This document shows, in pieces, positions 1 to 64,000 of a stretch of 64,000 nt of DNA. Origin of the DNA: Puniceicoccaceae bacterium (GTDB lineage Bacteria; Verrucomicrobiota; Verrucomicrobiia; Opitutales; Coraliomargaritaceae); NCBI GenBank assembly GCA_002729725.1, contig PBYS01000002.1, forward strand, positions 1 through 64,000. The letters run 5' to 3'. The position numbers and the translations under genes were made by a program. Each line of letters opens with the position of its first letter. The stretch's first letter is position 1. Below the pieces are notes generated by a model. That model had not been told where the DNA came from, did no database searches, and saw nothing but the letters and a program-made list of their open reading frames with translations.

Positions 1-489
1 GTATCGTTGGGATCTGTCCCAAGCATCATTTCGTAGAAATCGGAGAGGCCATCTTCATCGAGATCACTAGTGGTCGCCCCCACATGCGGCACCAGTGGGT
101 CAAAGCCTGTCGTTTGATATTCAAAGCCATCTGGATAAAGGTCTCCGTCGCTATCAAAATAGTTTACTTGGGTGCCAATTTGATATTCAAGCAAGTTGCT
201 TAAGCCGTCGTCGTCCTTATCCAAACTGGTGTCGTCGTTAATCAAATCAAGACCTCCGTTGTATTCGTATAGGTCGGGCATGCCGTCGCCGTCGGTGTCA
301 GTGAGCAGTGGGTTACTCCCGATCGAGAGCTCTTGCCCGTCTGAGAGTCCGTCACCGTCGGTGTCAGATATTTGTGGATCAATCCCATTATCAACTTCGC
401 TGCCATCGTTGATGCCGTCGCCATCGGTGTCGGGGTTATTAACGCCTGTAATATAGCCATCCAGATCCCCGTGCGTACCATCGCCATAT
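1..489 (-). pseudogene. 5'-truncated gene for a secreted TSP3-repeat protein (runs off left edge)
   Basis: Read on the minus strand, this open frame encodes six consecutive thrombospondin type 3 / calcium-binding repeats (DTDGDGINDGSE, DTDGDGLSDGQE, DTDGDGMPDLYE, then three looser copies). Such repeats form rigid calcium-loaded stalks in secreted or cell-surface proteins. The frame continues out of the window, so the C-terminus is not visible. Upstream it has no start codon: it meets the short repeat of the neighbouring transposase at about 490 and hits an in-frame TGA inside that repeat. The 5' part of the gene is therefore missing, and no TSP3 coding appears on the far side of the transposase. 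I infer loss of the 5' half by insertion plus deletion. The intact gene at 18529-23223 carries the same type of repeats. Confidence 0.75.
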
Positions 490-504
490 GGGAGAAAAAA
501 GGGG

Positions 505-573
505 GGAGAAAAAAGGGGTCATTTCGTAAATTCATAAAGGGAGAAAAAAGGGGTCATTTCGTAAATTCATAAA
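505..573 (+). repeat. Two tandem copies of the RAYT-associated short repeat (left side)
   Basis: Two near-identical units of about 34 bp, each with GGAGAAAAAAGGGGTCATTT followed by CGTAAATTCATAAA, lie head to tail at 505-538 and 539-573. A partial third copy of the purine-rich part precedes them. The inner copy overlaps the end of the transposase gene: the antisense of the repeat supplies its last codons and its TGA stop. The copies on the other side of the transposase (1591-1732) are in the opposite orientation. Confidence 0.85.
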
Positions 574-1546
574 TAAAATCCTGATACTCTTTGGTCTTTC
601 CCAGTTTGACCTTATCCAGACTTCCGACATGTATGGTGACGGCCTGAGGGACTCCCATGTTCAGTTCTCGAGCGATCCACACATTCGTCGCGGAACTGCG
701 CTGTTTCAACACGCTCGCGATCCAAACTTTCCACCATGCAGATTTTCGATCATTCGTGATATCGCCAATCTCCTTGCCCAAGATCTTCAAGCCCCGATTT
801 AGGATCGCTTCCCATTGTAACTCATTCGCCTCCTGCAGCTCTTTGCCTTCTAAACGAATCGTCTGATTGTTCCCATCTTTAAGCAAGCCCTCGGATTCGA
901 GCAATTTACGTTTAAAGTCCTTAGTACCCAAAGCCCACCCGTGGCACATTTTCTCAAAGGCCATTTCTTTTTGAGCAGGCGTATTGGTTGAGAGCCATTG
1001 TAAATAATCTGCATACTTCCTACGACCGGCAGGCGTGTCACGAAGCCCACCCGCAGAATCCAGCGCCCCCGAGAGATCAAGAAACGAAGGCCGCTTGCGC
1101 GGATACCGCAAATACCAATAGCTCGACCAACGGTAGTTCTTAAGCTCCTCTACGGTGCACATTTTCGCCCGAACCGGGTTCAAATGCACGTAATGCTGCA
1201 ACGCTCCCAAATGAATGTTCTCCTCGACGATCAGACTCTTGTATCGCCCTTGGAACAGCTTGCCGTGCACTTTTCGGAAACGGTGGTAGCGGTTCGCGTA
1301 AGTCGCCTGTAACCACTTCATGCCATACACCAAGTTTCCATTTGGTGTGCGTAGCACCAGATGAAAATGATTCGTCATCACGCAAAAACCTTCAAGGACC
1401 CAACCGCACTTCTCGCACGCTTCAAAAAGACAATCCTCAAACGATTGATGCGCACCCTCAGTGCTAAACAAATCCTGACGGTAATTACCACGATTGATCA
1501 CATGATAGACCCCGCCACTACGCTCGATTCGTAAACTTCGTGCCAT
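554..1546 (-). mobile_element. REP-associated tyrosine transposase (RAYT, Y1_Tnp family)
   Basis: This is a single-strand HUH transposase of the Y1_Tnp (IS200-like, REP-associated) family, 330 residues long. The HUH motif is visible as NHFHLVL (His60 and His62), and the probable catalytic tyrosine is Tyr83 in LQATYANRYHRF. The conserved GKLFQGRYKS and HLNPVRAKM blocks follow. The C-terminal third (about 240-330) is an extension with a helix-turn-helix-like stretch near residue 290, as in longer RAYTs. RAYTs are domesticated or semi-mobile enzymes linked to spread of short palindromic repeats. Here the gene sits between two copies of a short repeat on the left and four inverted copies on the right, the layout expected of a REPtron-like unit. 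The final codons and stop lie inside the left inner repeat. The reading frame is intact, so it may be active. Confidence 0.92.
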
Positions 1547-1590
1547 TACCTTGAGTCAATTAAAGAATCAACACAAGGCAATCGTTCTTT

Positions 1591-1744
1591 TATGATTTTA
1601 CGAAATGACCCCTTCTATGCCTTTTTTATGATTTTACGAAATGACCCCTTCTATGCCTTTTTATGATTTTACGAAATGACCCCTTCTATGCCTCCTTCTT
1701 TTATGATTTTACGAAATGACCCCTTCTATGCCTCCTTCTATGCC
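1591..1744 (-). repeat. Four tandem copies of the RAYT-associated repeat (right side)
   Basis: Four 31-bp units that start TATGATTTTACGAAATGACC and end CCTTCTATGCC occur at 1591, 1627, 1662 and 1702, followed by a partial TCCTTCTATGCC. Spacing is 36, 35 and 40 bp. The core GGGGTCATTTCGTAAA, read on the minus strand, is the same as in the left copies and in the single copy at 24223, but here it is inverted relative to the left array. Confidence 0.9.
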
Positions 1745-1950
1745 TGGGGTTCGGGGGTCGGTGTGGCGGTGCGGGGCGGTCGATTTGGCCGGGGTGCTTT
1801 GGAGTGCGGCAGCCGTTGCGGCGTTGTTCGGAGGAGCGATTAAGGATTGAAGGGGCGGCTCAGTATTGCGCGGTAGCGCCGTTGCCTGAGCGCAGAACGA
1901 AGGATCGAGATTCGATCCCAGAGGACGAAGCGGACGGCGTTGACCAGCAA
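1745..1950. other. GC-rich intergenic stretch without a credible gene
   Basis: About 200 bp of G-rich sequence. A forward open frame crosses it but has no family features and runs antisense into the next gene. The stretch around 1762-1790 resembles 11515-11545 at the far end of the hairpin-rich region (shared GCGG, GATTTG and GTTGCGG blocks), which may be a diverged dispersed repeat. Confidence 0.4.
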
Positions 1951-2937
1951 CTACGGCAAATAAGGGTTCAAGCTATGCCGAAGGCCGATATTCAAGTTTT
2001 CGCCGACCTTGTATTCCAAATTGCGGTCGTTCGTCGTAGGATTGAAGTAAAGAGCATCCACGCCAATGAAGCTTCCGTCTTCATGTGCCCCGAAAAACTT
2101 AAAGTCGCCATAAATTTTCCCATAGTGGGCTGAGACCACATTTCCTTGAGGGTCAAGGATTGTTCGAACCCTGAACAGGTAGTTCACCCCTTCTTCTTCG
2201 TAGTCTTCGGCTATTAAGTATTTTGTGTGGGCGGCTGCAGTAGCGTCCGGGTTCTCTTTTCTGCTCTTACTCCACTCCTTGCGTGAAGCGTATCCTTCCT
2301 CTGGCGCAACGTGCGGGGACATTAGCTTACTGCCTTTCCGATAGTTGCCTCCGATTTCAATCAACCCGTCTCCCTCATTCGGGAAAGTGACAACGAGACG
2401 AGATTCGTTGTCATTTCGGCTATTGTAATAACCGTTGACGGCAAAAATCACGTCAGTGCTTTTACCGGTTCCGTGCGGCGCAACCCAGTCGGCAGCTTCT
2501 AAATCAAAACCAAATTCTTTGTTCGGTTCAGGAATCACAAACTCAAGTCTAGCTCGTGCATACATCGGTATCGGCTCCTTGATTTCTTTCAAGGTCAAGA
2601 CCACTTCAGGGCTTAAAAAGACGCGCTGGTTATTTTCAACGCTGTAAACTTTCCCGTGGTATCGACTCTCATAGTAACCCTCCTTGTTTGCAGTCACAAA
2701 AAATTCTGCAAGAGATTCACCCGAATAAAGGTAAACTCCCTCATCATCAGTGACACCAGCGCCAGTGCTATAATCACCCGTTCGCATCAGCGGGTAGGAC
2801 ACTTTAACGTCAACACCGCTTAGCGGAGTTCCCGATTCATCCACTACTTTGACAGTAGTTTCAGTTGTTTGCTGTGCGCAGCAAATTTGCGTCGCAGCTA
2901 GAGCCACGAAAAGACAGCTAATCAGTTTATTCAGCAT
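1951..2937 (-). CDS. Secreted protein with carboxypeptidase-regulatory-like domain
   Basis: The protein starts with a signal peptide (MLNKLISCLFVALAATQICCAQQ, cleaved around the AQQ). A beta-sandwich domain of the carboxypeptidase regulatory-like type follows (KVVDESGTPLSGVDVKVSYP, then GVTDDEGVYLY), at about residues 25-120. The remaining 200 residues match no family I recognise. I chose the internal ATG at 2937, not the one four codons upstream, because GGAGG lies five bases before it. This start overlaps the last codons of the upstream hydrolase gene, so the two are probably translationally coupled and co-transcribed. Function is unknown; a role as a partner or anchor of the neighbouring secreted hydrolase is a guess. 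Confidence 0.7.
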   Translation of the reverse strand: MLNKLISCLFVALAATQICCAQQTTETTVKVVDESGTPLSGVDVKVSYPLMRTGDYSTGAGVTDDEGVYLYSGESLAEFFVTANKEGYYESRYHGKVYSVENNQRVFLSPEVVLTLKEIKEPIPMYARARLEFVIPEPNKEFGFDLEAADWVAPHGTGKSTDVIFAVNGYYNSRNDNESRLVVTFPNEGDGLIEIGGNYRKGSKLMSPHVAPEEGYASRKEWSKSRKENPDATAAAHTKYLIAEDYEEEGVNYLFRVRTILDPQGNVVSAHYGKIYGDFKFFGAHEDGSFIGVDALYFNPTTNDRNLEYKVGENLNIGLRHSLNPYLP

Positions 2938-4876
2938 CAAGTCCTCCAATCGCTACAAGCTCTTCGTAAAACGGATAAATGTAAGTGTAAGGTATGTTTT
3001 TCATGTCGCTGTGCTTCCAGTCGGAGTCACCGCGACTGCTGGGCCAACCATTCCGTAGCCCAATAGCATTAATATCTGTGTTTTTACTGCCTCCGGGTTG
3101 ATCAAACGCGCTCACGCTATTTCGTCCGGTAGCATAAGACAAAGCAGGTATGGCCTCGGCCAGAAGCTTTGCTCGCGTCAGATAAAGTCCGGCTTGGTTA
3201 CTCGCTGTAGTGTCGCCATCCAAGCCATAGAGGTTGTCTCCGTTGTAGCTTCCATAGTCGCTATCGGATGACTGGAAGGGATAGAAAAACGGATTGTTGC
3301 GCAATTCATCATCAGTCAATGCGGCAGCTTCGGTTGGAGTCAGTCGCACTGGCCCACCAGGCCCGACACTGCTATGCCAAGTATCATCATTAAATCCCCA
3401 TCCGCCTGCACGATTATTTGTCAGCAGGCCGATCAAGGAGCTTCCTTTATTCCACTCCTGACTATTCCAGGTGCGATAGCCTTTCCAGAAGCCATCCCAA
3501 GAAGGTGGCCCGGAACCATCACCATTCTCCAACACTTCTTCGCCCGAGGAGTAAAAGTTGTGAGCGTTCGAGATTGATCCGTAACGGTCTTTCCATGTCA
3601 GGTCTTTGCGATTGTCGGTGAAGAGATTGTGCCAGTTACTGGCATACAAGCGGCTCTCGTAATTCTCAAAATCGTCATTTGTCATGTTTGCCGTCGTCGT
3701 TGCAGTTATCGTCCCCGAGTCATACGCTTCAGTCGCAACCGCTGCATTGATTAAAAAGTAGCGGTTATAGTTTAACCCATGATCCACGATGCCACTGGAT
3801 ATGACCACATTACCCATGCTGTGCCCTGCTATAGTGATGTCTCCGCTGTAACTGCTTAGAGCAGTAGACAAGTAAGAGCCGGTTCGGTGCGCGTTGATTA
3901 TATTCTCATAGTAATTCGGCGACTTGTGAGCATTGATCGCAAAGACCTGACTGCGGAAGCCCCACCATGTAACGCCCGTGAACTTAGCTCTCGAACCTGT
4001 CCAGTAGAGCCGTTTGAAGGTTTCTGCATTCCAGCCGCGCGCTTGCTCTGTATTTACGTTATAGCCATGCACGAAAACAAAGTGCTTATCACTACATTCG
4101 CTATCAGGAAAACCAGACGGCTGACCGGTATTGGTGGCTACACCGCCAGCTTGGCCTATGTTCCCCATCAAGTTTATGTGGCGATACATATCTTCCACAC
4201 TCGATAGCTTCAGCTCCATGTCATAGGTGAACAGTTCCGTGCCATCATAGCTAAAACGAAGCTGCAGAGGTTCGTCGCTGGCCTCGTGCCCTTCAAGCAG
4301 GATGATTCCGCGCCCGTCACGGATGCGCTCAACCATCTTCTGGGTGAAGTAAACTCCATCACCTGCTTGGGTGGTGGTTGCGTCGCCCCATTCTTCCGCT
4401 TTGACGACGTTCTCCAAGTAGAACTTCGCGCTGTTCTCGTTTAGGCCGACATAATCCTCTGGAAAATCGAGCCAAGCTACCTCTGGTCCAAGCAATTCAA
4501 TCTGGACCTTGGTAACATCCATATTGTCCAGCAGGCCGTGAAAGTCGATGAACACAGGGAAGAAGTCGATCAGGTCAGCTACACCGCCAACACCAACCCT
4601 GAGAGCATCATCAGCGAAGCCGTTCGGTATATCCTTACCTTCATGGTCACCGTCGTTATTGATCCAAAAATAGAACGGATCATCACCTGCAGCGCACTGG
4701 TAATCACTCGGATGCACCTTACCGTTACTATCCGTAAAAGATTCTTTTCTGATTACACCGTCCCGGTCATAATCCGGCACTATGTCCACCTTGAGTAGCC
4801 TATCTGCTTTAGACCGCCAAAAAAATGCCGCAGTAATGGGGTCTAGGGGGTTCGGGCTGTGACAGGTGGATTGCAT
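2927..4876 (-). CDS. Large protein with alpha/beta-hydrolase (lipase-like) domain, probably N-terminally truncated
   Basis: A 649-residue protein. In its middle are HFVFVHGYNVN (oxyanion-type HG motif) and, about 85 residues later, GHSMGN, the nucleophile elbow of lipase/esterase alpha/beta hydrolases. The N-terminal half has beta-rich text (VDIVPDYDRDGVI, YFWINNDGD) typical of internal domains of long secreted verrucomicrobial proteins. No signal peptide is present, although the downstream coupled gene has one. The gene starts only 56 bases from the end of a recombinase gene. ATG 4876 has AAAAGG eight bases upstream and is preferred over the TTG one codon earlier. I infer that the original 5' part, with the signal peptide, was lost when the element at 4.9-11.6 kb arrived. 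If so, the protein may be non-secreted or non-functional. An intact cytoplasmic hydrolase is less likely. Confidence 0.6.
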   Translation of the reverse strand: MQSTCHSPNPLDPITAAFFWRSKADRLLKVDIVPDYDRDGVIRKESFTDSNGKVHPSDYQCAAGDDPFYFWINNDGDHEGKDIPNGFADDALRVGVGGVADLIDFFPVFIDFHGLLDNMDVTKVQIELLGPEVAWLDFPEDYVGLNENSAKFYLENVVKAEEWGDATTTQAGDGVYFTQKMVERIRDGRGIILLEGHEASDEPLQLRFSYDGTELFTYDMELKLSSVEDMYRHINLMGNIGQAGGVATNTGQPSGFPDSECSDKHFVFVHGYNVNTEQARGWNAETFKRLYWTGSRAKFTGVTWWGFRSQVFAINAHKSPNYYENIINAHRTGSYLSTALSSYSGDITIAGHSMGNVVISSGIVDHGLNYNRYFLINAAVATEAYDSGTITATTTANMTNDDFENYESRLYASNWHNLFTDNRKDLTWKDRYGSISNAHNFYSSGEEVLENGDGSGPPSWDGFWKGYRTWNSQEWNKGSSLIGLLTNNRAGGWGFNDDTWHSSVGPGGPVRLTPTEAAALTDDELRNNPFFYPFQSSDSDYGSYNGDNLYGLDGDTTASNQAGLYLTRAKLLAEAIPALSYATGRNSVSAFDQPGGSKNTDINAIGLRNGWPSSRGDSDWKHSDMKNIPYTYIYPFYEELVAIGGLDAE

Positions 4877-4931
4877 CAAGTTTTCCTTTTAACGGCTAAC
4901 CTCAATGAGCATGCGGCTGTAAGCCGCTTTG

Positions 4932-5912
4932 TCACTGCTTTTTCCCGCGCTTCTTGTCTTGGCGCCAAGTAGCAGTTTTGCTGTTAAAGGGGATAAAGGC
5001 GCTTTCCTGCCTGCGGTTGCCTGGCGCGGTGCGGCTGTGGCTCTTCTGCAGGTCGTCGATGACGACGCGGGTGTAAATCTGGGTCGTGTCAATCGAGCTA
5101 TGCCCTAAAAGCTCCTGCACATGCCGGACGGATGCGCCGCCGCGCAGCATCTCAGTCGCGCAGCTATGGCGCAGACTGTGGACGGTGTAAATGTCGCCGA
5201 GGTGCGCCGCGTCGCGGTGTTTGACGAAGCGTTTCCTGAGCACTTCGGTGCCCATCAAAAACAAGCGGCCATCGGGCTTGCGCTTCTTCTTGAGCAAAAC
5301 CGGCCGCACTTGCTTGAGGTATTCGCCGAGGAACTGAGCGGCCACCTTGCCGACCGGTGCTTGCCGGTCTTTTCTTCCCTTGCCTAGCACGATGCGCACG
5401 ACGCGGCCTTGCAAGTCGAGGTCATACGGAGTCAGGCGGCAGAGTTCGCCGCCTCTAAGGCCGCTGGAGTAAAGCAGCTCGAAGATGCATCGATCGCGGA
5501 AGCCTTCGGCGGTGGAGAGGTTCGGCTGGTGTAACAGTCGCGCGATTTGCTCCCGGTTCATGAGGTTTTTCGGGAGCGACTTCGCTTTGTGCAAGGGCGG
5601 CAGCCCGAGCGTGATATCGGTCAAGACGCGCTCGGTTTCGTGCAGGTAGCGGAACAGGTCGCGCACCGTCCAAAGGATCTTGGATTGATAGTTCTTCGTC
5701 CATGCGCCGCGTGCGCTCTTGCCGTGGCGAACGCGCTCGGAGAGCGCGAGCATCATGGCTTTGTCCGCTTCGCGGACATCCTCGAGGCCGTAGGCTCGGC
5801 AAAACCTGATCCAGTGTTTTAAGACGGTGCCGTCTGCCTTGACAGTGCTCTCGGCCAGATGTTGGCCGCGCCGCCAGTCTTGATACACCGCCGCTGCTTC
5901 GGTCGGGGTCAT
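4932..5912 (-). CDS. Tyrosine recombinase (site-specific integrase), second of a tandem pair
   Basis: A 326-residue tyrosine recombinase of the XerC/XerD-like phage-integrase class. The N-terminal SAM-like core-binding domain covers about residues 5-95. The catalytic domain shows Arg153 (SSGLRGGEL), the beta-hairpin lysine region GKGRKDR (177-183), HSLRH (His245, Arg248), LLGH (His271) and nucleophile Tyr280 (TTQIYTRV), so the active site looks complete. About 40 basic residues follow the catalytic tyrosine. It lacks the extra insertion of integron integrases. Its ATG overlaps the stop of the upstream recombinase by four bases (ATGA), so the two are coupled and may act as a heteromeric pair, as XerC/XerD or RIT-type recombinases do. 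Being an element integrase rather than the chromosomal Xer protein is inferred from its neighbours. Confidence 0.9.
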   Translation of the reverse strand: MTPTEAAAVYQDWRRGQHLAESTVKADGTVLKHWIRFCRAYGLEDVREADKAMMLALSERVRHGKSARGAWTKNYQSKILWTVRDLFRYLHETERVLTDITLGLPPLHKAKSLPKNLMNREQIARLLHQPNLSTAEGFRDRCIFELLYSSGLRGGELCRLTPYDLDLQGRVVRIVLGKGRKDRQAPVGKVAAQFLGEYLKQVRPVLLKKKRKPDGRLFLMGTEVLRKRFVKHRDAAHLGDIYTVHSLRHSCATEMLRGGASVRHVQELLGHSSIDTTQIYTRVVIDDLQKSHSRTAPGNRRQESAFIPFNSKTATWRQDKKRGKKQ

Positions 5913-6910
5913 CGGTCGAGGCCTCGGTATTTGATCGCGCCGTCCGGCAAGTCGATGGCTTCGCGCGGGTGATGCTTGGCCTGGATGCGCCTGAGCTCCG
6001 TCTTGACGATCCGCGTGTAACGCTCGGTCGTATGCAAATAGTCGTGCCCGAGGATCGCTTGGATGTGGCGCAGTTCCGCGCCGCGTTGCAGCATCGAGGT
6101 CGCGAGCGTGTGACGGAAGCTGTGAACGGTGATCGTCTTTTCTATCTTAGCCGCCTTCGTGTAGCCCTTCAGTTTCTTACAGATTCCGGACACGCCAAAC
6201 ATACCGCCAAAGCGGTTAAGGAAGAGGAGGTTTTGAGGTTCGGAAGCCGGGAGGTTTTGAGGCTTCAAAAGCAAGGGTCGGACGTTTTCGATATAGTCGG
6301 CGAGATAGCGGCAGGCGGTTTCCCCGACCGGGACGAGGCGGTCTTTGTCGCCTTTGCCCTCTCTGACGCTCAAAGTGCGGTTAAAGGAATCAAAGTCTTC
6401 TCCCTTTAACTGCCTCAGTTCGCTGATGCGTAAACCGCAGCTGTAGAGCACTTCCAACATGGTGCGATCTCTAAAGCCGCTGACCGTGTTCACGTCGGGT
6501 TGCTTTAAAAGCCGTCTTGCTTCGGCGGCGGTCAGGATCGCGGTTGGAAGGCTTTTGCGTTCCTTCGGCAAGCGCAGCTTGGCGGCGGGATTGTGGAGCA
6601 ATTCACCGCTCTCGTGTAGGAAGGTGTAGAAGACTTTGAGAGCGCAGAGGATGTTCAGCTGAGTGTTGATTCCTAAAGGTCGATTAAAACGGCTGGTGTA
6701 GTTCAACAGCCATGCTTGATAGCTGTTAAAGGTTTCCGGAGTGGCTTCCTTGAAGCCGATTTCTTCCTCTTCGAGGAACTTGATCCAGTAGACTAAATGG
6801 GGACTGTGTTGGTCTCGATTACTGGAGGATCTTCGGCGAACAGAGAGCCATTCAGTAAAACTCCCTATAAGGTCTTTTCCGAAAAAGTGTTCCGCTTTTC
6901 TCTTACTCAT
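5909..6910 (-). CDS. Tyrosine recombinase (site-specific integrase), first of a tandem pair
   Basis: A second tyrosine recombinase with an intact catalytic set. In the long form starting at 6979 the residues are Arg184 (CGLRISEL), GKGDKDR (208-214), HSFRH (His286, Arg289), LGH (His312) and Tyr321 (TERYTRI). The longest frame begins with a GTG at 6979, but its first 20 codons are encoded by the repeat array described separately. The ATG at 6910 (MSKRKAEHFF) follows a GGA eight bases upstream and is the likelier start, giving 333 residues. The repeats then become the leader of this gene, suggesting autoregulation or a recombination site at its own promoter. It is coupled by ATGA overlap to the second recombinase and follows the primase gene after about 95 bases. 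Confidence 0.88.
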   Translation of the reverse strand: MSKRKAEHFFGKDLIGSFTEWLSVRRRSSSNRDQHSPHLVYWIKFLEEEEIGFKEATPETFNSYQAWLLNYTSRFNRPLGINTQLNILCALKVFYTFLHESGELLHNPAAKLRLPKERKSLPTAILTAAEARRLLKQPDVNTVSGFRDRTMLEVLYSCGLRISELRQLKGEDFDSFNRTLSVREGKGDKDRLVPVGETACRYLADYIENVRPLLLKPQNLPASEPQNLLFLNRFGGMFGVSGICKKLKGYTKAAKIEKTITVHSFRHTLATSMLQRGAELRHIQAILGHDYLHTTERYTRIVKTELRRIQAKHHPREAIDLPDGAIKYRGLDR

Positions 6911-7006
6911 TATTTTCCAATCACTTAGCTTTAAAAAAGCGGGACAAAACCGGGTCAAAAGCGGAACAAAGCGGGACACTTTTCAGCAAAAGCGGAACAC
7001 TTTTTC
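6881..7006. repeat. Iteron-like array with flanking 19-bp perfect inverted repeat
   Basis: Five direct copies of AAAGCGGRACA (one degenerate, AAACCGGGTCA) start at 6936, 6947, 6958, 6968 and 6989, at steps of 11, 11, 10 and 21 bp, which is one helical turn per step. The last copy extends to AAAAGCGGAACACTTTTTC (6988-7006). Its exact reverse complement lies at 6881-6899, inside the first codons of the recombinase. The array sits between a primase-helicase and a recombinase. It could be a replication origin with iterons, recombinase arm-type binding sites or an operator; the sequence alone does not separate these. Confidence 0.8.
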
Positions 7007-9656
7007 AGGCTTTGACCTCCGTTCCACTGTTCATCTGAGCATATTTTTCCTTTAGCTGCTCCGGCGTTGTCAGGCCGTTAAGCAAGTCCACGGCGGGAGG
7101 TTGTCCAGCCAGTTGATACTTGAACGAGCCGCCATTTCTGGAACGCCTGACGCTGACATATTCGAGGTCTTCGAGGCTACGCATACCACGCTTTACGATG
7201 TGGTCAGGTAAGCCGGTGATCTGGCGCACGTCGCGCCGTCTGAAGCTCAACTCGCTCGATTGCACGCCGAGTTTGCGCGCCTCCTTCGTCGCCCATTTGC
7301 GGATCGCGGCGAGTAACTGGCTCGCGCTGCGGGGCAACTCTGCCCAAGCGTGTTCCAAGCAACTCTTGGCCAGATCAAACGCGGCCGCGTAATCTTCGGG
7401 CGTGGCCTCCACCGCGTTACCGTCGCGCCTGCGCTGCTTCTGGTGCAGGAACGTGACGGCTTCGACCAGGCTCAAAAGCCGGTCGATGTCGCGCCGTCCG
7501 CGCGTCCAGTTGACAGGGAAGTCGAGCAGGTGCGCGAACGGGATCCGCACCGTGACCGGCTCCAGCAATCGCTGGGCATTATGATGCCGCTGCACGATCT
7601 TTTCTCTTTTAACCGCTCTCTCCTCCGCGCTGAGCAAGTGCGCTTTCTTCTGCGCATCGAAGATCTTCCGCGTCTGCTTCGGCGATTCATCTAGATACAG
7701 TTCAAACGAACGATTCTCGTTCTCCGGATTCACCTCCGTCGAGGTGGTCGATTCCATATAAGCGATCGGGCCGAGGATCGTCACTTCGGCGGTTTCGATA
7801 TTGCCCGTCTTCGCGTTCTTCATCGGCACGGCCAGCGTCAACTTGCGCCGACTCTGTAGCGTCCGGATTGGGTATTCGCTCTCGGCGCTGCCATCGCGCT
7901 CGTCCACGATCAGAAGCTTATGCTGGAGCGCTTCGCGCCCCATGTAATAAAGGCTCTGCGAGGTCAGGCGGCTAAAGAAGCGCACTTCTTCGGGCGGCGT
8001 CAGCTCAGCCACGCATTCCATCAAAAAACTTTTACCCGCGCCGGATTCGCTGCGCACGATGCCGCTGAGCGGCTTCGTCAGGCGGCGACTGGTGCCGATC
8101 AGGTAGGCCAGTTGTTTGTTGGTCTGCTCGCCGACGTAGCCGATAGCGGCCATGTCGGCCGCGATGCGGCTGAGCAGGTTCGGAGCGGTTAAAAAGGAAA
8201 GGGCTTTCTTCTCTTCCTCCGCGCTCATCGGTGGCACTTCGTCTTTCGCCTCCGGTGCGCTGCGCGTCTCCTGCAGGAGCGTTTCCAGCTTCGGGATAAG
8301 CTTCGATAGATCCTCTTCGATTTTCGGCTGTGGTAGTTCCAGCCGCTGCGCGGCGTGGAAGGCGAAGCCGCTGCGGCTCTTGGCCGAGTAAAGGTCGAAG
8401 CGATCGGTGTGGCTTCGCTCCGCATCCTCGGCCGTGACGATGAGTTTCAAGCTCGTCTCGCTGTTTTCAAACAGACCGCGCAAGCGGTAGCTGAGCTGGC
8501 AGTTGGTGAACCGCAGGTCGCTTTCGGTCTGCTCGATCAAAGCTAAATCCGACCTCTTAGCTGTATTGGTTTTTCCGATACGCGGAGCGGATTGGAGCAA
8601 GCTTTCAAAGGTTAAACGCACCTCGTCTTTGCCCAGACCTTCCGCGTAAAGGTGCAGCAACAGCTCGTTGAGATCCTTGACCCCGTCGAGCGTTGGCAAC
8701 TTCAAGCGGCTAAAAGACAGGTCTGGATATTTTTCTTTTAATTGCTCCACCAGCCGCTTCACGCCTTCCGCACCAGCCTTGTCGTTGTCGAAGGCGAAGA
8801 CCAGCCGCCGCGCCTTACCCGCGTTCAAAAGCGCGTCATGGTCGTCCGTCCAGCCGTTCGTTCCATAGGTCGCGATCACGTTCTTGATACCGACCGAGTA
8901 AAGCGCGAGCGCGTCGAAGATCGCTTCGCAGACGATCACAGAGTCATAGACTTTCAAGGCCTTGCCGTTGAACACGCCGCCGTGTTGGCCTTTCAGATAC
9001 AGCTTGCGCGGGTCGCTGACGCCACGGGCGAAGCATTCGCCCAGGCCTCCGTCCTCGCGCCAGACCGGCACCACCACGCAGCCGTAAAAGCTCGGGTTGC
9101 CCTTGTCATTCAAGAAGCCAATCGATTGCAGAGCGGCCACCGCTTCGCGGTTCTTCGGGAGCAGATCCCGCAAGCTGCCGTCGATGTAGCCGAGCTTAAA
9201 AGTCCGGATCGTTTCCGCGTCATCGAGGCCGCGTATTTTCAAATAGTCAAAGCCTTCGCAACCTGGCTTGGTCAAAGTCTTGTGCGCGTGGTCGAAGATA
9301 GCGGTTAAAAGAGATGGGTCGGGCGCAGCCCGTTCCCCAGCCTCTTCTTTCTTAACCGCCATCGTGGACAGCGGCGCGATATGCGGCACCCGCCGCAAAA
9401 GGATCTTTCGCGCCTCGGCCACATCGACGCCGTCCAGCTTCATCACCAGATCCACCGCGCTGCCTCCGGCATCGCAGCCGAAGCAGTTCCAAAGGCCACG
9501 CTCCGGCGTAATCTTGAGGCTCGGTGTGTCGTCGCCTTCGTGGAACGGGCAACGGCACTCGTGCTGCGCCCCGCGTTGCTTCACTTCGATTCCGTAGCTG
9601 CCGAACAGCTCCACAAGATCGATCGAGCGTTTCAAGTCTTCGATTTTCACGGTCAT
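7005..9656 (-). CDS. CHC2 zinc-finger / Toprim DNA primase fused to a P-loop helicase-like domain
   Basis: An 883-residue replication protein of the type found on phages, plasmids and integrative elements. The N-terminal CHC2 zinc finger is Cys36-x2-His39 (CPFHEGDDTPS) with Cys58-x2-Cys61 (WNCFGC). A Toprim domain follows, with VIVCEAIFDALALYS and the acidic FAFDNDKAG near residues 240-300. The second half has a Walker A, SGAGKS (about 537-543), and a probable Walker B in KLLIVDERDG. Regions after this resemble the helicase-like half of bifunctional primases. The likely job is priming and unwinding for element replication after excision. It overlaps the upstream small ORF by four bases (ATGA) and precedes the iteron array, so a replication module of small ORF, primase and iterons is plausible. 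No frameshift is seen. Confidence 0.88.
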   Translation of the reverse strand: MTVKIEDLKRSIDLVELFGSYGIEVKQRGAQHECRCPFHEGDDTPSLKITPERGLWNCFGCDAGGSAVDLVMKLDGVDVAEARKILLRRVPHIAPLSTMAVKKEEAGERAAPDPSLLTAIFDHAHKTLTKPGCEGFDYLKIRGLDDAETIRTFKLGYIDGSLRDLLPKNREAVAALQSIGFLNDKGNPSFYGCVVVPVWREDGGLGECFARGVSDPRKLYLKGQHGGVFNGKALKVYDSVIVCEAIFDALALYSVGIKNVIATYGTNGWTDDHDALLNAGKARRLVFAFDNDKAGAEGVKRLVEQLKEKYPDLSFSRLKLPTLDGVKDLNELLLHLYAEGLGKDEVRLTFESLLQSAPRIGKTNTAKRSDLALIEQTESDLRFTNCQLSYRLRGLFENSETSLKLIVTAEDAERSHTDRFDLYSAKSRSGFAFHAAQRLELPQPKIEEDLSKLIPKLETLLQETRSAPEAKDEVPPMSAEEEKKALSFLTAPNLLSRIAADMAAIGYVGEQTNKQLAYLIGTSRRLTKPLSGIVRSESGAGKSFLMECVAELTPPEEVRFFSRLTSQSLYYMGREALQHKLLIVDERDGSAESEYPIRTLQSRRKLTLAVPMKNAKTGNIETAEVTILGPIAYMESTTSTEVNPENENRSFELYLDESPKQTRKIFDAQKKAHLLSAEERAVKREKIVQRHHNAQRLLEPVTVRIPFAHLLDFPVNWTRGRRDIDRLLSLVEAVTFLHQKQRRRDGNAVEATPEDYAAAFDLAKSCLEHAWAELPRSASQLLAAIRKWATKEARKLGVQSSELSFRRRDVRQITGLPDHIVKRGMRSLEDLEYVSVRRSRNGGSFKYQLAGQPPAVDLLNGLTTPEQLKEKYAQMNSGTEVKA

Positions 9657-10126
9657 TTCGAACCGCCTTCCTGTGTGGCGTGGAGCACTTCAAGCGGCGG
9701 ATAGCGGCTGTCGATCCAGCCGCGCACGGCCTCGGCCTCCCAGCTGCCGGGGCGTGTCTCGCATTCGGCCATGTCCGAAGCCAGGTCGACGAGGGTTTGC
9801 GGCAGACCCTGCAGGCAGCGCCTGCGAGTCAGCCGCTCGGCCGTGGCGTAGGTCGGCACGGGGAGCGGCAGAGTCAACTTGACTGGCCGAGCCGCGTCTT
9901 CGCGGTCGCTTTCCTCGTCCAGGCGGATCATTTCGCGGATGCGCTTCAAAGTCGCACGGCTCTTTTCAATCGAGTCGTCGGTTTCGCCGTCATTGCGCCA
10001 GATCCATTCGTCGATCTTGTCGGCGAAGACCCATTCCAGTTGCAGCAAGTCCGCGTAAGTCAGGAGATTTTCCGCAACGGCGGATTCGGTTTCAACTTGC
10101 CCTTTCGGGCACTTTTCTTCACTCAT
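9653..10126 (-). CDS. Hypothetical protein coupled to the primase
   Basis: A 157-residue acidic protein without a family I recognise and without signal peptide or membrane segments. It is rich in charged helix-forming residues (for example the stretch around KSRATLKRIREMIRLDEESDRED). Its last codons overlap the primase start (ATGA), which strongly supports real coding and a shared transcript. As the first gene of the minus-strand operon it lies next to the divergent Xre regulator, whose operator probably controls it. A role in replication initiation or element control is only inferred from position. Confidence 0.7.
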   Translation of the reverse strand: MSEEKCPKGQVETESAVAENLLTYADLLQLEWVFADKIDEWIWRNDGETDDSIEKSRATLKRIREMIRLDEESDREDAARPVKLTLPLPVPTYATAERLTRRRCLQGLPQTLVDLASDMAECETRPGSWEAEAVRGWIDSRYPPLEVLHATQEGGSK

Positions 10127-10204
10127 GGTATTTCAGTTTTTAATAATTGAAGGTCAGCGACTTTTGTTTTGGCGAACGAGTTGCTGGCCTTTTTTGCGTT
10201 TGGG

Positions 10205-10267
10205 CTGTCAAGTCCGAAGATTCGGATTTTGACAGACACAATAATTACTTTCATATGTGGTAATTAT
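10205..10267. promoter_or_regulatory. Xre operator/promoter region with nested inverted repeats
   Basis: Two palindromic blocks lie between the divergent genes. CTGTCAA (10205-10211) pairs with TTGACAG (10229-10235) around an inner CCGAA-GA-TTCGG. ATAATTAC (10241-10248) pairs with GTAATTAT (10260-10267). TTGACA at 10229 and CATATG at 10252, 17 bases apart, form a plausible sigma-70 promoter for the regulator, with the second palindrome over its -10 region. That is the usual layout for self-repression by an Xre-family protein. Confidence 0.55.
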
Positions 10268-10313
10268 GCAAGCAATTTCTACTAGTGCCCGTAATCCATG
10301 TTATACTCCGGCC

Positions 10314-10688
10314 ATGCCAGCCGGTCGCCCATCACAATCAAAGCGCAGTCTCTTCGGAGAACGCCTTTTTGCTGCCCGACAGCAAAAAGGGATTTCACAG
10401 CACGAAGCCTCTGAGCAAATGGAGATCGCTCAACAAACCTATGCCTCTTGGGAACGTCGTGACGTTGCCATAAAGCCCGAGGATATTGTCAAGCTGGCCG
10501 CGATCCTGGACACGACAGCCGCCTACCTTTTAGGGTGCGAAGACGAGCCCGCTCGACCGGGTGCCCCGACAGGCAAGCTGCGCCGACTCGTGGACGAAGT
10601 CCGCGAGCTTCCCCGCTATCAGCAACAACGGGTAATCGCTACCCTTGAAGACGCGCTTCTAGCCCAACGTGCCAAAAAAGCCTCGTAA
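10314..10688 (+). CDS. Xre-family (HTH_3) transcriptional regulator
   Basis: A 124-residue repressor-like protein. Residues about 12-75 are a Cro/C1-type helix-turn-helix (LFGERLFAARQQKGISQHEASEQ, recognition region QQTYASWERRDVAIKPEDIVKLAAIL, then DTTAAYLLGCEDE). The C-terminal 45 residues are helical and probably serve dimerisation. The open frame starts further upstream at 10257, but ATG 10314 begins the conserved part and leaves the operator palindromes outside the gene. It is transcribed away from the primase operon, like a lysogeny-type repressor of a mobile element, and the long hairpin-rich region follows directly. Confidence 0.85.
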   Translation: MPAGRPSQSKRSLFGERLFAARQQKGISQHEASEQMEIAQQTYASWERRDVAIKPEDIVKLAAILDTTAAYLLGCEDEPARPGAPTGKLRRLVDEVRELPRYQQQRVIATLEDALLAQRAKKAS

Positions 10689-10699
10689 GTCCCTGAGTA

Positions 10700-11610
10700 T
10701 TTTTTCGAGAAGCCCAAAGAGATAAAACCGTAGCGGCTCAAGGTGGATCGCAGCGAGGCACGAGCGAGAAGACCTTGAACCGTGTAGGTAAAATCTCGAC
10801 GGCTTAACGAAAAAGGGAGATCGCCCGTTGCTTCCGATACCACGAAGGAAAGCGCTCGGGGCGAGGCCGAGCAAGACCGGGTGCCGGTCGCGTCTGCGCG
10901 ACGGGCATGGCTTTGATTTCGCTGCGGCGATAGCCGCGTAGATTTCACAGAGTCTCTGTGCAGGGAGCCTTAGCGACTGGAACAGTGGCTATGTGTTGCC
11001 GTGGTTTGGCCAGCCGCGTGTTGGTTGCAGCGGCTTGGTTAAAAGCGCGCGCAAGCGCGACGCGGGGGCAACCCGCGCGCTGGCGGTGGGGGAAAGCCCC
11101 TTGGGGCTGCGTGGCGGGATCGACAAGACGGTATAGGCGCAGTCGGCGAAGCACGACGGAGACGGTCAAACGTAGACGCTCTTTGGCATCGGAGGTGAAC
11201 GCTTCGAACGGGTGACGACCCGGGCGCGGGGTTCTGAAGCTCTGCGGAGTATCGGCTTGCCCGATACGGAGTCTGACTGATTGACCGCGCGGCCTCGAAC
11301 GTAGACGCGCTAGTCCCGCCACCGCCCCGCCGTCGGGAGCCCCCTGCTGACTCGCTGGACGACAGCCCTAGGGCTCTTATGTCTAGTTCTTCCCCGCCTC
11401 TCTGTTTGAGCACTGGAACAGTGCGAGTGAGGCGATTAAGGGAAAACTAGGCATAAGATCCCTAGGGCGGGGAGAACGGCTAAACAATCGCTAGCCAGGG
11501 GGCGACCAGAGGCGGGGCGGGGGCGGGACGGTTGATTTGCCAGTGAAGAAGCGAGAACCGAGTGGACGCCCGTTGCCCGTTGCGGAGTTGATCAGTTAAT
11601 ACGGGTAGCG
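10700..11610 (+). ncRNA. Candidate large structured noncoding RNA (about 0.9 kb, many hairpins)
   Basis: No frame here has a recognisable protein, yet the sequence is packed with stems. Examples are a long imperfect stem pairing 10719-10744 with 10772-10797; GCTCGG/CCGAGC (10854-10872); GTCGCG-TCTG-CGCGAC (10887-10902); GCGGC-GATA-GCCGC; CACAGA-GTC-TCTGTG; CGCGC-GCAA-GCGCG (11046-11059, a GNRA tetraloop); CGCGGG-GGCAA-CCCGCG (11061-11077); CGGGT-GACG-ACCCG; TATCGG-CTTGC-CCGATA; and the 102-nt hairpin at 11366. Two separate hairpins share the apex ACTGGAACAGTG. The GCAA loop is a GNRA loop on the plus strand, and several pairs are G-U only when that strand is transcribed, so I call it plus. 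Size, ornate folding and a mobile-element context recall GOLLD and ROOL RNAs, but I cannot assign it to either. The ends are approximate. Confidence 0.6.
11366..11467 (+). ncRNA. 102-nt nested hairpin within the structured region
   Basis: CCCTAGGG at 11366 pairs with CCCTAGGG at 11460. The arms then continue through about 20 further positions (11374-11393 against 11440-11459) with two mismatches and two G-U pairs. Inside, GCCTC (11396) faces GAGGC (11428), and the apex is GCACTG-GAA-CAGTGC (11410-11424). The G-U pairs would be A-C mismatches in the other strand, which argues for plus-strand RNA. It is not an integron attC site: no GTTRRRY core is seen. Confidence 0.7.
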
Positions 11611-11685
11611 GCTAAAAGAAGATAAAGGCAAACGAATAAGAATTAGCTATTATAATCATAACGGAATGTCTCCTTTTGAGCTCTC

Positions 11686-12174
11686 TCAAGGAACCGCAAC
11701 ATTTTGATGTTTCTCTGGGTTTACAGCCAGAACCATGAGCTTACCCTCAAAACATGCCATATAGTGCCTGAAATTGACCTCATTACCAAATTCGTCTGCA
11801 AGCACAACATTGCTTACTGATATATTTATTGGATCAACTTCCAAGGTCGCTCCAATTTCATCAATAATAGCGTCATCCCACTCTCTTCGCTCAGCTTCTT
11901 CGACCCAAACTTTCAAATCTTTAAGCCGATATGGACCGAGCCGCTCATACAATACAGCTTTTGGCTGTTGAATGTAATATCTCGTAAGATACTTCTCATC
12001 GCCATCCTGTTGAATTCGCTTCAATGACGTGGGATGAAACACTTTCGCAAAATCAGAGTCACCACCAAATATCACGCTTATAAATGAAGAACCGTCGAAC
12101 CTACAAAGGTCCCTGGAATGAGAGCACGATGTAATTAAACTGAGAAATGCTAAAACATATACTAACTTATTCAT
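11686..12174 (-). CDS. Small lipoprotein coupled to the RHS gene
   Basis: The 162-residue product begins MNKLVYVLAFLSLITSCSH, a lipoprotein signal with a lipobox-like ITSC. Its ATG overlaps the end of the RHS gene (stop at 12167), so I use it instead of the upstream in-frame methionines. The body has no family I recognise. Position directly behind an RHS gene is where immunity proteins to RHS tip toxins usually lie, and a periplasm-facing lipoprotein could serve that job, but no toxin domain is recognised in the RHS tip. This role is a hypothesis. Confidence 0.65.
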   Translation of the reverse strand: MNKLVYVLAFLSLITSCSHSRDLCRFDGSSFISVIFGGDSDFAKVFHPTSLKRIQQDGDEKYLTRYYIQQPKAVLYERLGPYRLKDLKVWVEEAERREWDDAIIDEIGATLEVDPINISVSNVVLADEFGNEVNFRHYMACFEGKLMVLAVNPEKHQNVAVP

Positions 12175-15100
12175 AGCTATATTTTGTTTCGATGAGTAAT
12201 CGCGGAGGAAATGAAAGCGTAAATTCATTAACTTCTGTTCCATTAACGTCCAAAGACTTGTCGCACGGAATACATTCATAGTATTCCACTTTAGCGAAGT
12301 ATTCATAGCTTTCTACAATTGGATGAACCTTGATATTGCCTCCCCCACCTGAAAAATCATCAGGGGGATTTACTCCAGGAGGGTTTGGCAACTTTCCTCC
12401 GCCGCCCGACACTCCAAATTCATCTTCCTTAATGCGGATATAGTAAAACTGATCAATCCTTACTACTAGAGATTCATATCCCTTTCGGCAGCTTGAATCG
12501 CCTCGTTTCGCATAAGAAACACCATCTTCTCCCACATAAGCATTTTCGTTGCCATCATATTCACCCGTTGACGGGTCTCCGTAGAAACTCTCAGGGGGAC
12601 CTTCACTCCCTCCCCCGGTTTCAACTCCTTTCCATCTATTCACAAAATCTCCCCCGAAAGGCATACGCCCATCAGTATCTACAAGATTGACCGGGGTGTT
12701 TCGAACGAAGCCATACAGGTTCAAACCACCGATTTCCCCGATCGGATCTCTAGATGGCCATCTCCCCGTCACGGGATCATAATATCTGAAGCCGTAGTAA
12801 TACCAATCGATATCATTGATTAGAGGTTTGGTGGAGAAGCCGTATTCACCAACGAGTGAACCGCTGATAATATTACCGAAGGGGTCATATTCGACGTTCA
12901 TCTCAACCGAGCCCGTGCTACTAAGCTTTTGCATGATGTTACCGTTGGCATCGTAAGTCGGATAGTAAGCGCCTTCTTTGAGAAGTCCACCAACACCGCC
13001 TGCACCTTGCATACTTCCACTTAAATCGAGGCCCCAAGTGTAGGAAGTTTGAAGGGTGAGGTTTGAAGTTTGAAGATCATAAGTGGCGATGCGGTTCCAG
13101 CCGTCGTAGACGTAGACTTCAACATTTGTGCCGTCGTCTTTCTTGACGAGACGGCCTTGATAGTCGTAGGTGAAGTCGATGTTGGTCGTGCCGTCGGTTG
13201 CGCTGGACAGGCGATTTTCGTTGTTCCACTGATATGCCCAGAGACCTTTGGTCTCAAGGTTACCGTCCTCGTCGTGAGGAGATTCAAGTGTCACTGGATC
13301 GACGTATTGATTGAGGGCGTTGCTAGCGTAGGTGGTCGCGGGCTGGAAGCCCACACTACTTTTACGATTGCCGATCTGGTCGTAGGTGTAATCAGGATTC
13401 CACGCAGCTCCCTGATTCGTGTCACTATTTACAGAGCCCTCAACCTCGGATCGAGTGTTGTAGCGGAAGGTATCGGTATTGGTGGTTGCAATCGCACTAC
13501 CACTTTGCTCGCGGTCTGCGCGGCGACCTAGGGCATCATACGTGTAGCCGTATCGTGAGAGCGATACACCAGTTAGATCTGGAACCTTGTTAGCTACAAC
13601 AGTCATGACATTACGATTAAGCTCATAATCGTAGGCGACACTGTGCTGCGGAGCGGTGAGGCTGGCAAGCAGATTACTGTCTGGCTTATAGCTATATGTA
13701 AAAGTGTCGGTGCCGTCGGTGATGGTTTCGAGGCGTCCGGTGGTGTCGTAGCCGTAAGTCGACTGTGCGTAAACTGTGTCAAAGTCCTGAATGTCTAGTG
13801 GTGCGACCGGGGTTATCTTTAATTGCCCCGCAATATAACCGGTTGGACGCCCAAAGGTATCAACACTACGGAGAAGTATTTGATCTTGATAGAAAGTGGC
13901 GTCCAGCTCCTCGACTTCAAGTTGTAGAGTCGCGGGGTCGTAGGCGAAGCTGCGGATACCGGTGGCGTCGGTCACTGTGGCCTGACGACCGAGGCGGTCG
14001 TAGGTGTAGGTGATGTCGGCGGTGTCGATGGCTTCGTAATTGACGTTGAGCAGTTCGCCGGTGTTGGGGTCATAACTGTAAGTCGTGTCGAGGCCTCCGT
14101 CGCGTGCCCAAGTGCGGACCGACAGGCGGTTGGCACTGTCGTAGGTGTAATCGGTGCCGTTGGCGTCTGCGTATTGCTTACGGGTGAGCAAGCCTGTGGA
14201 CGCTTGATAGCTCCATGTGGTCTCGTCGCCGCTATCGTCTTCGTCAGTAATAGGCCAAATGGTGGTCGAAAAGTCGATTTCGGTGTCGCGCCAGGTAGTG
14301 AGCGTTTCGAGTTCGCCGTAAGCGTTGTAGCTATAGGCCTGCGGGTAATCGGTCTCGCCCCAAGTATGGATCTGGCGACCGAGAAGGTCGTAGGCTTGAT
14401 AGCTTTTCTGCTGGAGTGCGTTGGTGACGGATGCCACCTGCCCGGCTCCAGCGCTACCCTGCGGATAATAGGTATAGGCTGTGGCGTTGCCTGCGCCATC
14501 GGTTTGAGTGAAGACCTGATTTGTGCCAGTGTAGTAATCGATTGTAGACGCTTGCGCATGGCGGGGATCTTTGACACTGACGCGACGCTCAAGCGCATCA
14601 TAGCCGTATGCCGTCGCGGCAGCGACGGTGGAGCTATTTTGAGAGACCAGCAGTCCGTTGATGCTGATACGGGTGGCGTCGACATCGGAGCTTGGCGAAT
14701 CGGTGATTTGCGTGACGGTCTTGGTGGCGCGATCCACGTAGGTCGTGTTTGCGGTGACGTTGCCATACACATCAGTGGTGGCGCTTTCACTGACTAGGTC
14801 GCCATTGGCACCTGCTAATGGAAAGTTGGAGAGGCGCTGTGCACTGCGGCTGACCTGGACTGCGTTTTCACTTTCGGTGCCAGTTCCTGGGTAGACCTTA
14901 GTGGTGCTGATTGCAAACCAGTCCCCATCGACTTGCTCCATGAAGCGGTTGCTATCGGTAATGCGGTCACTTGAATCAAGTGTGAGTCCCACAATGCCAT
15001 CGAGGTCGAGGCCAGAGCGAATGAGGTTTGCGAGGGCATCGTATTCGTAGCGAGTGGCAGCGCGGCCGGTCTCGGTCTGCATTTCCAATAGGCCTTGAGC

Positions 15101-17641
15101 GTCATATTCCATGGTGCGGACAATCATGCCGCCGTCCGATGCGGGGCTCTCTTCACGTATGAGGCGTCCGGCAACGTCGACAGTCGTTTCGCGATAACGA
15201 GGAGAAGTTGCGGTCGCGACATCAACACGCGTGGTGATGGAGCCATCAGCATTTTCGGTGTAGGTGTAATATTCCGGAACAACTCCAGTGCCGGTGACGG
15301 ACTTGATACGCCCATCGAGATATTTTTCGGTGATACGTGTGGAACCATCTGGTGACTCCATCGTAGTGACACGCCGATCATCGACGTAACTATAGGTGGT
15401 CGTATAGCCATTCACATCAGTCGCTTCCGAACGACGTCCTGCGCTATCTGTCTTTTGACTCGATTGCAGAGTCAATCCACCAGCGGTGCGCTCGATGCTA
15501 GCCTGACCATCACAGCCACATCCAATAGCGCCCAAGTCGCGGACATAGTTAGTCACTAAATTCTCAGCTCCATTGACTCCCGCCTTCATCTCAAATTTCA
15601 AACGGTTGAGCAAATCGTAGTCATACAGATAGTATTCACCGGTTTCAGTGATGCGATCTCCCACTAGCGGCCCAAACCAGCCTTGTTGCAAAGTAAGACG
15701 TCCATCTTTGAAGCGTTTCGTCAATTGAAAGCCTTTGGTCGAAATTTCGTCCGAAAACTCCTGCGTTGTTGTGCTGAGAAGCTGCCAATCGGAGCCGACA
15801 CGGACATAGCTAGCCTCTTGGACTATATTTCCGCGCATGTCCTTGGTCGTGACCTGACGGGTGGACTTAAAGGGGACGAAACCATTCGACCCCAATTGAT
15901 CAACTGTTTGAACGAACGCATCCGGTGCAGTGGTTTGCGCATAACTGTAAACCATGACGACACCGTCTGGCGTCGTAACACGCTGGAGCCTTCCGGCAGA
16001 AACGGCATCTGCATTATCAGGATAATAGACGCGTGTGGTGCGCAGATTAGATGGATCTCCATACTCAGGGCCCTCGCCATCTTCTTCCAAAGTCGTGGTG
16101 CGTTCTTCGATCTCGGTGTATTCATAGATCGTTTCTCCTGCTTCATTGATAGTAGAATCGATAAAGTAGGCATTGTAAGTGCGACCAGTTTCCGTGCCTC
16201 GCACTTGGGTAATCGTGGTGCGAGCGCGCGCATCGAAGTCAGTTGCAATGTCGCGAGGGTCTACAGGATCGTAACTATAAATAGTCACCTTAGTCTCAGT
16301 CGCAGGGCTGCCAACGGGACTGTCCATCCATGGCTCGGCGCGCTGAATCATTCGATCCTCAGAGTCATATGTAAAATGAGTCCAACGACCATCCGGATAA
16401 ACGGTTTGCTTACGCCGTCCAAAGCCATTCTCATTTTCATTCTCGTAGTAGCTATAAGTGGTCGTGAGAGCAAAGTTCATCGAATCTTTAACTGATTCAA
16501 TCGCAAGATCGTCTCCCCAAGGGAAGGTATGCAGGCGCTCAAAATTACTGGAAACCAGCTCACCACTCTCGTCGAGAAGTTCACGTGTCTCAATTACATC
16601 GCCAGTGTCCTCATCCTCCTGCACGATGATCTGCTCAGTTAACATGCCCTGAGTATCAGTCGTGCTCTCCAAGCCCTTCATGAATCGCCAGTCCTTAGCG
16701 GCAACAATGTATTCCCACTCACTGATCCGCTCGTAAGCACCATGGGTCTCGACGATTTGGATACGGTCATACTGGTCTGGATTCCCCGTGGGATTTCGAA
16801 TCAGAATCGTCCGATACGGTTGTGCTTCCGCGCCAGGCTCGCCCTCTGGATCTGCCACAGGAACATAGAGTCCATCCGCGCCAGGCACTCCCGCACTGGC
16901 GTTGGTATAAAAACTAAGTTGATATGAGAAATCATCAATGACAAGTAGATCCACGAGGCCTGCTGCAGAGCGGATTTGACGATACGCACCATCTTGAAGC
17001 ACGATATCAAACTGTTCACCTGCCTCGATGACACGACCAGCCGGTGTCTTTACGCGTAATGCAAATTCCCCAACTTCTACCGCGTAGTCGATTTCGCTAC
17101 CGTCCCCCTTTATCAAGCGGTAGTAAACCGGAGTTTCCACTTCAACAATCTGTTCATAATCGGCAGCTAATAGTAAGACACGATCATCACTTCCAGTAAA
17201 ATCACCGACAGGACGAGCAACACTCGAACCACTACTCACTTGATACTTGACTGCATTATTATTCTCATCACGCAGCTCAAACTCGTGCGAGATACCCGCA
17301 GGCAACTGTTCTTCAGCCTTTATACTACTGACAAAAGTCGTGATTCCCGAAGAGTAGTTGAGCGAGCTCGGGGTGAACAGGCTCGGAGATGGCTCGTCGC
17401 GTTTTACAGATAAGCGCTGTGCACCCAAGCCTGCCTCCAATGGAAGAATTGGAAAATCGAAGTTGAAGCTCACGCTACCAAGTGTTCCATCCGAACCCCC
17501 ACACCCGTCATCTGTATCATCCCCCGGAGGTAGATTGATCGCCAATAAATCGGAGAGCCCTGCAATGATGAAAAGGCACAGCATCAGCAGTTTAGAGCAA
17601 TATGCCCCCTGAGCTCTGTGTAATTGTCTTATCGTTTTCAT
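12167..17641 (-). CDS. RHS/YD-repeat protein with unassigned C-terminal tip
   Basis: An 1824-residue secreted protein. A signal segment (residues about 16-36) is followed by a 350-residue N-terminal domain beginning LPPGDDTDDGCGGSDGTLG. Many YD/RHS repeats follow (TYSYYENENENG, FTYDSEDRM, YEYDALANLIRSG, YTYDSANRLSV and others). The RHS-associated core ends with RYYDPVTGRWPSRDPIGEIG and NLYGFVRNTPVNLVDTDGR. RHS repeats form a shell that encloses a C-terminal tip, often a toxin or adhesive effector. The last 150 residues here are Gly/Pro-rich with four cysteines, and I recognise no nuclease, deaminase or protease motif. The gene follows a helical-repeat protein by 18 bases and overlaps a small lipoprotein gene. 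No VgrG or PAAR gene is nearby, so a type VI cargo role is unsupported. Confidence 0.9.
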   Translation of the reverse strand: MKTIRQLHRAQGAYCSKLLMLCLFIIAGLSDLLAINLPPGDDTDDGCGGSDGTLGSVSFNFDFPILPLEAGLGAQRLSVKRDEPSPSLFTPSSLNYSSGITTFVSSIKAEEQLPAGISHEFELRDENNNAVKYQVSSGSSVARPVGDFTGSDDRVLLLAADYEQIVEVETPVYYRLIKGDGSEIDYAVEVGEFALRVKTPAGRVIEAGEQFDIVLQDGAYRQIRSAAGLVDLLVIDDFSYQLSFYTNASAGVPGADGLYVPVADPEGEPGAEAQPYRTILIRNPTGNPDQYDRIQIVETHGAYERISEWEYIVAAKDWRFMKGLESTTDTQGMLTEQIIVQEDEDTGDVIETRELLDESGELVSSNFERLHTFPWGDDLAIESVKDSMNFALTTTYSYYENENENGFGRRKQTVYPDGRWTHFTYDSEDRMIQRAEPWMDSPVGSPATETKVTIYSYDPVDPRDIATDFDARARTTITQVRGTETGRTYNAYFIDSTINEAGETIYEYTEIEERTTTLEEDGEGPEYGDPSNLRTTRVYYPDNADAVSAGRLQRVTTPDGVVMVYSYAQTTAPDAFVQTVDQLGSNGFVPFKSTRQVTTKDMRGNIVQEASYVRVGSDWQLLSTTTQEFSDEISTKGFQLTKRFKDGRLTLQQGWFGPLVGDRITETGEYYLYDYDLLNRLKFEMKAGVNGAENLVTNYVRDLGAIGCGCDGQASIERTAGGLTLQSSQKTDSAGRRSEATDVNGYTTTYSYVDDRRVTTMESPDGSTRITEKYLDGRIKSVTGTGVVPEYYTYTENADGSITTRVDVATATSPRYRETTVDVAGRLIREESPASDGGMIVRTMEYDAQGLLEMQTETGRAATRYEYDALANLIRSGLDLDGIVGLTLDSSDRITDSNRFMEQVDGDWFAISTTKVYPGTGTESENAVQVSRSAQRLSNFPLAGANGDLVSESATTDVYGNVTANTTYVDRATKTVTQITDSPSSDVDATRISINGLLVSQNSSTVAAATAYGYDALERRVSVKDPRHAQASTIDYYTGTNQVFTQTDGAGNATAYTYYPQGSAGAGQVASVTNALQQKSYQAYDLLGRQIHTWGETDYPQAYSYNAYGELETLTTWRDTEIDFSTTIWPITDEDDSGDETTWSYQASTGLLTRKQYADANGTDYTYDSANRLSVRTWARDGGLDTTYSYDPNTGELLNVNYEAIDTADITYTYDRLGRQATVTDATGIRSFAYDPATLQLEVEELDATFYQDQILLRSVDTFGRPTGYIAGQLKITPVAPLDIQDFDTVYAQSTYGYDTTGRLETITDGTDTFTYSYKPDSNLLASLTAPQHSVAYDYELNRNVMTVVANKVPDLTGVSLSRYGYTYDALGRRADREQSGSAIATTNTDTFRYNTRSEVEGSVNSDTNQGAAWNPDYTYDQIGNRKSSVGFQPATTYASNALNQYVDPVTLESPHDEDGNLETKGLWAYQWNNENRLSSATDGTTNIDFTYDYQGRLVKKDDGTNVEVYVYDGWNRIATYDLQTSNLTLQTSYTWGLDLSGSMQGAGGVGGLLKEGAYYPTYDANGNIMQKLSSTGSVEMNVEYDPFGNIISGSLVGEYGFSTKPLINDIDWYYYGFRYYDPVTGRWPSRDPIGEIGGLNLYGFVRNTPVNLVDTDGRMPFGGDFVNRWKGVETGGGSEGPPESFYGDPSTGEYDGNENAYVGEDGVSYAKRGDSSCRKGYESLVVRIDQFYYIRIKEDEFGVSGGGGKLPNPPGVNPPDDFSGGGGNIKVHPIVESYEYFAKVEYYECIPCDKSLDVNGTEVNEFTLSFPPRLLIETKYSYE

Positions 17642-17659
17642 ATTATTCTAAATGTAATT

Positions 17660-18508
17660 TTATTTTTCTAAATTTTTCAGTGCAGAGCGTGCCGCCTTGC
17701 GGTAGCGAATGTCTGGTGATTGGCGATATGCGCTCAACAGCACACGATCTTCATCAGTTCCCAGCATCCCGACTGCAGCAATCGACGAAACCTTCAGCAT
17801 GGGTGCTGCAGGCAACTCATCACTCAAAGTGGATCGAACATACTCCAAGGTCCCTGGAGCCGCACATCGAGCCGCGACTTGCAGAGCTGTCACGCGATCG
17901 ATCAACTCGGCACTTGTATTTTGCGCACACTGGAGAGCCCTCAGCCCAACTACAGAAGTCGACATACCAATCTCGACCGCTATTTCGGGATGTTCGCTGA
18001 GTGCGTAAGCGACAATTAAAGCAGTCCCCTGCAGGCCTGAAAAACGGCCTGCGGATAATTCATCTAATAATTGCAGGCCCTTCGTCCTCTCACCTTCGTT
18101 AATACCATCTGCGATCAGGGTCTTCGCCATTTTTTGAATACAATAGTCACGCCAGACAAACATCCGAGTTTCATCTGGAATAACTTCAAGGGCGTGAGAC
18201 AAGCACCCTGTTTGATCAATCCCGAGATCAAATATCTTGTCATAAATGTCATTACAAAGTGACAAGTAATCATCTTCGCCCATGTGCTCTGGAGGCTGAC
18301 CATCTGCCATAAACACAAAAAGACGTTCTGATGCTCCCTGCAAATCTGACTGGTTCATCGCATGCAACAAATGATGCCGCTGCTTGTAGAGCGGGGACGC
18401 TCCACGATTCACAATCATGCTGACGTAGTCTTCTTGAGCAAATAACTGAGACGACGCCATTAACAACAAGATCACGCGAAAGATCCGCATATTAAAATTA
18501 CTAAACAT
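17660..18508 (-). CDS. Secreted helical-repeat (HEAT-like) protein
   Basis: A protein of about 282 residues with a signal peptide (MRIFRVILLLMASSQLFAQ) after a few leader residues. The mature part is alpha-helical with repeat-like units ending in the pattern SSIAAVGMLGTDEDRVLL and RYRKAARSALKNLEK, which resembles HEAT repeats. No catalytic motif is seen. Possible starts are TTG 18526 (beside the stop of the upstream gene), ATG 18508 and ATG 18490. I chose 18508 because an AGG lies upstream and it keeps the signal peptide close to the N-terminus. It lies between the TSP3/PA14 gene and the RHS gene with spacings of about 20 bases, so the three are almost certainly one operon. It may help secretion or assembly of those giants. 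Confidence 0.65.
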   Translation of the reverse strand: MFSNFNMRIFRVILLLMASSQLFAQEDYVSMIVNRGASPLYKQRHHLLHAMNQSDLQGASERLFVFMADGQPPEHMGEDDYLSLCNDIYDKIFDLGIDQTGCLSHALEVIPDETRMFVWRDYCIQKMAKTLIADGINEGERTKGLQLLDELSAGRFSGLQGTALIVAYALSEHPEIAVEIGMSTSVVGLRALQCAQNTSAELIDRVTALQVAARCAAPGTLEYVRSTLSDELPAAPMLKVSSIAAVGMLGTDEDRVLLSAYRQSPDIRYRKAARSALKNLEK

Positions 18509-18528
18509 ATCACTTGAGACCTTCAAAA

Positions 18529-21500
18529 TCAGGAGCTTCCAATAACATGATCATCCTGTAGATACCAATAACGGTGACAGTTGCCCCCCTGAACTCCAGG
18601 TGAGCGCAACATAAAGAATTGATAGCGCCCCTGTTCATCAAAATCCTCATCTGTGATTGTGCGCCAGACAGTGCCATCATCAAATGTCACACCAGACTTG
18701 AACACTTGAATGTTCATACTAAAACCTTCTGGCACTTCATTCAGTATAATGTAAGCACTCACCATCACTGTCCCATCAGAGAACTTTTCAACTATCTGAT
18801 TGTAAGTTTGCGTGCGAGTATAATCACGGACCACATTGGTATCGGTCGTCGAAAGGATCGCCCCTCCGTCAGGCAGACGAGCAATTATACGCCCGCCATT
18901 CAAGTTAGCATTCAACTCAAAGCTGCGAGGCATTCTCCCCGGATAGGGCTCATACACAGTCAGCCCAGCATCAGACTCCACGACAACTTCGGCATCGGAA
19001 ATCAATGGCGACCATGAGCGCGCACTGTTCTCAAAGAGAATCGGAGTTGGAGCTAATGACGCGCCGGAAACACGAATCACGGAATCATAGACAATTGGTT
19101 CTTCGTCAGCAAGTGATAGGAGCGTAGCTTGCAACTGCCAATCACCAGCTTGATCGAAGAGCGCCTGTAAGCGTGCCTCTGCTGCTAACGAATGAACCTC
19201 AACGGTGCCATCAGGTGCAGTCAGTTGAAGTTCAATCGGCCGCGCAACTGCAAGGCTCGGATCAATCGCAGATAGCAAGAGTGAATCATCCAAGCGGATG
19301 TGAACAAATTCATGCTCAGCCGCATTGAAAGTCGCCCAAGTCAGGGTGACTTGACTACTGCGGAGACCGCTTTGGTCGTTAATCAGAACGACACGATCTT
19401 CGTCCGCAGTCAGTGCAATATTAGCGTAGTAACTATTATAGAGCGCTTGCTCAACAGTCTCCTCTCGAAGATCTGCGACATTCGAAAGTGAATAACTGTC
19501 AATTGCGACACTTACGGGGTCGAAACTAGTGCCCTCAAAGCAAAATGGAGAGGCATAAATCGCCAACGGTAAATCCGCCTCGGAGCCCAAACGATCCGCA
19601 CGACTTTCAATCCAGTCAGCAATTCCATTTTGATCGATATCCACGCCATCAATGCGCTCAAGACGCACCGAACGAATACGCAGAAATGCATTCCCAAAAC
19701 CGTTGAGCCAGTCCAGCGTCAAGTCGCGATTCCCCGCAGCGAGGTAAGGTAAATAATAATACAACTCGGCGGTCTCACCATAATTGACCGAAGCGGAACG
19801 AATGCCATAACTGTAACCATCCAGATTTGCACGCAGCTCAAAAGTGCTACTGCCGCTCTTATACGCATTCTGCTCTGTCAATTCGACTACAAGTCGATAA
19901 GCTCCAGCCTCTACAAAATTAAGCGCATAGCTGAGCGATCCAGTCGAATCAACACTGTAAAGTTCCGTGCCCTCGGTGCTCCACGAACCACGAGAACTCG
20001 TGAAAGCTGCGCCATTGATTGTGCTGACAACAATAGCTTCGCTGCTTAAATCGTGAACAGTCGGGTCAGAGAAAATTTCATATAATTCCTCTGTATCCGA
20101 AAAACCATCACCATCCGAATCTGCCAGTGTTGGATTGGTGCCGAGCTCACGCTCTTCGTGATTAAGCAAGCCATCGCCATCCAGATCACCCGCATAACCG
20201 TTAACCCCGTAACCAACAGAAGGATCCAGACCAACCGAAACTTCCCAGTCATCGGGTAATCCATCATCATCCGCATCATTTGCATAAACAATCGAAGAGG
20301 TTAAAAACTCACCTGGAACGATATGGCGAGATTGCCCCGGATACTGCCAAGCAACCGAGACGTGATCTTTACCACTGCCTTCCGTATGCAAGACTTCGAA
20401 ATAGTAGCGTTCTCCCTCGACCAATGTAATCGAGATCGAAACTTGAGATGCATACTTATTCCACTGCTGGAAATAAGAGGCTAACTCTAAGTGCGCAATA
20501 CGTTCTTTAGCAAATGGAGTCTCATCCGAACTTAGCCACAACTCAGCTCGAGCATCCCCAGACAGCCAGAAGGTATAGTTACCAGAGACTGGGGCAGTAA
20601 TGGTGCCAGAAATCCGCTGCCCATAGGTTGACATGCCATCGGCACTATATGCCGTCGTCAATTCTGGCAAAAGATTACGATAATCAGGGCTTAACGGAAA
20701 ACGACTATCTCCAGTCAGATTAGAGAGAAAAGCACCTTCCACACCATGCCAAAGTGCTAAACTAGCATAACCGGAAACTCCCTCTATATCTTGAACCTGA
20801 GGATTTAAGCCAACGCGGTATTCATCAAGATTCAGCAGCCCATCTCCATCTGAATCTAAAGCCGCATCGTTAACTAATAAATCCAAACTGTTTTGGTATT
20901 CCCAAAAATCATCTATGCCATCGCCGTCGGTGTCTGTGACGTATAAGTTAGAGCCGAGTTGCTGTTCTAGGCTATTCAACAATCCATCTCCGTCAAAATC
21001 CAGACCGTCAGGTTCAGCATTTGAGAAAGTGATATCATCAAACTCTGCGCTGGACTGGTCTCCGCTGAGATCGCCATCTACCATCTTTGATTGAAGCACC
21101 TTAAAGCGCGAAAAGACTTTCAAGTCGTCATCACGGAAAGGAATATCACTGGCAACAATTACACCGTTAACGCAAAGCATCCACGTTTGATCTACATAAT
21201 CTAAATAAAGCGCATAGCCATTCCACTCCGAAGGATTCACTTCAGAATCCAATTCGATCCACTCGGACTCGCGTGCATCCCAGATCGCAAGCGAATCGCC
21301 TAAGCCACTGCCCAAAATGGCGACAGCCGGCTCAGTCAGATTTCCCATTGCAGGTAATTCACCTGAAACTAGCTTAGCCTTAAAGCTAACCCAGACACGA
21401 CGCAATTCCCCCATACCGACCAAGCGTTCAATCACAGCATCGTCCGTAACCGAATCCGTCATCATCGCAGTCTCTTCAGCAGTGACAACTACCGAGCCCG

Positions 21501-23223
21501 CAGAGAGCCAATCAGACTGCCCATCTAATGGTGCGGCGACATATCCCTCCACTCCCGAAAAGCCAGTGGTCCAAGTATAAATGCCCGAACTCACTTCAAT
21601 CGGCTGAGCCAGTTGAATATCGACGACATTCGGATCCAAGCCCCATAGGAGTTCCAACGCATCGCTCAAACCATCGCCGTCTGAGTCAAACGCTAAGGGA
21701 TTCGTCCCGGCTGCAATTTCATCGGCGTTGAAAGCACCGTCGCGATCATCATCCAATTCAGTCGGCTCGACCACTGAGATCGCGACATCATCCAAGGCCG
21801 TCGATCCAGCCACCTGCAAACGCGACAAATATGGCTGCGCATGCGCAAAACCGAGTCCAGCACCAATGCGCTCACCATCTAAATAGAAATCAAAAGCCTG
21901 AGCCGCATAATCCGCCTTCACTGTCACACGTCGCCAGTCATTCGACTGTGCAACCTCTAACAATCGCCAGAATCCAGAACCTCCGCCCCCCGAACCGTCA
22001 AACACGATCGGGCGACCTTCGGCATCGAAGTAATAGGCAACACTAATATCTTGCCCCAAATCAGGTGCATTAACCGCTGGTGTTGGCTTTACATAAAGAT
22101 CCACCCAGACCACCTGCTGCGTTGAGCCATTAATCCGATTGGAAGCCGAAGAATCACCTCCCACTTCAAGCGCCCACAAACCATTACGAACGCTCTCAGA
22201 CTGAACAGATACGCTCTCACCGAAGACTTCCCAGTTATTGCTAGAATCAAGCAACCCATTCGAATACAACTCAAAATCCTCAATAAAAGGCAGCGAACTC
22301 AAGACGTAAGCATCCGCAGTTAAAGGATTTGCTCCATCATAATACTCAGAACCATCGTTAACGCCATCCCCATCAGAGTCGGCGTTATTGGCCAGTGTGG
22401 ATAACTGATACTCCTGCAAATTATTCAATCCATCGAGGTCACCATCCCCGTAGCGCTGATTTACTTGAACATCGAGGCCTTGCAGCGTCAGCCAATCATC
22501 AGGCAGCCCGTCGTTGGAGGTATCCAAGAAAAACGGGTTCTCATTACCCGCGTAAAAATAATCAAACAACGTATCCGATTCTCCATCTGAAAACGCAGCA
22601 AAAGAGGACAATGCACCAACGTTATTATGCAGGAAGCCCAAATCCGTCATCACCAGGGCACCATCCACAAATAGATCCCATTTTTTCGTGGTATAATCTA
22701 AACGATACGTAAGCCGAATCCAATCCAACGCGAGATCATCATCCAACGCGATCGGCACGCCTGAAGGCATCCAATTGCCTCCCCCTTGACCGTCGCCACT
22801 AACTGCATAAACCTCCCCTTCAGCACTCACTTTCAAAAAGCCAGTGACCGCTGATTGCTCACCTCCAAAGATGACAGGCAAATCCTCCGACTCGACAAAG
22901 ATTGGTTTCAGATAAAAATCCACCCAAGACACCGCTGAAGCATTCGAGTCAGTCGAAAGCCACAAGGCTTCACCTCCGAAAAAAGCCAATCCCTGAGAGC
23001 TAGCAGCGCCCGGCGCACTCACACGGACATCCAACCCCTCGCCAAACTGCCAAACTGAATCCGTGGCCAATGGCCCCAAATTATAGCCTTCATCAACCTC
23101 GAAATCTGTCTCAAAAGGTAATGTGACCGCAACCTGAGCGGACAAACCCGACACTGCGAGACAGCAACCGACCACAAGTGCCGACAACGGCCAATAAAAA
23201 TTAAAAGTTTTCAACGAAATCAT
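18529..23223 (-). CDS. Giant secreted protein with LamG-like, TSP3 and PA14 domains
   Basis: A 1564-residue surface protein. It starts with a signal peptide (LSALVVGCCLAVSGLSAQ). Three LamG/concanavalin-like segments follow (for example SVSWVDFYLKPI and VWVDLYVKPTP), separated by TSP3 calcium repeats (DSDGDGVNDGSEYYDGANP, DSDGDGLSDALELLWGLDP, DTDGDGIDDFWEYQN, DSDGDGFSDTEELYE). A PA14 carbohydrate-binding domain spans about residues 810-935 (YGQRISGTITAPVSGNYTF, then LELASYFQQWNK). A second module near 1035-1140 has a carbohydrate-binding-module-like sandwich (EAGAYRLVVELTEQN). The C-terminal part lacks an obvious sortase, PEP-CTERM or type IX sorting signal. It is the first large gene of the operon that also holds the helical-repeat, RHS and lipoprotein genes. 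The likely role is adhesion or polysaccharide binding. Confidence 0.85.
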   Translation of the reverse strand: MISLKTFNFYWPLSALVVGCCLAVSGLSAQVAVTLPFETDFEVDEGYNLGPLATDSVWQFGEGLDVRVSAPGAASSQGLAFFGGEALWLSTDSNASAVSWVDFYLKPIFVESEDLPVIFGGEQSAVTGFLKVSAEGEVYAVSGDGQGGGNWMPSGVPIALDDDLALDWIRLTYRLDYTTKKWDLFVDGALVMTDLGFLHNNVGALSSFAAFSDGESDTLFDYFYAGNENPFFLDTSNDGLPDDWLTLQGLDVQVNQRYGDGDLDGLNNLQEYQLSTLANNADSDGDGVNDGSEYYDGANPLTADAYVLSSLPFIEDFELYSNGLLDSSNNWEVFGESVSVQSESVRNGLWALEVGGDSSASNRINGSTQQVVWVDLYVKPTPAVNAPDLGQDISVAYYFDAEGRPIVFDGSGGGGSGFWRLLEVAQSNDWRRVTVKADYAAQAFDFYLDGERIGAGLGFAHAQPYLSRLQVAGSTALDDVAISVVEPTELDDDRDGAFNADEIAAGTNPLAFDSDGDGLSDALELLWGLDPNVVDIQLAQPIEVSSGIYTWTTGFSGVEGYVAAPLDGQSDWLSAGSVVVTAEETAMMTDSVTDDAVIERLVGMGELRRVWVSFKAKLVSGELPAMGNLTEPAVAILGSGLGDSLAIWDARESEWIELDSEVNPSEWNGYALYLDYVDQTWMLCVNGVIVASDIPFRDDDLKVFSRFKVLQSKMVDGDLSGDQSSAEFDDITFSNAEPDGLDFDGDGLLNSLEQQLGSNLYVTDTDGDGIDDFWEYQNSLDLLVNDAALDSDGDGLLNLDEYRVGLNPQVQDIEGVSGYASLALWHGVEGAFLSNLTGDSRFPLSPDYRNLLPELTTAYSADGMSTYGQRISGTITAPVSGNYTFWLSGDARAELWLSSDETPFAKERIAHLELASYFQQWNKYASQVSISITLVEGERYYFEVLHTEGSGKDHVSVAWQYPGQSRHIVPGEFLTSSIVYANDADDDGLPDDWEVSVGLDPSVGYGVNGYAGDLDGDGLLNHEERELGTNPTLADSDGDGFSDTEELYEIFSDPTVHDLSSEAIVVSTINGAAFTSSRGSWSTEGTELYSVDSTGSLSYALNFVEAGAYRLVVELTEQNAYKSGSSTFELRANLDGYSYGIRSASVNYGETAELYYYLPYLAAGNRDLTLDWLNGFGNAFLRIRSVRLERIDGVDIDQNGIADWIESRADRLGSEADLPLAIYASPFCFEGTSFDPVSVAIDSYSLSNVADLREETVEQALYNSYYANIALTADEDRVVLINDQSGLRSSQVTLTWATFNAAEHEFVHIRLDDSLLLSAIDPSLAVARPIELQLTAPDGTVEVHSLAAEARLQALFDQAGDWQLQATLLSLADEEPIVYDSVIRVSGASLAPTPILFENSARSWSPLISDAEVVVESDAGLTVYEPYPGRMPRSFELNANLNGGRIIARLPDGGAILSTTDTNVVRDYTRTQTYNQIVEKFSDGTVMVSAYIILNEVPEGFSMNIQVFKSGVTFDDGTVWRTITDEDFDEQGRYQFFMLRSPGVQGGNCHRYWYLQDDHVIGSS

Positions 23224-23244
23224 AGCAAAGCTCCTTTCGTTGAA

Positions 23245-23436
23245 TTACTGATCTTTATGCTTAGAGCTGCTACCCTTTCGAATTTCCTTCCAGAGAAGCA
23301 CTGCGGAACTAAGCAAAAGCCACCCACTCACGGAAGAGATCATAATGACTGTGCCCTTGGCGGACTCACCAGCCTGCAACAATGCGGGCACACAAAAAAA
23401 TGAAAGAAAAAGAAGAAAGCGGTTATAGGTGTTCAT
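23245..23436 (-). CDS. Small two-helix membrane protein
   Basis: About 63 residues: MNTYNRFLLFLSFFCVPALLQAG forms a signal or first membrane helix, then VIMISSVSGWLLLSSAVLLW forms a second, ending in a basic hydrophilic tail (KEIRKGSSSKHKDQ). I recognise no family. It precedes the TSP3/PA14 gene by 21 bases on the same strand, so it probably leads that operon. The start could also be the in-frame ATG at 23466; neither has a convincing ribosome binding site. Confidence 0.5.
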   Translation of the reverse strand: MNTYNRFLLFLSFFCVPALLQAGESAKGTVIMISSVSGWLLLSSAVLLWKEIRKGSSSKHKDQ

Positions 23437-23716
23437 AAATCGGCTATTTAAAAAATGAGGACCCATAGGGACGAATACGAATCAGACTGAGTCAACATCG
23501 TTATTATAAAAATCTAAAATTGTTAGTATAATCAATCAAAACTAAGCAATAAATCAAGAACACCCAGCACCATTACTACGCAATACCACGTATAACATAA
23601 GTAAATGCACTAGTCTGAATAAGATAAATATCCTAGTTATAAAATAAGTATCGTTTTTCACTCTCTGACTCAAAGATCTTGATCTCTAATCTAATATCAT
23701 CAATGACCAAGGCCAC
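23437..23716. other. AT-rich divergent intergenic region
   Basis: About 280 bases between the surface operon and a divergent ORF. It is strongly AT-rich (many TTATAA and TATAAT-like strings), so several weak promoters could be drawn on either strand, but none stands out. I see no gene, RNA or clear repeat. Confidence 0.4.
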
Positions 23717-24277
23717 ATGCGACGCACCCCCATCATCATTCTCTGTTCAGCCAATGCACTTATCGCGATTGGATTACTCGTCATATGCGCTCCAAAGCTC
23801 TTTAATAAAGGGAATAGCAGTATAAATCGTCCACAGTTAGCGCAAAAATCTACGGACTCCGATATTGACCTTTGGAACAAAGCATTAATAGCAAACTCAA
23901 CAAAGGAAGCCATTTTTTATATTAATCAGATTCAAGACCTCACTCTTCAACGCGAGAATACCATCGAACTACTAACGGAAGTTCGCATGAATAATGAAAC
24001 AAAACTAACGCGTTCAACTATCCAGCAAGTTGAGGCTATGATTTCAACCTTTCAGAAATGCATAACTGCACCAAAGGACCTCGACTGCCTAATCTCAATA
24101 TTCGACAACCACTCCCTACCTATCGCACTTCGAGCAGCTGCTTTACGCACGATCATACAAGCTCATTACACATTTCACACAACAGGCACCTTCCCTCAGT
24201 CTTACGACGCGGGGCTTCGAATGGGGTCATTTCGTAAATCCATAATTACACTTTTTAGTCGTGAACATAGTTTTTGA
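23717..24277 (+). pseudogene. Membrane-anchored hypothetical protein, C-terminus replaced by a RAYT repeat
   Basis: The 186-residue frame opens with an N-terminal hydrophobic segment (IIILCSANALIAIGLLVICA), a probable single membrane anchor, after an AAGG four bases before the ATG. The middle is helical and unassigned. At residue 169 the reading frame enters a copy of the RAYT-associated repeat, which encodes MGSFRKS, then continues for about ten residues of unrelated sequence to a stop. The natural C-terminus is therefore probably lost and the true length unknown. The transcript points into a field of gene fragments. Confidence 0.5.
24223..24245 (+). repeat. Solitary copy of the RAYT-associated repeat
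   Basis: The sequence GGGGTCATTTCGTAAATCCA followed by TAA differs from the left copies at 505-573 by a single base over the shared 23 bases. It lies 22.7 kb from the transposase gene and inside an open reading frame, showing that the repeat is dispersed and not merely a flank of the transposase. Confidence 0.85.
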
Positions 24278-24457
24278 TTGTTCATGACACCCATATAGAG
24301 AGTGGCTCAATGAAGGCACGGATAGTGAAGGTTTCGGCGGCGCGTGATGCCCTTGCTAAGGACAAACGAAAAAGTCCTCATCGGCAGGGCGGCAGAGCCA
24401 TCCCCTGCTACGCAATGAACCTATTGTATATTCAAAAATCCCCCAACACTCTCGCCC

Positions 24458-24628
24458 TACTCCCGCTCAAATTGCCCGCGAATCTCGCTCAGCGTCTAGC
24501 GTTAGCCTTGCAGCTCGCGGATCTTCGCGACTCTCTCGACCATACTGGGATGATACAGCTGGTAACCTGCATCCGTGGAATCGGCGACCTGTAAGAGACC
24601 TTCCTTGGTCCAATAACGAATCGGCGCG
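24458..24628 (-). pseudogene. MerR-like helix-turn-helix fragment with internal stops
   Basis: One minus-strand frame reads IRYWTKEGLLQVADSTDAGY, then QLYHPSMVERVAKIRELQ, and after two stop codons TLSEIRGQFERE. This is the winged-helix start of a MerR-type regulator. It is fused out of frame to a Fic remnant and cannot be translated as a unit. Confidence 0.6.
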
Positions 24629-24639
24629 CTACTCTAATT

Positions 24640-24800
24640 ACTTTGCGGTAGCCATCCTTTGCACAGCCTAACTGAGCCTTGTCCAAACCACCGATATACT
24701 TCAATCGGTCGCGTGTTCGTATGATGGCGGGAGGATAGCCGTTCTGCATCAAAATCAAATTAACATACAAACCATAAAGCGTCACTTTACGGTTTGTCGA
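24640..24800 (-). pseudogene. Fic-domain C-terminal fragment
   Basis: The frame contains LYVNLILMQNGYPPAIIR, then DRLKYIGGLDKAQLG, the text that usually follows the HPFxDGNGR motif in one branch of Fic proteins. The catalytic motif itself is absent. The fragment is not simply a copy of the intact Fic gene next door, whose corresponding text (LMNAMLASGGYPWTVIPVEK) differs, so two different Fic lineages have occupied this spot. Confidence 0.6.
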
Positions 24801-24823
24801 CACTCCAAAAAAACGACGCCTTC

Positions 24824-24897
24824 GCTCTGCTCGTAGAGCCACATGTTGGCAGTGATCACGCCGTCGTTCATACTCCCCAGCCGGACAGGATGCTTTC
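24824..24897 (-). pseudogene. C-terminal fragment of a CrtI-type oxidoreductase
   Basis: A short minus-strand stretch reads, with one frameshift, ILSGWG and then SMNDGVITANMWLYEQSEG. It parallels the end of the intact oxidoreductase at 26770-28227 ([20 protein letters not shown] then KWLYEKAKG). The DNA is clearly related but diverged and carries small deletions, so it is an old paralogous remnant. Confidence 0.6.
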
Positions 24898-24909
24898 GAC
24901 TCGAACTGT

Positions 24910-26451
24910 TCACTTTACTTTGACGGGCTTCACCTCAGAGCCCACGCACTGCCCGAGAAACTTAGCAAACGGCGCGATATCTCCATCTACACTGGCGGCT
25001 TCGAGAGCAGAGAGATAGTCGGCTCGTTTTTCGACAGGAATGACGGTCCAGGGGTAGCCGCCACTGGCTAGCATCGCGTTCATGAGGAAGCGTCCCATAC
25101 GACCGTTGCCGTCCATGTAGGGGTGAATATAAACGAAAATAAAATGGCCCAGTACGACGCGGACCGCGGCGTCTGCTTCACCTTTGAGTAAATCAAAGAA
25201 TGCCGGCATGGCATCGCGCACCGCCTCGTGGCTGAGCGGCACATGCTTAGACCGACGGATAAAAACGGGACCATTTCGATAGCCGGCCAAATCCGATGGC
25301 TTACAGATGCCCGCCTCCACACTTGGGGCGAAGAGTTCACGATACCATGCGCTGTGATCGTTATCCGCCACCTCGCCAGCCGCCCCAGACTTAAGAACCT
25401 TTTGAATGCCCTGCTTCACGGCTTGAAAAGCCTGCCAGTATCCACGTGCAGCGAGCGCATCCCGATGCTGTTGGTCGCTCTCATTTATGTCCGGATTCCA
25501 ACTGCCTTGGCGCACTCGCTCGATCAGTTCAGGGCTCACTCGATAGCCCTCAATGGACAATGAATGATAGGCATCCGTCACATAGACTTCCTCAATTTGC
25601 TGCAAATAGCATTCAGCATTTTTCACTGGCCCCGGCGACACTGGAAAATGTTCGATCACAGTTTCCCGCATGGATTCCCACATCAGACGAATCCGGTTCA
25701 CACTGGGGGAAGTTTCCCTAGGTGAAAGCTGCGTGAGCGACTGTGCTTCAAAAGGATCTGTCTCGCGGACGTCATATCCGGCAGAGCGCATGGCAGCGAA
25801 TATGTCGTCGGCAATTATCGGACGACCTATATTGCGAAAGGCCCCCACGAGGCGACCGGCGATCGCGCTATGTCCACCGGATAGAAGTAAACCCAAGACT
25901 TCGGAAGCATCCCGAATCATTGACAAGGCGACGCGCATATCCGAGGGGCTTTGCCTAAAAGTATCCGCCGAACAGGCAACCAAAGCGGCGGGCAAAGAAA
26001 ATAGACGCAACGATTGCTTCTTCGCCTGCTCACCGGGCGCAGGTAGCTTGGCCTTAATGTCGAGCAGAGATGTGCCGTGCGGCAACGAAGTCACGTTGTT
26101 GCGCGACTTAATGGAACGCACCAAGAGTTGCTTTGGCACCGTCCAGTTCTCAGCGTGTAGGGCAATCGACTGCTCCGGCGACAAAGACCAATCCACCCCT
26201 TTGAGTGATTCAAGATAGTCCGCACAAAACTCCCAAAAGGAGGCATACCAAGCCGTGCTTTCGCCCTGCGTTTCATCCGGGCGAGAAGGCACATACCAGC
26301 CCTTAATAATCTCTAGCAAAAATCCACTACGCAGCAAGCGCTCGCGATCCGTGCGCGATAAATCCTGCGAGCGTATGGCAATACGCCCACGAGCCTGAAG
26401 CGCATGAAGCGTTTCCAGTGATTCAGCTAATTTCTCATGTGGCTTGGCCAT
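24910..26451 (-). CDS. Fic-domain protein with N-terminal AbiEi-like/HTH region
   Basis: A 513-residue Fic protein. The C-terminal Fic motif HPYMDGNGRMGRF (from about residue 443) is complete, so AMP or another nucleotide monophosphate transfer to a target hydroxyl is expected. SLSIEGYRVS, about 150 residues earlier, matches the inhibitory (S/T)xxxE(G/N) motif of auto-inhibited Fic enzymes. The N-terminal 170 residues (ARGRIAIRSQDLSRTDRERL, EIIKGWYVPSR) resemble the winged-helix part of AbiEi-type antitoxins and probably bind DNA. ATG 26451 has AAGGAG six bases upstream and is preferred to the GTG 18 bases before it. Three regularly spaced repeats upstream suggest autoregulation through this N-terminal region. 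No partner antitoxin gene is seen. Confidence 0.87.
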   Translation of the reverse strand: MAKPHEKLAESLETLHALQARGRIAIRSQDLSRTDRERLLRSGFLLEIIKGWYVPSRPDETQGESTAWYASFWEFCADYLESLKGVDWSLSPEQSIALHAENWTVPKQLLVRSIKSRNNVTSLPHGTSLLDIKAKLPAPGEQAKKQSLRLFSLPAALVACSADTFRQSPSDMRVALSMIRDASEVLGLLLSGGHSAIAGRLVGAFRNIGRPIIADDIFAAMRSAGYDVRETDPFEAQSLTQLSPRETSPSVNRIRLMWESMRETVIEHFPVSPGPVKNAECYLQQIEEVYVTDAYHSLSIEGYRVSPELIERVRQGSWNPDINESDQQHRDALAARGYWQAFQAVKQGIQKVLKSGAAGEVADNDHSAWYRELFAPSVEAGICKPSDLAGYRNGPVFIRRSKHVPLSHEAVRDAMPAFFDLLKGEADAAVRVVLGHFIFVYIHPYMDGNGRMGRFLMNAMLASGGYPWTVIPVEKRADYLSALEAASVDGDIAPFAKFLGQCVGSEVKPVKVK

Positions 26452-26481
26452 CGTCTTCTCCTTAATCACACCCGTGACTTT

Positions 26482-26540
26482 ATTCGCTTATTCAGTTGTG
26501 CTAAAATTCGCTTATTATGTCGAGCAAACATTCGCTCATT
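26482..26540. promoter_or_regulatory. Three 11-bp direct repeats at exact 24-bp spacing upstream of fic
   Basis: ATTCGCTTATT occurs at 26482 and 26506, and ATTCGCTCATT at 26530, so the repeat period is exactly 24 bases. The first lies 30 bases upstream of the Fic start codon. Regular phasing over the promoter region indicates binding sites for an oligomeric regulator, most simply the DNA-binding N-terminus of the Fic protein itself. Confidence 0.7.
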
Positions 26541-26749
26541 GTGTAGGAGCGCGCTTTGCATACGCATAATCGGACCAGAACGCCGGATGAATCATCCCAC
26601 TACGAGGCGGCCTTCGCCTTCCATTCTACCAGCAATCGACTAGTTTCTCCACAAATAATAATCGCGAAGTAGAAATGGAGCATCACTTGTCAGCGACGAT
26701 GCGCTTGTCGAATGATGAAGGTCGCAGCGCGATCGATCCGAGACTCGGC

Positions 26750-26769
26750 GGGCGTCACGAGTGACGCCC
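26750..26769. terminator. Perfect 9-bp hairpin after the oxidoreductase gene
   Basis: GGGCGTCAC-GA-GTGACGCCC directly follows the stop codon of the oxidoreductase on the minus strand. There is no T tract, so it is either a weak terminator or a member of a dispersed REP-like family that often stabilises mRNA 3' ends. Confidence 0.5.
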
Positions 26770-28227
26770 CTACCCTTTCGCTTTTTCGTAGAGCCACTTG
26801 TCCATCTTGTTGGCGGTGATGACACCGTAATTCATGGTGCCGAGCCAGCCGGACATGATGATGCCGACGGAGCCGGCGTGGTAGAGGCCTTGGATTTGAT
26901 CGGAAAGTTCCATCGAGACCTTGAGGCCTTCGAATTTGGTGCCGAAGGAGGTGCCTTGCATGGACTTGGTGTAATAGTTCACCGTGCGTGGGGTGGCGGC
27001 TTCGATGTGGTCGATCTTGTCGCGCACGCCGGGGATGAAAGTTTCCAGGCTGCTGACGCACTCTTCGCACATGCGGGCCTTTTCGGCTTCGTATTGCTCG
27101 TCGGTTAAATCGTTCCACTCGTCCCAGCGGGCGTTTAAGGACGCGACCACGGTGTAGCGTGGCTCCTTGAGGTGTGGGCGGGTTTCCGGATAATAAACGG
27201 AAAAGGTGTGGCTGCTAGTGTGGATCGATGTGAGCTCATCGATGGTGTATTCGGGGGCTTTGGAAGTAAAGACGAGGTCGCCGATGTTCGGGATGGTCTC
27301 GCCCTTCTTGATGCCCATGTAAACTTGGCAGGAACTGGTGTTGTTACGCACCGCCTTGGCCTCGGCCACAAACTCGGAGCTGAATTTATCTTCGCCCACC
27401 AGATACTCGATGGTGTTGCGCACGTTGGCGTTGGAGAGCACGGCCTTGCACTTGACGGTGCGGATCGGGAATTCTTCGCTGCCGGAGTTTTGACTGCGCA
27501 CGCGCACGCCGACGACTTTGCCGTCTTCCACATCCACACCTTCGACCAGTGCATTCTTGCGCACCTCGCAGCCGTTTTTCTCCAGCTCGGCGACCATCTT
27601 TTTGATCAAAGTATCGGTGCCGCCTTGGAAAGTGAACACACCCTTGCTCATGAAATTGGAGAATACGATCCCGTACGTAATGGCAGGGTCGTCGATATGC
27701 GAGCCGTTGGCGTAGGAGATAGGCTCCATTAGCAAGCGATGCACATCGCTGCGGCCGGGGAAGAACTCTTCGAACATTTCACCCGTGGTCTGCGTGTTGT
27801 CGTCGTAGAAATTCATCTGGCGCAGGTGGGTGTAGAAGGCTTCCACCTTCTCGCGGTCGACTTTGAAGTCGTTGACCAGAATATTGGTAAAGTCTTCGCG
27901 GTCGAAGGAGGTCCACACATCCATCTGCGGATTAATGAAACGAACATCTTTGAGCTGGTGGATGGAATCGGCGATCTCCTTGGTCCAGTATTTGCGACAG
28001 CTCTTGACCATGCCATGCGGGAAACCGTGCAAGGAGATATCGAAGATGTGTCCACCGGGACGCTTAAACCAAGTCGCGAGCCCACCAAACTGGTAGTGGT
28101 GTTCGAGCAAGAGGACCTTGTGACCGTTCTTCGCCAAGTAGTTCGCCCCGGTGAGTCCACCCAAGCCGGAGCCGATGACGACAACGTCATATTCTTCTTT
28201 AATGCCTTTGAGCCAATCCTTTGCCAT
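26770..28227 (-). CDS. FAD-dependent phytoene desaturase/isomerase-type oxidoreductase
   Basis: A 485-residue flavoprotein. Near the N-terminus is the dinucleotide-binding fold [21 protein letters not shown] with [13 protein letters not shown], typical of the CrtI/CrtH/retinol-saturase family. The C-terminus carries the second FAD-contacting block [20 protein letters not shown]. Members desaturate, saturate or isomerise isoprenoid chains using FAD; the substrate cannot be read from the sequence. It stands alone on the minus strand, with a hairpin after its stop and a REP-like palindrome upstream, so it is probably monocistronic. A degenerate paralogous C-terminus sits at 24824-24897. Confidence 0.82.
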
Positions 28228-28324
28228 AATATTTCAGTTTGTAATCAGAAAATAGAGGTCAGAAGACAGAAGGCTAAATCGACGAACCCGCAAGGTGAAA
28301 AATCCGAGGCTGCAGGTATGATAG

Positions 28325-28388
28325 GGTTGGAGTCCCGCATTTATGCGGTTTATTGCAACGAATGCCGCCTAAAGGCGGGACTGCAACC
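28325..28388. repeat. REP-like imperfect palindrome (64 bp)
   Basis: The arms GGTTGGAGTCCCGCATTTAT and ATAAA-free counterpart GCCTAAAGGCGGGACTGCAA face each other across a short loop TATTGCAACGA. The arms match in about 21 of 27 positions (AGTCCCGC against GCGGGACT is perfect). It lies alone in the 330-base gap upstream of the oxidoreductase. The rest of that gap (28228-28558) shows no convincing gene. Confidence 0.65.
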
Positions 28389-28558
28389 TGCTCAGATAGC
28401 CACCGGTCGGAAACGGAGCCGATACGTCTCGCCTTGGGGCACTTCAATTCCAAGGTGAGCTGCATCGAGCGAAGTAACATGCGCCCGACTATCAACCAGC
28501 GGCTATCACGAAGCGGGCGTGCACCCAAGGGCATAAAAAACAAGTCGCCCCCTACGTT

Positions 28559-29002
28559 TTAATGCCCGCAAATGCAGGCGTATTCCTCTAGCTGGCAGCC
28601 GCCGCAGACGAGTTGATTCAGGTAGAACTTCTCACGCACCGTTTTAGCCCCCGGAGATGGCTTGATCGAGAGCACGATCGGCATGCGAGGCTGATCCGCG
28701 AGGGGCTCTACGGAACGTAACACGTCGCCGACACGCTCGAAGCTATATTTCACGGGTGCGGAACGATCCCCGCCGATGAGGCTCACTGTTTGCTGCTCGG
28801 GCGCAATCGCCTCACCCTCCGCGTTCAGAAAAGTGATTTGCGCGTAGCGCTCGGAGGTGAGAAAGAACTCCGCATGGGGCTCCACTTGCTCGATAACGCG
28901 GCCGCCATTGGGACCGGCGGATTCAGCTGCCTGCGCAAGCGATGCGGCGCTAAGCAGGCTGAGGCTGACTAGGAGGGCGGTGATGTATTGTTTGATTTTC
29001 AT
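28559..29002 (-). CDS. Periplasmic protein of the metal efflux operon, Cys/His-rich C-terminus
   Basis: A 147-residue protein with a clear signal peptide (ALLVSLSLLSAASLAQAAE). The mature part is beta-rich with GPNGGRVIEQVEPHAEFFLT near the start, a motif frequent in small proteins of heavy-metal efflux operons. The C-terminus CGGCQLEEYACICGH contains four cysteines and a terminal histidine, suggesting a metal ligand set. It is the last gene of the RND operon, 46 bases behind the pump gene, so a periplasmic metal chaperone or sensor role is reasonable but unproven. Confidence 0.7.
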   Translation of the reverse strand: MKIKQYITALLVSLSLLSAASLAQAAESAGPNGGRVIEQVEPHAEFFLTSERYAQITFLNAEGEAIAPEQQTVSLIGGDRSAPVKYSFERVGDVLRSVEPLADQPRMPIVLSIKPSPGAKTVREKFYLNQLVCGGCQLEEYACICGH

Positions 29003-29048
29003 AATATTTGATTACTTGCTTGGATTGGATGACAAATGCCTCGCACCA

Positions 29049-32000
29049 CTACTCAGAAGCAGCGGATTCGAGGCGGATGGATTTCTCTGCCGACTGACGA
29101 CAGAAAGTGTAGAAAATGGCGGGCGTCACTGCGAGGCCGAGCAGCGTGGAGCTGATCAGGCCCCCGACGATGACGATCGCCACGGGATTGAGAATTTCTT
29201 TGCCGGCCTCATCGGCGGCCAGCAGCAGCGGCACCAAGGCGAGTCCGGCGGAGATAGCGGTCATCAGAATCGGCACCAGGCGCTCTTGGGTGCCACGAAT
29301 CACCATGGCCTTGGAAAAGGCTTCGGCCTCGTGGCGCATCAGATGCAAATAGTGCGAGAGCAACATGATGTTATTGCGCGCAGCGATCCCGGTGACGGCG
29401 ATGAAACCGACCAAGGTGGCGATGCTGATATTGTTGAGCGTCAGGCTGGTATAGAAGATCCCACCGACCAAAGAGATCGGAATGATGGTGAGCACCACCA
29501 CGACAAAGCTGAATGTTTTAAAGTAGCTATAGAGTAGGAACACGATCAGCAGCAGGATCAGCGAACACATGATCAGAATGGTGCGACGCGCCTCTTGCTG
29601 CGCTTGATACTCGCCCTCGAAGGAGACGGTGTATCCGGGCGGCAACTTCAGCTGTGTCGCCACAGCCTCTTGCAGCGCTTCCACCGCTTGATTGAGATCG
29701 CTCACGGTGGGGTTGATCGAAACCACAAAGCGGCGCAGTGTGTTTTCGCGCAAAATGGTGTTGGGCCCCTTGGCCTGGCGGATGTCGGCCACCGAACTGA
29801 GCGGCACGCGCTGCCCGCTCTGGGTATCGATGTAGAGATTTGACAATCGCTCGGGCGACTCACGCCACTGTGCCGGCAGTCGCACCACCAGATCGTACAC
29901 ACGCTGGCCTTCGTAGACTTCGCCCACCACTTCGCCACCCATCAATGCGGCCAGTTGCGTATTTAACTCACCGGGCGTGATGCCGTAAGCGAGTGCCCGG
30001 TCACGGTTCACCTCGATGCGCAGTTGCGGGATCAATGCTTGTTGCTCGGCGCGTGCCTCTTCCAGGCCGGGAATGGCGCGGGCGATCTCGGTGACCTCGT
30101 TGCCCAGACGTCGTAACTCGGCGAGGTCGGGGCCGTAGATTTTGACGGCCACCTTAGCCGAGACACCACTCAACATGTGTCCGATGCGATCGGCCAAGGG
30201 CGTACTGAGCGCGCTAAAGGTGCCAGGTATGGTGCGCATGACATCGCGGATTTCCGCCAAAACTTCGTCGCGACTGCGGGCACTCTCGTCGGTAAACTCG
30301 ACCTCAAACTCCACGGTCGACACCGGCACCACGTGGTCGCCCCGCTCGGCACGGCCGACGCGATAGCCCACGGTTTCGACTTCGGGAATTTGCAGCAATA
30401 AATTCTGCGCGGTTTCGGAGAGTTCGGTGGTATGCTTCAGCGAAGTGCCGGGCGCGGTGGTGGTGGCAATCAAGGCCGTGGGCTCACGAAAGGCGGGCAA
30501 GAAGTTGCCCCCCATACGAATCACGGCACCATAACCGACAAACAAGAGCACCCCCGTCAGTGCCAGCACTAACAAAGGTTGCGAGAGCGAAAGACGCAAC
30601 CAGGTCGCGCCATAGCAACGTTTCAAGCTGCGCACCACAACCCCATCGCGGTGCACTTTGCCCGCTGCGGGATTGAGCAATAGCGAGCACAGCACCGGAA
30701 TCACGGTCAACGAGACTAGGAACGAAGCGGCCATGCTCACAATGGTCGCAATCGCGATCGGAGAGAACAAGCGCCCTTCTACCCCACTCAACGCGAGCAG
30801 CGGCAAGAAGACTAAGATGATCAGCACCGTAGCATATAAAATGGAGGAACGAACCTCGGCGGAGGCCCGCGCGATGACTTCGAGCCGCGACTGCGGCCGC
30901 GCCAAGGCGGCGTTTTCCCGCAGGCGCCGATACACATTTTCCACATCCACGATGGCATCGTCCACCACCATACCGATGGCCACGGCGAGGCCCCCCAGGG
31001 TCATCGAGTTCACACTCAAATCAAAGGCGGCAAAGACCAAAATGGTCGCAGCAAGCGATAGCGGGATCGCAGTCAAAGTGATTAGAGTGATCCGGAGATT
31101 AAACAAAAATATAAATAGGATTAAGGCCACCATGATGGCTCCATCCAGCAGGGCTTCTTTCAAATTACCGACGGAAAGGTTGATAAAATCGGCTTGGCGA
31201 TAGAGCGTTACAATTTCGACACCTGCGGGCAGTGCGGTTTTCAATTCTTCCAGCGCTGACTCGACGTGACCGGTGAGTGCGATGGTATCGAAGCCGGGCG
31301 ACTTGGTCACACTGAGAATCACCCCCGGGTAACCGGTGACCGACTCGCCGTTGGAGATCGTCTTTGAGCCCACACCGGCATCCCCGCGCATCGGCTGTAT
31401 GTCCCAGGTTAATTCTGCAACGTCACCGAGCCGCACGGGACGGTCGTCTTCGTAGGTCACCACCGTGTTGGCGATGTCCGAGAGTTCGGTCGTCATCGCA
31501 AGATTGCGCACCATAATCTCTTGCGCGGACTCCGTGAGAAAGCCGCCGGTGGTGTTTTTGACCGAGTTGGCCGCCGCCGCATGAATCTGCTCAAAGTTGA
31601 CATCGTGCGCGCGCATGCGATCCGGATCGGGCTGCACTTGTATTTGCTTTACGCCACCGCCCATCGAAAGCACTTCGGCGATGCCGGAAATGGATTGCAG
31701 GCGTCGGCCCACGGTCCAATCCGCCAGTGTGCGCAAGTCACGCGGCGCAATCTCGCCAGTCGGATCGGCGATGCCCACCAGGAGAATGTTGCCCATCAAA
31801 GAAGCCACCGGCGTCATGTATGGGTTCACAGCTTCGGGTATCGACTCATCGGCACCGGCCAATCGTTCCTGCACGAATTGACGCGCTTGGTAGATGTCGG
31901 TGCCCCAATCGAATTCCACAAAGATCAGCGACAGCCCGACATCGTTCACGGAGCGTATGCGCGACACCCCCGTCGCCCCCATCAAGGAATTCTCCAAAGG

Positions 32001-32201
32001 GATCGATATCAGCGTCTCCACCTCTTCCGGCGCAAAGCCGGGCGCTTCCGTCAAAATAGTCACGGTAGGCTTGGTCAGATCGGGCAACACCTCCACTGGC
32101 AACTCGGTCGCCGTCTTGGTGCCCAAGACCAGCACGATGACCGCGAGCAAACAGATCAACAAACGCTGCGAGAGCGAAAAACGTATCAATTGATTCAACA
32201 T
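29049..32201 (-). CDS. Heavy-metal efflux RND transporter (CusA/CzcA family)
   Basis: A 1050-residue inner-membrane RND pump, of the usual length. It has twelve predicted membrane segments, the first at residues 12-30. The signature LAVAIGMVVDDAIVDVENVYRRL in TM4 has the paired aspartates for proton relay, and a matching repeat around TLVGFIAVTGIAARNNIMLL supports internal duplication. Early text (LPVEVLPDLTKPTVTILTEAPG) is typical of the metal-specific HME branch. It would export monovalent or divalent metal ions from the periplasm or cytoplasm across both membranes, together with the fusion protein directly upstream (one base apart) and an outer-membrane channel. Copper/silver versus zinc/cobalt/cadmium cannot be fixed from what I checked. 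Confidence 0.92.
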   Translation of the reverse strand: MLNQLIRFSLSQRLLICLLAVIVLVLGTKTATELPVEVLPDLTKPTVTILTEAPGFAPEEVETLISIPLENSLMGATGVSRIRSVNDVGLSLIFVEFDWGTDIYQARQFVQERLAGADESIPEAVNPYMTPVASLMGNILLVGIADPTGEIAPRDLRTLADWTVGRRLQSISGIAEVLSMGGGVKQIQVQPDPDRMRAHDVNFEQIHAAAANSVKNTTGGFLTESAQEIMVRNLAMTTELSDIANTVVTYEDDRPVRLGDVAELTWDIQPMRGDAGVGSKTISNGESVTGYPGVILSVTKSPGFDTIALTGHVESALEELKTALPAGVEIVTLYRQADFINLSVGNLKEALLDGAIMVALILFIFLFNLRITLITLTAIPLSLAATILVFAAFDLSVNSMTLGGLAVAIGMVVDDAIVDVENVYRRLRENAALARPQSRLEVIARASAEVRSSILYATVLIILVFLPLLALSGVEGRLFSPIAIATIVSMAASFLVSLTVIPVLCSLLLNPAAGKVHRDGVVVRSLKRCYGATWLRLSLSQPLLVLALTGVLLFVGYGAVIRMGGNFLPAFREPTALIATTTAPGTSLKHTTELSETAQNLLLQIPEVETVGYRVGRAERGDHVVPVSTVEFEVEFTDESARSRDEVLAEIRDVMRTIPGTFSALSTPLADRIGHMLSGVSAKVAVKIYGPDLAELRRLGNEVTEIARAIPGLEEARAEQQALIPQLRIEVNRDRALAYGITPGELNTQLAALMGGEVVGEVYEGQRVYDLVVRLPAQWRESPERLSNLYIDTQSGQRVPLSSVADIRQAKGPNTILRENTLRRFVVSINPTVSDLNQAVEALQEAVATQLKLPPGYTVSFEGEYQAQQEARRTILIMCSLILLLIVFLLYSYFKTFSFVVVVLTIIPISLVGGIFYTSLTLNNISIATLVGFIAVTGIAARNNIMLLSHYLHLMRHEAEAFSKAMVIRGTQERLVPILMTAISAGLALVPLLLAADEAGKEILNPVAIVIVGGLISSTLLGLAVTPAIFYTFCRQSAEKSIRLESAASE

Positions 32202-32202
32202 T

Positions 32203-33351
32203 TTAAGTCGCTCCCTCTGTTTTGCGCTGCAGCAAACGCTGCCACAGAATAATCGATACGAGTGTAATCAGCGCAGCGTAAACCATGAGGAACTTACTGG
32301 TCTTGGCCGGCTCGGCATTCGGCAGGTCTCCCCGTGCCACCCGCGTCTCCGCCGCCTTGCGTGCACGGTCGGCGTCGATCATCTCGGAGCCGTCCTCGTT
32401 GTGCTCATGTCCATGCGCCGCATCCAGTGCTTCCTTCAATGAGATGCCCGCCCCCCCGCCAGCAAACATCAGTGAATACGCTCCGCGCGTCACCACTTCG
32501 TCGCCGGGAAACAAGCCGGAAGTCACTTCCACGTAACGGTCATTACTTTCGCCTAAAATGACAGGTACCCGCACAAAGGCATTGTCCAAATCGAAGTCGG
32601 TTACAAACACCACGCGATTGGAAGGATCGCCCTGCACCGCCTCGCGCGGCACAGCGATCACATCCTCACGCTCTTGCAACACCACCGAAAACTCCGCCCG
32701 CATACCGGGGCGCAAGCGTCCCTCAGCATTGGAGATTTCAAAGATGCCCTCCACCGTGCCCGACTCACGATCGGCATTCACTCCGAAACGCTTCAAGCGG
32801 CCCTCAATCATCATATCGCCCAGCGCAGGCACTCGAATGTGCGCCTTCGAGCCAACCGCGACACCCGCCGCTTCCTGTTCGGGGATGCGCGCCACCGCCC
32901 ACATCACTGAACGATCGGAGATGTCCATTAACTCCGAATCCGGCTCGACCGGCTGCCCCAGACGTATGTGAGAAGTCACCACTAGCCCGTCTTGCGGCGC
33001 CAGCAAATCGATCGCGGGGGGCGGATCCCCTAACTGACGAGTCTCAATACGCGCGACCACCTCACCTTTTTTAACGTAGTCGCCCTCAAAGAAATGAATC
33101 GCCTTCACCCGCCCGGCGACCCGCGTGGACAGCACTGCACGATGCGAGGGCAACTCCTCGATCCGTCCGATCGCAAAAACCGTGGTCGAAAAATTTCGAT
33201 AGTCCGCCTCCTCGGTCAGGATGCGTAAATTCCGCACCCCACTCTCATCCAGGATCACGGTGTTGGCTGCGCGATTGGATGCCTGCAGCAGCGGTAAAAA
33301 AGAGATCAGTGCGCCCGCCCAACAGGTCGCTTTTGTGTAAAATGTATTCAT
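32203..33351 (-). CDS. RND efflux membrane fusion protein (CusB/CzcB family) with C-terminal membrane tail
   Basis: A 382-residue periplasmic adaptor. The N-terminal signal (WAGALISFLPLLQAS) precedes the barrel-sandwich halves (VAGRVKAIHFFEGDYVKKGEVVARIE and LAPQDGLVVTSHIRLGQPV). The beta-barrel and membrane-proximal domains follow, up to about residue 290 (TSGLFPGDEVVTRGAYSLM). Unusually, the C-terminus continues with a His/acid-rich stretch (DAAHGHEHNEDGSEMID) and ends in a membrane segment (FLMVYAALITLVSIILW) with a basic tail. Standard CusB/CzcB adaptors lack such an anchor. The His-rich linker may sample metal. It lies between the outer-membrane component and the pump, as expected for a tripartite export operon. 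Confidence 0.88.
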   Translation of the reverse strand: MNTFYTKATCWAGALISFLPLLQASNRAANTVILDESGVRNLRILTEEADYRNFSTTVFAIGRIEELPSHRAVLSTRVAGRVKAIHFFEGDYVKKGEVVARIETRQLGDPPPAIDLLAPQDGLVVTSHIRLGQPVEPDSELMDISDRSVMWAVARIPEQEAAGVAVGSKAHIRVPALGDMMIEGRLKRFGVNADRESGTVEGIFEISNAEGRLRPGMRAEFSVVLQEREDVIAVPREAVQGDPSNRVVFVTDFDLDNAFVRVPVILGESNDRYVEVTSGLFPGDEVVTRGAYSLMFAGGGAGISLKEALDAAHGHEHNEDGSEMIDADRARKAAETRVARGDLPNAEPAKTSKFLMVYAALITLVSIILWQRLLQRKTEGAT

Positions 33352-33355
33352 TATA

Positions 33356-34631
33356 TTATAATCCGGCTAGCTCAACATCAGTGGCGGCAGACCAACGAAT
33401 TTTAGATCTTTTAAGTTCACTCAGCACCTCGATTTGAGTGGATTGAATTTTGAGCTGTTGCTCCTGACTTTGAAACAATTCGGGCAGACTAATCTGACCA
33501 TTGGTGTAGGCCATCTGCATGGCCGCGGCATTGCGGTCCAGCACTGCCCGCAATTGCGTTTCATATTTCTCGGCCTGATGATATAGCTTACTGGCGAGCT
33601 CAGATTGTAGCTTTGCTTCAATTTGCAACTTCGAAGCGATCGACTGTAGGCGCCACTGCATTTCATTGCGGGCCGCACGACTCGCCGCAATATTGCCCTG
33701 ATTACGATCATGCAGCGGCAGCGGCACCGAGATCCCCAGTCCAAAAGAACGGCCACGCCCCAGCCCCTCGGGCGCATCCATACTGCGCTCCTTCTATATA
33801 AAAGATTTGAACAGCCACATCGGCCCACCGCTCAGCGCGTGCACTGGCGATGCGGCCTTCCGCTAGTTCTAAAAGTAGTTGCCGCAAGCGATAGCTCGGA
33901 TGTTGTTCCAATCGCGCTGGGCTAAACTCTGGAAAACTCGGCGCCTGCGTCGGCGTGGCTAGCGGAGTGCTGAGCTCAAACTCGTAGTCCGCCGGCATCC
34001 CCATCAACTCATTCAGCGCAGCGCGGTCCGCAATCAATTGATGCTCCAAGTGATGCGCCTCTTGCTCGGTCACATACAAGGCCATCTGCAACTGGTCGAC
34101 TTCCACCGTCGATGCCTCACCGGTCTGCACGCGCGACTCGATAAACTTAAGGAAATTTCGATTCAGCTCAGTCAACTGCGAGCGCAGCGCCCACTCCGCC
34201 TGCGTGGTGGCTAGCGTCACCACCGCCAGTCGCACTTGCAACTTAAGCTCACGCATCTGCTCCTCGATCTCGGCGCGCGCGACTTCGATTTCTTTCTGAG
34301 CGAGTGCCCGCTCCAGCTTCAGGCGATTTGTAACCGGGAAGCGCTGCGTAAAGGCAAGTCCGAAGTTCTGCTCGCCCTCATCGTTAAAGGCCTGATCGCC
34401 CTGATAGCTCAAGCCCAGCTCCGGATTGCTTAGTCGGCCCGCTTGCAATAAGCGCCCCTCTGCCTGTGCCACCACGGCTTGTGCTGCCAGCAATAAGGGC
34501 TGATTTTCCAGCGCCAATTGCACGGCTTGTTCCGAACTCAGCTGAACTTTTGATTGTGCGGACAGCTCTCCTGCCCCGATCAATAACGCAACGCAAAGCA
34601 GCGCGCGCTTAAAATAAAATTTTGAATACAT
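33356..34631 (-). pseudogene. TolC-family outer-membrane efflux protein, apparent frameshift
   Basis: Two overlapping frames together make one TolC/CusC-like protein. The first part (from ATG 34631, with AGGA six bases upstream) has a signal peptide (ALLCVALLIGAGELSAQ) and the helical hairpin text QAVQLALENQPLLLAAQAVV up to ADVAVQIFYIEGA. The second part resumes at DAPEGLGRGRSFGLGISVPLPLHDRNQGN, the conserved second half, and runs to 33356. The break is at about 33780: removing one base there restores a continuous protein of about 425 residues. A Shine-Dalgarno-like AAGGAG happens to lie just before ATG 33781, so separate translation of the second half is possible, but a split TolC hairpin would be unusual. 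Recent mutation or sequencing error are both possible. Confidence 0.75.
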
Positions 34632-34711
34632 ACGATTCCTGATACTGTTGATTAAACAGTGCCGCCAAATTCCGTAGAACTGGGGTCGACACCACAGAGC
34701 CACCGCGATGG

Positions 34712-34731
34712 CCAAAGTGAACACACTTTGG
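34712..34731. promoter_or_regulatory. Inverted repeat in the leader of the efflux outer-membrane gene
   Basis: CCAAAGTG-AACA-CACTTTGG is a perfect 8-bp palindrome with a 4-base spacer in the 140-base gap between the first small gene of the operon and the TolC-like gene. It may be an operator or an RNA hairpin that sets relative expression. Confidence 0.45.
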
Positions 34732-34774
34732 AGTCACATCCAACGGACAGCCGTTAAACGGGTATCAGGAAATC

Positions 34775-35195
34775 TCAGACGCGCAGGACCGTCGTCTGCA
34801 GATAGTCATCAGTCAGCCACGTAGCTTGCGGTGATGCACACGGCGGCTTTGGCCATTGATACACAAGCGCGAGCGAAGGCTCCGGCACTTGCAAGAAGTC
34901 GATTAAAACAGCGAGCAAGACCAAAGGCGCAACGAACTGCGCTTCAGACTGGAGTCGCGTAGGCGGCAGCTCCTCCGCAATTAGTTCGATGTCGATACAT
35001 CTCTCGGCAGCCGTCGCGCAAGACGCTTCAACAGCAACCGAACAATGATCTGCCAAGCAAGAGCTCGCCTGAACAGCGTCCTCACTCACAGATCCCCCAA
35101 GGTCTTGATGAATACAAAGCAGCAAGCCTCCGAACGCGCCCAAAGAGAGCGTTCCAAGCGAACAGGCTAATCAGCCCAACTATGCCTAATTTCAT
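34775..35195 (-). pseudogene. Small Cys-rich first gene of the efflux operon, apparent frameshift
   Basis: From ATG 35195 a frame reads MKLGIVGLISLFAWNALFG, then leaves frame in a GGG run at 35139-35141. In the adjacent frame the text continues AFGGLLLCIHQDLGGSVSED to 34775. Deleting one G joins the two into a roughly 140-residue protein with a complete hydrophobic N-terminus (signal or membrane anchor) and cysteines in SSCLADHCSVAVEASCATA. I recognise no family, but small Cys/His proteins commonly open metal-efflux operons. It is the second gene of this operon with an apparent one-base slip. Confidence 0.5.
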
Positions 35196-35303
35196 TTTCA
35201 CGACCTAGTTAGTGAGAGCTCAGACAAGTAAAACTGTCAATCTATTTAAGATTTCTTAGTTTATGCGTCGCCTCTGTCAACTGCCTGCGATTGGCTCTTT
35301 GGC

Positions 35304-36413
35304 ATGGCCACTTTTCAATCACTGGGACTCTCGCAAGCACTCACCGCCGAACTTGCGCGAATCCAAATCCACACGCCCTCAGACATACAGGCGCAAGCCT
35401 GCCCACCGCTCAGCGAGCGGCGTGACGCATGGCTCAGCGCCCCTACCGGGAGTGGTAAAACGCTGGCCTACTTACTGCCCTTGCTGAATCAAATCGAGGT
35501 CGACACGACAGACTTGCAGGTAGTGGTGCTAGCCCCCACCCAAGAACTCGCGGTGCAAATCCACGACTGTATTCGACAATTGGACGCGACTGGTAATCTC
35601 GCCATTCGTAGCCAGCTCTTAATCGGCAATGCATCTGCGAAACGTCAAAAAGAAAAGCTGAAACAAAAGCCACACATCGTCGTCGGCTCCTGCGGCCGCA
35701 TGCTGGAACTCGGCCGCATTGGCAAACTGAAGCTGCACAAATGCCGCGCAGTCTGTATCGACGAGGCCGACAACCTACTGGCCGAAGATCACATCGAAGA
35801 CTTAGAAGCTTTGCTCAAAATGATGCCCCGCGACCGCCAGCTCGTGTTCGCCTCCGCCACCGAAAAGAGCGACACCTTTCGTATCGCCGAATCGCTAGGC
35901 AAAGCGGTGCAATGGATTCGCGGCCAAGCCATCGTCTCGGAAGTCGAAGTGGAGCACTTTTACATCGAGTCCAGCTTTCACCGCAAGACCGACACCTTGG
36001 GCAAGCTACTGCTACACTTGCAAGCGGCGCGCGCGCTCATTTTTACTCATCGCAATATCACCGCCGAAGAAATCGACGAAGGGCTGGATAAATACGAGCT
36101 AGGCCACACGGTGCTGCATGGCGGCATGAGCAAATTCGACCGCCAGATGGCGCTCAAACAATTCCGCAAAGGCACAGCCACAGTATTGATCGCCTCCGAT
36201 ATCGCTGCCCGCGGCTTAGACATCAAGGGTCTCACTCACATCATAAACTTCGACCTCCCCACGCTGTCCGACGACTATATCCACCGCGCCGGGCGCACAG
36301 GCCGCATGGGCGCCGCGGGCATGGCGATCTCCATCGTAACCGAAGAAGATGCCAAAATCGTCCAACGCTACGAGCGCGACCTACACATCACCGTGCAAGC
36401 GATCGACTTGTAA
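35304..36413 (+). CDS. DEAD-box ATP-dependent RNA helicase
   Basis: A 369-residue helicase core. The motifs run in order: Q-motif region (FQSLGLSQALTAELARIQIHTPSDIQAQA), Walker A APTGSGKT (46-53), APTQELA, GSCGRMLELG, DEAD (about 154-157), SAT, and in the second RecA domain FTHRN, ATVLIASDIAARGLDIKGL and HRAGRTGRMG. There is no C-terminal extension, so it is a minimal RhlE-like protein. Such enzymes remodel structured RNA in ribosome assembly or mRNA decay. It is transcribed divergently from the metal efflux operon and followed by a phosphatase gene on the same strand. The internal ATG gives the canonical N-terminus. Confidence 0.93.
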   Translation: MATFQSLGLSQALTAELARIQIHTPSDIQAQACPPLSERRDAWLSAPTGSGKTLAYLLPLLNQIEVDTTDLQVVVLAPTQELAVQIHDCIRQLDATGNLAIRSQLLIGNASAKRQKEKLKQKPHIVVGSCGRMLELGRIGKLKLHKCRAVCIDEADNLLAEDHIEDLEALLKMMPRDRQLVFASATEKSDTFRIAESLGKAVQWIRGQAIVSEVEVEHFYIESSFHRKTDTLGKLLLHLQAARALIFTHRNITAEEIDEGLDKYELGHTVLHGGMSKFDRQMALKQFRKGTATVLIASDIAARGLDIKGLTHIINFDLPTLSDDYIHRAGRTGRMGAAGMAISIVTEEDAKIVQRYERDLHITVQAIDL

Positions 36414-36547
36414 AGCGATCCCGGGTGCGCATAATTTTCTGTGATAAGACGCACCCGATCTTTCATCGCAATTCACCAATTGGCACGAATAGTGATGTTG
36501 AGCGAGACTCAGTAATACACCCAGCAAAAGTATTGACCACAATCGTA

Positions 36548-37378
36548 ATGAAGAAAACTACACACAGCCTTAAACGCCTACTCATCAGCTCTGCCGCAGT
36601 CGCCGCCAGCCTACAATTTTTGACTGGCTGCGTGACACATGCCCCGGAGCGCATCTCCGACCAAAGCACTCAAGCGGTGCTCTGGTTGCAAAACTCAGGC
36701 GAGTATCAGGCGCTCTGCTATCAGGCCTTCAACGCCGCCAAAGACGCCGTCGATCAAGCAAAGGCAAGCCAAACTAAACCCTGGGCCGTGGTCGTCGACT
36801 TGGACGAGACTATGCTCGACAACAGCCCCTATGCCGCGTGGCTCTTACACAATCAAGACAGCTATGCTTCCGCGACTTGGACCGCATGGTGTGAGGCCGC
36901 CGAGGCCCCCGCCATTCCGGGCGCGCTGGAGTTTGCAAAATACGTGATCGCGCAAGGCGGCGCACTTTTCTATGTGTCCAATCGCTCCGATGAGGTCTTC
37001 GACGCAACCGTCAAGAACCTGCAAGCGCTCGGCTTCCCCGAGCCCACTGCCAACCGTGTATTCTTAAAAACGGATACATCCAACAAACAAGCTCGCTTCC
37101 AAAAAGTCACCGACGCCGGCTACGAGATCGTCCTAATGATCGGCGACAATCTCAACGACTTCCCCGAAATCGGCACCTGGCACCAAGCCAACGAGCCGCG
37201 CAATCAAGCCACCGCGAGCTACCAATCCGCATTCGGACAACGCTTCATCGTATTACCCAACCCCTCCTACGGGGATTGGGAAGCCGGCATGGCTGCGGAC
37301 TATCACGCACTCAGCGCTAAAGAAAAACTGCAAGTGCGCCGTGAAAGCCTGCAAGCCTGGTCAGGCAGCGCTGAATAA
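36548..37378 (+). CDS. Lipoprotein acid phosphatase, HAD superfamily (class C / e(P4) type)
   Basis: A 276-residue protein from ATG 36548, which begins MKKTTHSLKRLLISSAAVAA and ends its signal at the lipobox LTGC, so it is a predicted lipoprotein. HAD motif I is VVDLDETMLDN (nucleophile Asp in DLDET), motif II lies in FYVSNRSD, and the closing motif is MIGDNLNDF. WTAWCEAAEAPAIPGALEFA is typical of the 5'-nucleotidase, lipoprotein e(P4) family. Such enzymes dephosphorylate nucleotides such as NMN at the cell surface to allow uptake. The longer frame from 36425 is rejected because it would bury the signal peptide. Confidence 0.87.
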   Translation: MKKTTHSLKRLLISSAAVAASLQFLTGCVTHAPERISDQSTQAVLWLQNSGEYQALCYQAFNAAKDAVDQAKASQTKPWAVVVDLDETMLDNSPYAAWLLHNQDSYASATWTAWCEAAEAPAIPGALEFAKYVIAQGGALFYVSNRSDEVFDATVKNLQALGFPEPTANRVFLKTDTSNKQARFQKVTDAGYEIVLMIGDNLNDFPEIGTWHQANEPRNQATASYQSAFGQRFIVLPNPSYGDWEAGMAADYHALSAKEKLQVRRESLQAWSGSAE

Positions 37379-37410
37379 AACGCGGCGTATCGCTGCGTAG
37401 GAAAGCCTAC

Positions 37411-37447
37411 GGCTCAAGCAAGCAAATCCAGCTTGCTTGCTTGAGCC
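37411..37447. terminator. 15-bp perfect hairpin between convergent genes
   Basis: GGCTCAAGCAAGCAA and TTGCTTGCTTGAGCC flank the loop ATCCAGC. It lies between the 3' ends of the phosphatase and beta-glucosidase genes, which converge, so it can serve both. No T tract is present on either side; termination may rely on the stem or on Rho. Confidence 0.65.
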
Positions 37448-37455
37448 GGATCGCA

Positions 37456-38838
37456 CTAGCTCTCAGATCCAGCGCAATCACGCTGAATCAATTGCTGATA
37501 CGCACGATAGGATGCCTTCGGAATGCGCTCCAAGGTATCAAAGTTACAGAAAATCAGCCCAAAGCGCATATCGTAGCCGCGCGTCCATTCAAAGTTGTCC
37601 ATCAAAGTCCAACAGAAGTAGCCCTGCACATTGACGCCATCTTCGTCGCGTGCTTTTTTCAGTTCCTCGGTGTAACTCTCGATAAATTTCGCACGGAAAT
37701 GATCCTCAACCGCTGTGCTTGGATCGTTGTCCTCGACGGAGCAGCCGTTCTCCGTGACATAAATAGGCAAACCATTATAACGTTGCTCGATCCAGTTGAG
37801 CATTTTGCGTAAGCCCCAAGGCACTACATACCAACCCATACTGGTGGTTGGCCAAGCGGGATCCGCGCTCAAATGCACACATTGATCCGCATCCATGCCT
37901 CCATTGCCATTCTCAGCGGCCACGCCATTCTCATCCACATCTGCACGTGACGCATAGTGTGTCGTATAATGATTCAGCCCCAAGAAGTCTGCCGAGCCCT
38001 TGAGAAGTTCACTTTGCTCCGGAGTAAATTTCGGCAAGCGATCCCCCACCCGCTCTCGCATGATGGCAGGGTAATCACCAAAAACGACCGGATCGGTGAA
38101 CCAACCGTAAAAGAATTCCAGCGCTTCCTGCGCCGCAGCTTGATCTTCGGGTGCATCTGTCAAGGGCTCACGAAAATCACAATTGTTGGCGATACCGATT
38201 TGGCCCGCATACCCGCCATCGCGAAATGCCTTAGCAGCCAGACCGTGCGCCAACATTAAATTATGCGCAGCAAGATAGGGCTCCGTCACCGAACTGCGGC
38301 CAGGTGCAAAAACGCCGGAACCGTGCCCCAGCACTGCGGTGCACCAGCTCTCATTAAAAGTCATCCATTTCTTCACACGGTCACCAAAAGCATTAAAGCA
38401 CACCTGCGCATACTCAGCAAAGGCCTCCGCCGTGGAATAACTAAGCCAGCCATCGTTCTCCATCTGTAAGGTCAGCGGCAAATCCCAATGGTAGAGAGTC
38501 ACAAAGGGAGTGATTCCCTTAGCCAGTAGACCATCGATCAGACGATTGTAAAAATCAATGCCCGCCTGATTCACCTCACCACGCCCCTGTGGCAGGATGC
38601 GCGCCCAACTGATCGAGAAGCGGTAGCCACGAACGCCCAGTTGCTCAATTAAATCGATATCTTCCTCGTAGCGATGGTAATGATCGCAGGCCACATCGGC
38701 CGTGTCGCCATTCTTGATCTTGCCAGGCGTATGGCTAAACGCATCCCAGACATTCAGGCCTTTGCCATCTTCCAACCAAGCACCCTCGACTTGATGTGCC
38801 GCAGTCGCGACGCCCCATGTAAATTCTTTTTGACTCAT
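37456..38838 (-). CDS. bglA: Glycoside hydrolase family 1 beta-glucosidase
   Basis: A 460-residue GH1 enzyme, normal length and cytoplasmic (no signal). The N-terminus FTWGVATAAHQVEGAWLEDGKGLNVWDAFSHTPGKI is diagnostic. The acid/base glutamate is in WMTFNESWCTAVLGHG and the nucleophile glutamate in LPIYVTENGCSVED; substrate-site text LGLNHYTTHYAS and YFCWTLMDNFEWTRGYDMRFGL is also intact. It hydrolyses beta-1,4-linked disaccharides such as cellobiose, or aryl glucosides; specificity for gluco- versus galacto- or fuco-configuration is not read here. It has no carbohydrate transporter next to it. A hairpin separates it from the convergent phosphatase gene. Confidence 0.92.
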   Translation of the reverse strand: MSQKEFTWGVATAAHQVEGAWLEDGKGLNVWDAFSHTPGKIKNGDTADVACDHYHRYEEDIDLIEQLGVRGYRFSISWARILPQGRGEVNQAGIDFYNRLIDGLLAKGITPFVTLYHWDLPLTLQMENDGWLSYSTAEAFAEYAQVCFNAFGDRVKKWMTFNESWCTAVLGHGSGVFAPGRSSVTEPYLAAHNLMLAHGLAAKAFRDGGYAGQIGIANNCDFREPLTDAPEDQAAAQEALEFFYGWFTDPVVFGDYPAIMRERVGDRLPKFTPEQSELLKGSADFLGLNHYTTHYASRADVDENGVAAENGNGGMDADQCVHLSADPAWPTTSMGWYVVPWGLRKMLNWIEQRYNGLPIYVTENGCSVEDNDPSTAVEDHFRAKFIESYTEELKKARDEDGVNVQGYFCWTLMDNFEWTRGYDMRFGLIFCNFDTLERIPKASYRAYQQLIQRDCAGSES

Positions 38839-38844
38839 TTATTT

Positions 38845-39000
38845 TTATGCTGCGAACAACGAACGCCATCCACACATCATACAGGCAAGCATTGTGGAAT
38901 ATACGCTCGGTTCTGGAATAATAGATATTAGAATGCCGCCCCAGTAAGCATAAGCTGTATGATTGGCTGCGTCTAATTCAACATTTAAAGTTAATCGAAC
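38845..39000 (-). pseudogene. PEP-CTERM-like protein remnant
   Basis: The minus strand reads ANHTAYAYWGG, then ILISIIPEPSVYSTMLACMM and CGWRSLFAA before a stop. IPEPSxYxxM followed by a hydrophobic run is the form of a PEP-CTERM sorting signal, although the usual terminal arginine cluster is missing. A TGA interrupts the frame just upstream, so only the tail of a secreted protein survives. The rest of the gap 38839-39299 shows no other credible gene. Confidence 0.45.
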
Positions 39001-39299
39001 TCACCAGTTTCTCCACTCGATCTTGCTAGAGAAGATGGTGCTCTTTGCTGTATGCAGGAAGAAGATGATTCTGATTGATTAAATGATTTAGGATCTATAC
39101 TTGCCCTCGCTCCTATGCCTAATGCACACAGCTTTCGCCCCTTCTCTCGATTGCGCTTGCTCGTCACTTTCATTTTCCCACCCTTACGGTCTTATGCGTT
39201 CAAACGAGATTCCTTGCTCAACTTCGCCGGAACGCCCCCCGAGATCCAACAACAGCTCCAATAAAAACCATCAACTAATCATCTACGGCCCCAACAAAC

Positions 39300-39617
39300 A
39301 TGCCATCTGAAGCCGATACACGCGCAAACTACATCGATCCGGCACTCAAGGAGGCGCAATGGGATTCACACACAATCACACGTGAATATTACTTCACAGC
39401 AGGCCGCAAGTTAGCTGGCGGCGCGCGCGGCAGTCGCTGTTTTGTCGACTATCTCTTACATAAGAACAATCAGCATCTCGCGATTGTTGAGGCGAAGAAG
39501 GAATCAGAACACCCCACCAAAGGCCTACAGCAGGCGATCCGCTACGCTCAAAAGCTAAAAAATGCTCAAAGCTCTGAAAGCCTCCCTGCTCGACGCGCCT
39601 TCCGCGAGCAGTCGTGA
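39300..39617 (+). pseudogene. Truncated type I restriction endonuclease R subunit (HsdR N-terminus)
   Basis: The 105-residue frame starts ADTRANYIDPALKEAQWD and continues with REYYFTAGRKLAGG, then FVDYLLHKNNQHLAIVEAKK, the N-terminal nuclease half-site of HsdR: the Asp of FVDYLL and the E-x-K of VEAKK form the PD-(D/E)XK core. HsdR is normally about 800-1100 residues, with helicase domains after this region. Here the text leaves the family after RYAQKLK and stops soon after, and no hsdM or hsdS is nearby. It is the left-hand relic of a restriction system at the edge of the defence island. Confidence 0.75.
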
Positions 39618-39691
39618 TTTCACATTGCACCCCAACCACTTTTAGCTGTTAAAATGTTTTCATTTAATGAATCCCATGAAATACTAATGTA

Positions 39692-40687
39692 ATGAATGCG
39701 GCTCTCCTTCGACGACTCTTTGCCAGTGCTCAAACCGGATCGAATCCCGATTTGAAAGCGGTTTGTCGTGCCATCATCGAAGATGAGAAACGTCTGGGGC
39801 ACTCAAAATTAGCCACGGAACTCGAATCTGCTTACACTAAAATCGAGCCGACGGACTCGGGCTCAGCAGGACGCCCACGTCCGCCGCGCACCAATTCTCT
39901 AAGCGCGTTGCCTTCCAGCAAGCGCGACTCTGCACCACTGGTGCAAGTCCTAGAGCATTCGCAATTGCGCCACCACATGGTCTTGCCGTCCGAAGTGGAG
40001 CAACGCTTTATTCGGATTGAAAAAGAATATGCAGCGCGCTCGCGTTTGGCACAGTATGGCCTCAACGCGCGCAAGCGCATCCTGCTCTACGGCCCTCCTG
40101 GATGCGGAAAAAGCTTGGGAGCTGAACGCATTGCATGGGCGACAGGCTTGCCACTACATAAAGTCCGCTTCGACACTCTGATCTCATCCTACTTCGGCGA
40201 AACTGCGACGAATTTGAGTAAGCTTTTTGAGGCGATTGAAGCACAACCCTGTGCGCTTTTCCTCGACGAGTGCGACACCATCGCACGAGCACGCGGAGCA
40301 AGTAACGACGTCGGCGAAATTTCACGTGTGGTCAATATGCTGCTCCAGCAGCTAGAAGACTACAGAGGCGACGGTCTTATCATAGCCGCAACCAATCACT
40401 ACGAATCCCTCGATTCTGCGATCTATCGTCGGTTCGATGAAGCCATTGAAATCCCCAAGCCGGGAATCGTTGAAATCGCACGCCTGTTAAAGACTGCACT
40501 GTCCGCCCTCAAGCTCAATGCACAAATCGACCTTCAACAATTCGCTGCCAGTCTCGACGGCTTCAGCTTCAGCGAAGTGGAGCGTATTGCACAAAACGCA
40601 GCCAAACGCTCGATCCTAGCTAACAGAGAAAAGGTGAGCCTTGACGACTTAGAAGGTGCTGCGCTAGAAGTGAAGCGACATTTTTAA
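39692..40687 (+). CDS. ietA: AAA+ ATPase of an IetAS-type pair
   Basis: A 331-residue AAA+ protein. A helical N-terminal part (about 1-95) precedes Walker A GPPGCGKS (134-141), the substrate-contact text SSYFGETATNLSKLF, Walker B LFLDECD (Asp192, Glu193), sensor 1 IIAATNHYESLD and the arginine-finger region YRRFDEAIEIPKPG. It stops 10 bases before a subtilisin-like protease gene. This exact pairing defines IetAS, named from Agrobacterium plasmids, where the ATPase counteracts the toxic protease, and also listed among predicted or tested anti-phage systems. The ATPase presumably restrains or directs the protease. Neighbouring restriction and helicase-nuclease genes support a defence role here. 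Confidence 0.85.
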   Translation: MNAALLRRLFASAQTGSNPDLKAVCRAIIEDEKRLGHSKLATELESAYTKIEPTDSGSAGRPRPPRTNSLSALPSSKRDSAPLVQVLEHSQLRHHMVLPSEVEQRFIRIEKEYAARSRLAQYGLNARKRILLYGPPGCGKSLGAERIAWATGLPLHKVRFDTLISSYFGETATNLSKLFEAIEAQPCALFLDECDTIARARGASNDVGEISRVVNMLLQQLEDYRGDGLIIAATNHYESLDSAIYRRFDEAIEIPKPGIVEIARLLKTALSALKLNAQIDLQQFAASLDGFSFSEVERIAQNAAKRSILANREKVSLDDLEGAALEVKRHF

Positions 40688-40697
40688 AAACTAAGCC

Positions 40698-43277
40698 ATG
40701 CCCCACAACGACTTCCCGCACCTACCACTCATTCAAAAAATAAAAGGTGCTGCGAAGCTTCACGGCAGTGGACAATTAGGAGCACGGGTTGCCGCCAACC
40801 AGCAGAACCGCGCGGGACATGGAAACTACTTAAGCGGACAATTCCAGTCATTCGCGGAAAAGGCTCAGCAACAAAAAGACGCTCGCGCGGCAGAACACTT
40901 ACCTGAGATTTCAAGCGGAGCCTCGTTTCTGCTACAAATCCCCGACGAAGACGACGAGGTATTCGAATGGTTGTCTGTAAAACTAGGCTTGGAGCTCGTG
41001 GCTGAATACGACGATGGCTATATCATTGTCGCAACTGAAGACACCGATCTACAGGAGCTCATCAATCTGGCAAATGAGTTTATACACTCAGAGCGTGGCT
41101 CAGGAAATATGGCGAGCATCCTCGAGGTATATCCCGACCCCGCGGACCCAAAACGTATCCACCGCATACTGGACGAAGCGTTACACCCTCTCTGGCCCTT
41201 CGACGATGACCAAGACTACATTCTGGATATCTCCATAGAAGTGGCTCCGATGAATAAGCCGCCAGCGACACCACCTGGATTACGCTCTAATTCCACCGCT
41301 GAAACACGGGCTCGACTAGAAGACGAATTCCAAGAGGAAAGCATTCGCTACTGGCAAGAATTCGATGCGTTGAAAGATGAGAGGGAGGACGCAATCACCG
41401 CACTGGTTGCGCACTACCAGGGAGAAATCAAGGGAAACTTCCAGGATGCTCATATCCAGTTCCCTGATAGTTTCAGTATGCAGATACAAATGAGCGGCAA
41501 AGGCTTTACGGACTTGATCAAGAACCACCCGAACCTGTTTGAAGTCACCGTCCCTGATGAAGTCGAGCAACCCTACGGTTCACCATTAAACGGACAACCC
41601 GAAGGTGATGACTTCGAACTGCTCGCACCGAGCGAAGACGCACCCTCGATTTGTGTCATCGATAGCGGTATGCAAGAGGGGCATCGCTGGCTTGAGAATG
41701 CGATCTCCAAAGCAGATTCATTCTGCTTCATTCCAGGCGAAAAGAGTGACGATGTCGCAGACTATGTGGCTGGTGGCGGCCACGGCACTCGCGTCGCCAG
41801 CGCCTGCCTCTATCCCGCAGCGGTGCCTCAGCAGGGAGAACACCAAGCCCCCTTCTGGTTATTAAATGCACGAGTGCTCGACGATCGAGGTGGACTACGC
41901 AGTAGCCTATTTCCCCCCGACCTAATGAACACGGTGGTCACTCACTACACAGATCAAACCGCACTCTACCAGCATTCGATTGCCGCAGATCGACCTTGCC
42001 GACTCAAGCGTATGAGCGCGTGGGCGACAGCAATCGACTTCCTCAGCTGCCAGGAAGATGTGCTTTTCTTTCAAGCGGCGGGCAACTTGCCTACCAAAGG
42101 CACCACAACCAACCCTAGTATCCTCGATCATTTGCAGGCAGGACGCGACTACCCCGACTACTTGGAAGAAGGCAGTAGCAGAATTGCCAATCCAGCCCAG
42201 AGCCTACAAGCACTCACAGTCGGTTCGATCTCTCACGAGTATTACACCGATGGCATCAAACAATCGATCGCACCCAGCGAGCACCCTTCCGCATTTACCC
42301 GTTCAGGCTTTGGCATGTGGAATAGCATCAAACCTGAAGTCGTCGAATTCGGCGGCGACTGGCTACGTGACACAGGCACTCCACCCGCGCTCAGCCTAGC
42401 GCCTGAAGTTTGCCCAGAATTGGCGCGCTCAACTCTCCAGCAGGGCCCCGCAGTCGATCGGGACATGATCGGCACCTCATTCGCGACACCTAAAGTCGCC
42501 CACATCGGCGGATTGCTTGCTGCTCAATTCCCCAATGAATCTCCGCTGCTCTACAGAGCATTAATAGTAAATTCCGCGCGCTGGCCGCAATGGGCGGAAG
42601 ATGGCACTGCAGACGAACAACTGCATGCGATCAAGACAATGGGCTATGGCACACCGAGTATCGCCCGCGCCACAGGAAATGACGAAGGCCGTGTGACATT
42701 AATCCAGGAACAGGTTCATGAAATCGAGGCAGGCAGCGGCATGATCTTTGCCGTGCCGATTCCCGATAGCATACGTGCCCCTGGTGGCGACTATCCCGTC
42801 AGAATTGATGTGACACTTTCGTATGTGGCCGAACCCCGTCGAACTCGAAAGTCACGCCGTGGCTATCTCGGCACATGGCTCGACTGGAAGGCCAGCAAGA
42901 AGGGCGAAGCCTTTGAAACATTTAAGGCACGAACCATAAAAGATTTGGACGCAGAAGAAACCACAACTCAAGGGAACTTTGAATGGATGTTAGGCGAACA
43001 AAAGAACCATGGTAAAATCAAAGGCGCTTCCCGCAACAATGGAACGGTCCAAAAAGATTGGGCAGTTACCCGCAGTCACGAGCTTCCAGATTCTTTCGGA
43101 GTCGTTGTGCGCGGACATAAGGGATGGGATCGGAAAAACAGTGCTGCAACCGCACGATTCACTCTAGTCGTTTCATTCGAAGTGCTCGGTGAAAATGTTA
43201 ATCTCTACCAAGAAGTGCGTGCCGCAGTGCAAGCAGAACTTGAGATAGAAGAACGCGTGCCCTTATTCACGAATTAA
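40698..43277 (+). CDS. ietS: Subtilisin-like (S8) serine protease of an IetAS-type pair
   Basis: An 859-residue protein without a signal peptide, so cytoplasmic. The first 300 residues are a helical, charged regulatory region. The S8 catalytic triad is readable: Asp322 in CVIDSGMQ, His362 in GGHGTRVASA and Ser594 in GTSFATPKVAH, with an oxyanion-type asparagine likely in FFQAAGNLP. A beta-rich C-terminal domain of about 230 residues follows (PVRIDVTLSYVAEPRRTRKS). It is 10 bases behind the AAA+ ATPase gene, so both are co-expressed. In the IetAS family the protease is the toxic effector and the ATPase its control partner; the cleaved target is unknown. The triad looks intact, so the system is probably active. 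Confidence 0.85.
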   Translation: MPHNDFPHLPLIQKIKGAAKLHGSGQLGARVAANQQNRAGHGNYLSGQFQSFAEKAQQQKDARAAEHLPEISSGASFLLQIPDEDDEVFEWLSVKLGLELVAEYDDGYIIVATEDTDLQELINLANEFIHSERGSGNMASILEVYPDPADPKRIHRILDEALHPLWPFDDDQDYILDISIEVAPMNKPPATPPGLRSNSTAETRARLEDEFQEESIRYWQEFDALKDEREDAITALVAHYQGEIKGNFQDAHIQFPDSFSMQIQMSGKGFTDLIKNHPNLFEVTVPDEVEQPYGSPLNGQPEGDDFELLAPSEDAPSICVIDSGMQEGHRWLENAISKADSFCFIPGEKSDDVADYVAGGGHGTRVASACLYPAAVPQQGEHQAPFWLLNARVLDDRGGLRSSLFPPDLMNTVVTHYTDQTALYQHSIAADRPCRLKRMSAWATAIDFLSCQEDVLFFQAAGNLPTKGTTTNPSILDHLQAGRDYPDYLEEGSSRIANPAQSLQALTVGSISHEYYTDGIKQSIAPSEHPSAFTRSGFGMWNSIKPEVVEFGGDWLRDTGTPPALSLAPEVCPELARSTLQQGPAVDRDMIGTSFATPKVAHIGGLLAAQFPNESPLLYRALIVNSARWPQWAEDGTADEQLHAIKTMGYGTPSIARATGNDEGRVTLIQEQVHEIEAGSGMIFAVPIPDSIRAPGGDYPVRIDVTLSYVAEPRRTRKSRRGYLGTWLDWKASKKGEAFETFKARTIKDLDAEETTTQGNFEWMLGEQKNHGKIKGASRNNGTVQKDWAVTRSHELPDSFGVVVRGHKGWDRKNSAATARFTLVVSFEVLGENVNLYQEVRAAVQAELEIEERVPLFTN

Positions 43278-43394
43278 GAGCACACTCACAAAATAAGGAC
43301 TCAAACAAACACCTCGGATTACCAGCGACTGATCTCATTCGAAAACCTCGGCAAGCCACTCGCCCACACACTGTGGAAAATACGCGACACTCCG

Positions 43395-43420
43395 AAAACT
43401 TAAAACCGGTTTTAAGTTTT
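43395..43420. promoter_or_regulatory. 26-bp perfect palindrome upstream of the helicase-nuclease gene
   Basis: The half-site AAAACTTAAAACC is followed at once by its reverse complement GGTTTTAAGTTTT. It lies 118 bases after the protease stop and about 285 bases before the helicase start. Perfect symmetry without a loop favours a dimer-binding operator over a terminator hairpin, although the A/T-rich ends could also give a weak bidirectional terminator. Confidence 0.6.
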
Positions 43421-43518
43421 ACTTTAGCTTGCCCGACTCGACGACAAGAACCAATAAAGACATAATAGTAAGAGAGATAAGTCATAACTAAACTTTTAAT
43501 CTTTTTAACCCTTTCAAG

Positions 43519-43533
43519 CTAAACTTAGTTTAG
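43519..43533. promoter_or_regulatory. Short inverted repeat in the same intergenic region
   Basis: CTAAAC-TTA-GTTTAG is a perfect 6-bp palindrome with a 3-base spacer. AACTAAACTTTTAA about 30 bases upstream repeats one half. Together with the larger palindrome it suggests that a DNA-binding protein controls the downstream gene. Confidence 0.4.
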
Positions 43534-43572
43534 GACGCGCACTACCGAAGCAATCAAGAAGTCCGCACGAGA

Positions 43573-43689
43573 ATGAACCTCAGCCCCAAAACACTCCAAG
43601 TATTGCAAAAAGAATACTCGCCCGCGAGCATCCAGATTGCCGAACTAACGACGCGGATCGTGACAGAAGTCCAAATGTGTCATAAGTAA
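43573..43689 (+). CDS. Possible 38-residue leader ORF
   Basis: An ATG-started frame encodes MNLSPKTLQVLQKEYSPASI and 18 more residues, ending 16 bases before the helicase gene. Composition is protein-like (amphipathic helix, no rare runs) but there is no family, and the upstream ribosome binding site is weak. It may be a leader peptide, a remnant of an older gene or chance. Confidence 0.3.
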   Translation: MNLSPKTLQVLQKEYSPASIQIAELTTRIVTEVQMCHK

Positions 43690-43705
43690 AAGGAACTTTA
43701 CTCAA

Positions 43706-46700
43706 ATGAAACCTCAATGCAAAACGCCCGAATGCAACAACGATGCTGCACTAAAAGAGTATCGCCCTGATGGAACACCGAAGTATCGGACAATCTGCAA
43801 CACTTGCCGCAACGAGCAAAGAAAGCAAAAGCAAAGTCTCAAGCCCAAGCCTCGCGTTAGGCCGCCATCACAAACACTTAAAGTCTCCCATTCGGAACAG
43901 GAACCTATGCCTGAAGAAACAGCAGAGCGCCCCAAGCTTGATGTGGATTCCGAATTTATCGATGCGCGCTACGAAGAGTTACGCGACCGCTTACTCGATT
44001 TGAGCCGACGAAACCCGCTGATCAATTTCAAGCATTCGAAGTCTGGAACCCGCTACATCCGTGTCATCGATGAAGCGCCCGATAGCCTATTCAAATTTCT
44101 CCTGGAGGGCGAGATGCAGTTTACCGCGCTCCCTGATGTAGACGAAGAGCCAGCAGATGAAGCGGCCGAAGAGTTCCAGCAAACCCTCGAATCTTGGAAA
44201 GCACTGGGACTCGATAAAAATTACACCCAAGCACTGGAAAATGAAGCACTACAACGCAAAGATGGTGCCCGCTACCAGCAGGCCCTCACAGAGGCCGAAC
44301 GGCAAATGCGTGACTCGATCCGTGTGCTCCTGGATCTGCCTCCCCTGCAATCCAGGACCCGCCTCGACATCGAGGCACATGCAAAAATTCATGGATTTAA
44401 TCCATCATTCGATCTCGGCAGCCTGCGGCATTCCGAGCACCATGATGACAAACTCATCCAATGCCTTCTGACTCCAGAACAGTTGGACCGAAGGTTGCGT
44501 AGAGTTTATGCGCACACGCAAGAATTTCAGCGCGACACTGGGATTAATGTGCTCACAACTATTTTCGGATTCCTGGAATGGACCGAAAGCAGCAATTCTG
44601 AAGAGACGAACCTCTCCCCGCTGATCCTACTACCGAGTATAATTACAAAGGAACGCAGTGCCAATGCATATCAATACAGCCTATCGTCCGATGGCGATAT
44701 GCCATGTGTCAATAAATCCTTAGAGGAGAAACTGGCGAGAGAGTTTGGCGTAGAACTACCTCCGTTTGATCCAGAACAACCGCTCGAAGCATTCTTTGAA
44801 CAAATCGAAGAGCTGGCCGCCAACCATCATGGATGGGCGCTCCGTAAGTTTGTTACCGTTGGAGTATGCCCTTTTTCTACCATTTCTATCCTACAGGACC
44901 TAGAGCCCTCGGCATGGGATGAAGATGAGATCTACCAACATCTGACGATCGCGAATTTGTTTGCTGCCCGAGAAAAAGAAGTCAGTGGCGAAATCAATGA
45001 AATCGATGATATTGACAAGCTTACCATCTCCGGAGATGCACCTCCATTAGTCCTGGATGCCGATTCCTCCCAGCACACAGCAATCCGCAAGGTGCTGGAG
45101 GGACATTCGATCGTGATCGAGGGGCCCCCAGGGACCGGCAAGAGTCAGACCATTGCCAACATCATTGCGGCCGCGGTTGCCGAAGGTAAGCGTGTTCTGT
45201 TTGTCGCAGAGAAGCAACCTGCTCTCGACGTGGTTTCGAACCGCTTGCGTGACGTAGGACTAAAGGCACTGATGCTTGAGCCTCAGCGAAAAGGTCCCAA
45301 GGAGACCTTTATAGAATCACTGCGCTGCCGTTTGTATGAGTTTTCCCCATTCTCCATTAACGAGTATGATGATAAGAAGGAAAAGCTGGTCAAAAGTATC
45401 TGCTCCTTAAATAAGGCGAAAGACTTGATGGCAAAGCCTTCGCCCTACATGGGACTCACGGTCTTCGAGCTCATATGGCGATATATCAGAGTTGCTAGCG
45501 AATTTAATGGAGAAGCCCCTGCCGCAGCCGGCGTCCACTTGGATTTCGCCAGTTACACTGAAGCACAGTTCGCTGGCCTAAATGACCTGGTCGCTCGTCA
45601 CTTCGAATTCGTTCATCAGCGCTCAAGCGAAGTAAATTGTATCGAGAACTTCAGCAACCTGTCACCAAACCGAATAGCGGCTGCAGAGTTTCAGGGAGAA
45701 GTTCGGGTGCTTTTGGAAAGTCTACAGGAAGCAGCCAAGCTGGTGGACGCTCTGCCGGAAGAGGCAACAAGCTCTCAAGAAGCACTGCAAAGTTTCGCAA
45801 ACGCGGTGCTGGCAAGCGATATTAAATGGAGAAGCCTGCAAGACATTGATGCCAGTATCGAAAGCGATGTATTCAGTCGCACCAGACTCGAGCAAGCCAG
45901 CGTGATTTTAAGTGAACACTCGAAATTAAACCAGCTGACACGAGAGCACGCAGACAGCATTTCTCAACTGCTCAAGCAAATTGGTAGAGACGAGGCGGAA
46001 GTCGATCATATCGGCGGCGAAATCAGAGAGCTGCAGGCGGAGATCGACAAGGTCGATTGCGTTCTGGCACTAGCGGCCCGCTTCGGGCTGCACCCGAATA
46101 TACCTGCCGTCAGCACCAATCACTGCATGTCGCTCATATTCATGATCCGCGAATCCTATCAGGATTGCGCATGGATTTTTGAATCAAACCTACAACTCGA
46201 CCAACTGCGTCAAAATCTGGATGCATTGAAATCCTTAAAACGGGAAATCTGTTCGGCATGCTCCAAAATTCTCGCCTGCGATCCAATCGAGTTCTTCGGG
46301 ACATTTACTGCGACCGAAATCGACTTCGTGATCGATGCGTATTCGAACAAGGGCTTCTTTTCCTTTTTGTCGTCTAAATACCGCACAGCCAAAAAGATTA
46401 TCGAGCAGCTCGGAATCGAGGCGCGCAACCCGGTTCATTTACTGGAGCAACTCAAAGAACTGCAAAATGGATTTTCCAAGATCAAGGATCTCGAGGAGAA
46501 GACCGCGCTTTCACAGGATTTGGGCGATCGCTATGCAGGATTGGCGTCAGACATCGATGCAATGAGTCAGGCCTGCTCTGTGGCCACAAAAATCCTATCC
46601 AGCTGCAATACGCTGAGTGAGCATGGCTGCACACTGAACGCACAGGATATCCACGGGCTGTCGATTAGCAATGAAGTAATCAGCACCACTCATGCATTGA

Positions 46701-49075
46701 TGGCTCAGGATCACGCCTCGAACGAGCAGTCGCTCCTAGAGGGGATTCAGCCCTCCCGGGAGCGCGTTCAATTATTAGACTCCCTAGCCCAAGTGCTTGC
46801 CAGTGCGGGCTTTTACGCTGGCCGTTCGATTAATCTCGCTACCATCTCACAAATAGAATGCAGCGTGTTCAGATTAACCAGATCTCAAGACCGCGCAGAA
46901 ATCCTCGGGGAGTTCTTGGATATTGTCCAAGAAGCCAGAGCGGCAGTCGATAAGAGCGAACGATCGATTGAGGACTACTCACGCTCAATCGACGAAGCCA
47001 AAGCAGCTAGGGAAACACAGTGCTTATATGCAGGTCATTTGAACCTAGAGAGCGATGCCTTGCTTCAATTCAACAAGCGATCCCGCGCTGAGCAAGTGAG
47101 TCTATTATCAGGAGCGGCGAATTGCCTGCATGCCATAGATCATTTCGCCAGAAAATACGGATTAAGCTCAGACACCTCAAACCGCCAATGGATTACTGAA
47201 TGGCAGGAAACACTCAACCCAATCGCAGAACGAGACTTATCTTATCTGATTCAGGATATAGAACGGTTGCATGTCTGCCGGGACATCGACCATTCGCCCT
47301 ACCGAGATTTCTTTAAATCGGCGCGGTTTGAAGCATTCAATGACGCGAAATCTGTAATAGATTATGCAGAGCTCGCAATCAGTTCATTCATTTTGAAAGA
47401 GCTCGCGCAAAGCTGCGGACTGGACCGAGAGGAGTTTACTGGCTACGCGAACGGCATCAAGCGGTCCGAGTTCCGTGAACTTGATTCCCAACTGAGAAAA
47501 CTCGACGCACAGCTGACACTTTCGGTCGGGCTGAATAAGTCGATTCCGCGCGGGATTGGTCGAGGTCCAAAGCGTGATTGGACTGAGCTAGAACTCATCG
47601 AGAATGAATGCTCAAAGCAGCAGCGATACCTTCCGATCCGCGAATTGGTTCGCCGTTCCAAGAATGCTCTCTTGGAAATGAAACCAATTTGGTTGATGCA
47701 GCCACTTACCGTCAGCCAGATGTTACCCAAAACCACGGGCCTTTTTGACCTAGTCCTGATTGATGAGGCCTCACAGATGCTTCCAGAAATGGCCGCTGCA
47801 TCGATACTTCGAGGCAAACAGACAGTCGTTGTAGGTGACGACAAACAGATGCCACCTTCCTCCTTTTTCAAGTTCACCATAGACGAGGAAAATGAGGAAT
47901 CTGAGATCGAAGGAGAGTCGATCCTAGACCTGGCTACAGGTCGATTCCGTGAGGTTATTTCACTGCGATGGCATTACCGTTCACAGCACGAGTCACTGAT
48001 CCAGTTTTCGAATAACCAGTTCTATAAAGACATGCTCGAGGTCATTCCTTCAGCCCACCACAAGTGCGGTGACCTTGGTGTCGAACGGATTAAAGTGGAT
48101 GGCGCCTATAAAGGCGGACTTAATATCGATGAAGCTCTGACAATGATTCATGCGGTAAGAGAGTTTATTATTAAATATCCGCATCTTAGCGTAGGGATGG
48201 TCACAATGAACACCAAGCAGAGAGATTTCATCGAAGAAGAGTTTCTCCGCCTTGCAGACAAAGATACCGCGGTCAGAGAATATGTGGATAAATGGTCGAA
48301 CGAAGAATTGAACTATCCAATGATTCGCAGCCTTGAAAGAGTCCAAGGCGATGAACGCGATGCGATCTTCATATCGACAGTTTATGGCCCCGACAAAGAT
48401 GGAAAAATGTATCAGCGCTTCCCTTTGATCAACACGGACCATGGACATCGACGACTCAACGTTCTCTTCACGCGTGCAAGGCGAAAGGTCGTCCTCGTGA
48501 CGTCGATGGACCCATCCCATATCAAATTGGACGAAAACTCCAAACATGGCAAACGCGCACTTCGCGACTATATCGAGTATGCTGCGACAGGCCGTCTAGA
48601 AACAGGTAAAGTAACTGGAGAATCGGCCGACAGTGATTTCGAAGTGGCAGTGTCAGAAGTCCTCGAAACTGCTGGCTTCAAAGTAACCCCACAAGTTGGC
48701 GTTCGAGGCTTTAAGATCGATCTGGGAGTCGAACATCAGGATTATCCCAATGGCTTTCTTGCAGGGATTGAATGCGATGGAGCAACATACCACTCTTCTC
48801 GATTCGCTCGTGATAGAGATGCAATCCGACAGGACATCTTGGAATCACTTGGATGGAAAATTTACCGGGTCTGGTCAACCGACTGGTTTAAAGACTCCAA
48901 GAGGGAGACCGAAAAAATGCTCAAATGGCTTTGTGAAACGAAAGAGTTGAGTATGAAGCGAGAGGACGTAATAAAGCCAAATCGGGGAGTTGAACACGTG
49001 ATCGCCTTCTCTGCAGGTGCCAGCGATGAGCTAAGCAACCTCGCCAGCCCCCCAAAAAATCCCACAAGTCACTAA
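43706..49075 (+). CDS. Giant SF1 helicase with DUF4011 and C-terminal PD-(D/E)XK nuclease
   Basis: A 1789-residue protein, started at an ATG with AAGGA ten bases upstream. It opens with a small zinc ribbon (Cys5, Cys10, Cys31, Cys34) and a basic linker. A DUF4011-like domain begins near residue 88 (RYEELRDRLLDLSRRNPLIN). Walker A is GPPGTGKSQ (about 472-480). A helical, partly coiled-coil insertion of roughly 800 residues separates it from Walker B VLIDEASQM (about 1350) and GDDKQMPPSSF. SF1 motif VI is in RRLNVLFTRARRK (about 1582). The last 150 residues form a Vsr/DUF559-type nuclease fold with FKIDLGV and AGIECDGATYHSS. Such DUF4011 helicase-nucleases are common in defence islands and resemble Upf1-like helicases. 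Its neighbours (IetAS, hsdR relic) fit. It would act on invading or damaged nucleic acid; the exact mechanism is unknown. Confidence 0.85.
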   Translation: MKPQCKTPECNNDAALKEYRPDGTPKYRTICNTCRNEQRKQKQSLKPKPRVRPPSQTLKVSHSEQEPMPEETAERPKLDVDSEFIDARYEELRDRLLDLSRRNPLINFKHSKSGTRYIRVIDEAPDSLFKFLLEGEMQFTALPDVDEEPADEAAEEFQQTLESWKALGLDKNYTQALENEALQRKDGARYQQALTEAERQMRDSIRVLLDLPPLQSRTRLDIEAHAKIHGFNPSFDLGSLRHSEHHDDKLIQCLLTPEQLDRRLRRVYAHTQEFQRDTGINVLTTIFGFLEWTESSNSEETNLSPLILLPSIITKERSANAYQYSLSSDGDMPCVNKSLEEKLAREFGVELPPFDPEQPLEAFFEQIEELAANHHGWALRKFVTVGVCPFSTISILQDLEPSAWDEDEIYQHLTIANLFAAREKEVSGEINEIDDIDKLTISGDAPPLVLDADSSQHTAIRKVLEGHSIVIEGPPGTGKSQTIANIIAAAVAEGKRVLFVAEKQPALDVVSNRLRDVGLKALMLEPQRKGPKETFIESLRCRLYEFSPFSINEYDDKKEKLVKSICSLNKAKDLMAKPSPYMGLTVFELIWRYIRVASEFNGEAPAAAGVHLDFASYTEAQFAGLNDLVARHFEFVHQRSSEVNCIENFSNLSPNRIAAAEFQGEVRVLLESLQEAAKLVDALPEEATSSQEALQSFANAVLASDIKWRSLQDIDASIESDVFSRTRLEQASVILSEHSKLNQLTREHADSISQLLKQIGRDEAEVDHIGGEIRELQAEIDKVDCVLALAARFGLHPNIPAVSTNHCMSLIFMIRESYQDCAWIFESNLQLDQLRQNLDALKSLKREICSACSKILACDPIEFFGTFTATEIDFVIDAYSNKGFFSFLSSKYRTAKKIIEQLGIEARNPVHLLEQLKELQNGFSKIKDLEEKTALSQDLGDRYAGLASDIDAMSQACSVATKILSSCNTLSEHGCTLNAQDIHGLSISNEVISTTHALMAQDHASNEQSLLEGIQPSRERVQLLDSLAQVLASAGFYAGRSINLATISQIECSVFRLTRSQDRAEILGEFLDIVQEARAAVDKSERSIEDYSRSIDEAKAARETQCLYAGHLNLESDALLQFNKRSRAEQVSLLSGAANCLHAIDHFARKYGLSSDTSNRQWITEWQETLNPIAERDLSYLIQDIERLHVCRDIDHSPYRDFFKSARFEAFNDAKSVIDYAELAISSFILKELAQSCGLDREEFTGYANGIKRSEFRELDSQLRKLDAQLTLSVGLNKSIPRGIGRGPKRDWTELELIENECSKQQRYLPIRELVRRSKNALLEMKPIWLMQPLTVSQMLPKTTGLFDLVLIDEASQMLPEMAAASILRGKQTVVVGDDKQMPPSSFFKFTIDEENEESEIEGESILDLATGRFREVISLRWHYRSQHESLIQFSNNQFYKDMLEVIPSAHHKCGDLGVERIKVDGAYKGGLNIDEALTMIHAVREFIIKYPHLSVGMVTMNTKQRDFIEEEFLRLADKDTAVREYVDKWSNEELNYPMIRSLERVQGDERDAIFISTVYGPDKDGKMYQRFPLINTDHGHRRLNVLFTRARRKVVLVTSMDPSHIKLDENSKHGKRALRDYIEYAATGRLETGKVTGESADSDFEVAVSEVLETAGFKVTPQVGVRGFKIDLGVEHQDYPNGFLAGIECDGATYHSSRFARDRDAIRQDILESLGWKIYRVWSTDWFKDSKRETEKMLKWLCETKELSMKREDVIKPNRGVEHVIAFSAGASDELSNLASPPKNPTSH

Positions 49076-49090
49076 TAATCAACAAATATA

Positions 49091-49176
49091 TGGTACTCAG
49101 GGAGGGATTTGAACCCTCACGCCCTTGCGGGCACCACGACCTGAACGTGGCGTGTCTGCCGTTCCACCACCTGAGC
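49091..49176 (-). tRNA. tRNA-Leu(CAG)
   Basis: The minus strand gives GCTCAGG / CCTGAGT acceptor arms, a long class II variable arm (TGCCCGCAAGGGCGT), a TTCAAAT T-loop and the anticodon arm CCACG-TTCAGGT-CGTGG, whose loop places CAG at positions 34-36. CCA is encoded (49091-49093). Its 3' end faces the defence island, whose last gene stops 15 bases away, making it a plausible integration site. No second copy of the tRNA 3' end was seen at the left edge of the island. Confidence 0.95.
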
Positions 49177-49272
49177 ATCTTCGAAGTCTGCGTATTGCAT
49201 AGATAAAAAGAGCGCTGTCAATGATTTCAGTCTAGGAATTGTGGGCAAGTTTTCTGCTCGTGAATTTATGCA

Positions 49273-49314
49273 CAAAAAAGCCCGCAGGCCTGAATAAACA
49301 GGACGCTGCGGGCT
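49273..49314 (-). terminator. Rho-independent terminator of the pilus operon
   Basis: On the minus strand AGCCCGCA pairs with TGCGGGCT, with a further inner CCTG/CAGG pairing, followed by TTTTTT. It lies 80 bases after the pilC stop codon and before the tRNA gene. Confidence 0.85.
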
Positions 49315-49392
49315 GGGAAATTTGACTCGGTGCAATCATGTAATTGCTCGCGAAGCCTTGAGGCCACGGAGGCCTCGCACCGAGGTCGAAAA

Positions 49393-50649
49393 TCAACCAG
49401 TCAGTTGCTTGATGATTTCGACGATTGGCAGGAAGAGCGCAATCACGATGAAACCAACGACCACCGCCAAGAAGACGATCATGATGGGCTCGATGATCGA
49501 GGTAATACCGGCCACGGCATTGTCGACGTCTTCGTCGTAGTTATCAGCCACGCGATTCAACATCTCTGCAAGCTCACCGGTTTCTTCCCCCACGTCGACC
49601 ATACTGGTCACCATGTTAGGAAAGACGGGCTCACGTGCCATCGGCGCAGCGAGCGACTCACCATCACGCACGGAGTCGTGCATACGAGTGAGCGCATCTT
49701 CGTAGAATTTATTACCGGTAATATCCTTGGTAATCGTGAGGGATTGCAAAATGGGAACACCACTGGAAAGTAGTGTGCCGAAAGTGCGGGTGATACGTGC
49801 AATATTCACCTTGCGCACCAAATCCCCCACCTTAGGCGTATTGATCGAGAGCCAATTAAACATTTTGGAGCCCGCAGGTGTCTTCAAGAAGAACTTACAG
49901 GCAAAGAAGCCAAACACAACGATACCGAGCGTGAGCAAAATGTTCTCACGCATGAAATTACTCATGCCGACCACAAGTTGGGTCGGACCTGGCAATGCCG
50001 CGCCTTCGAGCATGTCGTCGAAAATCGCTTGGAACTTGGGCACCACGACGACCATCAGCAAGGCCACAATCGAAACGGCCACACCGACCACAACGATGGG
50101 ATACACCATTGCGGCTTTGACCTTTTTCTTGGTCTTCAAGGCTTTTTCCATGAAGCCCGCCAGACGTGCCAGCACGACGTCCAGCACACCACCGGCTTCA
50201 CCGGCGCGCACCATGTTCACAAATAGGCGGTCGAAGATCTTGGGATGCTGTGCCAAACCGTCAGAGAAGGAGTTACCTGACTTCACCTGATCGGCAATCT
50301 GCTCAAGCACAGCTTGGAAGCGGGCGTTTTTCTCTTGGCGAATCATCACCTCAAGTGCGCGTAAGAGTGGAAGGCCCGCGTCGATCAAGGTGGCTAGCTG
50401 GCGAGTAAAAGTAGTGAGATCTTCACTCTTAATGATCTTACCGAAGCCGCCTTTCTTAGCTTTCTTACTGCTTTTGCTTTTGCTGGAGGCTGCCTTGCTG
50501 GGGGCGCTACCGCCTGATTCTACGATTTTGGTCGGCATCAGTCCGGAGGCGCTCAACTTGGAGCTCGCCTCGTCCTGACTGCCCGCCTCGACCGTGCCGG
50601 TTTTTTGCTTTCCGTTGGCGTCGATCGCCGTATATTTGAATTTTGCCAT
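49393..50649 (-). CDS. pilC: Type IV pilus / type II secretion inner-membrane platform protein
   Basis: A 418-residue polytopic membrane protein. After an N-terminal segment with [23 protein letters not shown] and an Ala/Lys/Ser-rich linker come two copies of the T2SSF domain (about 75-195 and 275-400), each with the [21 protein letters not shown] / [19 protein letters not shown] start. Membrane helices lie near 170-195, 220-245 and at the C-terminus ([19 protein letters not shown]). It anchors the motor ATPases and transmits their movement to the pilin fibre. It ends an operon of two extension-type ATPases and one retraction ATPase, so a type IV pilus is more likely than a secretion system, although no pilin gene is in the window. 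Confidence 0.92.
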
Positions 50650-50664
50650 GGGGAGTTTGGAGGT

Positions 50665-52353
50665 TTATGTATATTTAAGAACTTCTTCGATCGTAGAATT
50701 GCCGTCGAAAATGGCGCGCAAACCGTCGTCGCGCAAGCTTCGCATGCCCTGTTCTAGGGCTTTTTGCTTAATTGTTAGGGTCGGCGCACGATTATTAATG
50801 AGTTCGCGGATGCTATCGGATACGACAATCATCTCGAACAGGCCAATACGTCCACGATAACCGGTATTACTACACTCAGGGCAACCGTCGCCGTAATAGA
50901 AATCTTTGTCGGCAATCTCAAGTGGATCGACATCGAGCATCTCGATTAAATCTTGGCCGGGCTCGTAAGCGGTGCGGCAACTACGGCAGATGCGGCGCAC
51001 GAGGCGCTGAGCCAAAATTGCTTCGAGCGAGGCGGAAATCAAGAAGGGCTCCAAGCCCATATCAATCAGACGGGTCACGGCGCCGGGCGCATCATTGGTG
51101 TGGAGCGTGCTCAACACCACGTGCCCAGTCAGCGAAGCTTGCACCGCAATCTGCGCGGTCTCCAAGTCACGAATCTCACCGACCATGATCTTATCGGGGT
51201 CTTGACGCAGGAAGGCGCGCAAGGCACGTGAGAAATCGAGTCCGACTTGGTGGTTCACGGCCACCTGCATGATGCCATCGATCTCATACTCCACTGGATC
51301 TTCGGCTGTCAGAATCTTGGTCTCGACATTGTTCACCTCGCGTAGCGCACTATATAGTGTTGTGGTCTTACCGGAACCTGTGGGGCCGGTCACGATGAAG
51401 ATACCGTTGGGTCGATCGACGAGTTCGCGAATAGTTTGCAAGATATCGTCGGGCAAACTGAGGGATTCGAGGTCAAGGTTGACCACAGACTTATCCAAGA
51501 CACGTAACACCACCGACTCACCGAACTGGGTCGGCAAGGTGGACACACGCAAGTCAACCGGACGTCCGGCAATCGTCATTTTAATACGACCATCCTGCGG
51601 AATCCGAGTTTCCGAAATGTTCATATTAGACAGCACCTTAACACGTGAGGTCACGGGCACCGCCAAATTCCTGGGCGGAGGTGCCATCTCGTAAAGTGCA
51701 CCGTCAATACGATAGCGAATGCGGAATTGATCCTCAAAGGGCTCGAAGTGAACGTCGGAGGCCTTATCTTTAATCGCCTGCTGTAAAACTAAATTTACAA
51801 AACGGATAATGGGCGTTTGATTCGCCATGTCCGTGAGGTCGCCTTCAGACAACTCTTCCTGCACCTCGGAAAAACTATCGCCAAGGTCGCCCAAAATATC
51901 ATCGATCGAAGAATCCTCCTCTCCATAGGTCGAGACCAGCAAGGCATCGATATGGTCGGGATCACATACAACGATGGTAATGTCCTTATTAAGCGTGAAG
52001 GTGAGGTCGTCAATAATCGAAGGATTAAACGGGTCCTTCGCTATGAGTGAGACAGAAATGTCATCTACCTGATAAGGCACGACTGCATACATGCGCGCCA
52101 CGCTGGCACGCACAGTTGAAGCGACCTCATCTGAAATTTCATTTGGAGGTGTGGGCAAATATTCGTAGCCCAAATAATCAGCGACTGCTGCCAAGATCTG
52201 CCCGCGCTCGACTACGCCGGAATCGACCACAGCATCAGCCAACGACTTACCGGTGTGCAGGTGCGACTCGTTTAGTTCCTCAAGCTGCGCAGGGTCGAGC
52301 AGGTCGGCTCCCTTGATTATTTCGTAAATTGTATCGTTATGATCTTCAAACAT
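50665..52353 (-). CDS. GspE/PilB-family ATPase (second copy)
   Basis: A 562-residue secretion ATPase from ATG 52353 ([12 protein letters not shown]); the longer frame overlaps the upstream pilT gene and is rejected. An N-terminal MshEN-like domain precedes the core. Walker A is [10 protein letters not shown], the Walker B region [13 protein letters not shown], and a four-cysteine zinc site is formed by ICRSCRTA and [12 protein letters not shown]. Extension ATPases drive pilin polymerisation. It lies between pilT and pilC, while another full PilB precedes pilT. The two may power different fibres, or one may serve a type II-like system sharing the platform. Confidence 0.9.
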
Positions 52354-52372
52354 TGGGGATTGGAGAAATGGT

Positions 52373-53452
52373 TTAAGTTGAAAATGCGCCGCCGTTTTCA
52401 ATGAGCTTTTCGCGCATCGAGTCCGGGCTTTGAGATTTACCGAGCGCCTCATCGGCGGTAATCAAATTGCGATTGAACAGGCTGAGCAAGTGAGCGTCGA
52501 GACTGATCATACCACGACTGGCCCCGGTCTGGATGTCGGAAGCGATGCGGTACGTCTTATTCTCACGAATCAATTGAGCAATCGACGTGGTGGTCACCAT
52601 GATCTCAAAGGAGGCGATTCGCCCGCCGCCAATTTTCTTACACAACACTTGTGAGATGACAGCGATCACCGAAGAGGCCAACTGCGTGCGCATCTGATCC
52701 TTCATATCGGCAGGAAAGGCGTCGACGATGCGATCGACGGTGCGAGCGGCGCCGGTGGTGTGAAGCGTCGCGAAAACAAGGTGGCCAGTTTCAGCAGCGC
52801 CCACGGCGGCTTCGATGGTTTCAAGATCGCGCATTTCCCCCACCAGTATAACATCGGGGTCCTGACGCAAAGCACCGCGAATCGCGGCCGAAAATGAGGT
52901 CACATCGTTGCCGACTTCCCGCTGGGTCACGATGCATTTTTTATGGTCGTGAAAATACTCGATCGGATCCTCAATGGTAATGATGTGGCCGTCATGATTT
53001 TCATTGATCCAATTAATCATTGAAGCTAGAGTAGTCGACTTCCCCGAGCCAGTCGGGCCGGTGACTAAGATCAAACCACGTGGACGACTGATCAGCTCCT
53101 TAATTTTATCGGGTAGGCCGATATCTGCTAAACTGAAAAGATCATTTGGAATCTGGCGAAGCACCATACCATAGCAGCCCTTGGTCCGCATCACACTGAC
53201 ACGAAAGCGCGCCTTCTCTTGATAAGCGAAACCGAAATCAGCACCGCCGGAAGTCTTGAGCTGCTCTTGATTGGTCACCGAAGTGATGGCTTTCATCAAA
53301 TCTTCCGCCGCCTGTGCATCGAGCTCAGGCCCCTCAACAGGCACCATGGTTCCGCTGATACGGAGTGTGGGCGGCTGCTTGACCTGAATATGCAAATCTG
53401 ATGCCCCCTGATCGACCATCAGTTCCAGCAGATCATTCATTTCGTAGGTCAT
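52373..53452 (-). CDS. pilT: Type IV pilus retraction ATPase PilT
   Basis: A 359-residue hexameric ATPase. The N-terminal PAS-like part ([20 protein letters not shown] and [14 protein letters not shown]) is followed by Walker [14 protein letters not shown], Walker [14 protein letters not shown], the His-box [21 protein letters not shown] and the retraction-type C-terminal segment [13 protein letters not shown]. It lacks the zinc site and long N-terminus of PilB enzymes, which separates it from its neighbours. It depolymerises pili for twitching, adhesion and DNA uptake. Spacings of about 20 and 50 bases place it in one operon with the extension ATPases. Confidence 0.93.
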
Positions 53453-53499
53453 CGTAATTAGCTCCAGTTCAAATAAATTATAACTCAGTCATCCAGCAA

Positions 53500-55221
<1,722 letters not shown>

Positions 55222-55284
55222 AGATAGATAAGTGTCGGGGTGGGACTTAAATGGTGAGAATAAAAATTAAATGGTTATGGCAAA

Positions 55285-57378
55285 TCAACGCGCAACACTC
55301 ATCAAGAACTCCGCATTAGTATTGGTTTTCTTGATGCGCTGTATGAGCATTTCCATCGCATCAGTCGACGGTAGGCCTTTCATTGCTCTGCGCAATGAAT
55401 AAATTTTAAGCATTTCATCTGGGTGATAGAGCAGTTCCTCCTTACGTGTGCCGCTTTTATCCATACTCAGCGCGGGGAAGATGCGCTTATCGGAAAGTCC
55501 ACGATCGAGGTGTAGCTCCATATTACCGGTGCCCTTAAACTCCTCGAAAATGACTTCGTCCATCTTGCTCCCCGTCTCAACCAGCGCAGTGGCAATAATC
55601 GTGAGACTACCGCCGTCCTCGATATTACGCGCAGAACCAAAGAAACGCTTGGGCTTTTGCAAGGCATTGGCCTCGACACCACCGGAAAGAATCTTGCCGC
55701 TGCTCGGCATCGTGGTGTTGTAAGCGCGTGCTAAACGGGTAATGGAATCGAGCAAGATAATCACATCTTCGCCAGTCTCAACCATGCGACGCGCCTTTTC
55801 AATGACCATTTCGGCCGCGTGCACGTGACTCTCGGCCGCCTCGTCAAAAGTAGAACTGATGACCTCTCCGCTGACTTGGCGGCGAAAATCGGTCACTTCC
55901 TCGGGACGCTCATCAATCAAAAGTATGATCAGGTGCGCATCGGGATAGTTTTTCTGAATCGAGTTGGCCATGCCCTGCATCAGCACAGTCTTACCCGTGC
56001 GAGGCGGCGCCACGATCAAGCCACGCTGGCCAAAACCAACCGGCGTCAAACAATCCACCACTCGCATCGAAAGGTTATCCCACTTCGCCTCAGAATCGGC
56101 CTCCATCAAAATACGAGAGGTCGGATAGTAAGGCACGCGCTCGGTAAAGGGGACAATTTCAGTGAGCGTTTCGGGATCACGCCCCATCACCTCCTGGACA
56201 CGCACGACAACCGGGCAGGACTCGCCCTCGCGGTGTGGCTGTAACTGCGCTTTGACAATGTGCCCGCGCTGTAAGCCATAATGCTCAATAAAGGCCTGCG
56301 GCACATACGCACTCAAAGCTTTGATACGGTAGCTATCACGCTCGTAAACTAACAAACCACCCTCATCGTCTTCAAGTAGTTCCAGAACCCCGGTAGTTAA
56401 AATCTCAGCTTTTTTCTCCGCCGCATGGGTCGCCACGGCATTGATCAATTGATCGCGATTCGGCGCATGCGGGAACTTAATGCCGAGTGCGTCCACTTCT
56501 TCGCGCAACTCTGGCAAAGGCAAATTATACAGGCGCACATAGTCGAGCGGGTCTCCGCCACCGGAGCGAAGCTCTTCTGCCAGCGCGAGAATATCCTCAC
56601 GTTTAGCCAGCACTTCCCAATCGAGCAGCTCGCCCAATTCGATTGGTGTATCCTCCTCACGACCGCGACGGCTCTTGTTTTTATCCCAGCGGCCCTTCCC
56701 GCGCTTATTGCGCTTATTATTATTCTTATTAAACTTATTATTACCCTTAGCGTTGCCCTTATTATTGCGATCATTCGGATGCGACTGGCGCGATTGCGGT
56801 CCAGATTGCTGTGGCTTGCCGCCTTCAGAGTGATCTCCACCACGGGAATCAGAGCCATTCGGCTGACGATTTTTAGGTCCACGATTGTCGCGTTTTTCAC
56901 GCGGGAGCCGCCCTTCGCGTGGCTCACGTTTCTCACGTGGCTCAGTTTTCTTAGTAGGCTCAGCCCCTTGCGGCTCGTCAAACTGGTCGACCTTAATGTC
57001 GGAGCTAAAAGTCACTTCGTCATCCACAGGAGCCGACTTCGGTTGAGGAGCAGGTGTAGCTGCTGCTGTGGATTCCACGGGCGCATCTACTGCTGATTTA
57101 TCCGCGGATGCCTTCGCAGTCTTTTTTACAGTTTTTTTCACGGCAGGCGGCGCGATTTCACCAGGCGTAAACATATCGGCTTGCGCCTCATCTGCCACCT
57201 TGCGCGCAGCGCTCTTTTTGGTCGCACGCTTCTTGGCAGCCTTCTTAGCAGCCTTTTTCGTTGCTTTCTTGGCGGCTTTTTTGGCTGCCTTTTTGGTCGC
57301 ACGCTTACGCGGAGCCGCTTCTGCAGCAGTGGATGTATCCTCGAGAGGGAGGTCGTTATTTACTTCGTCAGAGCTCAT
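55285..57378 (-). CDS. rho: Transcription termination factor Rho with long low-complexity N-terminus
   Basis: A 697-residue Rho, about 280 residues longer than E. coli Rho. The extra part is N-terminal: a Lys/Ala repeat block ([20 protein letters not shown], about 25-60), then Pro/Glu/Arg-rich and Asn/Lys/Gly/Arg-rich tracts up to about residue 240. After this come the Rho N-domain ([20 protein letters not shown]), the RNA-binding cold-shock-like domain ([20 protein letters not shown]), Walker [12 protein letters not shown], Walker [15 protein letters not shown] and the Q/R-loop region. The enzyme is an RNA-dependent hexameric translocase ending untranslated transcripts. Such basic disordered insertions are known in several phyla and can bind RNA or promote condensates; the function here is inferred. 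Confidence 0.95.
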
Positions 57379-57455
57379 GGCTGTATAATCGATAGGACGC
57401 TCACGGCGTCGCTTGGTAAGTATTGGGAGGGGAAGAGCGAGTCATAGCAGCCCAC

Positions 57456-58034
57456 TTAAGGGGTGGCGATCTGCTCTATTAATCTCGTGGTTTGTCGTTT
57501 CAAAAATTCAAGGCTTCCAGCATTGGAGATAAGATGATCGGCGCGTTCAATTTTTTCTTCGAGCGGCATTTGTCGCTCACGGCGCTGCGCGACCTCCGCT
57601 CCCGTATAACCTCTGGCAACCATTCGCTCTTGGACCACATCAGGGGGGCTTGCAACACAGACAGTCAAATCAAAGAGGGTTTCAAGCCTTTTTTCAAATA
57701 GCAAAGGAATCTCCACCAACCAAAGAGCGTCAGGTGCCTGCTCAATCGCCGCCTGCCAATGCGCCCGAACCAGCGGATGTAGCAAGTCCTCTAGCCATTT
57801 AAGCTCGGACGAATCCTGAAATACGCGCGCAGCCACCGCACGGCGATCGACAGTGCCAGCGTTAAAGACTGCATCCCCCCAGTGTGCGCGCAACTGTTCG
57901 TGTACGATCGCATCGCTCGCCAATAATTCACGTACCACAGCGTCCGACTCAATGGTACGCCCGCCCGCTTTGCGAAAAAGGCCCACTACGGTCGATTTAC
58001 CACAACCAATTCCTCCTGTTAGGCCGACTTTCAT
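57456..58034 (-). CDS. coaE: Dephospho-CoA kinase
   Basis: A 192-residue CoaE that catalyses the last step of coenzyme A synthesis (ATP-dependent 3'-phosphorylation of dephospho-CoA). The P-loop GLTGGIGCGKST is at the start, the substrate-site text AGGRTIESDAVVRELL follows, and LVEIPLLFEKRLETLFD and RQMPLEEKIERADHLISNAGS are family landmarks. I start at ATG 58034 (MKVGLTGG), since the upstream GTG would add eleven residues not found in the family. It is on the same strand as rho with 77 bases between them. Confidence 0.93.
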   Translation of the reverse strand: MKVGLTGGIGCGKSTVVGLFRKAGGRTIESDAVVRELLASDAIVHEQLRAHWGDAVFNAGTVDRRAVAARVFQDSSELKWLEDLLHPLVRAHWQAAIEQAPDALWLVEIPLLFEKRLETLFDLTVCVASPPDVVQERMVARGYTGAEVAQRRERQMPLEEKIERADHLISNAGSLEFLKRQTTRLIEQIATP

Positions 58035-58158
58035 AAACAAAAGTAGAAGTCCATTCACAGAAAACACGCGAGCCTTAATTTATAGACCTCGAAGTGATCT
58101 CAGGGTAGAATTAACCATCGACGCGAGAAATAGAGCCCTTTAATCTGCGCCGAAATTT

Positions 58159-58698
58159 ATGGACAACTCCGCACCTAAGCAGACATCCACTCCGCTCCCT
58201 CCTTCGATGGAGCGGCTTCACGCGTATTGGCGCATGCCATATATACTCGCGCCCAAAGATCCGGAAGAAGGCAGCAACCCCTTTACCCGCATCCCTCAGT
58301 CGGGCGACGACGCCAAAGAGTACATTCTCCTGCGCGGCGAGCACAACTATATCGTGATGAACCGCTACCCATACAATGCAGGGCACCTGCTAGTATTGCC
58401 CTACCGTGAAGTACCACGACTGGAAGAGTTGACAACTGCTGAACGCCACGAACTCATGGACCTGATCGTGGAAGCGCAGAACATACTCACGCGCGCCCTG
58501 CGCCCCGATGGCTTCAATACTGGTTTCAACTTCGGCGATGCGGCAGGAGCCGGCATTCCCTGCCACCTGCATTGCCATGTCGTGCCACGCTGGAATGGCG
58601 ACACCAACTTCATGCCGGTCATCGGCAACACCCGTGTCCTGCCCGATTCAATGGATGCGATGTGGCAGCGCCTACACGCCTGCGTTGAAGCTCAATAA
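58159..58698 (+). CDS. HIT-family nucleotide hydrolase/transferase
   Basis: A 179-residue histidine-triad protein with HLHCHVVPRW (the H-x-H-x-H active site; the second or third His forms the nucleotidyl intermediate). The preceding YNAGHLLVLPYREVPRLEEL and GFNTGFNFGDAAGAGIPCH are typical of Ap4A phosphorylase/hydrolase-like HIT proteins. It would cleave dinucleoside polyphosphates or AMP conjugates in the cytoplasm. It heads a plus-strand operon with phoH (9 bases downstream), a 7TM-HD protein and ybeY, an arrangement centred on stress and RNA metabolism. Confidence 0.9.
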   Translation: MDNSAPKQTSTPLPPSMERLHAYWRMPYILAPKDPEEGSNPFTRIPQSGDDAKEYILLRGEHNYIVMNRYPYNAGHLLVLPYREVPRLEELTTAERHELMDLIVEAQNILTRALRPDGFNTGFNFGDAAGAGIPCHLHCHVVPRWNGDTNFMPVIGNTRVLPDSMDAMWQRLHACVEAQ

Positions 58699-58707
58699 CA
58701 GAATTCT

Positions 58708-59652
58708 ATGCCGTCCAAGACGATCCACTTCTCCAGCGCCCGTCAGCTCAGCTTACTCTACGCCGACGACGCTCGCCACCTCGAAGAAGCCGAACAAAAC
58801 CTAGGCGTCAGCCTGGTCAGTCGCGACGACTGGGTCACCGCCGAAGGCAGTGAGGAGGGCATCGCCGCCGTGCAAGCTCTCTTCGAGCTACTCGGAACTG
58901 CACGCGACCAAGGCTTGCGCATTCGCAGCTCCGACTTTCTGTACACCCTGCGCTGTGTGGCAGAGGGCAGAGCCGACGATCTACGCGAAATATATCGCAA
59001 CCCTCTAATTATAAAGCTTAAGCGGCAAAGTATTGTACCTAAAACACTCAATCAAAAGCGCTACCTACAAGCCATCGACGCCCATCCGATCACCTTTGGC
59101 ATCGGTCCCGCCGGCACGGGCAAGACCTACCTTGCGATGGCGATGGCTCTACGGGAGCTGCTAGAAGGCCGCGCCGAACGGATTATATTGACCCGCCCGG
59201 CCGTTGAAGCGGGCGAAGCGCTTGGCTTCCTACCCGGCGAACTACAAGAAAAAGTGCTGCCCTACCTCACCCCGCTCTACGATGCGATGAACGATATGAT
59301 CGGCAAGGAGCAAACCATGCAACTGGTGGAGCGCGGCATCGTCGAGATCGCACCGCTGGCCTACATGCGCGGACGCACGCTGGCCAATGCCTTCGTAGTG
59401 CTGGACGAAGCTCAAAACACTACTCATGAGCAGATGATGATGTTTCTCACGCGCTTGGGCGACGGCAGTCGCATGGTCATTACCGGCGACATCACACAAA
59501 CTGATTTACCACGTAGCAAACAATCTGGTCTCAAAGAAGCTACCCGCATTTTAAAAAACATCGAGGCGATCCGCCTCTTCTATTTTGACGGACAAGACGT
59601 CGTGCGCCACCCCTTGGTGCAGGACATCATTAACGCCTACGCCAAGGGATAG
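58708..59652 (+). CDS. phoH: PhoH-like ATPase
   Basis: A 314-residue PhoH-family protein. An N-terminal KH-like part (LLYADDARHLEEAEQNLGVSL) precedes the P-loop GIGPAGTGKTYLAMAMAL, the Walker B segment FVVLDEAQNTTHEQMMMFL and the conserved MVITGDITQTDLP. The family is an SF1-related ATPase predicted to act on RNA together with YbeY, and the two genes lie in the same cluster here, as in many bacteria. It follows the HIT gene after nine bases and precedes the 7TM-HD gene by 30. Confidence 0.93.
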   Translation: MPSKTIHFSSARQLSLLYADDARHLEEAEQNLGVSLVSRDDWVTAEGSEEGIAAVQALFELLGTARDQGLRIRSSDFLYTLRCVAEGRADDLREIYRNPLIIKLKRQSIVPKTLNQKRYLQAIDAHPITFGIGPAGTGKTYLAMAMALRELLEGRAERIILTRPAVEAGEALGFLPGELQEKVLPYLTPLYDAMNDMIGKEQTMQLVERGIVEIAPLAYMRGRTLANAFVVLDEAQNTTHEQMMMFLTRLGDGSRMVITGDITQTDLPRSKQSGLKEATRILKNIEAIRLFYFDGQDVVRHPLVQDIINAYAKG

Positions 59653-59682
59653 ACCCTCCCCGCGCCTCACTCTTTACGACTT

Positions 59683-62133
59683 ATGGCCACTTTCTCTAAA
59701 AAGAACAATACTCGCAAGTCGCTCGACGGTGCCATGCGCAAAGATGCCGGCCGTGGCAAGGACTCGGCCACCACGCATTTCTTTGAAACCAGCAAAATGA
59801 TCGAGATCGGCATGTTTGTGCTCTTTTCCGTGCTGGTAATCATCATTTGCTACCTAGGCCAAAAGCCCAAGGGGCCCCGCCTGATCCTAAACCAAGCGGC
59901 TCAGTCGCGCATCGTCTCCGAATTTGAATTCGAATATAAAAGCGCTGTGCTGACGGAATCGGCCGCCGCCGCCGAGCGCGCTCAAGTGCCCCCAGTCTTT
60001 CAACGCACCTTCGAACCCTACGATAAATTTAGCCAGTTCATCGCTGACCTCAATTCAGGGATCGCCAAAAACAAGATCGACCACGAATCCAAGGGACAAG
60101 AAACCCTGTTGGCGGAACTCTTTAAGACGGCACTCAATCTGATCGAATCCAATGGCCTCACGATAAAGCCCAGTATCATCGTTGAACTGACCACCCAAAC
60201 CACTCCCAAGGAGCGCTCGATCCTCTTCAACGATGCACTCGCCGTATTAAAATCAATCTATACCGACGGCATTTACTCTGCCAGCCGCACCGATTCAGCC
60301 GATCCGCACGTAACTGTCATCCAGCTTGTGGACGAAAATGGCCATTACAATTTGCCCAATGCCCGCTCACTGCCTGACGCGCTGGTTGCGCTACGTGTCC
60401 GTATCGATGCTCTCTCACGCGACGCGTCTACCGGTCGTATACTGTTTGAGATTTTCCGCGCGGGCCTGCGGCCCAACTTACTCTATAGTGCCACCGGCAC
60501 CAACCGTGCGATTCAACGTGCGATCGAGCAACTAGAGCCTAGCATTGTTAGCTACAAGGAAGGCGACACCTTGATTGAGCCTGGCGCGATCATCACGCCC
60601 ACAGAGCTCGAACGCATCGCCGCTTATCGAAAAGTGGAACTGGAGCGCAATGGCGACTCTCTTATCTTCAATCCTCTATTCATTGAGCGCCTAATCCTAA
60701 CGACCATGCTGCTAATCGCGGTCTACATCTACGTTAACCGTGGGCTACGTGAATTACGCAAACGCAACCGCGCCATTGCGATCACTGCAGTCAGCATCTT
60801 ACTCAATTTACTAATCATCCGTATACTGATGGAGATCGGTGAGAGCGCCTTAATCAACAGTCGCCCCTCACTGAGCATGCTGCCCTACATCGCGCCTTAC
60901 GCCTTGGCCCCCATCATCGTGGCCGTGCTGGTTGGCGGCGCACCAGCAGTGCTCTGTTCACTGATCATCGCAGTTCTTTATGGCATCATTCAAAACAACT
61001 CCGTCGAGTTCATATTGATCGCCTTTCTCTCCGGTGTCGTGGGCGCTTACGCCTCCACTAACATTCGCAAGCGTGCAAAACTGGTACGCTCTGGACTCAT
61101 GGCTGGATCTACCGCAGCCATCGCGGGCGCAGGCGTGGCCCTGCTCAACGGTTTTTCTTTTAGCTTAGTGGGCCAACAAACACTGGTGGCACTGGTCGTG
61201 GGCCTGCTGACTGGTATCCTCGCTGTCGGCCTACTGCCGATCTTTGAGCAGCTCTTTAAAATCACCACCGAAATTACCCTGCTGGAACTGACTGACTTCA
61301 ACCACCCGCTGCTACGCCGCATGCAGATGGAAGCGCCCGGCACCTATCACCATAGTTTGATGGTAGCCAATCTCTCGGAAAATGCCGCCGCGGCCATCGG
61401 AGCCAGCCCGCTACTGTGCCGCGTATGCTGCTTTTTTCACGACATCGGCAAGCTGGTAAAGCCGGAATACTTCACCGAAAATCAACGCGATGGCATCAAT
61501 CCGCACAACGCCAAGAACCCCTCAATGAGTGCTCTAGTCATTAAGGCACACGTCAAAGAAGGCGTCGAAATGGCACGTAAAAACAAGCTACCACGCGTGA
61601 TCATCGACGTCATTCGCCAACACCACGGCACCACCCTGATCCAATATTTCTTCCACCAAGCCAAAGAAAAGGCCAAGGAAACGCAAAAGAACACGCAGCC
61701 CCCCTTCCCCGAAGGAGGGAAAATTAAGGGCAAGGACTCGTTTAAAGTCGAAGAGAGCACCTACCGCTACGACGGCCCTAAGCCTGCCTTTAAAGAGAGT
61801 GCGATCATTTTCTTCGCCGACAGCGTCGAGGCCGCCAGCCGCAGCCTGAAAAAAGTCACTCAGCCCAACGTTGAGGAATTGATCGATCGCATATTCAAAG
61901 ATAGAATCGAAGACGGCCAGCTCGACAGTTGCCCACTCACCTTTCACGAGCTCCACCTCATTCGCAAGAGCTTCGTCTACACCGTGCTTAACATGCTACA
62001 CGCGCGCATAGAATATCCCAAAACCGAAGCCGAAAAAGCCAAAGAGCTCGAACTGGAAGCCGCCCACAACAAACAAGAAGAAGAAATCAAAACCGATGCC
62101 AAAGCTCAGCCTGGAAATCAACAACCAATATAG
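59683..62133 (+). CDS. 7TM receptor with intracellular HD hydrolase (PgpH-like c-di-AMP phosphodiesterase)
   Basis: An 816-residue membrane protein. A short cytoplasmic N-terminus and first membrane helix (MFVLFSVLVIIICYL, about 43-60) precede a 280-residue extracytoplasmic domain, then seven membrane helices between about 335 and 520. The cytoplasmic HD domain contains GTYHHSLMVANLSENAAAA and CCFFHDIGKLVKPEYF (the HD pair), then IIDVIRQHHGT. PgpH-type proteins hydrolyse cyclic di-AMP and link osmotic or cell-wall signals to this messenger. Between the HD motifs and the end is an unusual charged insert (KAKETQKNTQPPFPEGGKIK). The 3' end overlaps ybeY by 38 bases. A c-di-AMP substrate is inferred from the family. 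Confidence 0.88.
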   Translation: MATFSKKNNTRKSLDGAMRKDAGRGKDSATTHFFETSKMIEIGMFVLFSVLVIIICYLGQKPKGPRLILNQAAQSRIVSEFEFEYKSAVLTESAAAAERAQVPPVFQRTFEPYDKFSQFIADLNSGIAKNKIDHESKGQETLLAELFKTALNLIESNGLTIKPSIIVELTTQTTPKERSILFNDALAVLKSIYTDGIYSASRTDSADPHVTVIQLVDENGHYNLPNARSLPDALVALRVRIDALSRDASTGRILFEIFRAGLRPNLLYSATGTNRAIQRAIEQLEPSIVSYKEGDTLIEPGAIITPTELERIAAYRKVELERNGDSLIFNPLFIERLILTTMLLIAVYIYVNRGLRELRKRNRAIAITAVSILLNLLIIRILMEIGESALINSRPSLSMLPYIAPYALAPIIVAVLVGGAPAVLCSLIIAVLYGIIQNNSVEFILIAFLSGVVGAYASTNIRKRAKLVRSGLMAGSTAAIAGAGVALLNGFSFSLVGQQTLVALVVGLLTGILAVGLLPIFEQLFKITTEITLLELTDFNHPLLRRMQMEAPGTYHHSLMVANLSENAAAAIGASPLLCRVCCFFHDIGKLVKPEYFTENQRDGINPHNAKNPSMSALVIKAHVKEGVEMARKNKLPRVIIDVIRQHHGTTLIQYFFHQAKEKAKETQKNTQPPFPEGGKIKGKDSFKVEESTYRYDGPKPAFKESAIIFFADSVEAASRSLKKVTQPNVEELIDRIFKDRIEDGQLDSCPLTFHELHLIRKSFVYTVLNMLHARIEYPKTEAEKAKELELEAAHNKQEEEIKTDAKAQPGNQQPI

Positions 62134-62560
62134 TGCCCTGTGCGCCCCCGAAGCCGCCGCCTGCACACTCTTCGAGACACTACAGGCATCAGCGGCCTTC
62201 CCCATCACTGAAGGGGAGCTCTCGATCGCCTTTGTCAGCGACGCTGAAATCGCCCAAGTGCATGCCGATTTTATGGACGATCCCACGCCCACCGATGTCA
62301 TCACCTTTCCCGCCAATAAGGAAATGGAATCGGCCGGCGAAATCATCGTTTCCGTCGACCACGCCAGCAGCCGTGCGGCCGAGCTAGACGAACCCTTCAG
62401 CCGCGAGCTCAGCCTCTACCTGGTGCATGGCTGGTTACACTTAGCTGGCTACGACGACCGTAACGAAGTCGACCGCGCCGCCATGCGCCAAGCCGAACAA
62501 AAAGCACTCGCCATACTCGACACAGCCGAGAGCAGCATAGAGTTTCAGCTCAACGCATAA
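62096..62560 (+). CDS. ybeY: Endoribonuclease / rRNA maturation factor YbeY
   Basis: A 154-residue YbeY with the zinc site HGWLHLAGYDDRNE, where the third metal ligand histidine of the usual HGxLHLxGYDH is replaced by Asp. The conserved TPTDVITFPA also matches. It takes part in 16S rRNA 3'-end maturation and ribosome quality control. It starts inside the end of the 7TM-HD gene (38-base overlap), indicating coupling. The His-to-Asp change at the last ligand is a recognised variant in some lineages or may alter activity; I cannot tell which. Confidence 0.9.
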   Translation: MPKLSLEINNQYSALCAPEAAACTLFETLQASAAFPITEGELSIAFVSDAEIAQVHADFMDDPTPTDVITFPANKEMESAGEIIVSVDHASSRAAELDEPFSRELSLYLVHGWLHLAGYDDRNEVDRAAMRQAEQKALAILDTAESSIEFQLNA

Positions 62561-62612
62561 AGCGCCCAAGGAACGGTTGCTTCAGCAATCCCCACCGCCG
62601 CACTCATATCTG

Positions 62613-62641
62613 TTGACGACGCCCTAACGCTCTCACATACT
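62613..62641 (+). promoter_or_regulatory. Possible promoter of the sigma factor gene
   Basis: TTGACG (62613) and CATACT (62636) are 17 bases apart. The expected start point would fall at or next to the GTG start codon at 62648, implying a very short or absent leader. The match is moderate. Confidence 0.3.
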
Positions 62642-62647
62642 CTTACT

Positions 62648-63241
62648 GTGCCCCCTAAAGATAATCCAGCCGTCCCCATCACCCCGCTTGAACAGTGGGT
62701 CGAGGCCTATAGTGACTACTTATACCGCTTCGCTATGTCGCGCTTGCGAAACCCCGAAGCTGCAGCCGACTGTGTGCAAGACACCTTTCTAGCGGGAATC
62801 AAGGCACTCGACCGTTTCGATGGCAGCCGTGATATCAAATTTTGGCTACGCGGCATCATGCGCAACAAAATCGTCGATCAAATTCGTAAATCGGTAAAGG
62901 AGAATAAAGTCGATATAGAAGCCGAGGACGAAGCCTTGCTCGAAAGTTTTTGGTTTAAATACAGCGGAATCGCCACCACCAACCCCGATCCTTGGCAGTT
63001 CAACCCGCGCAAATACTACGACAACAGCGAGTTTTGGGTCGTCTTTGAAAAATGTATCGCCCAAGTCAAAGATCCCGCTCGGCAAGCCTTCGTCCTGCGC
63101 GTGCTGGAAGACCAGACAACTGAAGAAGTTTGTAAGGTAATGGATGTGACTCCGAATTACTTATGGGTGCTCCTGCATCGAGCACGCGAGCAACTTAAAG
63201 TATTGCTCGAGTCCAACTGGACTGGAAAAGACGCTAAATAA
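62648..63241 (+). CDS. ECF-type RNA polymerase sigma factor
   Basis: A 197-residue sigma-70 family protein with region 2 (DYLYRFAMSRLRNPEAAADC, then VQDTFLAGIKALDRFDGSRD) and region 4 (FVLRVLEDQTTEEVCKVMDV, then TPNYLWVLLHRAREQLK). The linker between them is longer than in most ECF factors (about 50 residues, WFKYSGIATTNPDPWQFNPR). It directs RNA polymerase to a small regulon, probably envelope or oxidative stress. The start is GTG. The next gene, 11 bases on, is a zinc-binding anti-sigma factor. Confidence 0.9.
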   Translation: MPPKDNPAVPITPLEQWVEAYSDYLYRFAMSRLRNPEAAADCVQDTFLAGIKALDRFDGSRDIKFWLRGIMRNKIVDQIRKSVKENKVDIEAEDEALLESFWFKYSGIATTNPDPWQFNPRKYYDNSEFWVVFEKCIAQVKDPARQAFVLRVLEDQTTEEVCKVMDVTPNYLWVLLHRAREQLKVLLESNWTGKDAK

Positions 63242-63252
63242 TTCTATTTCAA

Positions 63253-63567
63253 ATGTTTACCTGTAAACAAGTATCCAATGCATTGTCCAAAGAGGACTAT
63301 GAGAAGCTTTCTCCCAGACGGCGCTTCTTTCTGCGCCTGCACGTAAAGCTGTGTGTTTTCTGCGGTAAATTTAATCGTCAAGTCATGGAAGCACAGGACA
63401 TGTGCCGCTGTTATAAGCAGCACGAAGAAAAAGTCCTCGAACAAGGCCCGACGCTCGACCCAGCGAAAAAGCATCAGCTAAAGGCACTACTCGCCGCGCA
63501 GTCTCAGCCCGACTGCTGCCACATGTCCGCATCAAACAAAAACTCCGAGAGCCCCTCTCAGTCCTAG
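63253..63567 (+). CDS. Zinc-binding anti-sigma factor (ZAS-like)
   Basis: A 104-residue soluble protein. LRLHVKLCVFCGKF has the H-x3-C-x2-C signature of ZAS-type anti-sigma domains, preceded by MFTCKQVSNALSKEDYEKLS. Further cysteines (DMCRCYKQ, PDCCHMSA) suggest additional metal or redox sensitivity. There is no membrane segment, so sensing is cytoplasmic, as for RsrA-like redox anti-sigma factors. It lies just behind the sigma gene. The sensed signal is unknown. Confidence 0.82.
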   Translation: MFTCKQVSNALSKEDYEKLSPRRRFFLRLHVKLCVFCGKFNRQVMEAQDMCRCYKQHEEKVLEQGPTLDPAKKHQLKALLAAQSQPDCCHMSASNKNSESPSQS

Positions 63568-63579
63568 CTATACCAGACC

Positions 63580-63984
63580 GTGCCCAGCTCGCCGAATCCC
63601 GATCCCACTTCCCTCAGACTCGACCGCTGGCTTTGGAGCGTGCGCGTATATAAGACACGCAGCGACGCCGCCGAAGCCTGCCGCGGCTCCGCAGTACGCC
63701 TGAATGGCAATATCGCCAAGCCCTCTTCCAAGGTGCGCGCCGGCGACTGCATCGTGGCGCGTACCAAAGCGCTCACACGCACACTCAAGGTCTTAGCAAT
63801 CAGCGAGAACCGCATGGGCGCGGCGCGTGTGCCCGAGTTTTGCGAAGATCAAACACCCGAGTCGGAACACGAAAAAGCCCGCGAAAAGCGAGCCAATGCG
63901 AGAGTCTTTAGCCACAAGGGCAGCGGACGACCGACTAAAAAAGATCGACGCGATATTGAAAAACTCATTGGCGGTGGTAGTTAA
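63580..63984 (+). CDS. S4-domain RNA-binding protein (Hsp15-like)
   Basis: A 134-residue protein with an N-terminal S4 domain (SLRLDRWLWSVRVYKTRSDA, then SAVRLNGNIAKPSSKVRAGDCI) and a basic C-terminal tail (HEKAREKRANARVFSHKGSGRPTKKDRRD). This is the layout of Hsp15/HslR, which binds stalled 50S subunits carrying nascent chains. It begins with GTG 12 bases after the anti-sigma gene, so it may be part of the same stress transcript. The window ends 16 bases after its stop. Confidence 0.87.
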   Translation: MPSSPNPDPTSLRLDRWLWSVRVYKTRSDAAEACRGSAVRLNGNIAKPSSKVRAGDCIVARTKALTRTLKVLAISENRMGAARVPEFCEDQTPESEHEKAREKRANARVFSHKGSGRPTKKDRRDIEKLIGGGS

Positions 63985-64000
63985 ACGACAATTGTGGCCA

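Follow-up and report, generated by a model that had tools for sequence, protein, structure and literature searches.

A candidate giant structured RNA of a satellite-like element and its phage relatives in the Opitutales

Few giant, ornate RNAs are known. GOLLD and ROOL assemble into RNA-only cages of unknown function, and the expression of GOLLD, the cage of which is homo-oligomeric, rises during lysis. GOLLD is an ornate RNA of more than 800 nt found in phages and prophages, with one part conserved across hosts and a variable 5′ part, and both GOLLD and ROOL often lie near tRNA islands (PMC12286853). ROOL, also large and ornate, occurs in phages and mobile DNA, and its solved example measures 659 nt (PMC12286853, PMC5643018). 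OLE, a large structured RNA with a kink turn, occurs in Bacillota together with Oap proteins (PMC9723947). The vibriophage ICP1 produces an abundant transcript of ~800 nt without an ORF, and an ncRNA is found in its PLE satellites (PMC7567579).

The DNA analysed in the present study, a stretch of 64,000 nucleotides (hereafter the window), belongs to a genome of 4.7 Mb in 125 contigs (99.98% complete). The region of interest (10690-11620 on the plus strand, ~930 bases) lies directly downstream of an xre-type repressor gene (Table 1). The comparisons described below indicate that it almost certainly specifies a structured, functional RNA, and this RNA is probably a giant non-coding plus-strand molecule of an undescribed class, the carriers of which are temperate phages and a satellite-like element in the Opitutales (Verrucomicrobiota). 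No description of it was found in the open papers covered. In cmscan searches of the window and three phage loci, no Rfam family matched at gathering or permissive thresholds (E up to 1-5), and the models of GOLLD, ROOL, OLE, HEARO and group I/II introns matched neither the window nor the phage loci. By every test applied here, the RNA is not homologous to GOLLD or ROOL, and the first-pass annotation, made from the letters of the window alone, was apt in remarking that size and setting recall these two classes while assigning the RNA to neither.

Table 1. Positions of the putative RNA gene, its modules and the surrounding genes in the window
Feature	Position	Strand	Remarks
Detached 3′ tail of another RNA copy	1740..1948	+	83% identical to C82 tails; left of cargo genes
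Tyrosine recombinase (Xer-like), second of pair	4932..5912	-	
Tyrosine recombinase (Xer-like)	5909..6979	-	
DnaG-type primase, CHC2 zinc finger and Toprim, C-terminal extension	7005..9656	-	
157-aa protein, no family match	9653..10126	-	Divergent from xre
Xre-type (Cro/CI, RstR-like) repressor gene, directly upstream of RNA	10314..10688	+	HTH_3, E 4e-11
Putative giant structured RNA gene	10686..11620	+	Conserved extent; approximate ends
5′ domain, long interrupted helix UUUUUUCG..CGAAAAAGG, GCGGCUCAAGGU../ACCUUGAACCG	10701..10818	+	Kept in 5 genomic copies
Module A, GNRA hairpin and GGGGGCAACCC hairpin, then GGCGGUGGGGGAAAGCCCC..GCGUGGCGGG	11040..11126	+	Top match of model R2
Module B, GCAUCGGAG..CCCGGGCGCGGGG	11166..11240	+	By eye
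Module C, long nested hairpin	11311..11532	+	Covariation; found in phage RNAs

The first-pass annotation had proposed an undescribed giant structured RNA at 10700-11610, read from the plus strand next to an Xre-controlled element, in about 900 bases without a credible protein. The proposal is supported by the present sequence analysis and its location stands, though the feature appears somewhat longer, the conserved extent running from ~10686, at the xre stop codon, to ~11620, near the point at which the C77 and C70 copies cease to be similar. The protein-coding capacity of the region is nil, as had been suspected. Its longest open frames are at the level of shuffled sequence, and the indels between RNA copies are mostly frame-shifting, so that the frames are lost in homologues in which the stems covary; a protein-coding reading was therefore rejected. 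A consensus scan for a promoter and a terminator of the RNA gave nothing convincing.

The minimum free energy of the 911-nt stretch was -449 kcal/mol, compared with -379±9 kcal/mol for dinucleotide shuffles (z -7.8). Because the minus strand was equally extreme relative to its own shuffles (z -8.2), folding energy cannot settle the strand; the choice rests on covariation and on the counts of G-U and A-C cells, both of which favour the plus strand, in agreement with the earlier call. In a model-based alignment of 12 genomic copies of the core hairpin (11338-11501), which leans towards structure because it was fitted to the structure, paired cells amounted to 91% and 26 of the 42 pairs had double changes, compared with 14.6±1.8 in shuffles (0/500). 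The covariation score was 0.466, against 0.180 for shuffles and 0.05-0.09 for slid controls, and a plain MAFFT alignment of the hairpin gave 16 compensated pairs out of 40. The G-U/A-C cells of the core hairpin numbered 40/13 in the plus fold and 16/19 in the minus fold. Among 12 phage RNA sequences diverging down to ~60% identity, double changes were present at 75/273 well-supported pairs; shuffles gave 37±3.6 such pairs and slid controls 19-25. The plus strand of the phage RNAs also folded better than the minus strand, with G-U/A-C cells of 717/109 versus 363/193; part of this bias is built in because folds were chosen with G-U allowed, and the same procedure applied to the minus strand is the fair comparison. 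Compensatory evolution is clear in two independent sequence sets, the element copies and the phage RNAs.

The helices named in the first-pass annotation were recovered at its coordinates. In module C, the core of which has the conserved CUUAUGUC/GGCAUAAG and a UUUGA..CGAGU internal loop, the nested 102-nt hairpin pairs 11366-11394 with 11439-11467 through 24 Watson-Crick and 2 G-U pairs in 29 positions, which is beyond chance. In module A, the GNRA hairpin CGCGC-GCAA-GCGCG is present at 11046-11059, and the GCAA loop of the window is replaced by GGAA or GAAA in sister copies. The three G-U pairs listed (10733/10783, 11382/11451 and 11391/11442) all exist. The 26-bp imperfect stem (10719-10744 with 10772-10797) fared less well, since its 18 Watson-Crick pairs and 1 G-U pair in 26 positions are by themselves within chance (best stem in shuffled sequence, 18-21), though the helix is conserved in five homologues. 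The 5′ domain that contains this stem has double changes at only 2 pairs, occurs in the elements only and was unrecognised in the phage RNAs; in G032 and G030, its loops have insertions and its helices are intact. The order of module B appeared by eye to be equal in the phage RNAs. The RNAs of G032 and G030 have extra loop inserts (L036 4030-4301, L041), one of which resembles a dispersed repeat likewise seen in the primase gene region of C37 (L042 ~7340-7400).

The same genome contains about ten copies or fragments of the RNA that are 70-95% identical, several of them at contig ends, as expected of a multi-copy sequence. The window RNA shares 88-89% identity with the copy on contig C37 (89% over 665 nt) and 76% with that on C77. 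The primases of the window and C37, in contrast to these RNAs, share 38% of residues, and the two xre genes are barely alignable as DNA. Within the same family, 7 other genomes of the 44 searched had a match in at least one BLAST or covariance-model search. In a named collection, matches to the RNA pattern were obtained in a Verrucomicrobia MAG (JAAAPI010000056.1; cf. G032:C36) and an Opitutales MAG (JABBCA010000085.1 and JABBCA010000003.1; cf. G009:C23 and C30). A more distant copy (L103 7975-8131, E 4e-9) in the near-complete genome G020 has an Xre-type gene nearby, along with genes for two proteins (404 and 339 aa) without known family.

In the element lineage, 3′ halves without a 5′ half are common, and the detached tail in the window, which ends GCGCGGUAGCG..GGCGUUGACC, is listed in Table 1. 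Solo 3′ halves lie between cargo genes at L014 2249-2506 and 7279-7486, L045 8278-8575, L039 4139-4444 and L066 13181-13486, and several start near one point, corresponding to about 11330-11345 of the window. Action of the RNA purely in trans is not enough to account for these solo halves, which counts against the explanation that we prefer. REP-associated tyrosine transposases or their remnants have inserted into or next to RNA tails (window 554-1546, L034 ~3820-4740 and L042 ~2400-2700), flanked by GACCCCTTTTT-type repeats.

The gene content around the RNA suggests that the carrier is a satellite-like integrative element. The xre gene, which has an open frame from a GTG at 10257 and matches phage repressor families, immediately precedes the RNA in four copies of the element (window, C37, G032-C36 and G009-C30), bearing out the Xre-controlled context first proposed, and a different short gene takes its place in C77. 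The DNA at the 5′ end of the gene for the 157-aa protein is conserved in the C37 element. Both recombinases scored below the NCBIfam cut-offs for integron integrase, and neither head genes nor a reverse transcriptase or endonuclease gene were found in the window element. The 8,795-bp contig C37 (G000:C37, L042 1-8795) carries a recombinase, a 1009-aa primase, xre and two tandem RNA pieces between identical 91-bp ends, which are consistent with a possible circular form of a sister element or, alternatively, with a tandem repeat. In sister elements, Doc-like and ParE-like toxin genes, recognised by eye, closely follow the tyrosine recombinase (L065 4709-5089, L043 7531-7833).

The 3′ end of the RNA abuts convergent cargo genes, several of which resemble the C-terminal tips of RHS or other surface proteins. 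Such tips, with a small downstream gene, recur beside the RNA 3′ end (window 1951-4879 and 12167-17641; L042 3389-4156; L043 7862-8683; L066 11624-12664). In the C37 and C77 cargo, the RHS core (GRWPSRDPI) is fused to an invariant start (MVALN..AP..KNRVGDFF). RHS-type tips may be carried from one locus to another by the element, with displaced tips remaining behind.

Relatives of the RNA were found in phages. Model R1, a covariance model of the core hairpin built from the element RNAs, was run over 384 genomes of the class and outside its own family matched only two genomes (G138 and G194), both from a single genus of a different family in the order, with E ~1e-4, which is marginal when taken alone and, like the E-values of R2 given below, comes from a shortened calibration. 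These matches keep CUUAUGUC/GGCAUAAG with covarying flanks and sit in a non-coding gap of ~1.5 kb in prophages with Mu-type portal, protease, terminase and head genes. R1 matched further relatives as well. A DNA search recovered the phage RNA region in 17 of the 200 genomes sampled from family f13, a portal-protein search recovered the same phages among IMG/VR contigs, most with the RNA region likewise placed, and a search with the RNA pattern added further contigs in which the arrangement was unchanged. Terminase, portal, Mu-like protease and head genes surround the RNA, and in the phages examined the RNA gene is divergent from the gene for the terminase small subunit, near its start. The phage RNA is ~1.45 kb long, compared with ~930 bases in the window, and its region is fixed beside the terminase genes, unrepeated between cassettes and without xre directly upstream. 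The presence of relatives of ~1.45 kb in phages with Mu-type heads makes the reading as a phage RNA much stronger.

Model R2 was built from the phage RNAs only, on a module other than that of R1. In 260 kb of DNA from the element family, its five best matches (window 11040-11126, C37 twice, C77 and G032-C36) all fell at the expected place and strand, individually weak at E 0.007-0.1, and the sixth, at E 0.4, lay elsewhere. Common ancestry of the element and phage RNAs is very likely because two modules share order and strand, and in our judgement the element RNA very probably belongs to the same class as the phage RNA. The two are not alignable end to end, having different 5′ domains and variable tails; a tail motif, GCGCGNUAGCG..GGCGUUG, is apparently common to both by eye. 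Homology is claimed for neither the first ~350 nt, since the nhmmer match of the element 5′ region to the phage RNAs was not significant, nor a wider spread, since the matches of R2 among 388 genomes of the phylum were confined to three genomes from a single genus of family f13. BLASTN gave no match for the element RNA among phage and plasmid records or for the phage RNA among phages, and exact element-RNA patterns were absent from the viral contigs; the genomes searched are partly metagenome-assembled and several searches had BLAST-level sensitivity.

Several other explanations deserve consideration. An integron-like DNA site was initially favoured owing to the solo 3′ halves among cargo genes, which are recombination-site-like, and the two tyrosine recombinases encoded nearby and the long nested inverted repeats also agree with an attC-like folded recombination site or an element end. 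However, attC is a short, cassette-bounding hairpin of single-stranded DNA, whereas the present region extends over ~930-1,450 nt, contains dozens of covarying helices and shows variation among GNRA loops as well as G-U pairs kept on one strand, and in the phages it stays by the terminase genes, unrepeated and free of cassettes. The integron-like site was later rejected because of the covariation, the strand bias of G-U pairs and the phage homologues, and we regard a DNA site of any such kind as highly improbable. A decayed or diverged ribozyme, whether a group I/II intron or another retroelement RNA, is barely credible, since size and complexity alone speak for it, while no Rfam intron or ribozyme matched even at E up to 5, the element has no reverse transcriptase or endonuclease gene and no interrupted host gene was seen.

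Two further readings accept an RNA and assign it another role. The start of the RNA, a few nucleotides at most from the xre stop codon, and the convergent genes downstream would suit a regulatory RNA of the xre unit, such as a long 3′ UTR, an antisense RNA or a repressor sponge, rather than a structural machine. This is unlikely, given that a base-pairing regulator needs no ornate conserved structure of ~1 kb and that the phage copies, divergent from terminase, have no xre directly upstream. Alternatively, the RNA might be a packaging or helper-interaction RNA that acts with the packaging motor or in pac recognition, the copy in the satellite causing it to be packaged by such a phage. The phage RNA gene directly beside, and divergent from, the terminase small subunit and the element equipped in satellite fashion with recombinases, primase and repressor but no head genes are in keeping with this role, for which the unrelated packaging RNA of phage phi29 offers a precedent. 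Yet the known packaging RNA is far smaller, an RNA-bearing helper phage was not found in the family of the element and neighbourhood alone is no proof of function, making this reading quite unlikely.

Returning to the giant non-coding RNA of phages and a satellite-like element, its gene sits at a control point of the carrier, just after xre in the element and, in the phages, on the near upstream side of the terminase small-subunit gene, from which it diverges. We propose that the RNA would be kept low while the repressor holds and would accumulate upon induction of the element or phage, and expression on induction seems reasonably likely. During the replicative or late phase, the accumulated RNA may then serve as a scaffold or RNA machine, most likely working in the manner of the RNA-only cages of GOLLD and ROOL, though unrelated to them in sequence. 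Such assembly, suggested by size, structure and setting, is a tentative possibility. That the homologous giant RNA might serve phages and the satellite-like element in a common late-stage function, for example packaging or an RNA-only compartment, is a more speculative idea and rather doubtful.

To our knowledge, the phage form of ~1.45 kb would be the largest known class of structured non-ribosomal RNA in bacteria or their viruses. If the proposed reading is true, an unrelated and larger class in phages and in an element without head genes would imply that giant RNAs arose on more than one occasion in phages. The new class would provide a comparison set for asking what giant RNAs do, and supplies sequences, modules and a genetic setting, beside xre or terminase, for experiments.

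Compared with described systems, the RNA resembles OLE in being large and structured and in its UUUGA..CGAGU internal loop, which is kink-turn-like by eye, but it has no match to OLE, an RNA of Bacillota that occurs with Oap proteins. The element resembles phage satellites (PLE, PICI and P4-like) in having an integrase, a primase and a repressor without structural genes, and the matching ends of C37 are consistent with a circular form; it differs in that its cargo resembles tips of RHS or surface proteins, not capsid-hijacking genes, and no helper phage was identified. In ICP1 and PLE, large non-coding RNAs occur in the phage and, separately, in satellites, whereas here a single RNA class would be common to phages and an element without head genes, no homology being claimed between them. 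Like ROOL, the present RNA is large, ornate and associated with phages and mobile DNA, but at 930-1,450 nt it matches ROOL in neither sequence nor structure and has no tRNAs near. No tRNA genes were found in nine phage loci, three element loci or near the window element, and the RNA thus differs from GOLLD in its neighbours as well as in giving no covariance-model match. With GOLLD it nevertheless shares giant size (>800 nt; ~930 nt and ~1.45 kb here) and dense conserved structure, a place in phages, here relatives with Mu-type heads, and the combination of a part conserved across hosts with a variable 5′ part, while being longer in phages (~1.45 kb) and occurring also in an element without head genes.
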